Origin: JBDREC01 sp043820105 [NCBI: Pseudomonadota bacterium]
GTDB lineage: Bacteria > Bdellovibrionota_F > JAHFAK01
Length of the DNA stretch: 64,000 nucleotides
NCBI GenBank assembly: GCA_043820105.1
Contig: JBDREC010000028.1
Coordinates: forward strand, 1 to 64,000
Direction of reading: 5' to 3'
In this document: positions 1-64,000 of the stretch, one piece after another
How positions within the stretch are numbered: position 1 is the first letter of the stretch
Layout of the letters: each line of letters opens with the position of its first letter
Position numbers and translations under genes: made by a program
Notes under the pieces: generated by a model
Seen by the model: only the letters and a program-made list of their open reading frames with translations
What the model was told of the DNA's origin: nothing
Database searches by the model: none

Positions 1-9
1 CCTAGTCAT
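1..9 (-). CDS. First codons of a gene running off the left edge
   Basis: A minus-strand ATG lies at 7-9 and the reading frame (Met-Thr-Arg) leaves the window at once. A G-rich ribosome-binding site (AAGAAGGGGG) sits just upstream at about 15-24. The gene follows a consensus promoter and a 250-base leader. The product cannot be named from three residues. A transposase or recombinase is my inference from the leader layout only. Confidence 0.4.
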
Positions 10-256
10 AATTAACCCCCTTCTTAAGCTTTGTGACCTTTGAGTATCCCTACTGCTCAATTATGCCTTAGCACCTGGATCATGGTTTCTCCTTCTAGCT
101 GTTTCACCATTGCTGATGACCCTGGCTAAAATTCGATGCTACGTTTATCGGTTCTTGCCGACACAATTTATTAAGTACCCAGCGAACTGTTTACTTAACC
201 AGTGTGGACCTTGTATCAGGTCTAACTACCTCTTAGCTACTCCCCCCTGCCTTGTA
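10..256 (-). ncRNA. Structured leader, possible IS110-type bridge RNA region
   Basis: About 245 bases lie between a strong minus-strand promoter and the ATG at 9. On the minus strand it shows short perfect hairpins (GACCT-GATACA-AGGTC and TCGG-CAAGAA-CCGA) and a second ribosome-binding site (GAAGGAG) in front of an 8-codon ORF (minus ATG near 82). A promoter plus long structured leader before a recombinase is how IS110 elements encode their bridge RNA. I cannot confirm the family because the protein is off the edge. A group II intron or an ordinary attenuator leader are alternatives. Confidence 0.3.
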
Positions 257-262
257 AGATAA

Positions 263-291
263 CTTATAAGCAAACAATTTACATTTGTCAA
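263..291 (-). promoter_or_regulatory. Consensus sigma70-type promoter
   Basis: On the minus strand TTGACA (286-291) is followed after exactly 17 bases by TATAAG (263-268). It reads leftwards into the structured leader and the truncated gene at the window edge. It is the best-matching promoter I see in the window. Confidence 0.6.
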
Positions 292-589
292 CAATTATTT
301 CATATTATTTTCACATAATCGTCACAATTGAATGATTTCAATGGTTTAGGTTGTCACTTATTTTTCACAATTCCGTCACTTGCAGGGTAAGGTTTTAGAT
401 GCATGACATTGTTTTTCTTTGCTGTTCAGCTGCTTTTGGCTTATTGCTTGTGTTTATACTATTCATGATTGTTTACATATGCCTTATTTCTGCTTTCCAG
501 CTCGTTTGATTTCTGTTACTCTTTATCCACTATGGTTTAATGTGGGTTTTTAATTAATAGTACCTTTATTTTGAATGTAGTTTTATTTA

Positions 590-715
590 AACACAGAGTC
601 ACAGAGAACACAGAGATAAAAACAAAATACATTTAAACTTGAACTTTAAACGTATTTTGTTTTTTGATTTTTTTAATATTCTTTTTTCTCTGTGCCTCTG
701 TGACTCTGTGGTTTT
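590..715. repeat. Long palindrome with CACAGAG arms
   Basis: The left arm (about 592-616, ACACAGAGTCACAGAG...) is the inverted complement of the right arm (about 688-712, ...CTCTGTGACTCTGTG). An inner stem, ACAAAATAC / GTATTTTGT, lies between them. The whole would fold into a long hairpin downstream of the acyl-CoA synthetase gene and could end transcription. The rest of 292-744 is AT-rich with two copies of a CACAAT-TCGTCACAATT-like motif near 316-330 and 365-380; I see no gene there. Confidence 0.75.
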
Positions 716-744
716 TGGATTATGATTTGGAATTATGAATATGA

Positions 745-3048
745 TTAAGATTTTTTCGACAAACATTTACCCAAAATTTTCATCAAACGATCAGAAGAAA
801 GAAAAACTGGAATATTATTTTTTTCAAGTTCTTCTATCATTGGATCATAGTCTTTTCCTGAATCAACAACAACAAGTAATGGTTTATTATATTTTTGTCC
901 TAATCCTATTATTTTTTGAACTATACTCTTTTCTGAGGTAATTGATTCATGTTTGAATTTTTCTTCTGGAATTGTTTTGCAGGCAGGGGTCAAAGGAACA
1001 ATTGAAGCGATTACTATATCAACATTTTCACTTTCTAAATAAGTTGTTATAACTGCTTCATAAACATCGTCATTTGCCATGGGAGTTAAATCTATTGGAT
1101 TTTTTACATTTACAAGTGAATCAATTTTAGCTTCTTTTAAAATGTTTTTTAATTTATTTTCTGTTTCCTCATTAAGAGTCGGAAAGGTCATTTTATATTC
1201 ATCAGTAGTAAGGTTATCTGCAAAGCCTACACATTCATAGCCTGCGTTGCTAATAACGCCTAAGCGATCGCCTTTAAGCTTCTTATTTCCTGCTAAGCTT
1301 AATAGTCTTATAATTTCTTCATAATCATGAAAATCATCAACTGCAATTGCGCCAGCATCTGAAGCAAGGGCCATACAAACATCCCAGTTACCTGCCATAG
1401 AAGCAGTATGACCAGCTGTGGCTTTTTTGCCTTCTTCTGTTCTACCACCCTTATAAAAAACAACTTTTTTGCCGGCTTTAATTGACTCTTTACAAAGTTT
1501 TATAAAATTTAAACCATCATTGTCATTAAAACCTTCGACATATAGACCAATTACATCAATTTCTTCACTTGTAGCTAAGTAATGCAAAAAATCAGGAGAT
1601 GTTAAGTCAACTTGATTTCCTGTTGAAACAAGCAAAGATGGTTGCAAGAACTCAAGATTTGATCTTCTTGTTATCATAAAAGCACCACTTTGACTAATAA
1701 TGGCTGTATTGTTAGTTTCATGTTTGCGGGATTTTTTTAGTTTGTATTCAGGAATAAACAAAGTATCAAACCTACCCTTCATTGACAATATTCCAAGACA
1801 ATTGCCTCCAACTAAAACAGGGCCCAAAGACTTAGTTTTTCGTGATTCACAAATATCTTCTTTTATCTGATTCTCAAACTTTTTTCCTTGCTGGGTTTCA
1901 CCCATGCCACCTGGAATTAAAATAATTGATTCAGTTTTATCTTCTTTAATTAACTCCATACATGAATCACCAGCAACTGCTGCTGGAACAGAAATTACTG
2001 CTAAATCCATTTTTTGAGGTAAATCAGAAATTGATGGATAACATTTAACCTCATCTATTTCTTCAATACCTGGCTTGATCACATAGATCTGCTTTTTATC
2101 AAAACCCATATTGATAATGTTTTTAAGAATAATTCGACCTACATTCATCTTTTCTGAAACACCGATTAAACAAATTGACCTGGGTTCTAAAAGATTTTTT
2201 ATTTTATGCAGTGGCTTTTGTATAACTTCTGATTTGTTTTTTGAAATCTTACATAAAGCATCAATTGCACATAACTTTTTATTCTTAAAAATAAATGGAT
2301 TAATTTCAAACTCTTCAATTGTAAATTTTGCATCAAGGTTATATTGACTGTAATTATTGCATAAATCTTTTATCGCTGAAATTGTATTCTTTAACTCTTC
2401 ATCAGATATTCTAACTATTTTATCCCTTGTCTTGCCTGATATTTTTTCATAAAAGGAGGTGTTTTTTAATTTATTAAGAATAAATTCTGCTTCATTAACT
2501 TCTAAAGAAGCATGTATAATAGCCTCATTCTTCTTAAAATTCTTTGCATAAAATTCAGTATCAGTTCCACCTGCTCCCATTGTAAGAACCTGGCCAAACT
2601 CTCGATTGTTTTGACAACCTACTAATAGCTCTTCACCAAATCTATTTGCATTGTATTGCATAAACTCAACCAGCAAAAATCCAGATATTTTTAGGCTATT
2701 CCCTATGGAAGGATCAAATTCAGCGAGCTTTGATGGAATAGTTTCTTTCATTTCAAGAAGTGCATTATTAATGCTTTCATAGCTTTTCTCAACAATTTTT
2801 ACTCCATCAACTTCTGTTTTATGTAGAATCTGCTCAGAAACAACTTTAAGAACTATTTTATCTGAAGCAAAAGAATCCAATTTAACATTTTTAAGTTCTT
2901 CTAAAGAATCATAAGGCAAAAACCTATATGTAGGACTTTGAAGATTAATAGCTTCTAGAACAGCGTATAATTCATGTTCTAATAAATAGCTTCTATTATT
3001 TTCAATTGCTCCTGAAAAGATTTCATCAATTTTAGTGAATGAAAGCAT
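745..3048 (-). CDS. Acyl-CoA synthetase (ADP-forming), fused beta-alpha
   Basis: This 767-residue enzyme should convert an acyl-CoA, ADP and phosphate to the free acid, CoA and ATP, conserving energy from 2-oxoacid oxidation. Residues 1-250 are the ATP-grasp (beta) part, with LKVVSEQILHKTEVDGV near 65. From about 285 follow the CoA-binding and ligase (alpha) domains (SQSGAF, STGNQVD). His547 in AGHTASMAG matches the family's phosphorylated histidine. The order is beta then alpha, the reverse of the common alpha-beta fusion. GGAG precedes the ATG by 6 bases. It lies downstream of iorA/iorB on the same strand, so aryl- or branched acyl-CoAs are likely substrates; that is inference. Confidence 0.88.
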   Translation of the reverse strand: MLSFTKIDEIFSGAIENNRSYLLEHELYAVLEAINLQSPTYRFLPYDSLEELKNVKLDSFASDKIVLKVVSEQILHKTEVDGVKIVEKSYESINNALLEMKETIPSKLAEFDPSIGNSLKISGFLLVEFMQYNANRFGEELLVGCQNNREFGQVLTMGAGGTDTEFYAKNFKKNEAIIHASLEVNEAEFILNKLKNTSFYEKISGKTRDKIVRISDEELKNTISAIKDLCNNYSQYNLDAKFTIEEFEINPFIFKNKKLCAIDALCKISKNKSEVIQKPLHKIKNLLEPRSICLIGVSEKMNVGRIILKNIINMGFDKKQIYVIKPGIEEIDEVKCYPSISDLPQKMDLAVISVPAAVAGDSCMELIKEDKTESIILIPGGMGETQQGKKFENQIKEDICESRKTKSLGPVLVGGNCLGILSMKGRFDTLFIPEYKLKKSRKHETNNTAIISQSGAFMITRRSNLEFLQPSLLVSTGNQVDLTSPDFLHYLATSEEIDVIGLYVEGFNDNDGLNFIKLCKESIKAGKKVVFYKGGRTEEGKKATAGHTASMAGNWDVCMALASDAGAIAVDDFHDYEEIIRLLSLAGNKKLKGDRLGVISNAGYECVGFADNLTTDEYKMTFPTLNEETENKLKNILKEAKIDSLVNVKNPIDLTPMANDDVYEAVITTYLESENVDIVIASIVPLTPACKTIPEEKFKHESITSEKSIVQKIIGLGQKYNKPLLVVVDSGKDYDPMIEELEKNNIPVFLSSDRLMKILGKCLSKKS

Positions 3049-3089
3049 GTTTAACTCCGGTAATTATTTTAAAAGTATTGAATACAATT

Positions 3090-3165
3090 TGGCTATCAGT
3101 TGTCGGCTGTCAGCCATCAGCTAATTTAAATGCCCAAAAGCTGATAACTGAAGGCTGAAAACCTA
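3090..3165. repeat. Inverted CAGCTGA/TCAGCTT-type short repeats
   Basis: Degenerate 7-8 base units (TCAGTTGTCGGCTGTCAGCC, then GCTGATAACTGAAGGCTGA) form two inverted arms around a short spacer between iorB and the acyl-CoA synthetase gene. The RNA could fold as a hairpin. I see no gene in this gap. Confidence 0.6.
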
Positions 3166-3183
3166 AATGTTTTACAAATGTAA

Positions 3184-3756
3184 TTAAGATACTGCCCCTT
3201 GTCCTAATTCAAATGCTCTTTTATTCAAATCAACTATTTTTTCGCCTTTTCTTGCAAAAAGCATTTCAATAAATTTTATATAACTATCTTTTTTCATTGG
3301 TAAGAATTTTGAAGCAGCTCCTACAATAACCATATTTTGCGCTCTGGCATTGCCTGCTTCTTTTGCTAAAGTTTCAGAATCAACTAAATGACAGGATGAA
3401 ATTGATTTTAATCTTTGAAGCAGCTCATCTAAATTTGGATAGTTTGGAATATTTTCAACAGGTGCAATTCCAGTGACAATACTACCACTTTTTGATAAAT
3501 AATGTATGTATCTTTCTGTTTCCATGGGTTCAACGCCAATTAACAAGTCTGCGCTGCCTACAGAAACCAAATCACTGCTAATTTCTTGATCAGAAATTCT
3601 CAAATGACTTTGCACTGAACCACCACGCTGACTCATTCCATGCACTTCTGACTGTTTAAAGTTTAAGCCTTCTTCTAAGGCAGCATTATCAATTATATAA
3701 GAAATGGATAGGATTCCTTGACCACCCACTCCTGCTAGGATTATATCTTTTTTCAT
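3184..3756 (-). CDS. iorB: Indolepyruvate:ferredoxin oxidoreductase beta subunit
   Basis: The 190-residue protein is the gamma-type subunit of the 2-oxoacid:ferredoxin oxidoreductase family, of normal length. It begins with the typical DIILAGVGGQGILS, followed by SEVHGMSQRGGSVQSHLR, the conserved core of IorB. It partners IorA to oxidise aryl-pyruvates from aromatic amino-acid transamination, giving aryl-acyl-CoA, CO2 and reduced ferredoxin. GGAGAAATAA precedes the start. It lies 122 bases after iorA, the gap being filled with short repeats, and the acyl-CoA synthetase follows, so the three make an amino-acid fermentation module. Confidence 0.93.
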   Translation of the reverse strand: MKKDIILAGVGGQGILSISYIIDNAALEEGLNFKQSEVHGMSQRGGSVQSHLRISDQEISSDLVSVGSADLLIGVEPMETERYIHYLSKSGSIVTGIAPVENIPNYPNLDELLQRLKSISSCHLVDSETLAKEAGNARAQNMVIVGAASKFLPMKKDSYIKFIEMLFARKGEKIVDLNKRAFELGQGAVS

Positions 3757-3764
3757 TTATTTCT

Positions 3765-3873
3765 CCAAATTTCAAAAGAACAAGGGAACATGGGAACAAG
3801 AAAACATGGCAAGAATTATTATCATTGCAATCTTGTGCTCTTGTTCTCTTGTGCTCTTGCGCTCTTATTCTCA
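3765..3873. repeat. Inverted CTTGTTCC-type octamer arrays
   Basis: CAAGGGAACATGGGAACAAG (about 3780-3800) is followed by the opposite orientation, CTTGTGCTCTTGTTCTCTTG (about 3833-3860). These are 8-base repeat units with 1-2 base variants. They occupy the space between iorA and iorB, where a ferredoxin domain of IorA would normally be encoded. Confidence 0.75.
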
Positions 3874-3878
3874 ATAAT

Positions 3879-5462
3879 TTACTTTCGTTTAATTTGTATA
3901 CATGCACGCCTAGGTACAATAACACTTAAACCTTTATATCCAACTTCCTTCTTAATTATTTCCACATTTTCAACATGAAACTTTGGCAATGGATTAATAA
4001 CTTTTAGGTGTTCCTCATCAACTCCAAGACCTTTAATTATGCTTAAAAGTCTTTCACCAGAGGCAATTGAAAGTTGAGAGCCTGTCATAGCTGTTGTTTC
4101 ATTATCTAAAATAAAAACTGTAATATTATTATTTTCATAAGCAGCACCTAAAAGTGGTGTCATACCAGAGTGACCAAAGGTTGAATCTCCAATTACTGCA
4201 AAACAAGGATGCATGCCAGCGTGGCTTGCTCCACTTGCTGCGCTAATGCTTGCTCCCATATCAATGCATGTATCAATTGCTTCATAAGGTGGCAAAGCAC
4301 CTAAAGTATAACAGCCAATATCACTGAAAACTGCACCATTAGGAAAGTCAGCCATAATTTCATTGATTGCATTATATGTATCAATATGTGAACAACCCTT
4401 ACAAAGTGATGGAGGTCTGCCTGGAACTTGAGCAGGTTTATCAAACATAGCATTGTCATTTTTTAAACCTAGGGCATCTGCAACTATATCAGGATTTAAC
4501 TCACCACATCTTGGTAGTCTTTCATTTAATTTACCTGATATTTTTTTATTTTTAAATGAAAATCCTGAAGTAAGAATCTTTTCAATATATGGATAGCCTT
4601 CCTCTATTACAAGTAGTTCATCACAATGTTCATAAATTTTAGCTACCATATCCATTGGCAAAGGATATTGAGATATTTTTAAAATAGAAGGCATAAATTC
4701 AAGCCTTGATAAATGTTCATTTAGATAATTTGTTGCGATTCCAGATACAATTATTCCCAGTAATTTACTTTCTTGGTTTAACTTAAGAAAATTAAATTCT
4801 GATTTCATTGATTCATCAATAAAATCATTTTGTTTTTTTACTAAGTTAGCATATTGAACTCTTGCGTGGCTTGGCAATAAAACCCATTCTTTTCTGCTTG
4901 GTTTTTCAGTTAGTTCATTTTGAGCTCGAACTTCTGCAATATTTACATTACCCCTTGAGTGTGCAAGACGAGTGGTTAATCTCATAATTATTGGAACCTT
5001 GTGTCTTTCTGAATAATCATAGGCCATACGAGTCATTTCATAAGCTTCCTGTTGGTCTTTTGGTTCAAAACAAGGAACAAGACCAAAATCAGCGAAATAT
5101 CTTGTATCCTGTTCATTTTGAGAGGAATGCATACCTGGATCATCACAAACTAAAATAACTAAACCACCATTTGTGCCTGTAATAGCTGAGTTCATAAAAG
5201 GATCAGCTGCAACATTTAAACCAACATGCTTCATTGTAACCAGAGATCTTTTTCCAGCAAAACTCATTCCAAGGGCTTCTTCAAGTCCTACCTTTTCATT
5301 TGCTGACCAGGTTGCATGAACATTAAACTTCTTACTAAGTCTTTCTACATATTCAAAGGCCTCAGTTGATGGAGTACCAGGATAACCATAAACACCCGAA
5401 ATCCCAGCATGAATCGCCCCCAAGGCAACCGCTTCATCACCTAAAAGTATCTCTTTTTGCAT
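3879..5462 (-). CDS. iorA: Indolepyruvate:ferredoxin oxidoreductase alpha subunit
   Basis: The 527-residue catalytic subunit carries the pyrimidine-binding domain at the N-terminus (LLGDEAVALGAIHAG, YPGTPSTEAFEY). The thiamine-diphosphate domain is C-terminal: KGCSHID, then GDSTFGHSGMTPLL and ILDNETTAMTG near 435-470. Archaeal and many bacterial IorA proteins are about 600 residues and end in a two-cluster ferredoxin domain. This one stops at RRACIQIKRK with no CxxCxxCxxxCP motif, and no remnant is visible downstream. Some lineages may have naturally short IorA. Electrons would then need a separate ferredoxin-like partner. AGAGGTG lies before the ATG. Confidence 0.92.
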   Translation of the reverse strand: MQKEILLGDEAVALGAIHAGISGVYGYPGTPSTEAFEYVERLSKKFNVHATWSANEKVGLEEALGMSFAGKRSLVTMKHVGLNVAADPFMNSAITGTNGGLVILVCDDPGMHSSQNEQDTRYFADFGLVPCFEPKDQQEAYEMTRMAYDYSERHKVPIIMRLTTRLAHSRGNVNIAEVRAQNELTEKPSRKEWVLLPSHARVQYANLVKKQNDFIDESMKSEFNFLKLNQESKLLGIIVSGIATNYLNEHLSRLEFMPSILKISQYPLPMDMVAKIYEHCDELLVIEEGYPYIEKILTSGFSFKNKKISGKLNERLPRCGELNPDIVADALGLKNDNAMFDKPAQVPGRPPSLCKGCSHIDTYNAINEIMADFPNGAVFSDIGCYTLGALPPYEAIDTCIDMGASISAASGASHAGMHPCFAVIGDSTFGHSGMTPLLGAAYENNNITVFILDNETTAMTGSQLSIASGERLLSIIKGLGVDEEHLKVINPLPKFHVENVEIIKKEVGYKGLSVIVPRRACIQIKRK

Positions 5463-5526
5463 TTTTTACACCTCTTTATTTGTAATAGTCATATTTGGTG
5501 TGGATTGAGTAAAATGAATTGAAATA

Positions 5527-5704
5527 AGTGTCAAATGATAAGTGGTAAGTGGTAAGCAGTAAGTGGTAAGTGGTAAGTGGTAAGTGGTAAGTGGTAAGTG
5601 GTAAGTTTAGTTACTCGATGCTGGATACTCGATAATTTGGGTCTGGCTACTTGTTCTCTTGTTCTCTTGCGCTCTTGTTCTCTCGCGTTCCTGTTCCCTT
5701 GTCC
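5527..5704. repeat. GTAAGTG heptamer array and CTTGTTCT octamer array
   Basis: About ten GTAAGTG units (5537-5606) are followed by GATACTCGAT repeats and then CTTGTTCTCTTGCGCTCTTG units (5652-5704) that reach the stop codon of the signal peptidase gene. Both families recur elsewhere in the window. No gene is visible between iorA and lepB. Confidence 0.85.
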
Positions 5705-6451
5705 CTATTTCAACAACTTAAACTGTCTATTAAACCTAATCTTATTAAAAAAACCTTCACCTTCCTTATCCCAGGAAAACCAGATTATTTTTACTTTGCC
5801 TTTAATATTATTGAAAGGCACAACGCCCCAATAGCGTGAATCGCGGCTATTGTCTCGGTTGTCACCCATGACAAAATATGAATCAGGGGGAACAGTGTAT
5901 GGGCCAAAGGTTTGAGGTCTTAGCAAAAACTCTGATTCGAAATGTTGAATTTTATGATTTAGGTCAATAAGCTTTTCATTGTAAGTTGTAACATTACCAA
6001 AAATCTCAAATTTTTCTTTTGTGTACAGCTTGTTTATTTCTAATTTTTCATCATTAATATAAACATAAGGTGATTTTACTTCTATTTTGTCTCCTGGCAA
6101 ACCAATTACTCTTTTAACCATATCAATACCTGGATTTTCTTTATCAGGGCTTCTAAAAACAATAATATCACCTCTTTTGGGCTTATCATATGTAAAAATA
6201 TTTATATTTGTAAAAGGAACTGGCAGTTTCAGGCTATATGAAATATGTGAGGCAAAAAGATGATCCCCAATTTCAATTGTAGGAATCATAGAACCAGTTG
6301 GAACTTTATAATTTCCAATAATTGATGTTCTTATCATTAAGGCAATTACTAAAGCAATGATAATCGTTTTATATGTTGGCCAGGCCTCTATTATAACTTT
6401 ATGAAATATTTTTTTCCATATCGGTGTATTAGGATCAAGTTTAGTGCTCAT
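5705..6451 (-). CDS. lepB: Signal peptidase I
   Basis: The 248-residue type I leader peptidase cuts signal peptides at the outer face of the inner membrane. One hydrophobic segment (about 28-46) is followed by the nucleophile motif VPTGSMIPT with Ser54. The general-base Lys113 lies in MVKRVIGLPGD, and the late box GDNRDNSRDSRYWG is intact. GGAG lies 6 bases before the ATG. It is flanked by repeat arrays, so probably transcribed by itself or with the lipoprotein gene upstream. Confidence 0.95.
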   Translation of the reverse strand: MSTKLDPNTPIWKKIFHKVIIEAWPTYKTIIIALVIALMIRTSIIGNYKVPTGSMIPTIEIGDHLFASHISYSLKLPVPFTNINIFTYDKPKRGDIIVFRSPDKENPGIDMVKRVIGLPGDKIEVKSPYVYINDEKLEINKLYTKEKFEIFGNVTTYNEKLIDLNHKIQHFESEFLLRPQTFGPYTVPPDSYFVMGDNRDNSRDSRYWGVVPFNNIKGKVKIIWFSWDKEGEGFFNKIRFNRQFKLLK

Positions 6452-6629
6452 TTAATCTCCAATTAACATTAGAAAAACAATTAATTATATAATTTCCAAG
6501 AAAGGGTCAAGCTTTTAGCTTGTAGATATCATACAAGATAGCTTTTAAAAGAATAAAATAATGTAATTCTTAATAATTCAAAAAAATAAAATAAAATAAT
6601 GTAGTATTTCATTCTCATTTAACCCTCCC

Positions 6630-6688
6630 CTCTTCTCTTGTTCTCTTGTTCTCTTGTTCCCTTGTTCCCTTGTTCCCTTGTTCTCTTA
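6630..6688. repeat. CTTGTTCC octamer array
   Basis: About six units of TTGTTCTC/TTGTTCCC run directly up to the stop codon of the lipoprotein gene on the minus strand. The flanking 6470-6630 is AT-rich, with an imperfect hairpin near 6508-6548 (AAGCTTTTAGCTTGTA / TACAAGATAGCTTTT) that could be a weak terminator. Confidence 0.85.
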
Positions 6689-7324
6689 TCATAAATCAAT
6701 TTCATTAGAAGTTGCAATATTCCCAGCGAAATCAGCAACTGTAATTGAAGCTTTAGTGCTATCAGCAGAAAAAGTAAAGTTAGTTAACCTATAGCTTCCA
6801 GAATAAAAAACGACATTATCTTCATAAGAAAGGGTTTCGTTATCTGTAGAACTTACAATAGTAACGGCAGTATCATCACTTATGTTAAAATCTATGACAT
6901 ATGTACCTGGGTTTGTGTCAGGAATTACTGACAGTAAGGTTACTTGAGGACTTATACCATCTGTCAATTGCTCTGTAGTTGCAAAGGTCAAAGACTCAGT
7001 TGATATAGTTGTCGTTCCATAAGTTACTGAAACAACACCGTCTTCAACATCATCTGGAATTGGTACTGTTATTATAGAACCAGTTGAATTAACAAGTACA
7101 TTTTCAGCAGCTTCTGTTGAATTTGGAAAATAAACGAAATTTTCTCCGTTTGTTGAAAACCCTGCTCCTTCGATTACTAAAAAATTTTCTAAAGAAGAAT
7201 AATTTGAATGAGCATTTGTAACTTCAAATATATAAGCTGCATCTATAGCAAGATCATCTTCCTCAAAACACGAGATCAAAGAAATAAGCACAAGTATGGG
7301 AAGTAGAATTTTTATAAAACGCAT
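6689..7324 (-). CDS. Lipoprotein with IPT/TIG-like domain
   Basis: The 211-residue protein starts with a lipoprotein signal; the lipobox LISC gives lipidated Cys19. Residues about 45-115 (FLVIEGAGFSTNGENFVYF ... VSVTYGTTTISTESLTF) look like an immunoglobulin-like IPT/TIG fold. The rest is a second beta-rich, Thr/Ser-rich segment of unknown type. It is probably exposed on an envelope membrane. No enzyme motif is visible. TTTGGAG precedes the start. A role in adhesion or binding is possible but not shown. Confidence 0.75.
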   Translation of the reverse strand: MRFIKILLPILVLISLISCFEEDDLAIDAAYIFEVTNAHSNYSSLENFLVIEGAGFSTNGENFVYFPNSTEAAENVLVNSTGSIITVPIPDDVEDGVVSVTYGTTTISTESLTFATTEQLTDGISPQVTLLSVIPDTNPGTYVIDFNISDDTAVTIVSSTDNETLSYEDNVVFYSGSYRLTNFTFSADSTKASITVADFAGNIATSNEIDL

Positions 7325-7498
7325 TTAAAACTCCAAAGCAGATAATAAAATTTCTGTCTTAGTGCTAAAAGTAATTATAAAAGCAAACAATAAAGTATCA
7401 AGTTAAAAAATTTACATTTTTTTCGGTTGATCTTCAACTTAATTCTTATTATTTAAGTACAAAACAATATTGAAATTCCTTTATTGAGGTTTTTAAAA

Positions 7499-8041
7499 AT
7501 GAATGAAGCGAAAAGAATAATATCTAAAAGTGAAGTTATTACAATTGTTATAATCTTTCTAGTTCTACTTGCAATTACTATTCCTACTTTTCAAAAATAC
7601 TTGAAACGTTCGAAAACTAGTGAAGCAATGATAAATATTAGAAAAATATTTGATGGTGAAGCAATATATTTCAACAAAGACTTTTCCTATACAGATGAAG
7701 AAGGCGAAACTCAGAGAGGAAGTCATAAATTTCTCTATATTGATTGGACACCTGAACTACCTGCAATTAAGGAAAAAAGAATTGGCGGCTTTAATAAACA
7801 TAAAAAGTGGAAACAAATATTTTTCAGAGAAAATAAAGCAGTCTATTTTTCTTATGCTGTGACAGATGGAAAAGTTGCTGAAAGAAACATTGATCCAAAA
7901 GCTTATTCTTTTGCAGCAAGAGCAAAAGCAGATCTTGATGGAGATGGCAATGTTTCTGAGATGCTTAGAGTTGGCTATAAAAACGAAAATGATGAAGTAG
8001 CTCCCTATGGTGGTTTATATATTTTTGATGAAGGTGAGTAA
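7499..8041 (+). CDS. Type IV pilin-like protein without the usual cleavage Gly
   Basis: The N-terminus SEVITIVIIFLVLLAITIP followed by FQKYLKRSKTSEAM matches the spine helix and start of the head of type IV pilins and pseudopilins, including the conserved Glu5-like residue. The prepilin site normally reads G/FTLIE; here it reads IISKSE, so the Gly before the cleavage point is missing. The head contains a calcium-loop-like DLDGDGNVSEML near the C-terminus. I chose ATG 7499 over TTG 7484 because GAGG lies 9 bases ahead of it. No pilus assembly genes are nearby. Confidence 0.75.
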   Translation: MNEAKRIISKSEVITIVIIFLVLLAITIPTFQKYLKRSKTSEAMINIRKIFDGEAIYFNKDFSYTDEEGETQRGSHKFLYIDWTPELPAIKEKRIGGFNKHKKWKQIFFRENKAVYFSYAVTDGKVAERNIDPKAYSFAARAKADLDGDGNVSEMLRVGYKNENDEVAPYGGLYIFDEGE

Positions 8042-8047
8042 ATGAAG

Positions 8048-8162
8048 AAAGGTATTCAGTATTCAGTATTCAGTATTCAGTATTCAGTATTCAGTATTCA
8101 GTATTCAATATTCAGTATTCAATAATTGGTTTCTTTTCCTCAACTGAATACCGAATACTGTT
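8048..8162. repeat. ATTCAGT heptamer array with inverted arm
   Basis: About ten tandem GTATTCA units (8052-8124) are followed by the inverted version CTGAATACCGAATACTG (8139-8160). Together they can form a long hairpin between the pilin-like gene and mpl. Confidence 0.9.
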
Positions 8163-8187
8163 ATACTATTTTTTATAAAGGATAAAA

Positions 8188-9615
8188 TTGGAAAACAACG
8201 AGAAAACCATTTACCTAGTTGGCATATGCGGCACAGCCATGGGTTCCTTTGCAGGAATGCTTAAAGAAAAAGGATTTAATGTATTAGGTTCGGATATAAA
8301 CATTTATCCTCCAATGAGTGACCAATTAGAAGATCTGGGAATTCCTGTACTAAATGGATATAGTGCACAAAACATTCCAATCGGTGAAAGCAAACCGGAT
8401 TTTGCTATTATTGGCAACGCATTAAGCAAAGGAAATGTGGAAGCTGAAGAAATAATTAACAGAAAAATCGAATATTCTTCATTTGCAAAAGCTTTTTCTG
8501 ATATCTTTTTAAGTGGTAAAATTCCCTGCGTAATAACAGGGACTCATGGTAAAACAACCACAACTTCCCTTTTAGCCTGGATCCTTGAATCAGCAGGTCT
8601 TGACCCCAATATGTTTGTAGGCGGAATTCCTGCAAACTTTGGGAAAAGCTATAAACTTGGCAAAGGTGATTACTTTGTTGTTGAAGGGGATGAATACGAT
8701 TGTGCCTATTTTGATAAACAACCTAAGTTTCTTCATTATAAACCATTCCATGCAGTTATAACAAGTATTGAATATGATCATTCCGATATTTATGACAGCC
8801 TTGATCAAATTATTAATGAGTTTAAAAAATTCGTTAAACTTGTCCCAGAAAATGGTAACTTAGTTGTTTGTAATAACTACCAAACAGTAAAGGATGTTAT
8901 CAAAGACGCTAAATGCAAGGTCATCACTTATGGGGTTTCCGATGACTCTGATTATACTGTAAAAAATGTTATTTACACTAATGACCATCTTGAATTTGAT
9001 ATCTATCATAAAGGTAAACTCATTGACCATTTTCAAACAAATATGGCAGGTCAGCACAACCTGATGAATATTTTGGCTGCTTTTATTACTGCACAAAACC
9101 TTGGCATTTCAACAGAAGCATTTAAAGAGGGTTTACTAGGTTTTAAGGGCATTAAAAGAAGATTAGAAGTAATTGGCGAAATTAATGATATAGTGCTTAT
9201 TGATGATTTTGCTCACCATCCAACTGCTATTGAAACTACAGTTTTGGCCTGCAAAAAAAAATATAAAAACAGGCGCATATGGCTTATTTTCGAACCAAGA
9301 ACTAACACAACCAGAAGAAATATTTTCGAAAAAGAACTAATAGAAGCTCTATCAATTGGTGACATTGCAATCATTCCCGAAGTCTTTAAATTAGAGGCAA
9401 TCAAGGAAGATGAAAGACTTTCTGTTGATAATGTTATTAAGGGCATCATTGGAAAAAATAGAGAAGCTCATTATATTCCCAAAATAGATGACATTGTTAA
9501 ATTTGTATGCCAGGAATCAAGAGCAAATGATGTTATTTTGATAATGTCTAATGGTGGATTTGGTGGCATATATAAAAAATTACTTGATTCCCTAAAAAGC
9601 AAACCGTTTTCCTAA
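8188..9615 (+). CDS. mpl: UDP-MurNAc:L-Ala-gamma-D-Glu-meso-DAP ligase
   Basis: The 475-residue Mur ligase attaches recycled murein tripeptide to UDP-N-acetylmuramate in the cytoplasm. It shows an N-terminal Rossmann part (LVGICGTAMGSFAGML) and an ATP loop GTHGKTTTT at 118-126. The Mpl-specific stretch FVVEGDEYDCAYFDKQPKF separates it from MurC, and DDFAHHPTAIETT is in the C-terminal domain. It implies a Gram-negative-type wall with meso-DAP. The start is TTG with AAAGGAT upstream; no better in-frame ATG precedes the conserved N-terminus. MurC is an outside possibility. Confidence 0.9.
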   Translation: MENNEKTIYLVGICGTAMGSFAGMLKEKGFNVLGSDINIYPPMSDQLEDLGIPVLNGYSAQNIPIGESKPDFAIIGNALSKGNVEAEEIINRKIEYSSFAKAFSDIFLSGKIPCVITGTHGKTTTTSLLAWILESAGLDPNMFVGGIPANFGKSYKLGKGDYFVVEGDEYDCAYFDKQPKFLHYKPFHAVITSIEYDHSDIYDSLDQIINEFKKFVKLVPENGNLVVCNNYQTVKDVIKDAKCKVITYGVSDDSDYTVKNVIYTNDHLEFDIYHKGKLIDHFQTNMAGQHNLMNILAAFITAQNLGISTEAFKEGLLGFKGIKRRLEVIGEINDIVLIDDFAHHPTAIETTVLACKKKYKNRRIWLIFEPRTNTTRRNIFEKELIEALSIGDIAIIPEVFKLEAIKEDERLSVDNVIKGIIGKNREAHYIPKIDDIVKFVCQESRANDVILIMSNGGFGGIYKKLLDSLKSKPFS

Positions 9616-9630
9616 AAAGGGGCTACAACA

Positions 9631-11079
9631 ATGACTAAAAATTTTCATTTCTTTATTAACAATAGATCACGAACTTCAACTGAAAAAAGAGAAATTCTAA
9701 ATCCATTCACAAATGAAATTTTAGGTAATGTTTATTGGCCTGATGTTTCAGATATTGATGAGGCTATTGAAGGAGCATTTACTGTATTCAAGCAATACTC
9801 TAAAATTCCTTCTTATAAACGCGAAGCATTACTTTTGAAAATAGAAAAACAGGTATCTGAAAAAGCCTCTGAGTTTATTGAAATGATTGTGGCGGAATCA
9901 GGCAAGGCTATTAGCGATGCAAAAATTGAAGTTGACAGAGCTTGTCGTGCTTTTCACCTTGCAGCAGAGGAAACTAAAAGATCAGGTGGGAATGTAATTG
10001 AAATGGATAACTGGGAAATATCAAAAAATAAGATTGGCATTGTAACAAGAATACCTCTAGGTGTTTTATTAGCTGTAACACCATATAATTTCCCTTTTTA
10101 TTTTATTTCACTAAAAATTGCTTCAGCTATTGCAACAGGTTGTCCTTTAATTTTAGTGCCCTCTTCTAAAACATTTCTTACAGCCTCAACACTTGGAGAA
10201 ATAATAAAAGACCTATCAATGCCTGAAGGGAGTATTAATATATTTCCCTGTGATGGATTGGAGCTTGAAGAAATTTTATCAAATCCTAAGATTGATATTT
10301 TTTCATTTACGGGAAATTCACAAAAAGGTTTATACTTAAAAGACAAAGCTAAGAATAAAAAAATAATTTTAGAAACAGGTGGGATGGCTTGCGCTATTAT
10401 TGATGAATACAATGACCTTAATTATGCTGCAGAAAGATGCGCCAAGGGAGCCTTTGCAAACGCTGGTCAAATGTATATTTCTCTTCAGAAAATCCTTATT
10501 AATAAGGACTTATACTCTGAATTTACAAATGAATTCATGAAAGAAGTACAAAAAATAAGAGTTGGAGACCCATCAAATCCAAAAACTCATTATGGACCTT
10601 TAATTGATGATATGGCTACAGCGAAAGTTATGGAAATCATCGAAGATGCAGTTTCTAAAGGTGCAAAGCTTATAGCTGGAGGAAAAAATCAAGGAAATAT
10701 TATCCCTCCAACTATTATAATTAAAACAGACAAAGACATGGAAATTGAAAAAAATGTTTGCTTTGGGCCTGTTGTTACACTTTGTCCATATAATGACATG
10801 AAAGAAGCTGTTGAGATGATTAATTGCAGCCAATCATCAGTCCAAGCAGGAATCTTTTCAGAAAATATTAATAGAATATTTACTTATTATAATTCACTAG
10901 AAATGGGATCAATAATTATTAATGACATACCATCATTTAGAGCAGATCACATGCCTTATGGTGGATATAAAAAATCAGGGCTTGGACAAGAAGGAGTAAA
11001 ATACAATATTGATCAATTAACTCAAGGCAAGCTTCTTGTTTTGAGTTTTGAGCATGCGCCTGAGTGGAAAGGAATTTAA
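9631..11079 (+). CDS. Aldehyde dehydrogenase homologue, catalytic Cys replaced by Tyr
   Basis: The 482-residue protein is full length for the NAD(P)-dependent aldehyde dehydrogenase superfamily. It keeps TPYNFPFYF (oxyanion Asn), the general-base region LETGG with Glu248, and a C-terminal YGGYKKSGLGQEG. The nucleophile motif normally reads F.NAGQxC. Here it reads FANAGQMYIS, with Tyr282 (TAT at 10474-10476), exactly 34 residues after the Glu, where Cys is expected. The enzyme is therefore predicted inactive as a dehydrogenase, unless this is a base error for TGT. It starts 15 bases after mpl and is probably cotranscribed with it. Confidence 0.85.
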   Translation: MTKNFHFFINNRSRTSTEKREILNPFTNEILGNVYWPDVSDIDEAIEGAFTVFKQYSKIPSYKREALLLKIEKQVSEKASEFIEMIVAESGKAISDAKIEVDRACRAFHLAAEETKRSGGNVIEMDNWEISKNKIGIVTRIPLGVLLAVTPYNFPFYFISLKIASAIATGCPLILVPSSKTFLTASTLGEIIKDLSMPEGSINIFPCDGLELEEILSNPKIDIFSFTGNSQKGLYLKDKAKNKKIILETGGMACAIIDEYNDLNYAAERCAKGAFANAGQMYISLQKILINKDLYSEFTNEFMKEVQKIRVGDPSNPKTHYGPLIDDMATAKVMEIIEDAVSKGAKLIAGGKNQGNIIPPTIIIKTDKDMEIEKNVCFGPVVTLCPYNDMKEAVEMINCSQSSVQAGIFSENINRIFTYYNSLEMGSIIINDIPSFRADHMPYGGYKKSGLGQEGVKYNIDQLTQGKLLVLSFEHAPEWKGI

Positions 11080-11085
11080 TCCTTT

Positions 11086-11245
11086 TGGTCAATAATCAAT
11101 TTTCAATGCAAAGAAAATAAAATACAAGTCTGTTCTCCCCCATTAATTATTATTTATTAATTATTACTTATTAATTATTCTAAAAAAACACTTATGTTTT
11201 TTCTCTTCATTGAGAATTGAAAATTGATTGTTGATTATTGATTAT
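11086..11245. repeat. AATAATT-type repeats in inverted arms
   Basis: TCAATAATCAATTTTCAATG (about 11088-11107) is mirrored by GAATTGAAAATTGATTGTTG and ATTATTGATTATT (11213-11245). AATTATT heptamers (11141-11180) lie in the loop. It sits between convergent genes and could end transcription in both directions. Confidence 0.75.
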
Positions 11246-11278
11246 TTTTCTTCTTTGACACCTCCACCACTCGCAAGC

Positions 11279-13120
11279 CTAAGACACCCACCCATCCAAT
11301 ATAACTTCCACTGCTTCAATATCATTAAAAGGCGGCATAATGTATGCTCCTGCTACTATGCCTTTACTATCGTACAAGGTTTCTTTAGCAATTTCGATTC
11401 CGATTTTCTTGGCTTCTTTGGAATTGCTAGCTTTTCTCAAGGTATCTCTGATTTTTTCTGGAACTTGCATTCCTGGTACTTCATTATGTAAAAATTCTGC
11501 GTTTCTATAACTAGACAATGGCAAGATACCAATTAAAAGAGGTTTTTCATATTCTTCAATTCTTTTTAAAAACTCCTTAAATAAAGAAAGTTCATAAACT
11601 GGTTGGGTCATAATAAAATCAGCACCATGCTTTATTTTTCTCTCAAGGCGCTTTAGTTCTTTTTCAATATCAATAGCACCTGGATTTGCCCCAACTCCCA
11701 CATAAAAAGCAGTATTTGAGTTCATTGGATTGCCAGCTATATCAAGGCCAAGGTTCATTCTGCTAACAACTTTAGTTAAGCCAATTGAATCAAGATCAAA
11801 AACAGAAGTTGCATCTGGATAATCACCAAGACGAGGAGGATCTCCTGTTACCAAAAGAACATTATTTAAGCCGAGGGCAAAAGCCCCCAAAAGATCTGCT
11901 TGCAGACCTAAAATGTTTCGATCTCTACAACAAACATGTGGTATTGTTTCAATGCCTACGACATCCTCAAAAATTTGAGCAAGTGCAAGTGGTGACATTC
12001 TTGAAGAAGCCCGAGGTCCATCAGCTATATTAATTGCATCAACATCTAAGTTCTTCAAACGAATTGCGGCATTCAGGCACTTTTCAACGTCTGTTCCACG
12101 TGGCGGATCAATTTCAACGGAAATAACAAATTTCTTATTCCGCAACTTTCTTGCAAGCTGTGATTTTAATGCTTCCTTTTTTATTTTTTCAATTGGCTTT
12201 TCCTGGTTAAAACCAATTGAATCATCATAAGATGGTTCAATAAGGCGAGGTGAAAGTGCCAGAGATGTGGTTTTATAGGCTTTTATATGCTCAGGTGTTG
12301 TCCCACAGCAACCACCAATAATACTAATTCCTGATTGTATAAATCTTTTTGCATATTCTCCAAAATATTCTGGACTTGTTAAATAAATAATTCTGTCATC
12401 TATTCTCTTGGGAATACCAGCGTTGGGTTGAGCAGACAAATACTTATTCGTATTTTTTTTTATTCTAGTAATACTATCTAAAATTACCTTAGGCCCTACA
12501 CTGCAATTCAAACCTATTACTTGAATATCAATTTCATCAAGTTTTTTACCTATTTCTTCGGGAGATTCTCCTGCCAAGCTATTACCTTCATCATTAACTG
12601 TAAGTTGAGCAATAATAGGAATATAAGTACTAAGTCTTCTAGCTACTTTTATTGCCTGTAATATTCTCTCTATTCCATGAAAGGTTTCAAACATCAATAC
12701 GTCAACACCCTCTTCTAATAAAACCTGTATTTGCTCTTCATAAATTTCGCTAATTTCTTCAATTGTAAAATCATTTTTTGTGTTCAAACTCCTTCCAATA
12801 GGACCTACTGCTCCTGCAACAATAACGTCTTTAGATACTTCTCTTGCAATTCGAACTCCGGCTTGATTTATTTCTTTAACCTTATTTTCCAGTCCAAAGC
12901 GTTTAAGTTTCAATCTGTTTGCTGCAAAGGTATTTGTTTCAATTATATCAGCTCCTGCCTTAATATAGTCTTTATGTATATCACTAATCATTTCTGGAGA
13001 AGATAAATTAAGCTCATCATAACATCTATTTATATAAACGCCTTTTTGATATAGCATGGTACCCATACCACCATCACAAATAAGAATGCCTTTTTTTAGC
13101 CTGTCTAAAAATTTACTCAT
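11279..13120 (-). CDS. Homocysteine S-methyltransferase / methylenetetrahydrofolate reductase fusion
   Basis: The 613-residue protein joins an N-terminal zinc homocysteine methyltransferase domain to a C-terminal MTHFR domain, as in Bacillus YitJ. The N-terminal part (about 1-285) has GGMGTMLYQKGV, GLNCSVGP and the zinc ligands GGCCGTTPEH. The FAD barrel (from about 330) has EIDPPRGTD and MTQPVYE. It would reduce methylene-THF and supply a methyl group towards methionine. There is no cobalamin domain. AAGGAAGTTGAT precedes the ATG. The upstream region shows no SAM riboswitch that I can recognise. Confidence 0.92.
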   Translation of the reverse strand: MSKFLDRLKKGILICDGGMGTMLYQKGVYINRCYDELNLSSPEMISDIHKDYIKAGADIIETNTFAANRLKLKRFGLENKVKEINQAGVRIAREVSKDVIVAGAVGPIGRSLNTKNDFTIEEISEIYEEQIQVLLEEGVDVLMFETFHGIERILQAIKVARRLSTYIPIIAQLTVNDEGNSLAGESPEEIGKKLDEIDIQVIGLNCSVGPKVILDSITRIKKNTNKYLSAQPNAGIPKRIDDRIIYLTSPEYFGEYAKRFIQSGISIIGGCCGTTPEHIKAYKTTSLALSPRLIEPSYDDSIGFNQEKPIEKIKKEALKSQLARKLRNKKFVISVEIDPPRGTDVEKCLNAAIRLKNLDVDAINIADGPRASSRMSPLALAQIFEDVVGIETIPHVCCRDRNILGLQADLLGAFALGLNNVLLVTGDPPRLGDYPDATSVFDLDSIGLTKVVSRMNLGLDIAGNPMNSNTAFYVGVGANPGAIDIEKELKRLERKIKHGADFIMTQPVYELSLFKEFLKRIEEYEKPLLIGILPLSSYRNAEFLHNEVPGMQVPEKIRDTLRKASNSKEAKKIGIEIAKETLYDSKGIVAGAYIMPPFNDIEAVEVILDGWVS

Positions 13121-13243
13121 ATCAACTTCCTTTTCATAGCTTATACGTATTATTGTAAAATAATAAATAAATATTTGATAATTTTAGGCTTATAAATTAA
13201 TATTATCAATATTAAATTATTAAAAGAATAAAGGATTTGATAA

Positions 13244-13885
13244 ATGAAAAAATTATTTATTATGTTAGCTCTCTTATTCTTATTAAATGAACTTTTTCTT
13301 TTTGCTCAATGTAAATCGAGCCCTAAAGAAAATGAAAAAATGCTTAATGAAATGATGGGTGATATTAAAAAGATGCAATCAGAGGATATTGCTGATAAAG
13401 TCTTAGATGATTTATTCATATACCCAAATAAAGGTATTGGAAATATTAACCTTGATTCCTTGCTTGAAACTATTAAAGATAATAAAATAAACCCTTTAGA
13501 ATCAGATAATCCATTAAACCTTTATGTAAAAGGAATTATGACTAATGATAAATTTTTATGGATTAAAGATTTAAAAGTCTCCAAAATTGAAGGATCAAAC
13601 ATATTGATATTGAGCAAAAATAATAATATTATAGCTATGATATGCTTAAATGATAAGTATAGGACTTCAATTGGTGATATTAGTGTTAGTGAATTTGAAG
13701 AATCACATGAAAGACTTCCCCAGGAGTATAAATCCAAAAAGAAACTCTATACATGGGATTATGAAAAAGTTTACAAGTATTTTAATTATCATGGCATTAT
13801 TTTTATATCAAAAAAAGGAGAGGATTCTTCTGAAATTGTAGCAATAGCTGTTTATAAAGAAAAGGAAGAAGAAATTAAAAAATAA
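13244..13885 (+). CDS. Exported protein of unknown function
   Basis: I do not recognise this 213-residue protein. A hydrophobic signal segment (5-20) precedes FAQCKSS; Cys23 could be lipidated, but the lipobox is poor. The mature part is Lys/Glu-rich with predicted mixed alpha/beta structure and no clear motif. It lies 7 bases upstream of a peptide-binding lipoprotein gene that has no ribosome-binding site of its own. The two are therefore likely translated together, and this protein may work with that one at the envelope. Confidence 0.6.
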   Translation: MKKLFIMLALLFLLNELFLFAQCKSSPKENEKMLNEMMGDIKKMQSEDIADKVLDDLFIYPNKGIGNINLDSLLETIKDNKINPLESDNPLNLYVKGIMTNDKFLWIKDLKVSKIEGSNILILSKNNNIIAMICLNDKYRTSIGDISVSEFEESHERLPQEYKSKKKLYTWDYEKVYKYFNYHGIIFISKKGEDSSEIVAIAVYKEKEEEIKK

Positions 13886-13892
13886 TAAAACT

Positions 13893-15659
13893 ATGAAAAA
13901 TTTTATCCCTATCATAATACTAATTCCTTTATTAGTATGTAATTTTATTTCATGCCAATCTTGTCTTAAAGAAAAAAAACACGCGATTATTGCAGAAAAT
14001 CCAAAGCAGGTCATTGCTGATGCAATTAAATTTAATGGAAGTGGAAATAAAGGTAATACCTTAATACTTCCAGTAATTTCCGGACCGAATACCTTTAATC
14101 CTATCACTGCAAATGACTTTAATTCAATTAGCCTATTGTTTCCAATGATATTTCAATCTTTAGTTGAATATAATCCAAGTACCAAAGAAATATTTCCCCA
14201 CTTAGCAAAGAACTATGAATTACTTGAAAATGGCAAATACATATTTCACCTTAGAAAAGGCAACCTATGGTCTGACGGTCATAAAATTACAACTAGTGAT
14301 ATAAAATTTTCCTTTGAACTTGCTTTATCTAAAGATATTCCATCACAAATAAGCAATGATATTAAGAATAATAGACCTAATATAGATATTATTGATGACT
14401 ATACAATTTCATTTAACTTCCATAAAACAGATGCCTCAACAATTTTAACCATCGGTTCAATTAAAATTATTCCAAAACATATTTACAATGACCTATATGA
14501 AACCGGAAACTTCGCAACAGCTCTTGGTATTGATACTCCGTGCGATAAAATTATTGGATCTGGCCCGTATAAGCTTTCTATGTTTATAAGGGGAGAGAAA
14601 CTTGTTTATTCAAGAAATGATAATTACATGAAATTTGATAATAATGGAAAGCAGCTACCTTATTTTGATAAAGTTATTTTTACAATAATTCCTGATTTCA
14701 ACACAGCTTATCTCAAATTTCTAAATGGTGAACTTGACTCGCTTGGACATATTGCACTTTCAAATGCTATCTTATTAAAACGTGAGCAAGAAAATAAAAA
14801 TTTTACTTTGTTTAATATTGGTCCTGCACTGGTAAGTAATTTCCTTTGGTTTAATTTGAGTGTTAATAATAAAAATTCAGAAAATTATAAGATTAAACTA
14901 TTTAAAAATAATAAGTTTAGAAAGGCAATTGCTCACGCTATTGATAGAGAAGCTCTATGTAAAAATATTTTTGAATCCAACTGTATACTACAAAACCAAC
15001 CTTTTGAACATGAAAACAAAGAGTTCTCTTGTAACAATATCAATATATATAATTACTCTCCTTCAAAAGCCAAAGCATATTTAAAGGAATTAGGATTTGC
15101 CCGAAAAAACAAGGACCAAATCCTTAAAGATAAAGATGGAAATGAATTAAAGCTTTCTATTATGACCAACTCTGAATCCAGGTCAATCAATAGCATTGCT
15201 ACTATGATAAAAAGTGACCTTGAGAAGATTGGAATCTTAGTTCACATTGATACAGTTTCCTATTCTTTATTCACATCAAGAGTTTTTAATGAGAAAAAAT
15301 ATGAAGCTGCCCTATTTTCCCTAACAGCAGGTGTTCCACCAGATCCAATGATTGCGAAAGAATTCTATCTTTCTTCAGGCAGACTTCATTTATGGAATCA
15401 TTCTCAAAAATCTCCCGAAACAAGTTGGGAAGCAGTGATTGATGAAAACATGTATCTAATGATGGAAAAAATAAATAAGGATATACGAAAAGACGCTTGG
15501 TGTAAAATTGTACGCACTTTATCAGAAGAACTGCCAGTTATTTACCTTATCAAACCTTTTTCATTTGTTGCTGCTAAAAATTCATTGGCAAACTTTCAAC
15601 CAGTGCTAACTAATCCAAGAGATTATTGGAATATCGATGAATTATATAGAAAAAATTAG
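13893..15659 (+). CDS. ABC transporter peptide-binding lipoprotein (family 5)
   Basis: The 588-residue protein is a solute-binding protein of the OppA/DppA class. The lipobox FISC gives lipidated Cys21. Diagnostic blocks include FPMIFQSLVEYNP, the lobe motif LRKGNLWSDGHKITTSDIKF, and GSGPYKLSMF. It would capture oligopeptides outside the inner membrane, which suits a peptide fermenter. No permease or ATPase genes are adjacent, so it is an orphan. No Shine-Dalgarno is visible; translation is probably coupled to the gene 7 bases upstream. Its 3' end overlaps the convergent deaminase gene by 4 bases. Confidence 0.88.
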   Translation: MKNFIPIIILIPLLVCNFISCQSCLKEKKHAIIAENPKQVIADAIKFNGSGNKGNTLILPVISGPNTFNPITANDFNSISLLFPMIFQSLVEYNPSTKEIFPHLAKNYELLENGKYIFHLRKGNLWSDGHKITTSDIKFSFELALSKDIPSQISNDIKNNRPNIDIIDDYTISFNFHKTDASTILTIGSIKIIPKHIYNDLYETGNFATALGIDTPCDKIIGSGPYKLSMFIRGEKLVYSRNDNYMKFDNNGKQLPYFDKVIFTIIPDFNTAYLKFLNGELDSLGHIALSNAILLKREQENKNFTLFNIGPALVSNFLWFNLSVNNKNSENYKIKLFKNNKFRKAIAHAIDREALCKNIFESNCILQNQPFEHENKEFSCNNINIYNYSPSKAKAYLKELGFARKNKDQILKDKDGNELKLSIMTNSESRSINSIATMIKSDLEKIGILVHIDTVSYSLFTSRVFNEKKYEAALFSLTAGVPPDPMIAKEFYLSSGRLHLWNHSQKSPETSWEAVIDENMYLMMEKINKDIRKDAWCKIVRTLSEELPVIYLIKPFSFVAAKNSLANFQPVLTNPRDYWNIDELYRKN

Positions 15660-16189
15660 ACAGAAATTTCTTGTCGAGCTCCATAAATATCAACATCATC
15701 AAGCATATCCTTGTTTCGCCAGTCGTCTGCCCATTGAGTAACACTAAATTCTTGATAAGAACCATCTATTGTAGTGCATATAACTTTATTTAAACCAGAG
15801 TTAATAATCATTTTTTTGCAAATAAAACATGGAAAGGCATTAATTTTTATTGTCTTACCATTATCCAGTCTTTCACCATAAATATACATATCTCCATTTA
15901 ATAAAGATACTCCAGCACGCGAGGCATTAATAATTGCATTCATCTCCGCGTGGATACTCCTGCAAAGTTCATATCTGTGGCCAGATGGAATATTTAATTT
16001 CCTACGCAAACATTCATCTCTTTGAAAACAATCCATTGTTTTACGTGGGGCTCCAACATAACCAGCTGCGATTATTTGATCATCTCTAACAATTATTGCC
16101 CCAATTTTAATATGCATACAAGTTGATCGTGCAGAAATCTGGTTGGCTATTGACAAGTAATACTCAACTTTATCAGGCCTGAATGTCAT
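15656..16189 (-). CDS. Deoxycytidylate deaminase family
   Basis: The 177-residue zinc deaminase has the signature His80-Ala-Glu82 (SIHAEMNAI) and Pro120-Cys121...Cys124 (FPCFICKK). It resembles dCMP deaminase/ComEB, converting dCMP to dUMP for thymidylate synthesis. Extra Cys residues near 54-60 (DCFQRDEC) fit the additional zinc site of that family. It overlaps the upstream kinase gene by 17 bases and is the last gene of the run from rpsF through dnaB, linking deoxynucleotide supply with replication. Confidence 0.88.
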   Translation of the reverse strand: MTFRPDKVEYYLSIANQISARSTCMHIKIGAIIVRDDQIIAAGYVGAPRKTMDCFQRDECLRRKLNIPSGHRYELCRSIHAEMNAIINASRAGVSLLNGDMYIYGERLDNGKTIKINAFPCFICKKMIINSGLNKVICTTIDGSYQEFSVTQWADDWRNKDMLDDVDIYGARQEISV

Positions 16190-16757
16190 GCATTACCTCT
16201 TTGAGTTGATTTAAAAGAAAATCTTCATTCTTTGTATTAATAAGAGTATAATCTGCCATGGCAATGGGACCTGCTTTCTCAATTTTTTCAATCTCAGCAT
16301 AATCTCTATTTTGTGCATCTTCATTTGAAATTGATCTGAAAACTAAATCTTCATCATTACCATGAGCACTTGCTCTATTTTCTAACCTTGTATACCTTGT
16401 TTTTGGGTCTGCATAGACTGAAATAACTAATAAATTATCAGCATATTTCTCTTTTAATATCTTATATTCAGACCAGCTGTATAAACCATCAGCAATAACA
16501 TTATTATGTGCAAGAAAATCATCTATTTTAGGGATATTTAGAATTGCGTAGGCTGCCATCCCATGTTCTTTTCTAAACTCTTCCCTTATCTTTCTCTCAT
16601 GTTCTTCTTTGGGGGGAAGACCTCTTTTTTTTACTTCGTCCAGAGTAAGTTGACCAAAGCGAACATAGCCCCAACCTAGTTTTTTAAGTTCTTCGGAAAC
16701 AATAGATTTTCCAGAACCGCACATTCCAACAATAGCTATTACCTTGTTCAAACTCAT
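16173..16757 (-). CDS. P-loop kinase-like protein (UPF0200/dephospho-CoA kinase-like)
   Basis: The 194-residue protein starts with a P-loop, GMCGSGKS at 11-18, then LGWGYVRFGQL and a KKRGL...EEFRKEHGMAAYA stretch. That pattern matches the archaeal UPF0200 kinase-like family better than bacterial CoaE. VIADGLYS and ENRASAHG look like Walker B and lid regions. A nucleotide or nucleoside kinase working with the adjoining dCMP deaminase is the likely role; the substrate is unknown. It overlaps dnaB by 4 bases (ATGA), so translation is coupled. Confidence 0.7.
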   Translation of the reverse strand: MSLNKVIAIVGMCGSGKSIVSEELKKLGWGYVRFGQLTLDEVKKRGLPPKEEHERKIREEFRKEHGMAAYAILNIPKIDDFLAHNNVIADGLYSWSEYKILKEKYADNLLVISVYADPKTRYTRLENRASAHGNDEDLVFRSISNEDAQNRDYAEIEKIEKAGPIAMADYTLINTKNEDFLLNQLKEVMHDIQA

Positions 16758-18097
16758 ATCTCATCCTCATAAGAGTAATTGTCAAAGCGAGTATATTCTC
16801 CAAAAAAACGCAAATTTATATTACCAACTGCACCATTTCTGTGCTTAGCTATTCTAATTTCAGATTTTGTTGGATCTTCTGTTTGAGGGTTATAAAAAGC
16901 ATCTCGATAAATGAACATAATAACATCAGCATCTTGTTCAATTGCACCTGACTCACGCAGATCGGACATCATTGGCCTTTTATCTGTCCTTGCTTCAACT
17001 GCTCTATTTAGCTGTGACAAGCAAATAACTGGAAGCACAAGCTCTTTGGCAAGATTTTTTAATGACTTTGAAATTTCAGCTACTTCTTGTTCTTTATTGC
17101 CAAATCTTCCAGCAGCATTAATTAATTGTAGATAATCTACAACAATCAAACCAATATCCTGTTCTTTTTTAATTCTTCTAGCTCTTGCTCTGAGATCTGA
17201 TATCTTCAAACCGCCTATATCATCAATGAATATTTTAGCTTCTGATAAAACTCCAGCTGCATTAGCTAGCTTTTTCCAGTCTGTATCATCTAGAAACCCA
17301 GATTTGATTTTATTTGAATCAATTCTTGATTGACTACACAAAAGTCTTTCTGAAAGCTGCTCTTTTGACATTTCAAGAGAAAAAATGAGTACTGGAATTT
17401 TATCGTTTATTGCTGAGTTAACAGCAAAGTTTAGAGCAAGTGCTGTTTTTCCCATTGAAGGACGAGCTGCTAAAATAATGAGTTCAGAGCTTTGAAAGCC
17501 ATGCAAGAGTCTATCTAAATCTTTGTATCCAGATGTTTTACCTGTAATTTCTCGCTTTTCTTCATATCTTTTTTCAATATCAATAAAATTTCTTTTTAAA
17601 ACATCTGATAATGGAAAAGCTGTTTGCCTCATTTCTGTTTCAGACACCTTAAAAACAGATTGTTGAGCAAAATCTACAAAATCTTCGACCTCACCTTCAG
17701 CACTATAGCCTTGTTCAGCAATGCTCGTAGCGACTGAAATGAGATTTCGCCTTATAGATTTTTCTTTTATAATTGAAGCATAATATACAATATTAGCTGA
17801 TGTAGGAACAAAATCAACAAGGTCAGCTACATATGCAGCTCCACCAATTTTTGAAAGCATATCACTACTATTTAGCTCTTCAATCAGGGTAATGCTATCA
17901 ATAGGTTCTTGCTTATCAAAAAGAAGTTCAATAGTAGCGAAAATATGTTTATGACTTTCCTTATAAAAGTCTTCTGACTTAAGAATATCCTGAACCTTAT
18001 ATATAGCTTCATTATCAAGCAGAATAGCTCCCAATACAGACTTCTCTGCTTCAATATTATGTGGGGAAACTCTAAATTCAGATCCAGCCTTAGCCAT
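16754..18097 (-). CDS. dnaB: Replicative DNA helicase DnaB
   Basis: The 447-residue hexameric helicase has the N-terminal primase-interacting domain (PHNIEAEKSVLGAILLD) and the RecA-like core: Walker A AARPSMGKTALALNFA near 210, Walker B IGLIVVDYLQL, and SDLRESGAIEQDADV near the C-terminus. Length is normal and no intein is present. Its start overlaps the last base of rplI, matching the widespread rplI-dnaB pairing. Confidence 0.97.
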   Translation of the reverse strand: MAKAGSEFRVSPHNIEAEKSVLGAILLDNEAIYKVQDILKSEDFYKESHKHIFATIELLFDKQEPIDSITLIEELNSSDMLSKIGGAAYVADLVDFVPTSANIVYYASIIKEKSIRRNLISVATSIAEQGYSAEGEVEDFVDFAQQSVFKVSETEMRQTAFPLSDVLKRNFIDIEKRYEEKREITGKTSGYKDLDRLLHGFQSSELIILAARPSMGKTALALNFAVNSAINDKIPVLIFSLEMSKEQLSERLLCSQSRIDSNKIKSGFLDDTDWKKLANAAGVLSEAKIFIDDIGGLKISDLRARARRIKKEQDIGLIVVDYLQLINAAGRFGNKEQEVAEISKSLKNLAKELVLPVICLSQLNRAVEARTDKRPMMSDLRESGAIEQDADVIMFIYRDAFYNPQTEDPTKSEIRIAKHRNGAVGNINLRFFGEYTRFDNYSYEDEI

Positions 18098-18540
18098 TAT
18101 TCTTCAACTACCCAAACCTTGAGTTTGGCTTCAACTTCACTTGCTACTTTAACCTTAACATTGTAAACGCCTAGTTTTTTAATTTGATCATCAATGATAA
18201 TATTCTTTTTATCAACATTAATACCCTCTTGTTCTAAGCTTTTTTCAATTTCTTTTGTAGTAACTGAACCGTATAATAAATCGTTTTCAGATACTTTTTT
18301 TGAAATTGTTAAAGAAATTGTTTCGATTTTTGTGGCAAGATCTTTAGCTTCTAAAATTAATTTTTGCTTTTTATGATCAATAAGCATTTTCTTATGACTA
18401 ATAGCAGTAACATTTTTTCCATCAGCTAGAAATGCAATCTTTTTAGGAATCAGGAAATTCCTGGCATATCCATCCTTAACCTCAATAATATCACCAGCTT
18501 CACCTAGATCTTTATATTTTTCGGTGAGTATTACTTTCAT
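18097..18540 (-). CDS. rplI: Ribosomal protein bL9
   Basis: The 147-residue large-subunit protein begins MKVILTEKYKDLGEAGDIIEVKDGYARNFLIPKK-like (the classical bL9 N-domain; residues 1-35), followed by a helical linker and the C-terminal domain ending in valines and glutamates. It belongs to the rpsF-rpsR-DUF2232-rplI-dnaB series. A GAGGTCAC sequence lies before the ATG. Confidence 0.97.
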   Translation of the reverse strand: MKVILTEKYKDLGEAGDIIEVKDGYARNFLIPKKIAFLADGKNVTAISHKKMLIDHKKQKLILEAKDLATKIETISLTISKKVSENDLLYGSVTTKEIEKSLEQEGINVDKKNIIIDDQIKKLGVYNVKVKVASEVEAKLKVWVVEE

Positions 18541-18552
18541 GTGACCTCCAAA

Positions 18553-18690
18553 ATAGCTGTAAGCTGTAAGTAGTAAGCTGTAAGTTTTGTATTCTGTATT
18601 CAGTATTTAGTATTCTGTTAAAATAAAACTGAATACTGAATACCGAATACTAAATACCACTTAAGGCTTATAGCTTAAAGCTTAAAGCTT
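18553..18690. repeat. Nested inverted heptamer arrays
   Basis: An outer pair (AGCTGTAAGCTGTAAG at 18554-18585; CTTATAGCTTAAAGCTTAAAGC at 18666-18688) encloses an inner pair (ATTCTGTATTCAGTATTTAG; GAATACTGAATACCGAATAC at 18629-18650). They form one nested hairpin. The outer right arm supplies the stop codon and final Lys-Leu codons of the DUF2232 gene. Confidence 0.85.
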
Positions 18691-19671
18691 TACTTTTCGT
18701 ATTTTTCTAAAATCAAACCAATGATCTAAAATACCTATTAATATTACAATTAAATAATGTAAAAACATTACTATATATGACAAAATTCTAAAAAATAAAG
18801 AAAATTTCCACTTTTTTATATAAAAAGTGCAAATTGACAAACCCTGGAAAAAATAAATAACAGCAGCAAAAATAACAATATTGTAACCAAGGCGACTAAT
18901 AAACTCTATATCCAATAGCCATTGCAATGAAAAAATAAACATACATGAAATAACAAGCCAAATCATATAATCCGGATAAGTAATATTTCTCAAGTTTTCC
19001 TCTGTAAATAACTTTTCTTTTGGCTCCATATTTTCACTAAATTTCAAGAATATTAGAGAAATCAATGAATGTCTTTGATCAAATTTGCTACAAACAACTG
19101 AGTAAAATATAGATAAATTCAACCAGAGAATAAACGCTGTTATTGCAAAAATCAAGGAAGGTGCTATTTTAACTAGAAAACTAATATTTTCTTTAATTGA
19201 GTTCACAAGGACTGAGTTATTATTAGCATTTGATGTGGCATCAATCAATACTCTTGTTATTGACATGGAAATCAACTCATCATAACTCATGTTTAAAAAA
19301 AGCATTACAATAAACTGAAATCCCATAAAAATAACGTACAATATCACTAAGGAAACGGCTAAGCTCCTTACAAAAGAAGAATATCTTTTTATTGTCTCTA
19401 AAAGTAAAAAGCTTGGCAAAAAACCAAAAAAGAAAAACGAAATTAAAAACAAACCATATGATTCTGAATTAATAAGAAAATAAAAAATAAAAGCTACAGC
19501 AATAAAGATAATTAGCTGTAAAGACCGTGCGCTTTCCTTTCTAAAGCCAAACATTAGAAAGGGTAATGGGATCAAAAAATTAAGACCAACAAACTGAACA
19601 AAAAATATCCTAAAGATTGTTAGGAGAATATCCTTTATGAGCAGTTTTTTTGATATAATTAATTGATTCAT
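18682..19671 (-). CDS. DUF2232 membrane protein (YybS-like)
   Basis: The 329-residue protein is almost entirely hydrophobic, with about eight membrane segments. Position between rpsR and rplI and the FRKESARSLQ / LLLETIKRYSS features match the DUF2232 (YybS) family found there in Firmicutes and Deltaproteobacteria. Its function is unknown; a transporter-like role has been suggested from its fold class. The last codons (Val-Lys-Leu-stop) lie inside a heptamer repeat array, so the C-terminal end may vary between strains. Confidence 0.75.
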   Translation of the reverse strand: MNQLIISKKLLIKDILLTIFRIFFVQFVGLNFLIPLPFLMFGFRKESARSLQLIIFIAVAFIFYFLINSESYGLFLISFFFFGFLPSFLLLETIKRYSSFVRSLAVSLVILYVIFMGFQFIVMLFLNMSYDELISMSITRVLIDATSNANNNSVLVNSIKENISFLVKIAPSLIFAITAFILWLNLSIFYSVVCSKFDQRHSLISLIFLKFSENMEPKEKLFTEENLRNITYPDYMIWLVISCMFIFSLQWLLDIEFISRLGYNIVIFAAVIYFFQGLSICTFYIKKWKFSLFFRILSYIVMFLHYLIVILIGILDHWFDFRKIRKVKL

Positions 19672-19727
19672 TAGTTTAATTTTTTATAGTTAATATGATA
19701 AAATTATTTTCGTGATAGAATTCAAAA

Positions 19728-20009
19728 TTAAAATTGATTTGCAAGTGCTGTAACAGAAGTATAAGGCAGAAGTGCCAAGTTTCTTGCTCTTTTTATCGCT
19801 AATTTAACCTCTCTCTGATGTTTAGCACAGTTGCCAGAAATTCTACTCGGTATAATTTTACTTCTTTCTGTTATAAATACTTGTAAGGCTTCTGGTTCTT
19901 TATAATCAATCTTAGCAGACTTATCTACACAAAATCTACATACTTTCTTTTTTATTTTAACATTTTTATTAAATTTGCTTCTTCCATTATTATTTCTACG
20001 ATTAAACAT
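19728..20009 (-). CDS. rpsR: Ribosomal protein bS18
   Basis: The 93-residue small-subunit protein carries a CRFC pair near 25 and a later Cys in [19 protein letters not shown], so it is the zinc-binding form. LLPYTSV near the C-terminus is typical. It follows rpsF by 52 bases; no ssb gene lies between them, unlike Gram-positive operons. Confidence 0.96.
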
Positions 20010-20061
20010 TTTCTAATCCTTTTAAATTTTGTATTGAATTTATAAATTAAAAATTATTATT

Positions 20062-20532
20062 TTACTCTTCTACTTTTTCTGTATCTACTACTTCTACAGT
20101 TTCATTAAGTGTTTCTTCAGAATCTCTTTCTTTTGTTTCAATAGTTTTTTCTGAAAGTTCTGCTTCAGAAGAATCTTTAGTTTCAGTATCAGTTTCTTCA
20201 TCATAATGTGTTTCAGTTGCAGCTTCTAATTTTGCAAGGTCTACATCTTTATTTAAGATAATTGTTTGATATAATAAAACATTATCATCCATGCCAAACA
20301 TACTGTTTAATTTCTCAATTGTTGTTGATTGAGTAAAGTATTTATAATAATAATAATGACCTTTTAAAAAACCTTTTACTTCAAAGGCAAACTTTCTTTT
20401 TCCCATATCATCAATTTTAATCATTCTACCTTTATTTGTTTTAAGGATTTTTTTGACCTTATCTTTAATACCTGAAATAGTATCATACTGAAGATCTGTT
20501 TTTGTTACAAAAATTGTTTCGTATTCTCTCAT
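20062..20532 (-). CDS. rpsF: Ribosomal protein bS6 with acidic tail
   Basis: The 156-residue protein begins MREYETIFVTK and has GKRKFAFEVKGFLKGHYYYY, the bS6 fold, over about residues 1-100. A Glu/Thr-rich tail of some 50 residues follows (ETDTETKDSSEAELSEKT...). Such extensions occur in several lineages. It heads the ribosomal and replication gene run. The upstream 120 bases are AT-rich; no clear S6:S18 leader motif was found. Confidence 0.95.
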   Translation of the reverse strand: MREYETIFVTKTDLQYDTISGIKDKVKKILKTNKGRMIKIDDMGKRKFAFEVKGFLKGHYYYYKYFTQSTTIEKLNSMFGMDDNVLLYQTIILNKDVDLAKLEAATETHYDEETDTETKDSSEAELSEKTIETKERDSEETLNETVEVVDTEKVEE

Positions 20533-20653
20533 GCTAATCTACCTACCTATATTAAAATTTTTAATTTACTTTCTAAAAAGTCTGCCTTCTCTAATAAGAT
20601 TTTTTAAAAATATCAACCATTTTCTTTAATAAAACTCTTTTTTTTCCCTTTAT

Positions 20654-22678
20654 TTAGATGGAAATGATTGGAGCAATAACTAAAGCAACAACTGACATTA
20701 ATTTTATTAGAATATTCATTGAAGGACCTGATGTATCTTTAAAAGGATCTCCAACAGTATCACCAACTACAGAAGCCTTATGAGCATCAGAACCCTTGCC
20801 ACCTAACTGTCCGGTTTCAATGTATTTTTTGGCATTATCCCAAGCGCCACCAGCATTTGACATGAAAAGAGCAAGTAAAACTCCAGTAACTGTTGCTCCT
20901 GCTAACAAGCCACCCAAAGCTTCAGCTTTGAAAATTAGACCTACTACAACAGGTACTAAAACAGCCATAGCACCAGGAATCATCATTTCTTTTAAAGCAG
21001 CGTTAGTGCTTATAGCAATACATCTTTCATGATCAGGATCAGCTGTGCCTTCCATAATTCCAGGAATATCTCTAAACTGTCTCCTAACTTCTTCAACCAT
21101 TTTAAAAGCAGCTCTTCCAACTGCTGACATTGTTAAAGAGCCAAAGAAAAACGGTAATAATCCACCAATAAATAAACCAACTACAACAATAGGTTTTCTA
21201 ATATCTATAACTTCAAGACCTACTGCTGTTGAATATGCAGAAAATAATGCAAGTGCAGTTAAGGCAGCTGAGCCAATTGCAAAGCCTTTGCCAATAGCTG
21301 CTGTTGTATTTCCAATTGCATCTAAACTATCAGTTATCTTTCTTGTCTCAGGTCCAAGGCCCGCCATTTCTGAAATTCCGCCTGCGTTATCAGCAATAGG
21401 ACCATAGGCATCAACGGACATTGTAACACCTACTGTTGCAAGCATACCAACAGCTGCCATACCTATTCCATATAATCCACAATAGTTATATGCCACAAGA
21501 ATTGCAAAGCAAATCATTAATAGTGGCATAACAACTGATTCCATACCAACTGCAATTCCAGTAATAATATTAGTTGCTGGTCCTGTTTTGCTTGCATTGA
21601 CAATTCTGTGAATTGGAGCTCCGGAAGTATAATATTCTGATAAAAGACCAATTATAATTCCTGATATACAACCTATAGTTATTGCCCAAAAAGGACCCAT
21701 GGCAACGTAGCTTTCACCAACTGGAAATTTAAAATTCATTAAATCAACAATGAAATATGATAGAACTATTAATAAACCAGCAGATACAAAAGTAACGTAT
21801 CTTAAAGCTGCTGCTGGATTTAATTTCTTAAATACTTGCATTGAAGCAACTCCTAGAATTGAGCAAAGAAGTCCTACAACAATAACAATTAAAGGAAGCA
21901 CAATTGCTTCAACACGTGATAAAGCGTAAGCTGATGCTGTTGCACCAATCACAATTGATGAGATTGTAGCACCAACATAACTTTCAAAAATATCGGCTCC
22001 CATACCTGCAGTATCACCAACGTTATCACCTACATTGTCAGCAATAGTTGCTGGGTTTCTTGGATCATCTTCAGGAATTCCTGCTTCAACTTTACCAACA
22101 AGATCTGCTCCAACATCTGCTGCTTTGGTGAAAATTCCACCACCAACCCTGGCGAAAAGTGCAATTGAGCTGGCTCCCATTGCAAAACCACCAATATATT
22201 TTGAAAGATTTGGATCATTTTTAAATATTAAGTATAATACTGCAATTCCCAAAAGGCCCAAACTTGCAACAGAAAGACCCATTACAGCCCCACCATTAAA
22301 AGCAATCAATAAAGCTGAATCCTTACCTTCTGTAGCCGCTGCTTGGCTTGTTCTAACATTAGCTCTGGTTGCAGCTTTCATGCCAAAGAAACCAGCAAGC
22401 ATTGATGAAATTGCACCAAATAAAAATGCACAAGCTGTGTAAAAACTAATAAACCCTGATAATAAAGCGAACACCACTAAAACAAAAACAAAGATAATTG
22501 AATATTCTTTTTTCAGAAATACCATGGCGCCTTCATGAATAGCATCTGAAAGCTTAATCATTTTTTCAGTACCTCTTGATTTCTTAACTATTCCCACATA
22601 AATAATCAAAGCAGAAATCAAACCAACAAGTGCTACAAATGGAGCGATTGTTGCTAAGGACATTACACATTGTAACAT
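20654..22678 (-). CDS. hppA: K+-dependent membrane pyrophosphatase
   Basis: The 674-residue integral protein couples pyrophosphate hydrolysis to H+ or Na+ pumping, with about 16 membrane helices. The substrate loop [18 protein letters not shown] and [18 protein letters not shown] are intact, as is [13 protein letters not shown] near the end. [18 protein letters not shown] carries the Ala of the K+-dependent class where K+-independent enzymes have Lys. Which ion is pumped cannot be told by eye. AAAGGAG lies before the first ATG, supporting the start at MLQCVMS. Confidence 0.95.
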
Positions 22679-22689
22679 TTAGTACTCCT

Positions 22690-22760
22690 TTTTTTTAAGT
22701 CGTAAGTCCTAAGTCGTAAGTGGTAAGAAAACTTAACACCTACACATTACTACCTAAAAC
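22690..22760. repeat. GTAAGTC/GTAAGTG short array
   Basis: AAGTCGTAAGTCCTAAGTCGTAAGTGGTAAG-type units (about 22697-22727) are followed by a weak inverted arm (CTTAACACC...ACTACCTAAAACTTA). They fill the gap between pth and hppA. Confidence 0.75.
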
Positions 22761-23315
22761 TTAATTATATTTATTCATAGCTATTTTCAAACCATCAACC
22801 ATCAATGATTCTATAGCTTCACAACTTCTTTCAATAATTTCGTCAAGTAAATTAAATTGCTCCTGGGAAAATTTTCCAAGTACGTAACTTGATAGATCCA
22901 TTCTATCGTCACGAGAAACTCCAATTCTTAATCTATAGAATTCTCTGCTTCCCAAGTGCTCAATAATTGATTTAAGGCCATTGTGGCCTCCATCTCCTCC
23001 ACCAAGCTTCAGCTTTATACGTCCAAATTCCAAGTCTGCATCATCATGAATAACAACTAAATCATCAATATCAGATTTAAAGAAATTAAGAAATGAGACA
23101 ATAGAATAACCACTTTTATTCATATATGTCTGAGGTTTTACTAATATACTTTGACAATTCGCAATTTCTAAACGGGAATATTGTGAAGAAAACTTTTCTT
23201 TGTTTATTTCAATTTTATGTTTTATTGCTAAATTATCGGCAATGATGAAACCGATATTGTGCCTTGTAGTTTCGTATTTTAAACCGGGATTTCCTAATCC
23301 TGCGATAATTCTCAA
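22761..23315 (-). CDS. pth: Peptidyl-tRNA hydrolase
   Basis: The 184-residue enzyme releases tRNA from stalled peptidyl-tRNA. The start IIAGLGNPGLKYETTRHNIG has catalytic His19; TYMNKSG has Asn66; VVIHDDADLEFG and GGGDGGHNGLKS complete the active site. It lies 27 bases downstream of rplY, the usual arrangement. Confidence 0.96.
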   Translation of the reverse strand: MRIIAGLGNPGLKYETTRHNIGFIIADNLAIKHKIEINKEKFSSQYSRLEIANCQSILVKPQTYMNKSGYSIVSFLNFFKSDIDDLVVIHDDADLEFGRIKLKLGGGDGGHNGLKSIIEHLGSREFYRLRIGVSRDDRMDLSSYVLGKFSQEQFNLLDEIIERSCEAIESLMVDGLKIAMNKYN

Positions 23316-23342
23316 AATAAAAGTCCTATTTTATTCCGAACC

Positions 23343-24017
23343 CTACTTATTATCAGCGCCTGCATCTTTTTTGCCTTCAACTTCAACTGCTTTAGCTTCG
23401 CCTTCTTCATCTGCTGCACTTTCTCCACCTTCTCCGGCAAATTTAGAAACTTCTTTTGCAGGAGTAGCAATTGAAATAATAGAAATGTTATCAGTTGATT
23501 CAAATTCGCAGCCATTAGGTTTTTTAATGTCATTAAGATGAAGAATGTCACCCATTTTAAGATTTGTAACATCTAGTTCTATGGCACTTGGAATGTTTTC
23601 TGGAAGACAAACAACCTTTAAAGACCTAAAAATTTCGTGTAAGATTCCACCTTCTGTTAGGCCAATCGCTTTTCCAACAATCTTTGTTGCTACAGTAACA
23701 GTGATTTTCTTATTGCTCTGGATTTCAACTAAATCTGCATGAACCCATTTTCTTGAAATCGGGGCTTTTTGAATTTCTTTAATAAGTGCGAAACGACCTT
23801 CAACTTCATTGCTTTCTTTACAATGTAATCTTAATAAAGTGTTTTCACCAGTTTCAGTAGAAAGTGCATCATACAATTCTTTTGGATCTATTGAAAGAAG
23901 AATGTTGGAATCCTTTCCGTAGTAAACAGTTGGAATTAATCCATCTCTTCTTATTGCTCTTGAAAAATTCTTTCCAGCATTTTTTCTTAATGTAACGTTT
24001 AACTCTGAATGTGCCAT
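23343..24017 (-). CDS. rplY: Ribosomal protein bL25, CTC form
   Basis: The 224-residue protein has the 5S rRNA-binding N-domain (LRKNAGKNFSRAIRRDGLIP) and the longer TL5/CTC C-domain (LPENIPSAIELDVTNLKMGD). It ends in an Ala/Glu/Lys-rich tail. I place the start at ATG 24017 (MAHSEL), which has AGAGG six bases upstream. A longer frame reaching 24107 only reads through repeat DNA. Confidence 0.95.
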   Translation of the reverse strand: MAHSELNVTLRKNAGKNFSRAIRRDGLIPTVYYGKDSNILLSIDPKELYDALSTETGENTLLRLHCKESNEVEGRFALIKEIQKAPISRKWVHADLVEIQSNKKITVTVATKIVGKAIGLTEGGILHEIFRSLKVVCLPENIPSAIELDVTNLKMGDILHLNDIKKPNGCEFESTDNISIISIATPAKEVSKFAGEGGESAADEEGEAKAVEVEGKKDAGADNK

Positions 24018-24029
24018 TGATGACCTCTT

Positions 24030-24118
24030 TTTGCGTATGGCGTACAGTGTGCAGCGTACAGGGTTTAATAATTTAACTAAAGATAAACACTGTACTCTAA
24101 ACACCAAACGCTAAGCGT
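24030..24118. repeat. Degenerate GCGTACAGT-type inverted repeat
   Basis: GCGTATGGCGTACAGTGTGCAGCG (about 24034-24057) is partly mirrored by CACTGTACTC...CGCTAAGCG (24089-24117). It lies between tRNA-Gln and rplY and may fold into a hairpin. Confidence 0.5.
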
Positions 24119-24131
24119 TTTATTTTAAAAA

Positions 24132-24203
24132 CTGGGGCGGGAGGATTCGAACCTCCAAATGCAGGTACCAAAAACCTGTGACTTGCCGTTTGTCGACGCC
24201 CCA
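24132..24203 (-). tRNA. tRNA-Gln (anticodon UUG)
   Basis: The minus strand folds into a cloverleaf: acceptor TGGGGCG/CGCCCCA, anticodon loop with TTG inside GGTTTTTGGTACC, T arm GGAGGTTCGAATCCTCC. The U1-A72 end and G73 fit bacterial glutamine tRNA. CCA is not encoded. It lies between spoVG and rplY, the place where tRNA-Gln often lies near rplY-pth. Confidence 0.97.
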
Positions 24204-24213
24204 TTATTCAGTT

Positions 24214-24394
24214 ATAAGTCGTAAGTCGTAAGTCGTAAGTCGTAAGTCGTAAGTCGTAAGTCGTAAGTCGTAAGTCGTAAGTCGTAAGTCATAAGGAGTA
24301 AGTATTTTTACTGTTTATTAAACGATAAAAAATACACTTACCACTTACCACTTACCACTTACCACTTACGACTTACCACTTACCACTTACCACT
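24214..24394. repeat. GTAAGTC heptamer array with inverted ACTTACC arm
   Basis: About twelve GTAAGTC units (24214-24301) face about eight ACTTACC/ACTTACG units in opposite orientation (24337-24394) around a 35-base spacer. The pair would form a hairpin of over 50 bp. It ends three codons before the spoVG stop. The gene prs, usual near here in related synteny, is absent. Confidence 0.93.
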
Positions 24395-24398
24395 TAAT

Positions 24399-24707
24399 TT
24401 ATACACTAGTCCTAAATTCAGGATTATCTTCTTGTATTACAAATTCTGCACTTGAATCAACTTCTTTTCGATATTGTTCAAGAATTTTGCCTTCCATTTT
24501 ATCTCTAGTCTCTGTATTTAATGGATGAGCCATATCTCTATAAGTTCCATCTTTTCTTTTCTTGGAAGGCATAGCAACAAACAATCCATTATTACCATTA
24601 ATAACTTTTAAATCTCTAATAATAAAACAATCGTCAAATACTACTGAAACATAAGCTTTTAATCTTTCTTCTGCTACTGGAAATACTCTTACTTCTGTGA
24701 TATCCAT
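24399..24707 (-). CDS. spoVG: SpoVG-family RNA/DNA-binding regulator
   Basis: The 102-residue protein matches SpoVG: MDITEVRVFPV, LKAYVSVVFDDCFIIRDLK, GLFVAMPSKKRKDGTYRD and AHPLNTETRDK. In spirochaetes and Firmicutes SpoVG binds nucleic acids and controls gene expression; it does not by itself imply sporulation. AGGAAGA precedes the ATG. It lies downstream of ispE by 57 bases. Confidence 0.95.
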   Translation of the reverse strand: MDITEVRVFPVAEERLKAYVSVVFDDCFIIRDLKVINGNNGLFVAMPSKKRKDGTYRDMAHPLNTETRDKMEGKILEQYRKEVDSSAEFVIQEDNPEFRTSV

Positions 24708-24764
24708 ATTATCTTCTTCCTATCAATTCGAGTTAATATTTTTTTTTGAAAGATCTTAATAAAA

Positions 24765-25664
24765 CTAAAAGGTTGAGGTCTTATACAATAAAAGACCATT
24801 ACATTCTTTCAAGTTCTTAAAGGCTTTATTAAGACTTGTTTCATCTCTAAATATCCCAAAAACCACAGATCCAGATCCAGTCATTAAAGAAGTTATAGCC
24901 CTATTCTCAATCAGCAGAGACTTTAAATCCTTGATTTGAGAATATTCATTAATAACAGCTTTTTCAAGATCATTTGACATAAAGTCTTTAATTAACTTTG
25001 TGCCAATATCAGAATTTAATAACCTATCTGAATCATAGTTAAATTCAGAAATCCCCCTAAAAAACCTGGTGTAACTACCATCGCAATTTGATTTTGTCAA
25101 CTTTAAATTTAATGAAGTATAAGCAAATTTTGTGTCTATAGAAAAATTTGGTTTTACCAATAAAATTTTCAACTTAGACAAAAATTCTATCTTTTTTATC
25201 TCATCTCCAATGCCCGTAATAATAGAGGGTTTGCAGCCGATAAAAAATGGAACATCTGCTCCAAGTAAAGCTCCAAGATTAATTAATTCATTATTAGATA
25301 AATTTAGCTTAAATTCTTCATTTATTTTTTTTATTGTAATAGCACAATTGGAACTTCCACCACCAAGCCCTGCTCCTAAAGGAATATTTTTATTTAATTT
25401 AATATTGGCCCCAATATTTAAACTAAGTTTCTCATTAATCAGTTTTATTGCTTTACAAATTAAATTGTTATCATTTGTAAGTTCAGGAAATTCAGGGCAT
25501 TCAATTTTAATTTTTCCATTTTCATTAAATTCAAAATTCAACTCATCATGCAAATCAATTGGCACAAATAAAGACTTAATATTATGATAACCATCATAGC
25601 GCTTGTTAAGAATATCAAGGCGAAAGTTAAGCTTAGCGTAAGATTTTACAATATTATATATCAT
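24765..25664 (-). CDS. ispE: 4-(CDP)-2-C-methyl-D-erythritol kinase
   Basis: The 299-residue GHMP kinase phosphorylates CDP-methylerythritol in the MEP isoprenoid pathway. It has the N-terminal SYAKLNFRLDI (Lys11), the ATP loop PLGAGLGGGSSNCA at 95-108, GADVPFF with the catalytic Asp, and the C-terminal LMTGSGSVVFGIF. It is the first gene of the minus-strand housekeeping run that leads to dnaB. Confidence 0.95.
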   Translation of the reverse strand: MIYNIVKSYAKLNFRLDILNKRYDGYHNIKSLFVPIDLHDELNFEFNENGKIKIECPEFPELTNDNNLICKAIKLINEKLSLNIGANIKLNKNIPLGAGLGGGSSNCAITIKKINEEFKLNLSNNELINLGALLGADVPFFIGCKPSIITGIGDEIKKIEFLSKLKILLVKPNFSIDTKFAYTSLNLKLTKSNCDGSYTRFFRGISEFNYDSDRLLNSDIGTKLIKDFMSNDLEKAVINEYSQIKDLKSLLIENRAITSLMTGSGSVVFGIFRDETSLNKAFKNLKECNGLLLYKTSTF

Positions 25665-25727
25665 AGCAGAAAAGTTATTAATGCTTTATACTACAAGTAT
25701 CAAGCTTTTTCTAAATTACTACATTTA

Positions 25728-25843
25728 TTTTCTATATAAAAAATAGATAATGGAATATGTTATGCGAATTGTTAAGTGCTGAACCTCATTTACATTTAAA
25801 TATTGGCCCGATTTCCTTTTCTAAAATCAGGCAAGTGCGACAA
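25728..25843. repeat. Dispersed repeat, copy 1 (palindrome core deleted)
   Basis: Positions 25728-25808 match 33989-34070 almost base for base (ATAATGGAATATGTTATG, GAACCTCATTTACATTTAAA). 25809-25843 match the right arm and flank of the palindrome at 34289-34325 (CGATTTCCTTTTCTAAAATC). The left arm and core present in the other copy are missing. The rest of the 331-base gap (25665-25995) is AT-rich leader of the symporter gene, ending in GGGAGGATAAA. Confidence 0.88.
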
Positions 25844-25995
25844 TCGCGATAATTTTTATTGCTTTTTTTTTATTACTTTATATAATTTGTCCTTCAAATG
25901 GGCTAATCAAATTCCTTTTCCAAGGTTTAATTATGTAAATTTGCATAAACTCAAGCTTTATATATCTATAATTTTAAGATTTTTGGGAGGATAAA

Positions 25996-27327
25996 ATGGC
26001 GATGATTAAGGGGTCAAGGGGACATTGGAGTGGTAAAATGGGATTTATTTTAGCAGCAGCAGGCTCTGCGATCGGTCTTGGAAACATATGGAAGTTTCCT
26101 TATATGACTGGAGTTTCAGGTGGAGGTGCTTTTGTTTTAATATATCTTGTCTCTATTTTAATAATAGGTATGCCAATTATGATGGCAGAAATAATGATTG
26201 GTAGGCATACGCAAAAAGATCCAATTGGAGCATTTAAAAGCTTAAAATCTGGGCCTTATTGGCTAATAGGCGCTATGGGTATTCTTACCACTATTATAAT
26301 CCTATCTTTTTATAGTGTTGTTGCTGGTTGGTCTATTCACTTTTTATATGAAGCTATTTTTGGATTTTCTGGAAGTGATGCAAGTATTCAAAATATTTTT
26401 TCAAACCTTTACGCTAGTGGTTTAAAATCAAGTCTTTGGCATACTGTTTTCATGCTTATGGTTGTTGGGATTGTGCTGGGTGGCGTAAAAAATGGTATTG
26501 AAAAATGGAATAAAATATTAATGCCGTCTCTATTTATTATCCTTATCATATTGATGATATATTCACTTACTTTGGATGGGGCCCCTAAAGCACTTTCATT
26601 TTTATTTAAACCTGACTTTTCTAAAATCACTCCTCAAATAGTCTTAGATGCCCTTGGTCAGGCATTTTTCACACTTTCTTTGGGTGTATGTATGATGGTA
26701 ACCTATGGGTCTTATTTAAATAAAGATTCAAACTTACCTACTGCTACTCTTACAATTACAGCTCTTGACACTATGATTGCATTGATTGCTGGAATAGTTA
26801 TTTTTCCAATAGTTTTTACATTTAATGTTGAACCCACTCAGGGACCAGGTCTTATTTTCTGCACACTTCCAGTATTGTTTGCAAAAATGCCAGGTGGTTA
26901 TATTATAGCCATTGCTTTTTTCACCTTACTATTGTTTGCTGCTTTAACTTCAGGGATCTCCTTATTGGAAGTCTCTGTTTCCTACTTAATTGATGAAAAA
27001 AAATTCTCCAGAAAAAAGGCAACCTTATCAGCTGGAATCGCAGTTTACATTTTAGGTTTTTTATCAGCCTGGCCAGAAATCAAAATCGGAAAAACTACTT
27101 TTTTTGATATCTTTGATAAACTTGCCACAAATATTACGATGCCGCTAGGAGGTTTATTAATTACACTCTTTGCTGGATGGTTTATTTCAAAACAAATAAA
27201 GCAAGATAATTTACCAAAAGTTTTCTCTTCTTTAGGGCTTGATATCTGGAATTTTTTAATTAAATATATTACTCCGGCTTTTGTTTTTATCATTTTTATT
27301 GCAAAATTGTATGAATTAATTTTTTAA
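25996..27327 (+). CDS. Sodium:neurotransmitter symporter family transporter
   Basis: The 443-residue membrane protein is a bacterial NSS (LeuT/MhsT-like) carrier. Helix 1 has GFILAAAGSAIGLGNIWKFP with the Na+ and substrate-binding unwound region; GGGAFVLIYL and VSVSYLIDEKKFSRKKA are typical. About 11 helices are expected. It likely imports amino acids with Na+, supplying the fermentation genes. GGGAGG lies before the ATG. It is followed 11 bases later by an amidohydrolase gene. Confidence 0.93.
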   Translation: MAMIKGSRGHWSGKMGFILAAAGSAIGLGNIWKFPYMTGVSGGGAFVLIYLVSILIIGMPIMMAEIMIGRHTQKDPIGAFKSLKSGPYWLIGAMGILTTIIILSFYSVVAGWSIHFLYEAIFGFSGSDASIQNIFSNLYASGLKSSLWHTVFMLMVVGIVLGGVKNGIEKWNKILMPSLFIILIILMIYSLTLDGAPKALSFLFKPDFSKITPQIVLDALGQAFFTLSLGVCMMVTYGSYLNKDSNLPTATLTITALDTMIALIAGIVIFPIVFTFNVEPTQGPGLIFCTLPVLFAKMPGGYIIAIAFFTLLLFAALTSGISLLEVSVSYLIDEKKFSRKKATLSAGIAVYILGFLSAWPEIKIGKTTFFDIFDKLATNITMPLGGLLITLFAGWFISKQIKQDNLPKVFSSLGLDIWNFLIKYITPAFVFIIFIAKLYELIF

Positions 27328-27338
27328 TTGAAAGTAAT

Positions 27339-28535
27339 ATGAAAGTATCTTTACCTCCTTTATATGATCACCATAATCACTTATCTCTTTATGCATTTTT
27401 AGAAAAAGCAATTTCTTTTAATGCATTTAAGACAAAAGATGATTTTTTAAATTACCTTAAAACTATAAAAAATGATAAACTTCATGTTTTCACAAATTAT
27501 GATAACTCAAAGTTTGAACTTAGTTTAAATGATGTTGAAATTGATTATGAAATTGTAATTATCAATCGCTCTTTACATGGTTTTATTTTTAATAAAGCAG
27601 CTTTTGAAAAAGTCTTTACATCATCCAAGGTTAGCTTTGAGCAAGTAAATGACAAACATTGGGCTGAGAAAAATATCGAATATATTTTTGGAAAACTATA
27701 TGACTGCTCTAACCTTGATCAAAGCAATTTATTAAATGTATATAATAAATTTACAGATCTTGGCATTGCAAAATCAGATGATATGGCTGTTAGCTCAGCA
27801 AAAGTTTTAGCAATGTATGATGAATTTAATTGGATTGATAAATTGACGGTTTGGGTTCCTGCTAAATTGTTTTTTAAACTTGAAACAAAAGAAAAAGAAA
27901 CTGTCACCGGAATAAAAATTTTTACTGATGGATCAATTGGAATGAAAACAGCAGCCATTTCCAAACCATACATTGGCTGTCACGGTGGAAAACTAAATTA
28001 TGATGATGAAGCATTATTCTTAATCTTAAAAAAATCTTTTTCTTTTAACAAGGAAGTAGCAATACATGCCATTGGAGATTTAGCCATTGCTCAAGTCTTA
28101 AGGATCTTAAACACTTTTGAACCTAAGAAGATTAAAGAAAAAAAGATTAGAATTGAACATGCTCAATTTATAAGCAAAGAACAGGCAATTGAAGCTAAAA
28201 ACTTAGATATCACTTTATCAATGCAGCCAAATTTTTCACAAGACTCAATAGATTATACAGATAGACTCCCTATACATCTAATCAAAAGAAATAATCCTTT
28301 TAGAATGTTAATAGATGAAGTCGGCTTTACTGCAGGAGCAAATTTGATTTTCGGATCTGATGGTATGCCAAGCGGATTAGAGCAAGCTCTTTATTCAAGC
28401 CTATTTCCACCGCTGGAAAGTCAAAAAATCCTTTTGGAAGAGTTTATAGAGGGTTATTGCATACAAGATGTTAGCAATGACAAACAAATTCTTTTTGAAA
28501 TTGATTTTGAAAAGAAAAAAATAGAAAAGACCTAA
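27339..28535 (+). CDS. Amidohydrolase of the YtcJ type
   Basis: The 398-residue protein has metal-site features of the amidohydrolase superfamily: DHHNH near 10, IKIFTDGSIGMKTAAIS, AIHAIGDLA, RIEHAQFI and FGSDGMPSG. These match the Amidohydro_3/YtcJ group, shortened at the N-terminus (typical members exceed 500 residues). The substrate is unknown. It starts just after the symporter, so it may act on an imported compound. TTGAAAGTAAT precedes the ATG, a weak ribosome-binding site. Confidence 0.75.
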   Translation: MKVSLPPLYDHHNHLSLYAFLEKAISFNAFKTKDDFLNYLKTIKNDKLHVFTNYDNSKFELSLNDVEIDYEIVIINRSLHGFIFNKAAFEKVFTSSKVSFEQVNDKHWAEKNIEYIFGKLYDCSNLDQSNLLNVYNKFTDLGIAKSDDMAVSSAKVLAMYDEFNWIDKLTVWVPAKLFFKLETKEKETVTGIKIFTDGSIGMKTAAISKPYIGCHGGKLNYDDEALFLILKKSFSFNKEVAIHAIGDLAIAQVLRILNTFEPKKIKEKKIRIEHAQFISKEQAIEAKNLDITLSMQPNFSQDSIDYTDRLPIHLIKRNNPFRMLIDEVGFTAGANLIFGSDGMPSGLEQALYSSLFPPLESQKILLEEFIEGYCIQDVSNDKQILFEIDFEKKKIEKT

Positions 28536-28562
28536 GAAGAACTCAGAATTATGAGTTAAGGA

Positions 28563-28616
28563 TTATTCCCTTGTTCCCTTGTTCTCTTGTTCCCTTGTTC
28601 TCTTGTTCCCTTGTTT
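28563..28616. repeat. CTTGTTCC octamer array
   Basis: About six units of CCCTTGTT/CTCTTGTT run between convergent genes and end 4 bases before the stop codon of the inositol-phosphatase-like gene. Confidence 0.88.
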
Positions 28617-28620
28617 AAAA

Positions 28621-29400
28621 TTAATCTTTGCCTATTTGCAACTGTTGAATCAGTGAATCATAGATTCCTTTGCAAGTGGCTATAATATTTTTTCCAAAAA
28701 TATAATCATCATTTTTCATTATATCTGTTACAATTGCCCCAGCTTCTTTACAAATTATAGTACCAGCTGCAACATCAAAGGCTTCAAGGCCAAATTCCCA
28801 AAAACCATCATTTCTTCCTGCTGCTACATAAGCAAGATTTAGAGCAGCAGAGCCTTCTCTTCTAATGTCACTTGTTAACTTAAGTATTTTATGAAATATT
28901 GCAGGATTAGGACTATTGGGATTTTTTCTTAAGCAGGCAAAGCCTGTAGATAATAGAGCTTCTTCTAATTTATCACATTTTGAAACACTTATTTTATTAT
29001 TATTTAAATAGGCACCCTGCCCTTTTTCTGCTTTAAATACTTCTCCTAAGTAAGGGGCATTTATAACACCAGCTATAATTTCACCTTTATATGACAGAGC
29101 AATTGAAACACAGAAAAATGGGTGGCAGTGAATATAATTAGTTGTTCCATCAAGAGGGTCTATAAACCATGTATAGTCACTTCCCTTATCTTGTTGACCA
29201 TATTCTTCACCGTAAATTGAATGCTCAGGATAGGCTTTTTCAATTCTATTTAAAATTATTTTTTCACACTCTTTATCAATTTTTGTAACGTAATTATGAA
29301 GACCTTCTTTGTTTAAAATATCAGATTCATTAAGTGAGCCAAAATTGTTTAAAAGAAATTTTCCAGCTTCTTTTGCTATATCTTCTATAAAGTTAAGCAT
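28621..29400 (-). CDS. Inositol monophosphatase family protein
   Basis: The 259-residue Mg2+-dependent phosphatase has GEEYG, WFIDPLDGTTNYIH and the late AFDVAAGTIICKEAGA motif, all metal ligands intact. It could act on inositol phosphate, 3'-phosphoadenosine phosphate or sugar phosphates such as fructose bisphosphate; the family alone does not settle this. Its start overlaps the epimerase gene by 8 bases, suggesting a joint sugar or inositol role. Confidence 0.88.
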   Translation of the reverse strand: MLNFIEDIAKEAGKFLLNNFGSLNESDILNKEGLHNYVTKIDKECEKIILNRIEKAYPEHSIYGEEYGQQDKGSDYTWFIDPLDGTTNYIHCHPFFCVSIALSYKGEIIAGVINAPYLGEVFKAEKGQGAYLNNNKISVSKCDKLEEALLSTGFACLRKNPNSPNPAIFHKILKLTSDIRREGSAALNLAYVAAGRNDGFWEFGLEAFDVAAGTIICKEAGAIVTDIMKNDDYIFGKNIIATCKGIYDSLIQQLQIGKD

Positions 29401-30322
29401 GGATTGACCTAAAATACTCAGCTGTTTCTTCTAAGCCTTCAGTTAATGTATACTCAGGTTCCCATTCAAAGATTTCTTTAGCAAGAGCATAACTCAGAAC
29501 AGATCGTTTTTGTTCGCCCATTCTTGCTTCTTCGAATTTTGGAGTAATATTTTTATCTAATATCTTTGAAATTTCTTCATGTAATTTTTTGACATTTGTC
29601 TCTTTTGAAGTGGCGATATTAAAAACACCATTTACATTGGCATTAAGAGCTTTAAGATTTGCTTTACATACGTCCATCACAGACACATAATCTCTTGTTT
29701 GTAAACCATCTCCAAAAATTATGCATTCTTCATCTCTTAATAGTTTGTTCATAAAAATAGCAACTACACCTGCCTCACCAAGATGATTCTGTTTTGGTCC
29801 ATAAACATTTGCATATCTTAAGGCTACATAATCAATACCATATTGGGCTTTATAATAATTAAGATATTTTTCGCTACTTAGTTTTGAAACTCCATAAGGA
29901 GAAATGGGATTTAAAGCATGCTTTTCACAGGCTGGGAAATATTCTTGTTCTCCATAAATTGCTCCACCACTTGAGGCAAAAATAACCTTTTTTAATCCAT
30001 GTTTTTTGCCAATTTCCATTAAATTAATTAAACCAAAAATATTTATATCAGCATCACAGGAAGGATTTTCTACAGATTTTCTAACATCAATTGCAGCTGC
30101 ATGGTGACATAAAACATCTGGTTTAAAATTTTCAAAAACCTCTTCAATTTCTTCAGATCTAATATCAAGTTTGTGAAATTTTGACCCTTCAGGTATGTTT
30201 TCTACAGATCCAGTCGATAAATCATCAACAATTTCTACAACATGCCCTGCCTTTAAAAAGCTAGCCGAAAGGTTAGAACCAATAAATCCAGCGCCACCGG
30301 TGACTAATATTTTTTTGCCCAT
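29393..30322 (-). CDS. NAD-dependent sugar epimerase (UDP-glucose 4-epimerase-like)
   Basis: The 309-residue extended short-chain dehydrogenase has VTGGAGFIGSNLSASF at the N-terminus, the Ser site FASSGGAIYG, and the catalytic YGVSK. NVYGPKQNHLGEAG is typical for nucleotide-sugar epimerases and dehydratases. UDP-glucose/UDP-GlcNAc 4-epimerase is the likeliest activity. It differs from the GalE at 35963-36946 and so probably serves another sugar. Confidence 0.85.
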   Translation of the reverse strand: MGKKILVTGGAGFIGSNLSASFLKAGHVVEIVDDLSTGSVENIPEGSKFHKLDIRSEEIEEVFENFKPDVLCHHAAAIDVRKSVENPSCDADINIFGLINLMEIGKKHGLKKVIFASSGGAIYGEQEYFPACEKHALNPISPYGVSKLSSEKYLNYYKAQYGIDYVALRYANVYGPKQNHLGEAGVVAIFMNKLLRDEECIIFGDGLQTRDYVSVMDVCKANLKALNANVNGVFNIATSKETNVKKLHEEISKILDKNITPKFEEARMGEQKRSVLSYALAKEIFEWEPEYTLTEGLEETAEYFRSIHA

Positions 30323-30342
30323 AAATTTTCCTAGTTAAATAA

Positions 30343-30450
30343 ATTATTTGTATTCAGTATTTAGTATTCAGTATTTAGTAGGTCAAGCTTTTCTTTTATA
30401 TTTCCTTGTTCTCTTGTTCCCTTGCGCTCTTGTTCCCTTGCCCTCGAATT
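30343..30450. repeat. ATTCAGT and CTTGTTCC arrays
   Basis: GTATTCAGTATTTAGTATTC units (30343-30380) are followed by TTGTTCTCTTGTTCCCTTGC units (30404-30440). They lie between the divergent epimerase and aminopeptidase genes, so promoters for both must be close by. Confidence 0.8.
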
Positions 30451-30516
30451 CCCTCTTGACATAAAATCGATATAGTCCAAAAATTGCTTTTTTTAAGATT
30501 AAGAAAAGGAAATTTT

Positions 30517-31488
30517 ATGAATGACATTAAACTTGCTTCAATGGCTGCAGTAAAAGATTGCCTTGGTGTAAAAGCTAATGAATCAGTTTTAATTTTAACT
30601 GATCACACTTGTTTAAATATTGCTAATTCCATATTTAAGGTTGCAAATGACCTGGCAAATGAAGTTTATTTTCTTCAAATGAAAGAAAGACAATTAAGTG
30701 GTGAAAATCCTCCAAAAGAAATCGCAGAATTAATGAAAGCAGTTGATGTGGTATTTGCACCCTTATCTAAAAGCATTACACACACTGATGCAACAATTGA
30801 TGCTAGAAAAGCAGGCGTTCGTGTAGCAACTATGCCAGGCATAACTGAAGATATTTTTTCAAGGTGCATGAACGTTAATTATAATGAAATAGCTGTTTAT
30901 ACAAAAAAAGTAGCCAAGCTTTTAGAGTCAAAAAATCAAGTCCACGTAAAAACAGCACTTGGAACAGACTTTAGGTTTTCTATTAAAGATAGCAAGCTAA
31001 TCGAAAGCAATGGTCTTTATACAGAGAAAGGTTCCGGTGGAAACCTTCCAACTGGTGAAGTATTTTGTGCTCCCAGAGAAAACTATGGGACAGGAAAACT
31101 TGTTGTTGATGGAACCATTGCTGGTGTTGGATTAGTTAAAAATCCAGTAACAATAGAAATAGAAGATGGATATATTATAAATGTTGATGCTTCTGAAGAT
31201 GGAAAGAAACTAAAAGCAATTTTATTAAAATTTGGTAATAAGCTTGGATCAGATAACCAGGCCTGTGGAATTGCTGAACTTGGAATTGGAACAAACTTTG
31301 CAGCTAAGCTTTCTGGTTTTTTGTTAGAAGATGAAAAAGCATACAAAACAATTCATATAGCTTTTGGAAATAATAAATCAATGGGTGGTACAAATACTGT
31401 TGAGTCTCATATTGATGGAGTTATTTTGAATCCGGATTTGTTTGTTGATGGTGAGCAGATTATGAGACATGGGGAAGTTTTGTTTTAG
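30517..31488 (+). CDS. M29-family leucyl aminopeptidase
   Basis: The 323-residue protein belongs to the aminopeptidase T/AmpS/PepS metallopeptidase group: FAPLSKSITHTDA, ATMPGITEDIF, LPTGEVFCAPRENYGTG (metal Glu) and GTNTVESHIDGVI near the C-terminus (His and Asp ligands). It should trim N-terminal residues from peptides, feeding amino-acid catabolism. I chose ATG 30517 because GAAAAGGAA lies 7 bases upstream; the longer TTG start is unsupported. Confidence 0.88.
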   Translation: MNDIKLASMAAVKDCLGVKANESVLILTDHTCLNIANSIFKVANDLANEVYFLQMKERQLSGENPPKEIAELMKAVDVVFAPLSKSITHTDATIDARKAGVRVATMPGITEDIFSRCMNVNYNEIAVYTKKVAKLLESKNQVHVKTALGTDFRFSIKDSKLIESNGLYTEKGSGGNLPTGEVFCAPRENYGTGKLVVDGTIAGVGLVKNPVTIEIEDGYIINVDASEDGKKLKAILLKFGNKLGSDNQACGIAELGIGTNFAAKLSGFLLEDEKAYKTIHIAFGNNKSMGGTNTVESHIDGVILNPDLFVDGEQIMRHGEVLF

Positions 31489-31499
31489 AGGTATGTGTA

Positions 31500-31740
31500 T
31501 TTTATTAAAAATAATTAATAATCAATAATTAATAATCAATTTTCAATAATCTATGAATACTGAATACTATATTTTGGGGATTTTGGAATAGAAATTGGAA
31601 GGGAGAAAAAGGGTATGAGGGGATATATTATGGATAAAATAATTAACCAATAATTATATAACTCCCTTCCTATATATAAATCCTTTATAAATGCCGCTTT
31701 TAAAAAATTTGCTGTGGGAAAATTTCTTTTCCCACAGCTA
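31500..31740. repeat. Intergenic repeats and two hairpins
   Basis: AATAATTAATAATCA-type units (31510-31547) and GAATACTGAATACT (31555-31568) are followed by a long-range stem GGAAGGGAG (31597-31605) / CTCCCTTCC (31672-31680). A perfect 12-bp hairpin GCTGTGGGAAAA-TTTC-TTTTCCCACAGC lies at 31711-31738. There is no U run, so it is not a standard terminator. A further stem GATAAGG-TTTTTAA-CCTTATC is at 31760-31780. No gene is supported in 31489-32027. Confidence 0.7.
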
Positions 31741-32027
31741 GTCTCATACATGCCCCATGATAAGGTTTTTAACCTTATCGTTTGCTTATGTTAAATATGA
31801 TTTTGCAAGGGCTGTGCCATAGAGCCTCTTTACTTAATGCCAATTATTACTTGAACTTAACCAAATATCATTATATTAAAAATGCTTATGAAAGGATCAA
31901 AGTGTTAAAAAAATTATATTAAATGTTAAATATCTTACATAATTACTGCAAATCAATCTTCATACTTGACTTTAAGCAGATTTTAGGTTAATTATTACAC
32001 ATTGCAACATAACTGGAGAATAAGATA

Positions 32028-32699
32028 ATGAAAAGATTACTTATACTTGCTTTAACAATACCATTTATCATGTCTTGCGCTGCAAAAGTTAGAACTGATA
32101 TGTATGAAAGATTTGAGTCCTATGGTTTTGTTACCTTAAAAGCAACTAAGATTTTTGAAACAGAAAATGGGCATAAAGTTATTGGTGAGCTTCCTAAATA
32201 TTATAATTTTAAGCTTAAAAAAGACCTAATTGAGATTGATAATGGTCTTGTGCATATTTTTTATGAAACAAAAAACTCAGCTGATAGATATCCTGATGGC
32301 TGGGTAAAAATCAATGATGTTAAACTTTTGTCTACCTGGGAATATCCAGTAGCTGACATGTCCACACAAAGATCAATTTCAGCTGAGATTTTTCCAATAA
32401 CCAGTGCTAAAGCTAATCAATTTATTTCTGAATATGATAAAAATAAAGAACCTTGGGATGAATCATTTATTGATGCTATTTCCAAAAGACAAATTCTTTT
32501 ATCTATGACAAAAGAAATGGTTTTATTATCAGTAGGAATCCCTGATAAAGTTAATAAAACTAAAGGAAATGAAAGAATAGAAGAACAGTGGATTTACAAT
32601 TCCAGAGGATCTTATAGGTCTTTATATATTTATATTACAGATGGAAAAGTAATAAATACACAAATTGTTGGTGAAAATATTAAAGTCGAAAAAGAATAA
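32028..32699 (+). CDS. Lipoprotein with BamE/SmpA-like C-terminal part
   Basis: The 223-residue protein has a lipoprotein signal with lipobox IMSC (Cys17). Residues about 40-105 (GHKVIGELPKYYNF ... DGWVKINDVKLL) look like a small SH3-like beta domain. The last 70 residues (LLSMTKEMVLLSVGIPDKV ... EEQWIYN) fit the BamE/SmpA pattern: a turn, a V..GxP strand, then W-Y. BamE-type domains act at the outer membrane. The stop codon abuts the convergent aldolase stop with no spacer. Confidence 0.7.
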   Translation: MKRLLILALTIPFIMSCAAKVRTDMYERFESYGFVTLKATKIFETENGHKVIGELPKYYNFKLKKDLIEIDNGLVHIFYETKNSADRYPDGWVKINDVKLLSTWEYPVADMSTQRSISAEIFPITSAKANQFISEYDKNKEPWDESFIDAISKRQILLSMTKEMVLLSVGIPDKVNKTKGNERIEEQWIYNSRGSYRSLYIYITDGKVINTQIVGENIKVEKE

Positions 32700-33674
32700 T
32701 TAAGCCCTGTCAGCTGATCCCAACACTTCCTTGTTTTTATGCATAATCATTTCAATTAAAGCATCTCTTGCTGGAGTTAAATATTGTCTAGGATCAAAAT
32801 GTTTTGGATTATTTGCAAAATGTTCTCTGATTTTTGCAGTAACAGCAAGTCTTCCATCAGAATCAATATTAATTTTACAAACAGCTGAGGAAGCTGCTTT
32901 TCTAAGCTGTTCTTCAGGAACACCCAAAGCACCTTCTAAACTACCACCATACTTATTGATCATTTCAACATATTCTTGAATAACAGAAGAAGCACCATGC
33001 AGTACAATTGGAAAACCTGGAATTTTCTTTTCAATTTCTTCCAAAATATCAAATCTAAGTGGTGGAACAGGTTTGCCTGGCTTAAATTTAAAAGCACCAT
33101 GAGAAGTTCCAATAGAAATTGCTAAAGAATCAACCCCAGTTCTTGAAACAAATTCTTCCACTTCTTCTGGTTTTGTATAGGATGATGTTTCGTGAGAAAC
33201 TTCATCTTCTATTCCAGCTAAAACACCAAGTTCGCCTTCAACAGTAACATCCCTTTCATGAGCATATGCAACAACCTTTTTAGTAAGCTCAATATTTTCA
33301 TCAAAAGTGTGAGCTGACCCATCAATCATTACAGAAGAAAACCCAGAATCAATACATGACTTACAGGTTTCAAAAGTATCCCCATGATCAAGATGTAAAA
33401 CAATTGGAATATTTGCTCCCATTTCTTTCGCCATTTCAACAGCACCCATAGCCAAATATCTTAATAAAGTTTCATTGGCATATGCTCTGGCACCCTTAGA
33501 AACCTGAACAATAACCGGACTATTTGTTTTAGCACAAGCAATAACAATAGCCTGCAGTTGTTCCATGTTATTAAAATTATAAGCTGGAATTGCATAGCCA
33601 CCTTCAAATGCTTTTTTAAATATTTCCCTGGAGTTTACTAAACCCAAATCTTTATAAGAAATTATTTCTGTCAT
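32700..33674 (-). CDS. Class II fructose-bisphosphate aldolase
   Basis: The 324-residue zinc aldolase splits fructose-1,6-bisphosphate in glycolysis or makes it in gluconeogenesis. VLHLDHGDTFE carries the catalytic Asp and zinc His; VEGELGVLAGIEDE, SIGTSHGAFK and VLHGASS hold further metal and phosphate ligands; INIDSDGRLA is close to the end. I prefer ATG 33674 (MTEIISY), which has AAGGAA upstream, over ATG 33692. Confidence 0.94.
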   Translation of the reverse strand: MTEIISYKDLGLVNSREIFKKAFEGGYAIPAYNFNNMEQLQAIVIACAKTNSPVIVQVSKGARAYANETLLRYLAMGAVEMAKEMGANIPIVLHLDHGDTFETCKSCIDSGFSSVMIDGSAHTFDENIELTKKVVAYAHERDVTVEGELGVLAGIEDEVSHETSSYTKPEEVEEFVSRTGVDSLAISIGTSHGAFKFKPGKPVPPLRFDILEEIEKKIPGFPIVLHGASSVIQEYVEMINKYGGSLEGALGVPEEQLRKAASSAVCKINIDSDGRLAVTAKIREHFANNPKHFDPRQYLTPARDALIEMIMHKNKEVLGSADRA

Positions 33675-33791
33675 TTCATTTTTCCTTATCATTATTTAAA
33701 ATATTATGCCGCTTTTTAAACACAAGATTTTAAGTTTTGCAATCTAAAATCAACTTAACTCGTAGTCTAAATTGACGCATTTATTTTTTAT

Positions 33792-33993
33792 GAAAATCTC
33801 AGGGAAGTTATTTTAAAAAGGGCATGCGCCCCAGTCGCTACACTCAGGCATTAAAAGGCTTTATTTTTGTAATTGATAAAGAGCTGCATTCTTTCGCTTT
33901 TTTCAATAACAAAATAATAGCCTTTTAATGCCTTCGTTGCAGCTCCTTCCTGACTTTTTATGCCCTTTTTAAAATAACTTCCCTGAGATTTTC
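33792..33993. repeat. Hairpin element A (about 205-bp family)
   Basis: Left arm 33792-33825 and right arm 33960-33993 are perfect inverted complements over 34 bases. Inner arms (33847-33868 / 33911-33932, GGCATTAAAAGGCT) are nearly complementary. Between them lie unpaired boxes: GCCCCAGTCGCTACACTCA on the left and TTGCAGCTCCTTCCTGAC-TTTTTATGC on the right. The boxes recur in elements C and D while the arms do not. It sits upstream of the aldolase gene, next to palindrome B. Confidence 0.9.
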
Positions 33994-34325
33994 TTATATA
34001 AAAAATAGATAATGGAATATGTTATGAGAATTGTTAAGTGTTGAACCTCATTTACATTTAAATATTGGCCTGATTTTATAAGAAAAGGAAATCGGGTCTT
34101 TAACTCAAAAAAAGTGTATCGGAGCCGCGCTAGCCGGTTTTTCCTAGTAGAAGTTAAATGAAATCTCTACCTTTTTAATTGTTCTTCAATTTGTAAATTT
34201 CATTTTACTTATACTTGGAAAATCGCGCGGTGAGATCAAGGCCAAAATTCCGCAGGGAATTTTGAGCCGTCTTTTTTTGAGTTAAAGACCCGATTTCCTT
34301 TTCTAAAATCAGGCAAGTACGCCAA
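33989..34325. repeat. Dispersed repeat copy 2 with intact palindrome B
   Basis: A flank (33989-34070) shared with 25728-25808 leads into a palindrome. The left arm (34069-34114) and right arm (34271-34313) are inverted complements over about 43 bases, apart from a 3-base insertion. The core has a second imperfect stem (CCTAGTAGAAGTTAAATG / CATTTTACTTATACTTGG) and a hairpin AAAATTCC-GCAG-GGAATTTT near 34243-34264. It lies about 145 bases upstream of a lipoprotein gene. 34326-34469 is AT-rich leader with CGGAGAG before the ATG. Confidence 0.88.
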
Positions 34326-34469
34326 CTTTTTTCACTTGCAAAAAATAGCATAATTATAATATGATATGTTGCTTCATTAAAATGTTTGAAATTTTGATGG
34401 ATAATTTGCTTGTTTTATGATACAATATGTCATAGATAGTGTTTTTTTATTAAATATCGGAGAGTTAAT

Positions 34470-35618
34470 ATGAATATTTCTTCACTTTTTAGAAAGCTAA
34501 TTGTATTTATTCTTGTTTTTGTAATGCTTGGAGTTATTGCTTTTATTTCTTCTTGTTCTAATAGAGCAAATAGAGCAGCTTACAGACAAGGTGGAATATA
34601 TGGCCCACAACAAAATTATGCAAAATATAAAGATCAAAGACCAGGCTATCAATACAGAAACCGAGATCGTTTTAAAGGCAGACAATTGCCAGGCTACCCT
34701 GGCTATTCTTCAATGTCTATGGCTTTAGAACTTGCAAAGCTTGAAGCTGCTCACTCAAAGAGTATGGGAAAAACAGCTTTAATAGCAGCAGCCATCGGTG
34801 GTGGAGCTGGAATAGGATTAGGAATACTAGGCGCTGCTACAACTGGAGGCAGTGCAACAGCTGCACCAAGACCTGGAACTGGCGGAGGTGTTGAATATAC
34901 TCCATCAACTGTTTGTATAAGTGGCGAATATCATACAAATGGGAGTTGTAAGATTTATGCAGTGGCTATGCCTTGTTATAATTTTGAGAGTCCTGATTGT
35001 AGAAGACCAGCTGCGGTTACACCACCACCTAGAGATCCAGTTGCTAGTTCGACGTCGAGAGGGCCTGGAGCTGATAGAATACCACAGGAGCAGGGAGAAT
35101 CACAACCAGATTATTGCAATCGCTTATATGAAGTATGGAAAACAAGATTTCAATGTGCCGCGACTTTTTGTGAAATGGCTCAAATTGAACTTTGTCGAGA
35201 TATGGGCTATTTTGATTATGATGACAATAAACAAAGAAGAATTGAAGAAAGAGAACAAGCTCAAACAACTCAAGTGATGCTTAAACGCCAAGATTATGAA
35301 GATAAGAAAAAAGCGTATGAAAGATTACGTGATGAGTATTTTTTAGTTTACAAGGTTCAGATAGCAAAACCAGTTCAGAAGACTAAACCGGCAGGTTATG
35401 TAGATAGAAACCCAGATACCATTAAAGACCTGAAGAAAAGAGTCAGAGAAAGCTATCATGCAATGAATAATGCTTATGGAAAATGGTATAGAGATTCTAC
35501 TAAAACGAGTCTATTTGAAAGAACAGAACATTCACAACTTAGACCAAAAGCAACAAACATCACATATCAAGAAGAACAAGAATCTTGGTTTAAGCAATAC
35601 GTTAAATTCGCTGATTAA
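34470..35618 (+). CDS. Large lipoprotein of unknown function
   Basis: I do not recognise this 382-residue protein. It has a lipoprotein signal with lipobox ISSC (Cys29) and an Arg/Tyr/Gly-rich stretch (YQYRNRDRFKGRQLPGYPG). A Gly/Ala-rich hydrophobic segment follows (IAAAIGGGAGIGLGILGAAT, about 105-125), which could insert in a membrane. Next come a Cys-rich middle (nine or so Cys between 150 and 255) and a charged helical C-terminal third. The Gly-rich segment resembles glycine-zipper envelope proteins. Promoter and leader include palindrome B. Confidence 0.65.
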   Translation: MNISSLFRKLIVFILVFVMLGVIAFISSCSNRANRAAYRQGGIYGPQQNYAKYKDQRPGYQYRNRDRFKGRQLPGYPGYSSMSMALELAKLEAAHSKSMGKTALIAAAIGGGAGIGLGILGAATTGGSATAAPRPGTGGGVEYTPSTVCISGEYHTNGSCKIYAVAMPCYNFESPDCRRPAAVTPPPRDPVASSTSRGPGADRIPQEQGESQPDYCNRLYEVWKTRFQCAATFCEMAQIELCRDMGYFDYDDNKQRRIEEREQAQTTQVMLKRQDYEDKKKAYERLRDEYFLVYKVQIAKPVQKTKPAGYVDRNPDTIKDLKKRVRESYHAMNNAYGKWYRDSTKTSLFERTEHSQLRPKATNITYQEEQESWFKQYVKFAD

Positions 35619-35629
35619 TATTTCTCAAT

Positions 35630-35978
35630 ACAAAAATAATCAATAATTAATAAATAATAAATAATAATTAATGGAATTTTATATAACCCGGGATCCTGAA
35701 ACAAGTTCAGGATGACCTGTCTTTTACTTGTTCTCTTGTTCCCCTGCGCTCTTGTTCTCTTTTAACAAGTGCCACATTACTAGCCGCTAATAAAAACAAT
35801 CGATAATCAACAAACAATGAATATCAATCTTATAACCTACAACTTACCACTTACCACTTACCACTTACCACTTACGACTTACGACTTACCACTTACGACT
35901 TACGACTTACCACTTACCACTTACCACTTACGACTTACCACTTACCACTTACCACTTACCACTTACGACTTACGACTT
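35630..35978. repeat. Block of four repeat families
   Basis: In order: AATAATT-type units (35636-35676), the palindrome ATCCTGAAACAAGTTCAGGAT (35692-35712), CTTGTTCTC octamers (35727-35762), ATCAATAATC-like DNA (35795-35830), then about nineteen ACTTACC/ACTTACG heptamers (35838-35978). The last heptamers encode the final codons and stop of galE on the minus strand. No gene is supported in 35619-35962. Confidence 0.9.
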
Positions 35979-36946
35979 ATATGCCACTTCCAAGCATGCT
36001 CCAAAATTGTCTCAATTTCAAAATACTGAGGTTTCCAAGACAAAAGACTTTTCGCTTTTTCGCTTGAACCTACTAAGATATCTGGATCTCCGGGGCGCCT
36101 TGCTCCCTGTACTATATTGATTTCTTTGCCTGTTACTTTTTTTGCAGCTTCAATGACTTCTTTTACAGAATAGCCCAGGCCATTACCAAGGTTAAAATGA
36201 CAGGATTTATTTTCCTTTTTTATATATTCTAATGCTTTTACATGCGCATCAGCAAGATCTGTTACATGAATATAATCACGAATACACGTTCCATCTTCTG
36301 TATTATAATCATCACCAAATATTGTGATGCTTGCTCTTTTGCCGCTGGCTGCATCTAAAACTAAAGGAATAAGATGCGTTTCAGGGTTATGATCCTCTCC
36401 TATTTCGCTTTCAGGATCAGCGCCAGCTGCATTAAAATATCTTAAAGCAGCAGACTTCAGGCCATAAGCCACATCAAAGTCAGCCAGCATTTTTTCAACA
36501 GTTAATTTTGTTTGGCCATAAGGATTAATTGGATTTTGGGTGTGATCTTCTGGAATTGGGATGGTATTTGGCATACCGTAAGTAGCGCAGGTTGATGAAA
36601 ATACAAAATATTTAATATTATTATTTTTGCAGGCATTCAGTAGATTAAAAGTCCCAACAACGTTATTCTCATAATACTTTGCAGGATCAGTTACAGATTC
36701 ACCCACATAAGCATAAGCTGCAAAATGCATGACAGCGTCTGGTTTGTGCTTTTTTATAACATTATTTATACGTTCAGAATCAAGCAAGTCACCCTTTTCA
36801 AACTCAGACCACTTGACAAATGCTTCATGTCCATAAACAAGATTATCAAAAACCACAACCTTATATCCCTGTTTTGCAAGTTCTTTACAAGCATGACTTC
36901 CAATATATCCAGCTCCACCTGTTACTAATACTTTTTTAATATCCAT
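35963..36946 (-). CDS. galE: UDP-glucose 4-epimerase
   Basis: The 327-residue enzyme interconverts UDP-glucose and UDP-galactose. It shows VTGGAGYIGSHACKEL, FAAYAYVGESV, the Ser site FSSTCATYG, the catalytic YGQTK and AALRYFNAAGADP, all GalE hallmarks. The C-terminal Ser-Arg-Lys-Ser and stop codon are written in the GTAAGTC heptamer array, so the array has grown into the gene end. Repeat arrays flank both sides in inverted orientation. It borders the polysaccharide region and would supply UDP-galactose. Confidence 0.94.
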   Translation of the reverse strand: MDIKKVLVTGGAGYIGSHACKELAKQGYKVVVFDNLVYGHEAFVKWSEFEKGDLLDSERINNVIKKHKPDAVMHFAAYAYVGESVTDPAKYYENNVVGTFNLLNACKNNNIKYFVFSSTCATYGMPNTIPIPEDHTQNPINPYGQTKLTVEKMLADFDVAYGLKSAALRYFNAAGADPESEIGEDHNPETHLIPLVLDAASGKRASITIFGDDYNTEDGTCIRDYIHVTDLADAHVKALEYIKKENKSCHFNLGNGLGYSVKEVIEAAKKVTGKEINIVQGARRPGDPDILVGSSEKAKSLLSWKPQYFEIETILEHAWKWHISRKS

Positions 36947-36962
36947 ATTTAATCCTTAATAT

Positions 36963-37115
36963 AAGTGGTAAGTGGTAAGTGGTAAGTGGTAAGTAAAAAA
37001 ATGTCAAATAAATGAAGAAAATCTATATAAACTCTTTCATTAATTATTATTTATTATTTATTAATTATTGATTATTTTAAACTGAACACACAGAATCCTG
37101 AAACATGTTCAAGAT
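36963..37115. repeat. Repeat block upstream of galE
   Basis: GGTAAGT heptamers (36963-36993), AATTATTATTTATTATTT units (37036-37077) and a degenerate copy of the ATCCTGAAACA...TTCAAGAT palindrome (37093-37113) repeat the families seen downstream of galE, the heptamers in inverted orientation. 37116-37275 is AT-rich leader of the next gene. Confidence 0.82.
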
Positions 37116-37275
37116 AACTTGCATATTTTCAAGAGAAAATATTACCCTAGAGTTTTGTTCTTAGCTTTTGAAATAAAATGAGGTAGTTCCATAAGCTTTT
37201 ATGTTGATATTGTCTTTCGGATAAAGTAAAGAAAGCAAAAAATCCCTCATTAGCTAAATATTGGATATTAAATAC

Positions 37276-39927
37276 ATGAAATATTTTTTTATAGGCATTA
37301 ATTTTCTATCATTTGTTATTTTCAATTTATATTTCGACTTTGGCAGATTTGGAGTTTCATCCTTTTTGCTTCCAAGTATTGAGGCTATATTTTTTTTAGT
37401 TATAATGCTAAAGATATATCGCGATGATCCGGAAATGGATCCAATATATTTGATGGGAGCATATACGGCCATTTTACCGACTCTTTTTTATAATATCTGT
37501 AATACAGCTTATTCAGTGGGAATTTATCCTGACAGCGCCTGGATTTTTTGGATATTTCATCTTGTTTTTCTCGCTGTTATAGCGATTTTCTTTGTAAAAA
37601 AGATGATCTCAGAAAGTATGATTATTGGCATTTTATATAATGCCTCAATTCTTTATAATCCGGTTTATGTTAAGTTCTCCGCCCTTTCATTTCTTATTTT
37701 TTGTGCCTTTACAATAGCAGGTTTTATTGTTTTATTTGAGCGTTACAAGCTTGAAATTAAATTATCTGTTATTCATTATGCAGTAATCGCTTTTTTGTTT
37801 TTTACCTTTATTTCAACAATATTTTCAGATTTTTTGTGGGTTTCTACAGTCGCTTTTTTTAAGGTTTCTGCTTTCTGCACACTTTTTTTTGTGGTTTCTT
37901 TTTATAAGGATAAAAAAAAGCTTTTTAAGGTTTTTTTAGTAGCCTTTCTCATGACAAGTTTAGCCATGTTTTTTGAAACGATTTCAGTTTATTTTGAAAG
38001 AATTCTAATTCTCGGATTTATTGATGGTATAAATCGCAGGCTTTTTATTTTCCAAACACACCCGATTCATATAGCTCAATTTTTAGCATTGGTACTGCCT
38101 TTTATAATTATTTTTCCGGTTATTTATAAAAAGAAAATAAATTTAATTTTTGCGGGATTATTATTTTTATTGTCACTTCTAACATTACTGCTCACATATT
38201 CCAGGTCGGCATTAGCTGGGTTGTTCCTGGGATTTTTTGCTTTGTTTCTTATTCTAACAGGAGATTTATTTTTCCGAAAAAGCTTCCAAATTCGAAAATT
38301 TCATGTAGCAATAGTATTTTTTATTCTTATCAGCGTTTCAGGATCGGTCTTTTTAGGATTTAAAGCCTCTGATGCTTTTGCTCAAAGATTTGACTCAATT
38401 TTTGATATTAAATCACTAAAATTGAATAACAGAATAAGTGATTGGATGCTTACACTGCGGTTTATTAAAGAAAAACCACTGACTGGACATGGCCTGGCAA
38501 CCCGAAAGTACTCTTTTTCAAAATATTTAAAAGATCCGAGCTTGAAGCATTTACGGGATTATCACACCATTATTTCTCATAATGTATTTTTGGGAATCGG
38601 TTCTGAAATTGGTGTGTTCGGCATGCTAGCTTTCATCTTCATCTATTTTTTTTCAATTATAAAGGTGTTTGCAAAATATTATAAATCCAATTCAACCGAT
38701 CGATATTATTATTTAATATTATTGCTGTCTTTTATATGCATTTTTCCAAGCATGCTTGTTGGAGTCTTTATAGATACGACCTCTGTTCTTTTATGGCCCT
38801 TGTTTGGTTTTGCCAGTTTTAGTTCCGGCAATAGAGTGAGTTCAAGATTTCAAATAAAGTTTTTATACCTATCTTTTATACTTATATTAATGTTAGTGTT
38901 TCTGCTGTCAGCTTTGAGATATGTATCCAGGTACTATTATGACTATGGAACGTATCTGGTAGCAGCCAAGAAGAATAATCAGGCTGAAGTTGCTTTATTA
39001 AAGGCTTATTCCTTAATTCCCTTTAATTATTATTATCCTCTTGAATTAGCTCACTTGTATGCTGAAGAAAACAGGTGGGATAAAGCTCGGGAATATTATG
39101 AGCTTACACTAAAAGAAAATCCCTATGATCTGATCATCAACATTGAATATTCGGATGTTTTGAAATACAGCGGCCAGGCAGAGCAAAGTAACAAGGTCTT
39201 GGATTATGTGGCTTCTTTTACCGAGCAAGACTTTAGTGGATTGCTTTACTCAAGATTAGCTCTTACTAATATAGAAAAGAAAGATGAGTTTATAAAATAT
39301 TTTATAAAAATATTAAACTCAGACATTAATCACTTTGTTAGTTTTCTAAAACAGGATCCAAAGCTCGTAGAGAAGGTTTTAAAATCAGTCAATCAAATCA
39401 AGTTAAATGATTTAAGTGAAAAAGCACTTTTAAATTACGGAAGTTTTTTTGAAAAGATCGGACTAATTAAAATGACGGTTTATCTGAATGACAAGGCAGC
39501 AGATCTTTTTCACTCAGATCTGGCTTTAATAAAAAATATTCAAATTTTCAGAAGTTATAGAAACTATGAAGTACTATTAAAAAACCTTGATAAATTGAAG
39601 TCAGGTTATCTTTATTCATCAATTTTCAAATCAGTTGTTTATAATGAGATTGGGATTAGCGAGTATTTTATGGGAGATTTAGATAAAGCCCTGGATGCTT
39701 TTAATATCTCCCAGTCTAGTTGGAATAATTTGTATTTAGACAACCTTATTGCACATGTGTACTTAGAAAAAATATATCAAAAGCAAAATAATTTGGACTT
39801 AGTATCAAAAGAAAAGGCTAAAATAAATTTAATAAAAAAAGATATCAATTTCTGGATTGAAAGATGTCTTGGTAATTATAGCGGGGATTTTCAGGCACTA
39901 CAGATAAAGGAGTTTTTGGGTAGATAA
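37276..39927 (+). CDS. O-antigen ligase/polymerase-like protein with TPR tail
   Basis: The 883-residue protein has about twelve membrane helices over residues 1-560, with the Wzy_C/WaaL-type section: TYSRSALAGLFLGFFALF, a large loop with KPLTGHGLA and IISHNVFLGIGSEIGVFG (the loop His and Arg are typical). Residues from about 575 (AALLKAYSLIPFNYYYPLEL ... ENRWDKAREYYELTL) form tetratricopeptide-like repeats. It should join or polymerise surface glycan, or glycosylate protein, at the periplasmic face. TTG 37261 is an alternative start; neither has a strong ribosome-binding site. Confidence 0.82.
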   Translation: MKYFFIGINFLSFVIFNLYFDFGRFGVSSFLLPSIEAIFFLVIMLKIYRDDPEMDPIYLMGAYTAILPTLFYNICNTAYSVGIYPDSAWIFWIFHLVFLAVIAIFFVKKMISESMIIGILYNASILYNPVYVKFSALSFLIFCAFTIAGFIVLFERYKLEIKLSVIHYAVIAFLFFTFISTIFSDFLWVSTVAFFKVSAFCTLFFVVSFYKDKKKLFKVFLVAFLMTSLAMFFETISVYFERILILGFIDGINRRLFIFQTHPIHIAQFLALVLPFIIIFPVIYKKKINLIFAGLLFLLSLLTLLLTYSRSALAGLFLGFFALFLILTGDLFFRKSFQIRKFHVAIVFFILISVSGSVFLGFKASDAFAQRFDSIFDIKSLKLNNRISDWMLTLRFIKEKPLTGHGLATRKYSFSKYLKDPSLKHLRDYHTIISHNVFLGIGSEIGVFGMLAFIFIYFFSIIKVFAKYYKSNSTDRYYYLILLLSFICIFPSMLVGVFIDTTSVLLWPLFGFASFSSGNRVSSRFQIKFLYLSFILILMLVFLLSALRYVSRYYYDYGTYLVAAKKNNQAEVALLKAYSLIPFNYYYPLELAHLYAEENRWDKAREYYELTLKENPYDLIINIEYSDVLKYSGQAEQSNKVLDYVASFTEQDFSGLLYSRLALTNIEKKDEFIKYFIKILNSDINHFVSFLKQDPKLVEKVLKSVNQIKLNDLSEKALLNYGSFFEKIGLIKMTVYLNDKAADLFHSDLALIKNIQIFRSYRNYEVLLKNLDKLKSGYLYSSIFKSVVYNEIGISEYFMGDLDKALDAFNISQSSWNNLYLDNLIAHVYLEKIYQKQNNLDLVSKEKAKINLIKKDINFWIERCLGNYSGDFQALQIKEFLGR

Positions 39928-40003
39928 AAGTGATCATGTTAATTTATAAATACAGTCTACAGTTTTTAAATAAAACATAAACTTGTCCCATCGCGACAAT
40001 GGG

Positions 40004-41593
40004 CTACCACTTATAAATCGTCTGCTTTACCGTCTCTGGCAATTCCTTTTCAAAATCATGCAAATTGTAAAACAGAAAAGCTGCCTGCTTATGATTAAAA
40101 GCGTAAAAATGAACCTTGTCAGAGCCTACTGCTACATTATTCGAAATCTGCCAGCTCGCGACTTTTATCCAGGTTTTAGGAATCGAAAACCATTCATCAT
40201 ATAAAACAGCTATATCCATTTTTAACTGCATGGCCAATTGATTATTATAATCACTTGTATTATAACCTTCCCGAATAGCCCTGGCTGTTTCGATGCTTCC
40301 TAGCCCGACCAGGTCAAGGCAGTAAATATCAGCAAGATAATTGATAACACCTATGTCATTTGCTATTACACGTGAATCATTATAGTATTTTTTCAGAAAT
40401 GTTCCCATTTGATATTGTTGCTCATATATGTTTGTCGGCGCCTGGCTGGCTAAAATCAAGGAGCTATAAGCCCTTGAGAAAAATGGAAGTGTCATAATAA
40501 AAACAAGTAAAAACATTGAAATTAACCTGGCCCGTTCTTTTCTTGAATAATTTTTAAGCTTATTTAAATCAATTAATCCAAGACATGAAATTGTAAGAGC
40601 AAAAATACCCAGGGCAACTAAATATGCATCATATCTATATGCACCTTTGCTCATTTGAGCAAATTGCATATGCAAAAATGTGGTCCCCATAAATAAAATT
40701 ATCAGGATCTTTTCAAGTGTAAAAAAGTCGCTATTTATTTTAAATAAGCAAACTAAAACACACAGAGCAAGAACAACTAAAACAAAAGCATATAGATTAT
40801 CTTGAACTTCATATGCAGAGTAAAAGATAAATTTAAAGATTCCGGCAAAGGAAAAAAGATCAGGCATTTTTCCTTTTAATAAAACCGAGTTTGGAAAAAA
40901 ATACCAGCCCTTTGCAAGTGAAATAATTCCATAAATGATAAGCGGCATAGCCGCTATACAAGAAACAATTATCCCTTGCTTAAAGCGTTTTTTGAAAAAC
41001 ATTAAAATCATTATTATAAAAACAATAAAAATCGCTTCGTATCTTGCCATTGTTAAGCAAGGAGCCAAGATAATAGCATATAAAAGTTCTTTAGAATAAA
41101 CCTTATTTGAAGCAAGGTAAGCCGAAGAATAGTAAGCAAAGAAAATGGTAAGCATCAAATGAAGCAAATGCTCCTGACCTGTGTAAAACAAAAAAGGTAT
41201 TGGAGAAAACAATAATATACTAATTAAAGATATGAATATGATCTGTTTATGAATTTTATGGCGTAAAAAGATGTTATAGAGAAAAATTAAAGATAAAAAC
41301 ATTATAATGAAATTTAAAAAAAAAGGTATATTTTCTGATGTGCCAAAAACAAAAAAAACTGCTGATAATAAAAGTGTCCACAAAAGGGATGATGAAGATG
41401 AGGTAAAATGCTCTTTATTAATACCCCAGGTTCCGTGCTGGGCTAAATTTTTAGAAATAGCCATGTGGATATAGGCATCATCATTGACATATACGTATCT
41501 TCCATGATTGATGTATGATAATATAAATGAATTAAGAAGTAATAGTGTTAAAACAATTAAAACTAATACAATTGGCCAGTGTTTTTTTAGCAT
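40004..41593 (-). CDS. GT-C membrane glycosyltransferase-like protein
   Basis: The 529-residue protein has one helix at 8-28 and then a large first loop with NDDAYIHMAISKNLAQHGTW, the acidic pair of GT-C enzymes that use lipid-linked sugars. About ten further helices and a C-terminal soluble part follow. It would move a sugar from polyprenyl phosphate in the periplasm. The acceptor is unknown. Start taken at ATG 41593; a TTG five codons earlier is less likely. Confidence 0.72.
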   Translation of the reverse strand: MLKKHWPIVLVLIVLTLLLLNSFILSYINHGRYVYVNDDAYIHMAISKNLAQHGTWGINKEHFTSSSSSLLWTLLLSAVFFVFGTSENIPFFLNFIIMFLSLIFLYNIFLRHKIHKQIIFISLISILLFSPIPFLFYTGQEHLLHLMLTIFFAYYSSAYLASNKVYSKELLYAIILAPCLTMARYEAIFIVFIIMILMFFKKRFKQGIIVSCIAAMPLIIYGIISLAKGWYFFPNSVLLKGKMPDLFSFAGIFKFIFYSAYEVQDNLYAFVLVVLALCVLVCLFKINSDFFTLEKILIILFMGTTFLHMQFAQMSKGAYRYDAYLVALGIFALTISCLGLIDLNKLKNYSRKERARLISMFLLVFIMTLPFFSRAYSSLILASQAPTNIYEQQYQMGTFLKKYYNDSRVIANDIGVINYLADIYCLDLVGLGSIETARAIREGYNTSDYNNQLAMQLKMDIAVLYDEWFSIPKTWIKVASWQISNNVAVGSDKVHFYAFNHKQAAFLFYNLHDFEKELPETVKQTIYKW

Positions 41594-41729
41594 TTGAAAA
41601 ACTTTCAACGTCTTAGTTAGTACTTGAAATTTCTACTTAATTTTAAAATAATTTACAAGATAAAGATTAATTTCTATTTTACTTGTGAAGTTTTAATTAT
41701 TATTTTATAGTTTATGAAATGGAAACCCT

Positions 41730-43427
41730 ATGATAAAATATTTAAAGAAACATAAATCACTTATTTTTGAACTGCTCCCCATAGCTATAATCATATTAGC
41801 TTGGATTAAAATTTCTTATGGAATCATGGATTCTTTTGACCTTAAATACTGGGATGAATCTGATTATTTATCCTCAGGAGTTAATTTTAAAAGCGCTTAC
41901 TTTTTTACTGACGGTTTTTTATATTTTTTATGGTATAAGCTGCTATCGTTATTTTCTGCAAATACAATTAAATTATACTTTTTAAACTATGCTGTTTTAA
42001 TATTGTTGAACCCAATTTTTTTATATATTCTCCTCAGAAGAATTAAATTAAGCATTTTTGTTTGCCTTACTGGTTCGCTGATATTCCTGATTTCATACTC
42101 GAATTGCGTCACCTGGCCCTTTATTACAAGATTCGCTTTTCTAATCATGTTAATTACCCTGATTTTATTAACCTTAATAAAGAATGATATTTTAAAATAT
42201 CTTATTGCTTTGACAGGGATAATATCTATCGTATATGTCAGATGTGAACATATTTTATCCTTATCTTTGTTTCTAGCTGGATTTTCCATCTATTTTCTTT
42301 ACACCCTCCTAAAGAAAAAAAACAAACGATATTTAAGGCTTCTAATTCTTAACTTACTGGTTGTATTGTTTGTTCTGTTTTTAAAAAATCCAACGGATAA
42401 TAAAAGGCTTTTAACAGAAAACAGATTGATGATTGCTTTTGGCCAACACTACGCCCTTAATACACATTTACAAGGTGAATTCGAATATGATCCTATGACC
42501 AACTGGCCAATACTTCTACAGGAAAAATTCAAGACAACAAACTCTCTCTCTACAGCTTTTTTTAATAACCCTTTTGCAGTGTTTAAACATATTTCACTTA
42601 ATATCTTTCAGTTAGGTCAAAAAATAATTAATGTTACCTGCCTGCCCTATTTTATTAAAGATAATTATTCGCGAGCTTTTGCTTTAATATTATTATTAAT
42701 TGTTAGTGGTTTTACAATTATCAAAGTAGTAATAAATATAAAGGATAATTACAGGGTTTATTTTAACATCAATAATATTTTTAATGACAAAATTTTCTTT
42801 TTTTTGACCATGCTTTTATTCTTTATTCCAACAATTACCATAATCCTTTTAATCTTTCCCCGTGATCACTACTTGGTGCCTTTCTGGGGAATGATTTTAA
42901 TAGTTACAATATTTACACTTTTTTCTAATTTCAAATACAATTTCAAATATGCATTCCCGGCTAAAATAATTTTTATAATACTTTTTTTGTACTTTATTCC
43001 ATGGAATACTTCATTAACATTTGGCCTTTTACCATCAGAAAAAAGAATTAATGTGCATGAAAAATACTGCACAAATTTAAAAAAGCTAAGAATATTTAAT
43101 GAACTGATTCAGTACAGAGAAGTTACTTTCCTTGGAGACGCTGGTACATTTGAGATGTATCTGCACGGGAAATTGAATCATTATTATCAGGGAGGTAAGC
43201 AGGACAAGCCATTCCCTGAATACATTAAAGAAAAAAACTTTGATATTATTTTAGTGGCAAAAAGTATGTTAAAAAATATAGACTATGCTCAGGACCAAAC
43301 TTTTTTACCCTTTATAAATAGCCTTCCTAACAAAGAATGGTCAATTATTAGAATTGATAAATGTGAGGATTTTGTTATTATAAGGCGGGATTACCTAAAG
43401 GAAATCTCATGGGAAGATGGAAATTAG
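41730..43427 (+). CDS. Polytopic membrane protein, GT-C-like
   Basis: The 565-residue protein has a helix at about 12-32 followed by DSFDLKYWDESDYLSSG, a first-loop acidic motif (Asp-Glu) like GT-C glycosyltransferases. Some ten more helices and a soluble C-terminal domain (from about 430) follow. A role in surface glycan assembly is inferred from this motif and the neighbours. GGAAA lies 5 bases ahead of the ATG. The stop lies 13 bases from the convergent methyltransferase stop. Confidence 0.65.
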   Translation: MIKYLKKHKSLIFELLPIAIIILAWIKISYGIMDSFDLKYWDESDYLSSGVNFKSAYFFTDGFLYFLWYKLLSLFSANTIKLYFLNYAVLILLNPIFLYILLRRIKLSIFVCLTGSLIFLISYSNCVTWPFITRFAFLIMLITLILLTLIKNDILKYLIALTGIISIVYVRCEHILSLSLFLAGFSIYFLYTLLKKKNKRYLRLLILNLLVVLFVLFLKNPTDNKRLLTENRLMIAFGQHYALNTHLQGEFEYDPMTNWPILLQEKFKTTNSLSTAFFNNPFAVFKHISLNIFQLGQKIINVTCLPYFIKDNYSRAFALILLLIVSGFTIIKVVINIKDNYRVYFNINNIFNDKIFFFLTMLLFFIPTITIILLIFPRDHYLVPFWGMILIVTIFTLFSNFKYNFKYAFPAKIIFIILFLYFIPWNTSLTFGLLPSEKRINVHEKYCTNLKKLRIFNELIQYREVTFLGDAGTFEMYLHGKLNHYYQGGKQDKPFPEYIKEKNFDIILVAKSMLKNIDYAQDQTFLPFINSLPNKEWSIIRIDKCEDFVIIRRDYLKEISWEDGN

Positions 43428-43440
43428 TAAAAGGCTTTGA

Positions 43441-44202
43441 TTATTTGATTTTTTTTATTACTATGGTTTGAAACATAGAGAAATGTTTATCGATGGGTTT
43501 AAAAAGTTTTTCAAACTGTCTTATCGGTTTATATAAGAAAGCCGGCAAAGAAAACTTGCTTGATACACCACCACTTAGAATATAACTAAATGGCATAAGA
43601 TGCTCGATCTTTTCAATTTTTAAATCAGGAAACATTAGACAGAATTTTTCATAATCTCTGACAAAAACAATCCAGGGCAAAGCAATATTAGCGTTTGATA
43701 AACGCTTCCCCCCCTGTATTTCCCATCCTGATTTAGGATCCATGGCTTCAAAATGCAAATATTTATAAATCAGTCTACTCCAAATGCTAATCGAAGGTTC
43801 AAGCATTATAAGCTTACCATCTTTTTTCAAAACCCGATTTACTTCATTTAGGAATTTTTCGGGTTTATCAATATGGTGGAATACATTTAATAAAAAAATC
43901 CTTGATACTGATCTTTCCTTAAAAGGCATTTCATATGTATCAAAAGTTATATCACAGTATTCTAAGTTGGCAATATCTGATGTAATCACAGAGGGAATGA
44001 CTTCCTTTAAAAAACCTCCTCCAGAACCAATCTCAAGCAATTTTTCTGCTTCAGTATTTACAACATGGCTTTTGAATATATTATACCACTCAAGATAGAT
44101 GTTTTTTAAAAACTTCTTTTTATTGATGTTCTGCCGGTGAATTCGAGTTATTTCTGTGCCATCTGGATCATGTATTAATAGTTTCTTTTTTTTATTTTTC
44201 AT
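43441..44202 (-). CDS. Class I SAM-dependent methyltransferase
   Basis: The 253-residue protein has motif I LLEIGSGGGFLKEVIP near residue 60, LLNVFHHIDKPEKFLNEVNR and VLKKDGKLIMLEPSIS, the usual order for Methyltransf_11 enzymes. The target is unknown, probably a sugar or lipid in the glycan locus. I start it at MKNKKKKLL (44202); a longer frame to 44259 runs into the arm of hairpin element C. The codons GGG GGG AAG at 43708-43714 make a G7 run. Confidence 0.82.
   Translation of the reverse strand: MKNKKKKLLIHDPDGTEITRIHRQNINKKKFLKNIYLEWYNIFKSHVVNTEAEKLLEIGSGGGFLKEVIPSVITSDIANLEYCDITFDTYEMPFKERSVSRIFLLNVFHHIDKPEKFLNEVNRVLKKDGKLIMLEPSISIWSRLIYKYLHFEAMDPKSGWEIQGGKRLSNANIALPWIVFVRDYEKFCLMFPDLKIEKIEHLMPFSYILSGGVSSKFSLPAFLYKPIRQFEKLFKPIDKHFSMFQTIVIKKIK
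43708..43714 (-). repeat. G7 run inside a methyltransferase gene
   Basis: Seven consecutive G on the minus strand encode Gly-Gly in frame (IQGGKRL). In DNA this AT-rich such a run is unusual and could slip, switching the gene off. Here the frame is intact. Confidence 0.7.
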
Positions 44203-44248
44203 TTTTGGTTCATCTCCAATTTGAATACCTAAACAATAAACCGGGCAC

Positions 44249-44455
44249 ATAAAAAACATTACAAAACCTCTTTTTCAAAAAGCTACTGCCCACACTCCTT
44301 ATTCAAGCAATAAAAATATTTTATTATTAAAGGCTTATTGTATTCCCACTGTCATGCAATAAACCTTTATAATAAATATATTTTTATTGCTTTCATGCAG
44401 TCGTGCTCCTGCATTTTTATGCTTTTTGAAAAAGAGGTTTTGTAATGTTTTTTAT
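44249..44455. repeat. Hairpin element C (about 205-bp family)
   Basis: Arms 44249-44283 and 44421-44455 are perfect inverted complements over 35 bases. Inner arms (44306-44340 / 44357-44391) match at about 31 of 35. Unpaired boxes are TACTGCCCACACTCCTTATTCA on the left (44284-44305 region) and TCATGCAGTCGTGCTCCTGC-TTTTTATGC-like DNA on the right (44393-44422). It lies just upstream of the methyltransferase start and has the same orientation as element A. Confidence 0.92.
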
Positions 44456-44536
44456 ACCAATTTATTAACAGCAGTTCTTGATTTAGTCCACATTGTATCA
44501 AGTGTCGTTATATTTTATTATTTAGAAACAGTGTTT

Positions 44537-44741
44537 GCTAAAAGTTTTAACAGATCTCTTTTATAAAATGCATAAAAAGCAAGGAGATCGACTGTATGAT
44601 GGAGTAAAAAGTATATTGATTTTTTTAAGTTCAGGTCTGACAGAGGAAGACATGAACTTCATGAAATCAAATACTTTTTGCGACTGAGTAAGGAGATCGG
44701 TGCTTAGCATTTTATAAAAGAGATCTGTTAAAACTTTTGGC
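44537..44741. repeat. Hairpin element D (about 205-bp family, inverted)
   Basis: Arms 44537-44571 and 44707-44741 match at 34 of 35 bases. Inner arms lie at 44606-44633 / 44653-44679. Read on the minus strand, the boxes are GCACCGATCTCCTTACTCAG and CATACAGTCGATCTCCTTGC followed by TTTTTATGC, matching elements A and C. It lies 81 bases from C in opposite orientation. Elements C and D explain most of the 600-base gap 44203-44809, where no gene is visible. Confidence 0.92.
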
Positions 44742-44809
44742 GTAGGTGTGCAATTCGGACATGATCCTCATTTTTATTATATAATTTTATTCAAAGTAAT
44801 ACTTGTACT

Positions 44810-46357
44810 TCAATTGATTGAAATTTTAAAGACAAGGGCCCCATCGAATTTTATCATTTCCCTGATTGATCCATATTGTGAAAAATAAGTAATCAATATT
44901 GAAATATTTTCATAGTTCTTGTCATCTATCCAGATTAAATAAACAATACCAGTGTTCCTTGCCTTAAAATACTCGGCCAGGGTGGGATCAAATAAATCCT
45001 TTATATTAAACAGAATTGACTTCCATTGCTTATTAATCATTTTGTTTTCAGAAAGATCTTCATTTATTCTTGTTTTTGACTCGTGGTAATAAATAAAATA
45101 AGATGGAATATCATTATATACTTCAAAATTGGCCTTCATTCCATGTGGCAAAATAATTGCATCACCTGGCTTATAGTTTTCATTGATATAAACAGAAGCC
45201 TTCTTCCAATTTCCATCATTTTGTCCGCCTTTTTTATAGTATGGCTTTAAGGCTAATAAATTATTCGAAAAAATACAGATAAGAATAAATACAATAAAAT
45301 AATTGGGACGGGCATACTTTTCCAGATTGGGACTCAGACCTGTCTTTAATAGGCTCATAAATAAATCTGACAAATACGAAAGGCCAATTGCGATTACAAG
45401 CACAATGAAAGGCAATAAGTAAAATATATATCTGACATGAAAGAAGCTGTTTTTGGTAATGAAAAATGCAAGCATGGAAGCAATTACAAACATTGAAACA
45501 AAAAGCCAGAAAATTTGTTTTTCTTTTTTATAAAGAAAAATACTTCCAAAAATAAATAATATTATAGATATAAGCTTAAAAATACTATAGCCTGGGGCAA
45601 AAAGCATTATGCATTTTAAGGCAGAGTGATGAACAATCGTTACATCCTTAAGCCAAGAAATCCAACCTGTTTGTAAAAATACAACTAACCATGGAATAAA
45701 TAACAAGACTGATAAAATACCTGCAAATAAATAATTTCTGAATAAAAGAATGTCAATTTTTCTGGTTTTAATATAGTTAACAAATAAAAAAGCGACTATA
45801 AAAAAACACTGTGCAACAGCAAAGGACATGGTTATCATATGTGAATAAAATAAAAGACTAAGCATAAGCCCATAAAAAATCCAATTGCGTAATTTAGCCT
45901 TTTCTTGCATAGCCCTTATAAGAAATAACGTAGCAAGTGGAGAAAATATATTGAGAATTGCATAATTTCTTCCTTCCTGAGCATAAACAATGTCAAAAGG
46001 ATGGAAAGACAGAATAAGGGCTGAAATAAGTGCGACTTTTAAGCCAAAGATTTTTTTTGCGAAATAAAATAAAATTAAAAGAGCAATCAGTGAAAATATC
46101 AAAGATGGAAGCATAAAATTAAAAGTATTATTACCAAGCATCTTCATAAACAAATGCCTGACAAGCGGATCAAGAGGGCTGTTCCCCGGTATTTCTATTG
46201 GAATTACTTTTAGAACATCCGGAAGGTTCCTGGCAGATGCTGTAATATAGGTTCTGGCCTCATCGTCCCAAAGAGAATAGGCATCGAATTTATAGATTCG
46301 AAATGCAAAAGCCAGAAGTAAAATTAAAAATAATAAAAGATAGTGTTTTTTTTTCAT
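44810..46357 (-). CDS. GT39-like membrane glycosyltransferase
   Basis: The 515-residue protein has an N-terminal helix, then FDAYSLWDDEARTYITA, the Asp-Asp-Glu first-loop motif of PMT/ArnT-type enzymes. HPFDIVYAQEGRNYAIL is the second conserved loop. About ten helices follow, with a soluble C-terminal domain (from about 390). It would use polyprenyl-phosphate sugars at the periplasmic face. ATG 46357 has GAAGGT six bases upstream; the longer frame to 46393 does not. It is the last gene of the long minus-strand glycan run. Confidence 0.78.
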   Translation of the reverse strand: MKKKHYLLLFLILLLAFAFRIYKFDAYSLWDDEARTYITASARNLPDVLKVIPIEIPGNSPLDPLVRHLFMKMLGNNTFNFMLPSLIFSLIALLILFYFAKKIFGLKVALISALILSFHPFDIVYAQEGRNYAILNIFSPLATLFLIRAMQEKAKLRNWIFYGLMLSLLFYSHMITMSFAVAQCFFIVAFLFVNYIKTRKIDILLFRNYLFAGILSVLLFIPWLVVFLQTGWISWLKDVTIVHHSALKCIMLFAPGYSIFKLISIILFIFGSIFLYKKEKQIFWLFVSMFVIASMLAFFITKNSFFHVRYIFYLLPFIVLVIAIGLSYLSDLFMSLLKTGLSPNLEKYARPNYFIVFILICIFSNNLLALKPYYKKGGQNDGNWKKASVYINENYKPGDAIILPHGMKANFEVYNDIPSYFIYYHESKTRINEDLSENKMINKQWKSILFNIKDLFDPTLAEYFKARNTGIVYLIWIDDKNYENISILITYFSQYGSIREMIKFDGALVFKISIN

Positions 46358-46422
46358 AGGTACCTTCAAAGCTAAGCATGCGGCCAGAAGCAAGCGATTC
46401 TATATGACAGCTTTATAGCCTC

Positions 46423-47919
46423 CTAAACGAGTTTTAACTTTTTAAAACCAATCCAGCACATTTTAAGCAGTAACAAACCATGCTTGAAGCGTTCAATTTT
46501 GATATTTCCATAGGTCCTGCTTTGATAGCGAATTGGAATTTCAACAATTTTAAGATTGAGTTTTGCAGCTCCCAATAATAGTTCAAAATCACCAAAGGGA
46601 TCAAAGTCTCCAAAATAGGCCCTGTTTTCCTTGATTTTAAGATAATTTTTCTTAGTCAGCACCTTGGTTCCACAAAGGGTATCCTTGATGGACTGCTCCA
46701 AAATCCAGGTAAACATCATGCTGAAAAATTTATTTCCAAGGATATTGAAAAGCCGCATGGCTTCTTTTTCCATTTGATAAACCAGCCGCGTTCCATTGAT
46801 AAACTCGCCATGCGATTCAACAATGGCTGTGAAGAATTTGGGCAAATCCTCAGGTGGAACCGTTAAATCAGCATCCAGAATCATCAAAACATCGCCTGTT
46901 GCAGCATCAAAGCCTTTTCTGGTTGCATCAGCTTTTCCAAGACTCAGCATTTTGTCAGGATCCCTGTTTAGCTCTGCTAGAACGTCTTCCTTCTTCGCGT
47001 GCCTGCCCTTTCTGGGCACCTGATGAATCAACCTGATATCTTTTGTTTGGCTAAACTTCTCAATCATTTCTTCAATTTTTTCAACAGTACCATCTGTAGA
47101 AGCACCATCTACAAAAATTATCTCAGTATGCTTCCCCATTTTGGGAATACGGTTTACAGCATCCTCAATATTTCCCATTTCATTTCTACAAGGCACAACC
47201 ACGGAACAGGAATACTTATTCTCTGCATTCTTTTGAGTTTTATTGGCTGTTTCTTTAACAACCACATACTGAATAAGACATAATCTCCTGATAAAAGGTA
47301 TTTTGGCTATAATATTATTAACAAAATATGAAAGAAAGGGAATTTTCTTTGGCAGTAAAAGCCTGTATCCTTTCTTGATTGATTCATAACCATTAAGTAC
47401 CAGTAAATTTTCAATATCCGTCAGCGACAGCCAGTTCTGATCTTCCTGCTTTGATTTCAGGTTTAACTTTTCTGCAAGTTTTATCAAAGGTTCCCAGAGA
47501 TAATTATAATAAACAACAATTAATCTTGAATCAACCCTGGTCACTTTGTTTAGATTTCTAAAAGCTGTGCCAATATCTGATAAATCTCCGATCAGATTTG
47601 ATAAAATGACATAATCATATTTCTTCCCATGTTTCAGGTTTTCAATATCATCAAGTTCAAAGTTCAGATCAGGATATTTTTCCCTGGCTCTTTTTATCAT
47701 TTCTGGCGAAAAATCAATGCCTGTGCCTTCAGAGGGCCTAGTGCTGTTTAACAGATCCCCTGTTCCTGAACCTACTTCCAAAACTTTTTTAGAAACTGGA
47801 ACCATGCTTTTTACCAATACTTCAATTTCATTATTGTAATATGAATTTTTTACAAGCCACAAGTCCCTTTCCATAACCTGAGCATCCCAGAATTTTATTT
47901 TTTCCTGCTTACTGAGCAT
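46423..47919 (-). CDS. Methyltransferase-GT2 glycosyltransferase fusion
   Basis: The 498-residue protein joins a class I methyltransferase (about 1-215; VLEVGSGTGDLLNSTRPSEG, LNFELDDIENL) to a GT2 transferase of the dolichyl-phosphate-mannose-synthase type (about 235-498; SVVVPCRNEMGNIEDAV, VDGASTDGT, MILDADLTVPPEDL, DTLCGTKVLTKKNY). The second half probably loads polyprenyl phosphate with a sugar for the adjacent GT-C enzyme. I start it at MLSKQEK (47919), overlapping the upstream methyltransferase by 11 bases, with AAAGGTG ahead. Confidence 0.85.
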   Translation of the reverse strand: MLSKQEKIKFWDAQVMERDLWLVKNSYYNNEIEVLVKSMVPVSKKVLEVGSGTGDLLNSTRPSEGTGIDFSPEMIKRAREKYPDLNFELDDIENLKHGKKYDYVILSNLIGDLSDIGTAFRNLNKVTRVDSRLIVVYYNYLWEPLIKLAEKLNLKSKQEDQNWLSLTDIENLLVLNGYESIKKGYRLLLPKKIPFLSYFVNNIIAKIPFIRRLCLIQYVVVKETANKTQKNAENKYSCSVVVPCRNEMGNIEDAVNRIPKMGKHTEIIFVDGASTDGTVEKIEEMIEKFSQTKDIRLIHQVPRKGRHAKKEDVLAELNRDPDKMLSLGKADATRKGFDAATGDVLMILDADLTVPPEDLPKFFTAIVESHGEFINGTRLVYQMEKEAMRLFNILGNKFFSMMFTWILEQSIKDTLCGTKVLTKKNYLKIKENRAYFGDFDPFGDFELLLGAAKLNLKIVEIPIRYQSRTYGNIKIERFKHGLLLLKMCWIGFKKLKLV

Positions 47920-48571
47920 AATCAACACCTTTCTTTGAACACCTGAGAGAAACATAAAGAGCATAATCAAGAGGAACATTTTTAGGGAATATTATCTTAT
48001 CCTCTATCATAAATTTCTTTTTACATGCTGCAATTATGTCTGTATGACTGGATGGATGAATTTCATCAGGGTCGTAATTCATTAATTTATAAAACAAGTT
48101 GGTGATTTTATTTTTCACAGGAAAGGAAATAAAAAGTCTGCCCTCAGGTGACAGCACTCTTCCAAGCTCATCAAAGGCTTTATCAAGATTTTCAATATGT
48201 TCAAGCAGTGAAACACTGACAATACAATCAAAAAACAGTTTATCAAATTTCAAGTCCAGCACATTTCCAATAGTAAGATTAACATCAATTTTTTCTTTCA
48301 TGGTCATCTGATAGACATAATCAAGATTCTTATGTGTATCTATTCCAAACAGTATATTTGAACGTATTGCCAGTTCAGGAAACAAAAGTCCTGAGCCATA
48401 ACCAATTTCCACCAGCCGCTTCCAGCGTTTAGAACCCATAAGTTTCAGAGTGTTTATTAAACGTTTTTTATAGACATAGCCAATAAATGGCCAGTAATAG
48501 TAATCAATCGGATCTTCTGTATTTGTTTTTTTAATATTTTTTCGGTCAGGTAAAAGTATGTCCTCAAACAT
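47909..48571 (-). CDS. Class I SAM-dependent methyltransferase
   Basis: The 220-residue protein has motif I LVEIGYGSGLLFPELAI near residue 50, DCIVSVSLLEHIENLDKAFD and VLSPEGRLFISFPV. Target unknown. It is one of three consecutive methyltransferase domains in this run, suggesting a multiply methylated sugar or lipid. It overlaps the next gene by 11 bases and starts 2 bases after the previous one. Confidence 0.85.
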   Translation of the reverse strand: MFEDILLPDRKNIKKTNTEDPIDYYYWPFIGYVYKKRLINTLKLMGSKRWKRLVEIGYGSGLLFPELAIRSNILFGIDTHKNLDYVYQMTMKEKIDVNLTIGNVLDLKFDKLFFDCIVSVSLLEHIENLDKAFDELGRVLSPEGRLFISFPVKNKITNLFYKLMNYDPDEIHPSSHTDIIAACKKKFMIEDKIIFPKNVPLDYALYVSLRCSKKGVDYAQ

Positions 48572-48573
48572 TT

Positions 48574-49302
48574 TTATTCCTTCCTGGCACTTATAAATAA
48601 TGAACCTGCTATCTCTTTTATTAAAGGAAGTTTTTCAAGATACATCCCGAGGGTATTAATTGGCTTGATAAAAGGGGTTGGAAGTGCCGGGTGTAAAAAA
48701 TCAAATGGAATTATTTTGATATCAATAAAGCCTGCTTGCTTAAACTGCCTCTTTAGTTTCCACTTAAAAAACGCGGTTTCATCAGGAGAATCTCCTAATC
48801 TTTTCCCGATAAATGATATGTTTTTCTGCAGGGCGATTTGAGGATTAAACATATTTGGTTCTGTAAAAGCTATTTTTCCCGCTTTTCTTAAAACCCGGAA
48901 TATTTCACTCAAACACTTTTTAATTTCCATGTGATGTAAAACTGAACTTCCATAGACATAATCAAAAGATGCTTCTTTAAAGGACATGGCGTAGGCGTTC
49001 TCAATTAAGAATTTCACAGCCTGTTCATCAACATGGGCCTTTGCTTTATTTATAAGTTCTGGAGATATATCAATAGCCGTATAATCCTTGATCCCTGCAG
49101 ATATTTCTTTGGTAAACAAGCCTGTTCCACAGCCTATTTCCAGGACCTTCGTATTCTTTTGAATATTATTGGACAGCATGTTTACACGTCTTTTAAAACG
49201 TACTTTGCCAGCAGCCCCGTCCCAGTTCCAAATTGCTTCAGCATTTTGGGCTATTTTCTTTCCATGTGCTATTTCATGATTTATACGATTGTCCATTTTC
49301 AT
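48574..49302 (-). CDS. Class I SAM-dependent methyltransferase
   Basis: The 242-residue protein carries VLEIGCGTGLFTKEISAG near residue 53, YVYGSSVLHHMEIKKCLSEI and VLRKAGKIAFTEPNMF, a Methyltransf_11 core. The C-terminal part (LHPALPTPFIKPINTLGMYL) is hydrophobic and may face a lipid-linked acceptor. The start overlaps the last base of the upstream glycosyltransferase gene. Confidence 0.85.
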   Translation of the reverse strand: MKMDNRINHEIAHGKKIAQNAEAIWNWDGAAGKVRFKRRVNMLSNNIQKNTKVLEIGCGTGLFTKEISAGIKDYTAIDISPELINKAKAHVDEQAVKFLIENAYAMSFKEASFDYVYGSSVLHHMEIKKCLSEIFRVLRKAGKIAFTEPNMFNPQIALQKNISFIGKRLGDSPDETAFFKWKLKRQFKQAGFIDIKIIPFDFLHPALPTPFIKPINTLGMYLEKLPLIKEIAGSLFISARKE

Positions 49303-50144
49303 TAAACTTTCCTTAGTACTTTCAGAAAAATGTTTTTTGTTTTCTCGATTTTAGATTCTCCAAACACTTTCACAAGAAGTTTATAATTTGTAATTCCAAG
49401 CAAATAAACTATTTTCGAAACAAACAATCTTAATCTGATTTTAAAAGAAGCTTTTTTACGATATTTTTTGGAAACAAGCTCCCATTCCTTCCAGAACTTA
49501 TCAAAAAAGCCGCCTGTCACTGACTTTGATTCTGCATGGAACCTGTAATTTGCAAATACTTCCTTGTAATGAAAAAATCTATATTTTTGAGCTATTCTTA
49601 AAAAAAATTCATAATCAAGAGCATAAGTAAGTTTTTCATCCAGGTAGCCAAATTCATGTATAATATGTCTGCAAAAAAAGACTGACGGCTGGGACGGCAC
49701 AGAGTGCGAAACCCAATAATGTAAAAGATCATAAAAGCCCAGTTCCCTGTTGTCAAAGACCCTCATGAATTTACCTTTTTCATCTACTAAATTGCAATCA
49801 CCCATTGCAACATGTCTGTCTTTTTCGCAGTCTATTAATTTAGCAATCTTTGTAAAAGTACCAGGCTCATAGTAATCATCTGAATTCAGCCAGGCGATAA
49901 TATCACCTGAGGCCATTTTAAAACCTTTGTTTATGGCTTCTGCCTGACCAGTGTCTTTTTCAGATATCCAATTTAAATGATCATACTTTTTTAATATTTC
50001 TATTGTTTCATCTTTTGAATCACCATCTATTATGATATGTTCAAAGTTTTGATAATTTTGATTCAGAACTGATTTTATATTTTCCTTAAGATACTTCCCC
50101 TGATTAAATGAGGCTGTAATAACAGATATTTTTTTTGTATTCAC
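49302..50144 (-). CDS. GT2 family glycosyltransferase
   Basis: The 280-residue GT-A enzyme begins ISVITASFNQGKYLKENIKS, with IIDGDSKDETIEIL, EAINKGFKMASGDIIAWLNS and the metal-binding DD of LNSDDYYEPG. It is cytoplasmic, adding a nucleotide-sugar unit to the growing glycan. Start is GTG at 50144. Close in sequence to the next gene upstream (50177-51085), so the pair may have arisen by duplication. Confidence 0.9.
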   Translation of the reverse strand: MNTKKISVITASFNQGKYLKENIKSVLNQNYQNFEHIIIDGDSKDETIEILKKYDHLNWISEKDTGQAEAINKGFKMASGDIIAWLNSDDYYEPGTFTKIAKLIDCEKDRHVAMGDCNLVDEKGKFMRVFDNRELGFYDLLHYWVSHSVPSQPSVFFCRHIIHEFGYLDEKLTYALDYEFFLRIAQKYRFFHYKEVFANYRFHAESKSVTGGFFDKFWKEWELVSKKYRKKASFKIRLRLFVSKIVYLLGITNYKLLVKVFGESKIEKTKNIFLKVLRKV

Positions 50145-50176
50145 CTGGTTTTACCATCTAATTTTCATGAAACAAC

Positions 50177-51085
50177 TTAAATCACGTAATCCGTAACCAT
50201 TTCCCAATCATCTCCATTCCAATTAATCAATTTCACTGGATATAAAATATGCAGCCTCAAGAATAAAGACACCAGGTTGTTCGGCAATTTATAAAGATTT
50301 CTGTTACCAAAAATGTTCCATAAGGTTTTTCGAACATGTCTTTCAACTGCTCTATATGGTCTGCCTTTATAATTATTCAATATTTCCAAAGCTTCTATAT
50401 TATATTCTTCTAATAAATTTGAGGTTTTTTGACCAGTGTGTTTTCTGAAACAAGCCAAAGGTAAGTTTATGCTGTATAATTCTGAATAGTTAAAATATCT
50501 AGCCCATAGTTCATAGTCACTGGCCAGGCTATATGTTTCTTCAACGAAAGCCCCAGCTTTTTCCCACAGAGATCTTCTCCAGAAAGTGGATTCTTGTTGT
50601 ATACATGGCCTTGAATGGGCTCTCATTCTCGATAAATTCGCACCCCTTAAAAAGGTTTCACTACTTGCTCCACCTATAAAATAATTTTTAACTACATTTC
50701 CGGAAGAATTCATAATAAATCCCGTTGAAGCAGAAATCCAATTAACCTGAGGATATTTTGAAAATATTAAAGAAACTGTCTCAAAGGTCCAGGGTAAGTA
50801 TTTATCATCTGCATTCAGCCATCCCATTATATCTCCATCGGTCTTAGCGAAGCCTTTGTTTATTGCATTATACTGCCCTTTATCCTTTTCTGAAATCCAA
50901 TATTTTATAATAGATTCATTTTTTTTTATTACATCAATACTATTATCCTTTGAGCCTCCATCAATAATTACATGTTCATAATCCTGATAATTTTGATTTA
51001 TGATTGATGAAATGCAATCTCCAAGATACTTTCCCTGATTATAGGAAGGAGTAACAATTGATATTTTTAATCTGTTTTTTTTCAT
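50177..51085 (-). CDS. GT2 family glycosyltransferase
   Basis: The 302-residue protein begins ISIVTPSYNQGKYLGDCISS and shares VIIDGGSKDNSIDVI, NAINKGFAKTDGDIMGWLNA and DDKYLPW with its neighbour. Gains about 20 residues in the middle with SRPCIQQESTFWRRSLW. Sugar and acceptor are unknown. Its ATG overlaps the stop of the GT4 gene (ATGA), indicating coupled translation. Confidence 0.9.
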   Translation of the reverse strand: MKKNRLKISIVTPSYNQGKYLGDCISSIINQNYQDYEHVIIDGGSKDNSIDVIKKNESIIKYWISEKDKGQYNAINKGFAKTDGDIMGWLNADDKYLPWTFETVSLIFSKYPQVNWISASTGFIMNSSGNVVKNYFIGGASSETFLRGANLSRMRAHSRPCIQQESTFWRRSLWEKAGAFVEETYSLASDYELWARYFNYSELYSINLPLACFRKHTGQKTSNLLEEYNIEALEILNNYKGRPYRAVERHVRKTLWNIFGNRNLYKLPNNLVSLFLRLHILYPVKLINWNGDDWEMVTDYVI

Positions 51086-52428
51086 TTATTTTCAAGAATC
51101 TCCCTATACCATTCTAAAAAAGAAGATATCTGAATATTAATATCATATTTTTTTTTCACTATCTGCATTCCTGCTTGTATAAAACGCTTTCTTAAATTAT
51201 TGTTATTCAATAATTGCATGGTTCTTTCAGCCATACTAATGTAATCAGATGGTTGAATTAAAAAACCGTTTATAGAATCTTGTATCTGCTCTGGAATTGC
51301 AGCCACAGAACTCGCTATAACAGCTGTACCACAAGCCATTGCTTCTGTAATTGTCTTTCCGAAAGATTCTACTTTTGAAGCATGCAGATAAATATCAGCT
51401 GCTTGATAATACATCGCTACTTTTCGGGGATCTAACTCAAAAGGATAATTCTTTATAACGGACTGGATATTTAAGTTTATTAATCCTTTATCTCCTAAAC
51501 AGATAAATAACATGTTTTCAATTTTGCTAGCATTTGTCAGATATTCAATGGTCTTTTTGATTGTATTATAATCTTTCCAAATATTCCCTTTTCCCCCATT
51601 AGCAACAAATAGAATAATCTTCTTATCAAGTGGCAAATTTAATTTCTGCCGAGCAATAATTTTGTTCTCAGGTTTAAATATTTCAAGATCAATTCCATTT
51701 GGTATAATCCTATAATCAACACCGACCAACATTGATCTTTTAACACTGTCCATCATCCATTCAGAAGGTGTTGTAATATACAACCTGCTCTGTGCATAAA
51801 TTTCCTTTTTCCGTCTCCAGTTAAAAGCGGTACCGTCTTTTTTGATAGCAGGATATATTGAAAGATCCGGGCAGCTTCCACAACCATCCACCCATTTTTC
51901 GCAGTCAAACGAATGAGCACAATGGCCAGTAAGAAGCCAGGCGTCTCTGATATTTAAAATTATAGGTAGTCTTTTACTCAGGCTACTCAAGGCCCTTAAA
52001 TCAAAATAATCCGTGTGTAAGTTATGACAATGCAGAATATCAGGAAAAATTGGAGTTAGATTTAAAATATGCTGAGAACCAGGGTAATTATAGTCCTCAT
52101 AACCTTTTAAGCTATCAAGATAGCTCCTGGGTTCACCAGCGTAATGAAATAATTTTTCCAGCCTTTTAAAATGATGTAATTTAAAGGTGAGTTTATTTGT
52201 AAGCATCTTGGGTTTAGATAATGTTTTCCTTAAAAATGATCCATATTGATCATTTGGTATTAAAAAGACATCTTTATCACATGTTCTTTTTGACCCGACA
52301 GCCAGCCAGCTGTTGTGCCCATGTTTTTTAAACCCATTATAAAGGTTCCAGGCGGATCCTTCTGCACCACCGCCGATATCAAAAGTACTTAGCTGTAAAA
52401 TATTCAATTTCTTTTTATCTTTTTTCAC
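51082..52428 (-). CDS. GT4 family glycosyltransferase
   Basis: The 448-residue GT-B enzyme has LQLSTFDIGGGAEGSAWNLY at the N-terminus (nucleotide-sugar retaining type) and the C-terminal donor site HASKVESFGKTITEAMACG with the E-x7-E motif. A Cys-containing stretch (LLTGHCAHSFDCEKWVDGCG) is common in WcaC-like transferases. Start is GTG 52428 with AAGG six bases upstream, overlapping the deacetylase gene by 14 bases. Confidence 0.9.
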   Translation of the reverse strand: MKKDKKKLNILQLSTFDIGGGAEGSAWNLYNGFKKHGHNSWLAVGSKRTCDKDVFLIPNDQYGSFLRKTLSKPKMLTNKLTFKLHHFKRLEKLFHYAGEPRSYLDSLKGYEDYNYPGSQHILNLTPIFPDILHCHNLHTDYFDLRALSSLSKRLPIILNIRDAWLLTGHCAHSFDCEKWVDGCGSCPDLSIYPAIKKDGTAFNWRRKKEIYAQSRLYITTPSEWMMDSVKRSMLVGVDYRIIPNGIDLEIFKPENKIIARQKLNLPLDKKIILFVANGGKGNIWKDYNTIKKTIEYLTNASKIENMLFICLGDKGLINLNIQSVIKNYPFELDPRKVAMYYQAADIYLHASKVESFGKTITEAMACGTAVIASSVAAIPEQIQDSINGFLIQPSDYISMAERTMQLLNNNNLRKRFIQAGMQIVKKKYDINIQISSFLEWYREILENK

Positions 52429-53416
52429 TAAAAACCTTATCGACTATGTTTTTAAACACATCAACATCCCAATTTCTTATAAGATAACGAGGAAGCCAAT
52501 AAAGATCTGATCTTTTGCTCACCATACCCTCTACATTTGCTAATCCTGCATTATAACCAACATCCCTGGTTATTTTTTTAGTTTTTTTACTAACATCATT
52601 TGCGCTTCCGTAAGGATATGCAAAATTAGTTATCTTTTTATTTAATCTTTTTTCCAGCCATACCTTATTTTCATTAATCTCTTTTATTTGAATATCAGAG
52701 CTTTGTGAAGCCAACACTACATGACTGTTAGTATGCCCACCAATATCAATCAGAGGTGAGGCAGATAACTTGATTAGCTCATGCATATTTAAAAATCTGT
52801 AGTCCTCCAAATTCTCGTGCTTAACATTCAATTTTTCTGCAAGTGAATCTAAAATCATTTCTCTTTGAAAACTATCTTTTGACCTTAAGAGATAATGTAA
52901 TTTAAAATAGCATTCATATCTTTGAGATGGGAAATCAGGTCTTGTAACATTCCAGGTGTCATCAATCTGATCGTTTTCGAAATTCCAAAAATATTTTTTC
53001 CCATCAACTTCAAAATCAAGAGAACCAGGAAGCTTTTTGGGTTCAAGGAGAATCGCTTGTAAACGCGATGAAGTTGTTCCCTTTTTTGATCCTATATAAT
53101 TACTGGCAATAAACACAGTGGCGGGAATATTATGTTTTTCTAAAAGAACTTTTCCATTATAGAGATTATTTGCATATCCATCATCAAAAGTAATTGCAAC
53201 TGATTTATCTGGAACATTTCCGTGTTCAATCGATTTTACCAAATCATCCAATGAAATCGGGTTTAAGTTATTTTTAAGAAACATTAAATGTGCTTCAAAA
53301 TTTCTTCTGCTAACATTTAAAAGTTGAGGATCCGGTTTTTTATCAGAAATAGAATGATAAAGTAAAATTATACCCTTATTTATTTTATTTGATTTAAGAC
53401 AATTGAATATTTTCAT
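52415..53416 (-). CDS. Polysaccharide deacetylase family (NodB domain)
   Basis: The 333-residue protein has the NodB motifs VAITFDDGYANN (Asp78, Asp79) and GGHTNSHVVLAS with the H-x3-H metal ligands, then FAYPYGSANDVS. It should remove N-acetyl groups from a cell-surface sugar. No signal peptide is evident, so it may act on a lipid-linked precursor in the cytoplasm. I chose ATG 53416, whose ATGA overlaps the stop of the upstream methyltransferase. Confidence 0.88.
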   Translation of the reverse strand: MKIFNCLKSNKINKGIILLYHSISDKKPDPQLLNVSRRNFEAHLMFLKNNLNPISLDDLVKSIEHGNVPDKSVAITFDDGYANNLYNGKVLLEKHNIPATVFIASNYIGSKKGTTSSRLQAILLEPKKLPGSLDFEVDGKKYFWNFENDQIDDTWNVTRPDFPSQRYECYFKLHYLLRSKDSFQREMILDSLAEKLNVKHENLEDYRFLNMHELIKLSASPLIDIGGHTNSHVVLASQSSDIQIKEINENKVWLEKRLNKKITNFAYPYGSANDVSKKTKKITRDVGYNAGLANVEGMVSKRSDLYWLPRYLIRNWDVDVFKNIVDKVFSEKR

Positions 53417-54129
53417 TTTTGAGCATATCCGCATATAGCCACTTCATAATTTTTATCATAGTGATTAAGGTCTTCTTCTTTCAATTCATCGCTGGACAAA
53501 CCGTGTAGTAATGAGATAGCAGACAATACGTTTCCAAATGAAGTCACCTGAACATTTTCCTTTTTAAAAGCTTCCAAAAGAAGCTTTTCCAAGGAAAGAC
53601 TGGTAAGTCTCCAGTATTCTCCCCAGCGATCCATATCGTAACGGCTAAGCTGACTTATTCCCGAGGCGGTAATTAACAAAACACCGCCAGGTTTTAACAT
53701 CCTATACATATTATTGATCGCCCTATGAATATCATAAATAAATTGAATTGTCTGAGTACAAATAATACAATCATATTTATCGGACTTAAGGTTCTCACCT
53801 TTTGACAAATCTGCTATAATTGTTGCATCTTTATTTTGTGGATCAATGTGTAATATATCTGAAGTTGTTATAAATTCATTCTTATATTTCCTAGTATACC
53901 GATTATCACCAATCTCCAAAACAGCACCCATTATATAAATTCTGTGCTCTTTGATATAAGAATCAATATAGTGTCTTATAACGGATTTATCACCCCGGTC
54001 TAATCCGAAATTGGAACCTATTGGTGTTTTTTGATTTAACGTTCCAAAATTTACAGCTTTTTTAGAAATAACATTTATTTTAGTTTTTATTTTTCCCCGT
54101 ATTTTATTTATTAATTTATTTATAATCAT
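53413..54129 (-). CDS. Class I SAM-dependent methyltransferase
   Basis: The 238-residue protein has a Lys-rich N-terminus and VLEIGDNRYTRKY in place of the usual glycine-rich loop. It keeps YDCIICTQTIQFIYDIHRAI and MLKPGGVLLITASGIS. The family resembles sugar methyltransferases placed beside GT2 genes. The weak motif I makes catalytic competence less certain. It overlaps both neighbours by 4 bases. Confidence 0.78.
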   Translation of the reverse strand: MIINKLINKIRGKIKTKINVISKKAVNFGTLNQKTPIGSNFGLDRGDKSVIRHYIDSYIKEHRIYIMGAVLEIGDNRYTRKYKNEFITTSDILHIDPQNKDATIIADLSKGENLKSDKYDCIICTQTIQFIYDIHRAINNMYRMLKPGGVLLITASGISQLSRYDMDRWGEYWRLTSLSLEKLLLEAFKKENVQVTSFGNVLSAISLLHGLSSDELKEEDLNHYDKNYEVAICGYAQK

Positions 54130-55019
54130 ATATTATTTTTGATAATATCTTCTAATTTTATTCTTTTAAACACATCTAAACATCCACCTGCAGTTGCATT
54201 ATAAATACTACATCTTTTTGCAGATAAATATTCAGCGATCAATCTATACTGTTTCCATCTTAAATAAAGTGTGTAAAATAAATACTCGGTATTAAATTTC
54301 CGCCAATCATTATGGTCACTGATTCCATCTTTTAAATCATAAAAATGGCTTGTCTCTTGCTTAGAATAATCTTCCAAATAATTATGATCACACCCTAAAA
54401 GATAGATTTCAGAAAAACCCATGTAAGCTGCTATATTAATGGCACTATAAACAACTGTCCTGGCCCCAAAAAGTGGTTTGCAAATATCCCATAAATTAGG
54501 ATTATCATAATTTCTTTCATCAATTTGAATGCTTTGTGAATAATCAAGATAGCAATAATTATCCTTTTGCAAATCTTTTCTGATCTTCAAATAATCTAAA
54601 ATTGAATATTTGTAGGGTTTATATCCAAAAAAACAGGTTGTCTTATCAGTATAATTTTTTTTAATACCTGCAAAAATTTTATCAAATGCCTCAAAATCAA
54701 ATGGATGGTGATTCGGAGCTTCAACGTGATAAGCAGGATTTATGTATTTAATATCTTTATGCAAGAAAAAATAACTCACACTAATACAAATCTCATCCTG
54801 AAGAATTTTTAAATCCTGTTTATTAATTGAAGGACCTGTTGCCAAAATAAAACAGCGTTTACCTTTATGAATATTTTTGAATTTTTTATTTAGATTAAAA
54901 AGTTTTTTCACTTCATTAGGCATAAAAAACCTTGAAGATATCTCTGATTTTGTTTGTTTTAATAAAGAGTACACATTGGGTGGTATCGTCCAATTGGCAA
55001 TTTTTTTGGCTGTTTTCAT
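54126..55019 (-). CDS. DUF115/GT42-like protein, possible sugar-acid transferase
   Basis: The 297-residue protein has CFILATGPSINKQDLKIL near residue 55 and ARTVVYSAINIAAYMGFSEI followed by YLLGCDHNYLED near 195. This layout (NGPS-type loop, then a conserved helix and L-G-x-D) is shared by DUF115 proteins and GT42 sialyltransferases such as Campylobacter CstI. With a NeuB-type synthase and a CMP-transferase nearby, a nonulosonate transferase is a reasonable guess, not proven. Confidence 0.6.
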   Translation of the reverse strand: MKTAKKIANWTIPPNVYSLLKQTKSEISSRFFMPNEVKKLFNLNKKFKNIHKGKRCFILATGPSINKQDLKILQDEICISVSYFFLHKDIKYINPAYHVEAPNHHPFDFEAFDKIFAGIKKNYTDKTTCFFGYKPYKYSILDYLKIRKDLQKDNYCYLDYSQSIQIDERNYDNPNLWDICKPLFGARTVVYSAINIAAYMGFSEIYLLGCDHNYLEDYSKQETSHFYDLKDGISDHNDWRKFNTEYLFYTLYLRWKQYRLIAEYLSAKRCSIYNATAGGCLDVFKRIKLEDIIKNNI

Positions 55020-55179
55020 TCAAACCCTATCTTTTTTATTATTTTCTTTTAAATAATCTATTAAATACAGCAATATTTTTTTATATCTATTATCTCAATA
55101 AATATCTAGTATCCTGATAAATTCATATTATAAAAATATTGCTTAGTACTATTTTCCGATTTATTTAAAATGAAAAAAT

Positions 55180-56079
55180 TTATCTAATTTTCAATATACC
55201 TTTTGATAAATAATTTTTTACTGTTTTTAATCTTTTTCTAATACCATCAATTCTCCACAAACAGAATCGATGTATTTTATACCATATTTCAAGCAATTTA
55301 GTTTTGGGGGATATTTTAATCCACGTCTTCTTATTCCTGCTCTCATTTTGCTCAGGATGAATACCTAGCAATTCTAAATAACCCTGAATAAATTGATCCT
55401 CGTCAAAATCACAATATTTCCAACGTCCCTTACATAAATCTCTAGTAATAATTTCCCCGGCGAAATAAGCATTCTTTCTGTTTATTTTCTTTTTAAATTT
55501 CAAATATACTTTCCAAAAAATATCCACATCTTCGCCTGCTCCCCAATTTGAAGTATATTCACCAAATCCGCCTACGTCCTTTATTATTTTTTTCTTTAAG
55601 CCAAAATTCGACCCCTGCACCCATGGATCACTAAATATTCTGTATATGTTGTTTGCCTCTTGAATTCTACCAACTACAAATTCATAATCTTGAAAATATT
55701 TTTTATATAAAGTTAAAGAATCATTTCTCTTAAAAGCATGATCATCATCTAAAAATATAATATCTTCAGAGCTCACTAAATTAAGAGCTTGATTCCATAG
55801 CATGGCTTTTTTATATTTTTTGGAAAAAGGAGTTACTAAATAATAATCAATATCCAAATCTTTTAGAAGGGTTTCATTTTCAATCGAATTTCGTGTGTAA
55901 ATCGTTAATTCATCTCCTGACTTATTTAAGGTTTTTGACCAAAACGACCCATCATCTGAAACAGCAATATCAACAGTTTCAGGGTAATCTTGATTTCTGA
56001 TTGACTCAATCGTTTTTTTAAGTACATCTCTGTATTTAATATCAGGGGCGTAATGTGCTATAATAATGCTGATTGTCAT
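55180..56079 (-). CDS. GT2/GT27-like glycosyltransferase
   Basis: The 299-residue GT-A enzyme begins ISIIIAHYAPDIKYRDVLKK and has VDIAVSDDGS, the metal motif EDIIFLDDDHAF, and GGFGEYTSNWGAGEDVDIFW. The last, with W-G-x-E-D, is the acceptor-binding signature of galactosyl- and GalNAc-transferases. It would act in the cytoplasm on the glycan precursor. Intergenic gaps of 96 and 160 bases on either side are AT-rich without visible features. Confidence 0.85.
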   Translation of the reverse strand: MTISIIIAHYAPDIKYRDVLKKTIESIRNQDYPETVDIAVSDDGSFWSKTLNKSGDELTIYTRNSIENETLLKDLDIDYYLVTPFSKKYKKAMLWNQALNLVSSEDIIFLDDDHAFKRNDSLTLYKKYFQDYEFVVGRIQEANNIYRIFSDPWVQGSNFGLKKKIIKDVGGFGEYTSNWGAGEDVDIFWKVYLKFKKKINRKNAYFAGEIITRDLCKGRWKYCDFDEDQFIQGYLELLGIHPEQNESRNKKTWIKISPKTKLLEIWYKIHRFCLWRIDGIRKRLKTVKNYLSKGILKIR

Positions 56080-56176
56080 ATTAATAACCTTAATTTATTG
56101 ATTAATATCTGAAATTTAATAAGCTATTTTATGCCTTTGAATGCAAGAAAGCGGTTTTTTTCAATAATAAGCTAAC

Positions 56177-57028
56177 TCAGAAGATCCTCAGTTTTTTCAT
56201 AACAGCTTTTTCAGAATCATACACTCTCTTAATACCATCTCCCAAATAACTTTTAACTGAATTTACTTGCTTGAATAATTTGTCCATTCCCTGTGGCTCA
56301 ATGCTGCTGGATTGATCGGTACCCCACATAGTATGGTCAATGGTAATATGCCTTTCAATAACCATGGCTCCCAGGGAAACAGCGATAGTTGTAGAATCAA
56401 GTCCATATTCATGGCCACTATATCCTACAACACATTTGTATCTTTCAATCATTTTTGGAATTACTAAAAGATTTAACTCATCATTCCTGGCTGGATATGA
56501 AGCATTACAGTGCATTAATACATACTGATTAGCATGTTTTTCCAAAAGTTCAACCGCGGCATCAATCTCATCCAGAGTCGACATTCCTGTTGATAAAATT
56601 AGTGGAATTTTTGTTTTTGCTGCTTCCGTAATTAACTCAATATTAGTTAAATGTGCAGAAGGTATTTTTAAAAAAGGGAGTTCATATTCCATAGCAAAGT
56701 TTAAACTATCCATATCCCAAACAGAAAATGACCAATTAATAGGCTTTTCTCTGCAATATCTGTCAATATAATCATATTCTTCTTTTTTAAATTCCAGTTT
56801 TTTCTTATATGCAAGATAAGTCATTTCTCCCCAGGGCGTCTGCTTTAAAATGTTTTTTTGATCTTCTGGAACAGAAATATCCGGGTTCTTTTTTTGAAAT
56901 TTGACACAATCCCATGAACAGGCAAAGCTTGCATCTATTAATTTTTTGACGATCTGCAGGTTTCCATTATGGTTAATTCCTATTTCAGCAATTAAAAATG
57001 GTTTTGTATATTTTTTAAAATCAAGCAT
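56177..57028 (-). CDS. NeuB-family sugar-acid synthase lacking SAF domain
   Basis: The 283-residue TIM-barrel protein matches sialic, legionaminic and pseudaminic acid synthases, which condense PEP with an N-acyl sugar. Visible blocks are FLIAEIGINHNGN, VKFQKKNPD, LPFLKIPSAHLTN, LILSTGMSTLDEI, HCNASYPA, GYSGHEYGL and ERHITID...TDQSSS. Typical members are about 340 residues and end in an antifreeze-like SAF domain that caps the partner active site. Here the chain stops after the barrel. ATG 57028 has AAGGAG upstream. It lies 11 bases after a radical SAM gene. Confidence 0.85.
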   Translation of the reverse strand: MLDFKKYTKPFLIAEIGINHNGNLQIVKKLIDASFACSWDCVKFQKKNPDISVPEDQKNILKQTPWGEMTYLAYKKKLEFKKEEYDYIDRYCREKPINWSFSVWDMDSLNFAMEYELPFLKIPSAHLTNIELITEAAKTKIPLILSTGMSTLDEIDAAVELLEKHANQYVLMHCNASYPARNDELNLLVIPKMIERYKCVVGYSGHEYGLDSTTIAVSLGAMVIERHITIDHTMWGTDQSSSIEPQGMDKLFKQVNSVKSYLGDGIKRVYDSEKAVMKKLRIF

Positions 57029-57039
57029 AAATTTCTCCT

Positions 57040-58098
57040 TCAAATTATAAATTCGCCGATTAGATTCATGTCACACATTTGACTGCATTTTATTCCAGGC
57101 TTTAAATTAAAATGATCCATTCTAAATTGTTTATATTTCTCTCCATTCCAAATAGCATATAGAGATTCATTTTTAGCGTCACCAAGGATTATTTCATTAT
57201 TATAATCTTCAACACATTCAACAGCTTCGCCATTAGATTTTATGGTCATTGACGTCCAAGGAAACTGACAAAACTCAATCCAATGAATGGAATTTGTTTC
57301 TTTTTGCCCTTTTAAATACCACTTTTGATCCTGACTCTTTAAATAAATATAAACATCATAATCGGCAAAAGCATCCTTTAATTTTCCAAAGGCTTCTAAT
57401 TGGTTTTGATTATCCAAATTTAGCATTGTAATAACAATATTTGTTTTTAAATTTTTCTTTTCCTTAAGTTCGATTAATTTCAAAATTCTTTTATAACTTT
57501 CAGTAAAATCAGATGCCTTCCCCCTTATTTCCCGATGAATAAAATCATCTGTACTCTCTATGGAATATTTTATATAGTTAAGGCCATTTTCAAACTGTTG
57601 AATCGTCTTATCAATATTAATATTAGCAGGATTACAGCTAAAATATGTTATTATTCCTCTTTCATTCAAAATTCTGATCTTTTCAGGCAGATCCTTGTCT
57701 AAAAGCGGATCACCATAACCATGCATTACAATAACTTTTGGTATTATATAAAGAAAAAAATGATTTTCACTCATCTCATGAGGATCAATTTTATATTTTT
57801 GCAATACAAAGCTTTCCCATTTTTCCCAGTCACTGTCACTGAAGGGGTCTAATTGCAAGGCAATTTTTTTAAATATATCCAGGCTCATAGTTTCAACGTT
57901 TCTTTTCATCATAGTTGTACGTGGACACATTTTGCATTTCATGTTGCATGCATTTGTGGTCTCAATATTATAGACATATGGCTTTTCTGATCTGAATTTT
58001 TCAAACTCACTTGTTAGAAAATTCATTTCATATTTCTTGCCGCAAAGAAGGTCATATTTTAAATCATAAATCTTCATGTAAAAATTAATATCAAACAT
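57040..58098 (-). CDS. Radical SAM enzyme with SPASM-like tail
   Basis: The 352-residue protein has the iron-sulfur motif C51-x3-C55-x2-C58 (ACNMKCKMCPR), VIVMHGYGDPLLDKDL, and C-terminal Cys groups (FCQFPWTSMTIKSNGEAVEC ... CSQMC) that fit a SPASM or twitch extra cluster. Substrate unknown. Such enzymes in glycan loci may do sugar dehydration, epimerisation or peptide modification. Its place between the aminotransferase and NeuB-like genes suggests a step in the sugar-acid pathway. Confidence 0.83.
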   Translation of the reverse strand: MFDINFYMKIYDLKYDLLCGKKYEMNFLTSEFEKFRSEKPYVYNIETTNACNMKCKMCPRTTMMKRNVETMSLDIFKKIALQLDPFSDSDWEKWESFVLQKYKIDPHEMSENHFFLYIIPKVIVMHGYGDPLLDKDLPEKIRILNERGIITYFSCNPANINIDKTIQQFENGLNYIKYSIESTDDFIHREIRGKASDFTESYKRILKLIELKEKKNLKTNIVITMLNLDNQNQLEAFGKLKDAFADYDVYIYLKSQDQKWYLKGQKETNSIHWIEFCQFPWTSMTIKSNGEAVECVEDYNNEIILGDAKNESLYAIWNGEKYKQFRMDHFNLKPGIKCSQMCDMNLIGEFII

Positions 58099-58133
58099 TT
58101 TTTCTTCTTTTCCTATTCCAGCTTAACTCACAA

Positions 58134-58415
58134 TTAAGCTTTTATTTTTTTGATTACCTTTGCAAGAATTCCTGCTTTTTCACTGGCTAAATTAAGATCT
58201 CTATAATTTGTTTTAAACTGCATCAACTTGGGCTGAATAGATTCTGCTATAGGACATATTCCCTTTTCATATGCAATATTTTCATAAACCCAGGGACATC
58301 TATATGCAAATTGTCTGCTTTCTATAACTGGTTCAAGGTAAGGAACTGACCATGCACCATAAAAGCCATCCCCACCTGCATCAACATATGCTTTTCTAAA
58401 ATCTTCCCAATTCAC
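58134..58415 (-). pseudogene. C-terminal part of the frameshifted DegT aminotransferase
   Basis: These 93 codons (NWEDFRKAYVDAGGDGFYGA, YRCPWVYENIAYEKGICPIA) form the missing C-terminus of the aminotransferase encoded just upstream. Reading back in this frame past the GTG gives E-E-A-I-G-V-N-W, which continues sensibly from the upstream Y-E-G. A single G added to the run at 58430-58436 would join both parts into one protein of about 405 residues. Alone, this fragment is not expected to be functional. Confidence 0.85.
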
Positions 58416-59353
58416 GCCAATTGCTTCTTCCCCCCCTCATATTTAACTCCCAAAGTGTAATAAGTATTTTCATATTCTTCTGGAGTTTTTTGTGGAATTA
58501 AGTAATCAGTTTGAGCCATAACATCCATAAATATTTTCGCGCTTTCTTTCCTTAAATTAATTAGTTCTCCTGCTCTCTCAAGCTGAGCAAGAGCAATGGC
58601 TGCTGAGAATTCATTTAAGCGATAATTCCAACCCAGCATATCATGTCTTTTATAATTAGGATTTTGAAAAACTTCTGCATTTAGCCTTATTCTGCCTTCC
58701 TGGGCTCTAAGATTTTTATAACCATGACCTCCAATTTTCCTGACCTTTTGAGCAAACTGCTCATCATCAGTAATTACAGCTCCACCCTCTCCACATGAAA
58801 TATGTTTTGTATTTTCAAAGCTATAACTTGCCATATGACCAATGGTTCCTAAAAGCCTCCCTTTATACTTTGAAAATAAGGCCTGAGCATTATCTTCAAT
58901 AACAATAAGATTATTTTCTTTTGCTATTTCCATGACTGGATCCATGTCAGGTGCTAGGCCATAAATAGCAACAGTAATTATTGCCTTTGTCTTATTTGTT
59001 ATTTTTCTTTTAATATCTTCTGGATCGATACTAAAAGTGTCAGGATCAATATCAGCATAAACTGGCACAGCGTTAGCATGCAAGGTTGCAGTTGTGTCCA
59101 TTATAACTGTTAGACCAGGCGAAATGACCTCATCTCCTGGTTTTACCCCTCCAGCTTCTAAAGCAGCGTGTAGAGTTGCTGTGCCTGAATTTAGAGCTAT
59201 GGCATAATTTACTCCATGAAGTTTGGCCAACTGATTTTCAAGGCTTTGGTTCCAATTACCAGTTGTAGCAGACCAATTTTCGCCTTCCAATACTTTTTTA
59301 ATATATTCAAATTCATTCCCAAGGTATTTAACAGGGTTTTTTAATTCGCTCAT
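58412..59353 (-). pseudogene. DegT/DnrJ/EryC1 aminotransferase, N-terminal part (frameshifted)
   Basis: These 313 codons encode most of a PLP-dependent sugar aminotransferase: LNSGTATLHAALEAGGVKPG, VIEDNAQALFSKYKG (Asp154) and SFENTKHISCGEGG with the PLP lysine Lys183, then WNYRLNEFSAAIAL. It ends abruptly after YEGGKKQLA because of a frameshift at seven G. With the shift repaired it would put an amino group on a keto sugar, feeding the NeuB and CMP-transfer steps. It overlaps the cytidylyltransferase gene by 4 bases. Confidence 0.88.
58430..58436 (-). repeat. G7 run at the aminotransferase frameshift
   Basis: Seven G on the minus strand lie exactly where the reading frame breaks. Eight G (or five) would restore the full aminotransferase. 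Homopolymer G runs in surface-sugar genes are classical phase-variation switches; a sequencing or assembly error is the main alternative. Confidence 0.85.
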
Positions 59354-60117
59354 TTAAATTCCTTTAAAACAAGTTTTGTTTTCTGTATCTGGTTTGCTTT
59401 CCATTCTTTCTGAAGGTATTGATTTATTTTTATTATTTCAGGATTTGCATCAAGATATTTTATAATGTCATACAAATTATAATATTTATCATCCTTTGAT
59501 TCATAATGTTCAATAATTCTTTTGAAAAACTCAAAATCATCCTTATAATCAAGAGTCATGCGAATATCATCTCTGTAAAATATAGGATCAACGGATTCCA
59601 GTTCCTGGATTTTAAAAAGACCCGTATCTTTAAAATAAGTCCACATCATTTCAGTATCTTCACTATCCTTAATCTCACAGACCTCCTTAAGTGCCTTAGA
59701 ACTAATCCCATAAGTAAAAGCGCCACAAATAACCTGGCTTGATTCAACAAAATCAAATTTATATTTTTCATATTGATCAAAAGCTAAATCAATTAGCATT
59801 GGTTCACAAAACAGATCATCACCATCAGCTGTCACAAAAAATTCTATATCATACATCCTGCAAGCTCCATTCCAACGCTCGAGCTTATCTTCAACAGGAC
59901 CCCGGAAACAGGATATATTATTATTTTTAGCGATTTCACCAAGGATATCATCTTCAGGCAAATGAGTTGTGCATAAAATTATATTATCTGCCTTCTGGCT
60001 CCTTTTTACTCTTGATATTAGATGCTCAGTCGTTGATTTCCCATTTATTTCCATCAAAGCCTTATTGGGAAGTCTTGTTGAACCCATTCTTACCGTTATT
60101 AAAATAGATTTATTCAT
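59350..60117 (-). CDS. SpsF-like cytidylyltransferase
   Basis: The 255-residue protein matches the SpsF/COG1861 group: ILITVRMGSTRLPNKALMEI at the N-terminus is the CTP-binding motif, followed by FFVTADGDDLFCEP (metal Asp) and RMTLDYKDDFEFFKRI. It probably activates a sugar acid as the CMP derivative for transfer. It directly follows the phosphatase gene without a gap and overlaps the aminotransferase gene, so all three are one operon. Confidence 0.85.
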   Translation of the reverse strand: MNKSILITVRMGSTRLPNKALMEINGKSTTEHLISRVKRSQKADNIILCTTHLPEDDILGEIAKNNNISCFRGPVEDKLERWNGACRMYDIEFFVTADGDDLFCEPMLIDLAFDQYEKYKFDFVESSQVICGAFTYGISSKALKEVCEIKDSEDTEMMWTYFKDTGLFKIQELESVDPIFYRDDIRMTLDYKDDFEFFKRIIEHYESKDDKYYNLYDIIKYLDANPEIIKINQYLQKEWKANQIQKTKLVLKEFK

Positions 60118-60588
60118 TTAATTTTCCTTTAAAATATCATAAAGCTCGCGAATGACGCCATATCCGCCTTTCGTTTTTAAAACTTTTTTTGATATTTTTT
60201 TTATCTCTTCAGAAGCATCAATTGGGCAATAAGGGTGACCAACAATTTTCATTATTTCTAAGTCATTAATATCATTGCCGACATAAATTACATTTTCCAA
60301 ATTAATCCCATTAACTTTACAATAATCCTTAAGTATTTTCTGCTTGTCATCCACACCACTAATAAGCGGGATGTCTAGTTTATCAGCTCTCTTGGCTACT
60401 ACTTTATTTGTCTCTGCAGTGATTATTATTTGTTTTAATCCAAGTTTTTTAAAAAAAGAAATCGTCATCCCATCTGATCTGCAAAAAGCTACTGTTTCCA
60501 ATCCATTTTCAGAAAGATAAACTCTATTATCAGTTAATACTCCATCACAATCATAAACAATTAATTCATACTTTAGTAAACTTGACAT
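60118..60588 (-). CDS. KdsC-like HAD phosphatase
   Basis: The 156-residue HAD enzyme without a cap domain has VYDCDGVLTDNRVYLSENG (Asp13, Asp15), GLKQIIITAETN and YVGNDINDLEIMKIVG. It matches KdsC and related phosphatases that dephosphorylate Kdo-8-P or nonulosonate-9-P. It heads the minus-strand glycan run. In this cluster it would remove phosphate from the NeuB product before CMP activation. Confidence 0.88.
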   Translation of the reverse strand: MSSLLKYELIVYDCDGVLTDNRVYLSENGLETVAFCRSDGMTISFFKKLGLKQIIITAETNKVVAKRADKLDIPLISGVDDKQKILKDYCKVNGINLENVIYVGNDINDLEIMKIVGHPYCPIDASEEIKKISKKVLKTKGGYGVIRELYDILKEN

Positions 60589-60831
60589 ATCTCATTCCTT
60601 GTATACATCTATTAATTTAGAATTCTTAATTACCTGTTGATGTCAAAAAAACCTGATTATTATGCGTAGAACAATAATTTGACGCACTACCGTCATTAAA
60701 AACAGCAAATGCAATTTTAAAAAATATTCTAACCTTTAAAATTTATAAGTCTAGTCAAAAGAATAAAATAAAAAAAAGGCAAAAACGTAAAGCAAAAACA
60801 ATATGAAAAAACAATATAAAGAAAAAAATAC

Positions 60832-60860
60832 TTGCACTTGCTTTTTATTTTGGATAGTTT
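60832..60860 (+). promoter_or_regulatory. Possible promoter of the plus-strand glycan genes
   Basis: TTGCAC (60832-60837) and TAGTTT (60855-60860) are 17 bases apart, about 38 bases ahead of the oxidoreductase ATG. The match is partial. The divergent gap 60589-60831 is very A-rich and must also hold the promoter of the minus-strand run. Confidence 0.3.
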
Positions 60861-60897
60861 ACCCCAATTAAATTACTTAACAAGCGCATGGAATGAT

Positions 60898-61926
60898 ATG
60901 AAATTAGGGATCATTGGCTTCGGGAAAATGGGAAAAATCAGAAATGATGTAATCCAAAAGCATCCGGATTTATCGTTGGAGGGTGTCTTTGATACCGTTT
61001 CACCCAATCTTCAAACAGATTTAAATTGTAAAATTTATAAAAATTATCACGAGTTATTAGATTCAAACATTGATGCAGTAATTGTTTGCACACCAAACAA
61101 ATTCACTCCTCAAATTGTCATAGATGCCTTAAATAAAAAGAAACATGTTTTTTGTGAAAAACCTCCTGGCAGGAATGTTGAAGATATAAAAAATATCATT
61201 GCTGCAGAGAAAAAAAATAAAGCATTGAAATTAAAATTTGGTTTTAATCATCGCTATCATGGCGCTATAATGGAAGCAAAAGCAATTATAGAAAGTGATA
61301 GATTGGGAAATATTCTCTGGTTAAGAGGAATATATGGCAAATCCGGGGCCAGTGATTTTGAAAAACAGTGGAGAAGTGATCGTAACATATGTGGAGGTGG
61401 CATTTTATTAGATCAGGGAATTCATATGCTGGATCTTTTTCGCTTATTTTGTAAAGACTTTCAGGAAGTGAAAAGCTTGGTTACAAATTCTCATTGGAAT
61501 ATTGATGTCGAAGATAATGTTTTTGCTATTTTGCGAAATAAAAACAGTCAGATGGCAATGTTGCATTCATCCTCAACTCAATGGAAACATACCTTTTCCC
61601 TGGAAATATTTCTTGAGAGAGGATATCTCATTATCAAAGGCATATTATCTTCAACCCGCAGTTATGGTTCCGGTGAAAGACTGATCGTGGCAATTAAACA
61701 GTTAGAGGATGAAAGTTTTGCTTTGGGAAATCCACGGGAAGAAATCATTTATTTTGATCAGGATAAATCATGGGAATTAGAAATTGAGGACTTTTGGGAT
61801 TGTGTGAAAAATAACAAGAAGGTTTTAGTTGGATCGTCCAATGATGCATATAAAGCAATGGAATTAGTATATAAAATATATAATTCAGATAAAAAATGGA
61901 GCCACAAGCAGCAAAAGTGCAAATAA
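60898..61926 (+). CDS. Gfo/Idh/MocA family oxidoreductase
   Basis: The 342-residue NAD(P)-dependent enzyme has the Rossmann start LGIIGFGKMGKIRNDV, VIVCTPNKFTPQIV, and the catalytic-lysine motif FCEKPPGRN. GGILLDQGIHMLDLFRLF is the typical substrate-side helix. It would oxidise or reduce a sugar or sugar nucleotide in the glycan pathway. I start it at ATG 60898, since the Rossmann fold starts there and GGA lies upstream; the 22-codon extension to 60832 reads the putative promoter. Confidence 0.88.
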   Translation: MKLGIIGFGKMGKIRNDVIQKHPDLSLEGVFDTVSPNLQTDLNCKIYKNYHELLDSNIDAVIVCTPNKFTPQIVIDALNKKKHVFCEKPPGRNVEDIKNIIAAEKKNKALKLKFGFNHRYHGAIMEAKAIIESDRLGNILWLRGIYGKSGASDFEKQWRSDRNICGGGILLDQGIHMLDLFRLFCKDFQEVKSLVTNSHWNIDVEDNVFAILRNKNSQMAMLHSSSTQWKHTFSLEIFLERGYLIIKGILSSTRSYGSGERLIVAIKQLEDESFALGNPREEIIYFDQDKSWELEIEDFWDCVKNNKKVLVGSSNDAYKAMELVYKIYNSDKKWSHKQQKCK

Positions 61927-61948
61927 TCCACCTTAAAAAGGAGATCAA

Positions 61949-62971
61949 ATGAGACGCGTAGTAATGTCAAGCTCATATACACAGGCTGATATTAAGCCCT
62001 ACGAATTATTTAAAAAATATCTTGAGATCGTTGATAAAGAAGTTAAAAGATTATTAATTGATAAAAATGATTTGAAAAAAATCAACTGCCCTGCATGCAA
62101 AAGTGACAATTCAAAATTTGCATTTAAAAAGTTCGGCTTGGCTTATGCTGAATGTTTACAATGCGGTTCCCTTTATATTTCACCAAGACCATCTGATGAT
62201 AAAATTAACAAATATTTTCTTAAATCCAGGGCAACTGCTTTCTGGAATGAGCATATCTTAAAAAAAACAATCCAATCGCGCGTGCAACATCTGATCAGAC
62301 CTGAAGTAATGTGGGTAGCCAATACTACCGGAACCTTTTGCAAAGAACCCAATACCTTTATTGAAATCAAATCCAGATACCCTGAATTTTTAGAGGGAAT
62401 TGAACAACTTAAACTGTTTAAAGAAAAGATTATTATAGATCCGGAAATGCTACTGTCAGAAAGCTTTGTAGATAAAAATGGATTCACTATAATAAAGGAT
62501 CTTGATAGAAATAATGAATGTAAAAACATTAAGGCCGATGTCGCAACGGGTTTTTACCTACTTGACAGGCTTTCTGAGCCATATGAATTATTAAAAACAC
62601 TAAATTCAATGTTACTGGACAAGGGTTTATTGTTTCTTATAAGTACTACCATAAGTGGATTAGATTTACAAGTTTTGTGGGAGAATTCCAATGCAATTTT
62701 TCCTCCGGAAAACATGAATATTTTGTCTATTGAAGGATTTAAAATATTACTCGATAATTGCGGATTTGAAATCATTGAATTAAGCACCCCTGGCCAATTA
62801 GATCTGGAATATATTAAAAATGCCATGAAATATAATAAAAACTTGCAAATTCCAAGATTCCTTTCTTACTTTATCAATAACCGTGATGAACGTGCACAGG
62901 AAAGATTTCAGGAATTTTTACAGGAAGTCAGATTAAGTTCTCATCTTAGAATCGTAGCCAGAAAGAAGTGA
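61949..62971 (+). CDS. Methyltransferase-like protein with N-terminal zinc ribbon
   Basis: The 340-residue protein has a four-cysteine zinc ribbon (Cys47, Cys50, Cys69, Cys72; CPACKSD ... CLQCGSLYISPRP), as in sugar C-methyltransferases and related Methyltransf_23 proteins. The usual motif I glycine loop is not clear; ADVATGFYLLDRLSEPYELL and LLDKGLLFLISTT match the later part. A role in modifying a deoxysugar is likely but unproven. AAGGAGATCAA precedes the ATG. It overlaps the next gene. Confidence 0.72.
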   Translation: MRRVVMSSSYTQADIKPYELFKKYLEIVDKEVKRLLIDKNDLKKINCPACKSDNSKFAFKKFGLAYAECLQCGSLYISPRPSDDKINKYFLKSRATAFWNEHILKKTIQSRVQHLIRPEVMWVANTTGTFCKEPNTFIEIKSRYPEFLEGIEQLKLFKEKIIIDPEMLLSESFVDKNGFTIIKDLDRNNECKNIKADVATGFYLLDRLSEPYELLKTLNSMLLDKGLLFLISTTISGLDLQVLWENSNAIFPPENMNILSIEGFKILLDNCGFEIIELSTPGQLDLEYIKNAMKYNKNLQIPRFLSYFINNRDERAQERFQEFLQEVRLSSHLRIVARKK

Positions 62972-62973
62972 AA

Positions 62974-63894
62974 ATGAAAAATAAAGTACTTATTTCCCCC
63001 TCAAAATTCGCTGATTGCGGTAATGATCCTCTGGAATTACTGGAAAAAGAAAATATTGAATATATTATTAATCCTTTTGGCAGAAAAATGGATCCCGCGG
63101 AGGTTATCCAGTACGGAAAGGATTGCATAGGAATCATTGCTGGAATTGAATCATTAAACGCCGAGGTCCTGGCTTCTATCCCAACTCTACGTTGCATAAG
63201 CCGTGTTGGATCTGGTATAGATACCATTGATATAGAAAAAGCCAGGGAGATGGGTATAGTTATTACCAACACTCCGGATGGACCTACCCGTGCAGTCGCG
63301 GAATTGGCTCTTGGTCTGATTTTTGATCTTCTGAGAAAAATATCTTTCAGGGATAGAGAGATTAGAAAAGGAAACTGGAACAAGGAAATGGGAAATTTGC
63401 TGGAAAATAAAAAAATTGGTGTTTTAGGTCTGGGTCGCATTGGACGCACTGTTGCTGAACTTTTACAGGTCCTTGGCGCCAGTGTATCCGGGACGGACCT
63501 TCAGGCTGATGAAAAATGGCTTAATGAAAAAAATATTCCCTTATTAACTTTGGATGAATTGTTAAAAACAAATGATATAATTTGTGTTCATATTCCATTC
63601 TCTGGTGGTGTGAAGCACTTTATTGGTGAAAGGGAGCTTAGGGTAATGAAAAAAGGAGCTTATCTTGTAAATCTATCACGCGGGGGGGTTGTGGATGAGC
63701 AGGCGCTATACCAGGTTTTGCAAGAAAAGCATCTTTCAGGAGCAGCTTCTGATGTCTTTGAGCAAGAACCCTATACTGGCCCTTTGACTGAACTTGATAA
63801 TATTGTGCTTACGTCTCACGTTGGCTCATATGCCAAAGAATCCAGATTAAAAATGGAAATGGATGCAACCCGAAACCTTTTAGAGCACATTTAA
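62974..63894 (+). CDS. Phosphoglycerate dehydrogenase-like 2-hydroxyacid dehydrogenase
   Basis: The 306-residue D-2-hydroxyacid dehydrogenase has the NAD motif IGVLGLGRIGRTVAELL, the catalytic Arg in LSRGGVVDEQAL, Glu in VFEQEPYTGPL and His in LTSHVGSYAKES. No ACT domain is present. It may act on serine precursors, but the cluster suggests an acid intermediate of the glycan pathway. GTG 62968, overlapping the previous stop, is an alternative start. A G7 run lies in frame at 63682-63688. Confidence 0.88.
   Translation: MKNKVLISPSKFADCGNDPLELLEKENIEYIINPFGRKMDPAEVIQYGKDCIGIIAGIESLNAEVLASIPTLRCISRVGSGIDTIDIEKAREMGIVITNTPDGPTRAVAELALGLIFDLLRKISFRDREIRKGNWNKEMGNLLENKKIGVLGLGRIGRTVAELLQVLGASVSGTDLQADEKWLNEKNIPLLTLDELLKTNDIICVHIPFSGGVKHFIGERELRVMKKGAYLVNLSRGGVVDEQALYQVLQEKHLSGAASDVFEQEPYTGPLTELDNIVLTSHVGSYAKESRLKMEMDATRNLLEHI
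63682..63688 (+). repeat. G7 run in the hydroxyacid dehydrogenase gene
   Basis: Seven G encode the conserved Gly-Gly next to the catalytic Arg (SRGGVVD). The frame is intact. It is the third G7 run in the glycan region. Confidence 0.7.
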
Positions 63895-63914
63895 GCATTA
63901 TTTAAGGAGAAAAA

Positions 63915-64000
63915 ATGAATAAACTCGACCAAATCTATTCCGGCTTGCAATCAGGCGCGGATTACGCCAAAGCATATGTTTCTTTATTATCCGATTTCTT
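63915..64000 (+). CDS. Start of a gene running off the right edge
   Basis: ATG 63915 follows AAGGAG at 63903-63908. The first 28 residues (MNKLDQIYSGLQSGADYAKA, then YVSLLSDF) are predicted helical and continue past the window. This could be the N-terminus of a SIS-domain sugar isomerase or similar, but too little is present to name it. It is cotranscribed with the dehydrogenase 20 bases upstream. Confidence 0.7.
   Translation, partial: MNKLDQIYSGLQSGADYAKAYVSLLSDF

What the first reader, a model, noticed from the sequence alone, without database searches (positions are those of the whole stretch)
33792..44741. A family of ~205-bp hairpin elements with conserved loops but unrelated arms
Three elements (33792-33993, 202 bp; 44249-44455, 207 bp; 44537-44741, 205 bp, inverted) share length and layout. 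Each has near-perfect outer arms of 33-35 bp, a left box (...CTCCTTAYTCA-like), imperfect inner arms, and a right box (GCAG...CTCCT..C, then TTTTTATGC). Outer and inner arms have no sequence in common between copies, yet the two arms within a copy match at 34-35 of 35. Conserved unpaired boxes with covarying stems are the signature of a folded substrate, in single-stranded DNA or RNA. Candidates are a non-autonomous element moved by a HUH or tyrosine recombinase, or a structural RNA. I know of no named family with this exact form.
Basis: partly seen in the sequence, partly recalled or inferred. Interest (0 to 1): 0.78.

Follow-up and report, generated by a model that had tools for sequence, protein, structure and literature searches.

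The report
Diverged copies of a hairpin repeat
Three old copies of one ~205-base hairpin-forming repeat lie between genes of an unidentified bacterium; their stems have changed sequence between copies yet still pair almost perfectly within each copy, which is an unusual variant of an otherwise familiar kind of bacterial repeat.

Summary
The three nested hairpins are real and at the stated coordinates. Their outer stems hold 137 Watson-Crick pairs out of 138.

The central claim, conserved boxes but unrelated arms, is wrong. Outer arms of the three copies share 58 of 96 pairwise positions (null 33 or 29; p 5e-5 and 9e-5), about as much as the boxes. The copies are diverged relatives along nearly their whole length. 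What stands is the covariation: 34 of 65 pairs changed on both sides, none on one side only.

Best reading (0.45): an old interspersed palindromic repeat whose nested hairpin is kept paired by selection, with DNA template switching supplying the double changes. Rivals: a multicopy small RNA with CU-rich loops (0.25); a single-strand recombination substrate (0.08). No target duplications, recognisable recombinase, Rfam family or relatives were found. But the host genome is not held, its lineage is unknown, and the genome searches used a model with a mis-registered inner stem (my error), so absence elsewhere is weak evidence. The fourth hairpin shares the layout, not significantly the sequence.

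The parts
33792..33993 (+). c1, nested hairpin: outer arms 33792-33825 / 33960-33993, left box about 33826-33845, inner arms 33846-33880 / 33899-33933, right box about 33934-33959
34081..34304 (.). e4, fourth nested hairpin of the same layout but without significant sequence likeness: outer arms 34081-34114 / 34271-34304 (interrupted extension to about 34064-34319), inner arms 34139-34164 / 34197-34222; extra small hairpin in one box. Orientation undecided
44249..44455 (+). c2, nested hairpin: outer arms 44249-44283 / 44421-44455 (35/35), left box 44284-44304, inner arms 44305-44343 / 44354-44392, right box 44393-44420
44537..44741 (-). c3, nested hairpin, inverted and 81 bp from c2: outer arms 44707-44741 / 44537-44571 (34/35 plus one G-T on the + strand), left box about 44680-44706, inner arms 44664-44679 / 44606-44622, right box about 44572-44605

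Best explanation
c1, c2 and c3 are old, diverged copies of one interspersed intergenic palindromic repeat (about 205 bp, a hairpin within a hairpin). Shown: common ancestry of arms as well as boxes; near-perfect pairing within each copy despite about 40% difference between copies; changes matched on both sides. Inferred: the fold is under selection as a hairpin, most simply at the transcript level as a cis-acting processing, stability or boundary structure between genes, as reported for Correia and ERIC elements; and the paired changes are produced at the DNA level, a mutation in one arm being copied into the other by template switching, which would explain why one-sided and G-U intermediates are missing. 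The elements are probably no longer moving. e4 is a separate palindrome of like layout.
For: Arms related: 58 of 96, p 5e-5 and 9e-5; the box-anchored register is the best of those tried in all three pairings. Pairing kept: 137 of 138 outer pairs Watson-Crick over c1-c3 and e4; corrected structure on c1-c3 95.3% of 192 cells paired, 34 of 65 pairs changed on both sides, 0 on one side only, shuffles 11.9, slides 4-7. G-U rare: 0 of 137 outer pairs in the predicted folds and 4 of 178 inner pairs. All lie between ORFs except that c2's outer arm overlaps the first codons of ORF 43441-44259. Template switching making and mending perfect stems, turning G-U into Watson-Crick pairs: PMC8794818 (abstract, start of introduction and Discussion read). 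Comparable stem-loop repeat families are common in bacteria: PMC2267715 (passages); RNase III cleavage of Correia-element transcripts: PMC10969869 (passages).
Against: Only three copies, no sister genome, no transcript data. The arm-likeness tests are on AT-rich sequence and single pairings are weak (p 0.07 to 0.0025); c1 is anchored at its GC, two bases short of its arm end, where the match would be 9 and 12 of 32 instead of 18 and 18, and allowing for the 12 registers tried would raise the joint p to about 1e-3. The pair structure was derived from the same three sequences. Interspersed repeats normally keep their arm sequence between copies; these do not. No function was tested. Template switching was not observed, only inferred; its authors call its role in maintaining short stems 'less clear'.
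Confidence: 0.45

Rival explanations
1. A multicopy trans-acting small RNA: read on the element strand, two CU-rich boxes (CUCCU..., the right one followed by UUUUUAUGC) are held unpaired in a large internal loop and bind Shine-Dalgarno sequences, working like Listeria LhrC. On the other strand the same boxes read AGGAG, which could instead mimic ribosome-binding or GGA (CsrA-type) sites.
For: CTCCT in 5 of 6 boxes (162 nt in all) against 0.60 per kb per strand in the window. TTTTTATGC invariant in 3 of 3 right boxes. Both stems covary. LhrC carries repeated CUCCC(...)UUUU in loops and a single-stranded stretch and blocks a Shine-Dalgarno sequence (PMC4132741, passages). 25 of 40 ATG starts that I picked have an SD-like 4-mer upstream.
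Against: The boxes are homologous, so 5 of 6 is not five independent finds; left and right boxes are alike only in c3 (p 0.0016; c2 0.17, c1 0.47). No strong terminator in c1 and one weak terminator-like site in c2; promoter-like sites 9 and 8 against 4.2 expected in shuffles, not tied to the element ends. No Rfam family at gathering score; sub-threshold hits are mostly microRNA-type hairpins. A 35-bp stem would be a likely RNase III substrate (general knowledge).
Confidence: 0.25
2. A folded single-strand DNA substrate of an unidentified recombinase or HUH enzyme, working like an integron attC site (recognised by shape, not arm sequence).
For: Layout resembles a shape-recognised hairpin with an unpaired internal loop; pairs are Watson-Crick with G-T nearly absent; neighbouring copies are inverted and close (c2-c3 81 bp).
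Against: No target duplication, no recognisable recombinase among 56 of 71 ORFs; attC defining features not met (see membership test); arms are related by descent, not free.
Confidence: 0.08
3. Non-autonomous transposon (MITE) with about 34-bp terminal inverted repeats, moved by a transposase elsewhere in the genome.
For: Size, AT-richness, intergenic position and stem-loop fit the general description; Coxiella QMITE2 has 23-29 bp TIRs and a 113-145 bp core (PMC10969869, passages).
Against: No target duplications; terminal repeats differ between copies at about 40% of positions, so one transposase could hardly read them; no related insertion sequence was seen in the window. Old MITEs lose duplications, but their two ends should then decay apart, which these have not.
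Confidence: 0.12
4. Chance AT-rich palindromes.
For: None beyond AT-richness (window 64 kb at about 32% GC).
Against: Fold z -12.9 to -17.2, right-box likeness, pair covariation, four of the layout in 64 kb against two in about 1.8 Mb of other DNA.
Confidence: 0.01

Closest known systems
Bacterial intergenic stem-loop repeat families (ERIC, YPAL, Bcr1 and others; PMC2267715, passages)
   Same: 100-200 bp, intergenic, fold into a long stem-loop, several copies in a genome
   Different: Those families are defined by sequence likeness of the copies; here copies share only about 60% of stem positions and pairing is kept instead. Only three copies are known.
Prokaryotic MITEs such as Coxiella QMITE2, Geobacter Chunjie and the Correia element (PMC10969869, passages)
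   Same: Small, AT-rich, intergenic, inverted terminal arms, stem-loop transcripts; QMITE2 has nearly the same proportions
   Different: No conserved terminal repeats, no target duplications, no source insertion sequence found here
Integron attC sites (PMC2727003, passages)
   Same: Shape-conserved hairpin with an unpaired spacer and variable stem sequence
   Different: attC are 57-142 nt with AAC/GTT boundary triplets and occur with cassettes and an integrase; none of that here
LhrC multicopy small RNA (PMC4132741, passages)
   Same: Several copies; CU-rich motif followed by U run in unpaired places
   Different: LhrC is 111-114 nt with almost identical copies; these are ~205 nt with diverged copies and 35-bp stems; expression not shown
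   Same: Hairpin in hairpin of similar size, several copies
   Different: Arms are conserved between copies and boxes unlike; scores 43.7 bits or less with the corrected model and both strands score alike

Membership tests
Integron attC site | length 57-142 nt | tested here: not met
   202-207 bp; range from PMC2727003 passage
Integron attC site | AAC and GTT triplets at the two boundaries (R'' and R') | tested here: not met
   Ends read GAAAATC/GATTTTC, ATAAAA/TTTTAT, GCCAAAA/TTTTAGC
Integron attC site | tyrosine integrase and cassette array nearby | tested here: not met
   No integrase family among 56 of 71 window ORFs; the rest of the genome is not held
MITE | terminal inverted repeats conserved between copies | tested here: not met
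   Inverted arms present, but 18/32, 18/32 and 22/35 alike between copies
MITE | target-site duplication | tested here: not met
   c1 best match 7 with 2 differences counted as p 0.16; c2 p 0.59; c3 none; e4 p 0.59. Old copies may lose it
MITE | related autonomous insertion sequence | not testable with these tools
   Own genome not held; none seen in the window
Intergenic stem-loop repeat family | several copies related in sequence | tested here: met
   Right box p 0.0005-0.0075 in all pairings; arms p 5e-5; only three copies
Intergenic stem-loop repeat family | shared non-random fold | tested here: met
   z -12.9 to -17.2; 34 of 65 pairs doubly changed
Intergenic stem-loop repeat family | dispersed in many copies over the genome | not testable with these tools
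   Own genome not held
LhrC-type small RNA | discrete transcript | not testable with these tools
   No expression data
LhrC-type small RNA | repeated CU-rich motif in unpaired places | tested here: met
   CTCCT in 5 of 6 boxes; a likeness of working, not of descent
Known Rfam family | score at or above gathering | tested here: not met
   Whole window: only tRNA-Gln

The most novel reading that the evidence does not exclude
A repeat or RNA family whose identity is kept by shape: both stems of a nested ~205-bp hairpin are rewritten over time by DNA template switching, so that whole 35-bp arms drift about 40% between copies while staying Watson-Crick exact within a copy, with the CUCCU/TTTTTATGC boxes as the working part. 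Such copies would let one watch template-switch maintenance of long stems inside one genome.
Probability: 0.2. Interest if true: 0.65.

Novelty: new variant of a known kind. Interest (0 to 1): 0.4.

Why it matters
How long stems stay perfectly paired while their sequence changes is an open question, and template switching is one proposed answer (PMC8794818). Copies inside one genome that differ at about 40% of stem positions, with no one-sided pair changes in the outer stem, would be good material to test it.

Tried and rejected
Target-derived arms (an element copying its insertion site into its arms): rejected because the arms of different copies are related. Hairpin-targeting insertion into pre-existing palindromes: no empty ~70-bp perfect palindrome is in the window; the other long inverted repeats are 7-bp arrays or weaker. 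e4 as a member of the family: boxes not significantly alike in either orientation (p 0.06-0.998), arms p 0.10, 0.10, 0.21, and the models pair only its arms, scoring both strands alike (39 bits). c1-e4 and c2-c3 as one paired unit: spacers not alike (p 0.42 and 0.22).

Host lineage: a scan with the window's pyrophosphatase gave 102 relatives, the best 80 kept, best identity 67%; in a tree of 78 of the 80 (two short rows dropped) plus the window, the window sits on a long, unplaced branch. DnaB reached at most 54% identity on a fragment and 52% over its length among 38 genomes, 51% in 12, and 48% in the 16 of 54 genomes that passed E 1e-120. Lineage unknown.

Search for relatives with model R1: 38, 9, 12, 297, 39, 41, 39, 41 and 38 genomes (554 look-ups, some genomes twice); best match 35.4 bits, against 187-203 for c1-c3. 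Weak: only 8 candidates per genome were scored and about 60-150 elsewhere, and R1's inner stem was mis-registered. R2 on the window and on 196 loci finds c1-c3 at 199-211 bits, nothing else in the window above 17.3, and at most 43.7 bits (L095) elsewhere. Of 29 loci brought in by R1, I looked at 13; L098 and L110 were folded at the wrong place.

Plasmids: no match for either pair; phages: no match for the c2-c3 region, c1-e4 not searched there. Literature: searches listed no paper on palindromic repeats with covarying arms (0, 1 off-topic, 0).
Full report
What is there. Three nested hairpins lie at 33792-33993 (c1, +), 44249-44455 (c2, +) and 44537-44741 (c3, -). Outer arms pair at 34/34, 35/35 and 34/35 plus one G-T on the + strand; a fourth hairpin, e4 (34081-34304), pairs at 34/34. 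Folding z-scores are -15.7, -17.2, -12.9 and, for 34072-34313, -13.3. In a sliding scan of 1,595 windows these four lead (z -7.0 to -8.4); the next is an inverted pair of 7-bp arrays at 24201-24440 (z -6.2). They form two close pairs: c1 and e4, 87 bp between outer arms (about 70 if e4's interrupted extension counts), and c2 and c3, 81 bp apart and inverted.

Are the arms unrelated? No. With the arms anchored at the conserved GC next to the boxes, the three copies share 58 of 96 pairwise positions; dinucleotide shuffles give 32.9 +/- 4.7 (0 of 20,000 reach 58) and, without the GC, 52 of 90 against 29.4 +/- 4.7. Triplets of real intergenic 32-mers give 28.8 +/- 5.3, p 9e-5. This register is the best of 12 tried for c1 against c2 and c3 and of 11 for c2 against c3. 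Against this: taken singly the left-arm comparisons are only p 0.07, 0.04 and 0.0025, and c1's arm runs two bases past the anchor, a register in which it matches poorly. By part, identity over all pairings is 58/99 and 59/105 for outer arms, 33/60 for the left box, 59/93 for the right box, 44/66 and 43/72 for inner arms and 39/116 for the tip. So the boxes do not stand out from the stems, except TTTTTATGC in the right box, invariant in 3 of 3; only the tip is free.

Are the stems maintained? Yes. On the corrected structure 95.3% of 192 cells pair; 34 of 65 pairs have a change on both sides and none on one side only; shuffles give 11.9 +/- 2.7 and slides of 1-3 columns 4-7. The outer helix has 18 of 35 pairs doubly changed, the inner 14 of 27. 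The structure was taken from the folds of these same sequences, which favours it; the gap to the controls is large all the same. G-U pairs are rare: 0 in the outer stems of the predicted folds and 4 of 178 inner pairs. If the two arms of a copy had drifted apart as far as the copies have from each other, about 60% pairing would be left; 99% is seen.

How it probably works (partly inference). A dead repeat would have lost pairing, so either selection holds the fold or a copying process mends it. Template switching at inverted repeats does the latter, converting G-U into Watson-Crick pairs in one step (PMC8794818: abstract, start of introduction and Discussion read). I take both to act: template switching as the source of paired changes, selection on the hairpin, most simply in transcripts between genes, as the reason the fold persists. 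RNase III cleavage of transcripts with Correia elements is a known parallel (PMC10969869, passages). No step of this function is shown here.

Rivals. The boxes carry CTCCT in 5 of 6 cases against 0.60 per kb per strand, the right one followed by a T run, much like the repeated CUCCC(...)UUUU of the Listeria small RNA LhrC (PMC4132741, passages). A Shine-Dalgarno-binding small RNA is thus a fair rival, but the boxes are homologous and no transcript is known. A single-strand recombination substrate like attC fails on length, boundary triplets and integrase (and the ORF scans), and no target duplication was found at any element. A MITE fails on conserved ends and duplications.

Known or not. No Rfam family reaches its gathering score apart from tRNA-Gln; sub-threshold hits over the elements are mostly microRNA-type hairpins, the best 33 bits against a gathering score of 90. 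No match in plasmids for either pair or in phages for c2-c3. The host genome is not held and its lineage stays unknown. Searches of 554 genome look-ups with model R1 found no relative (best 35.4 bits), but R1's inner stem was mis-registered through my transcription error and the larger searches scored few candidates, so this is weak. The corrected model R2 finds nothing more in the window or in 196 loci (best 43.7 bits). Those best matches are other palindromes, such as a ~220-bp nested repeat in genome G043 with conserved arms.

e4. Its boxes are not significantly like the others in either orientation, its arms p 0.10-0.21, and both models align only its arms. It shows that this genome holds more than one palindrome of this layout.

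Verdict. Observation partly confirmed; the key contrast (unrelated arms, conserved boxes) is refuted; covarying nested stems are real. New variant of a known kind, interest 0.4.

Noticed in passing
window, many gaps, e.g. 5525-5606, 8052-8121, 24215-24303, 35838-35979: Intergenic tandem arrays of 7- or 8-bp units (TAAGTGG, GTATTCA, TACCACT, TTCTCTTG and others); beside tRNA-Gln two arrays face each other and form a strong hairpin.
   Followed up: partly
521-760: A hairpin of CACAGAG/CTCTGTG units with an inner stem, another hairpin in a hairpin, sixth strongest folding outlier.
   Followed up: partly
L095, L099, L101 (genome G043): A ~220-bp nested palindrome in three places of a genome from the same phylum as a Schekmanbacteria MAG; unlike c1-c3 the arms are conserved between copies.
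   Followed up: partly
43441-44259 (-): The ORF's first codons overlap the outer arm of c2, so its start is probably placed too far upstream.
   Followed up: no
44810-60588 (-): A long run of minus-strand genes for glycosyltransferases, methyltransferases, NeuB, a cytidylyltransferase and a DegT aminotransferase, as for surface or flagellin glycosylation.
   Followed up: no
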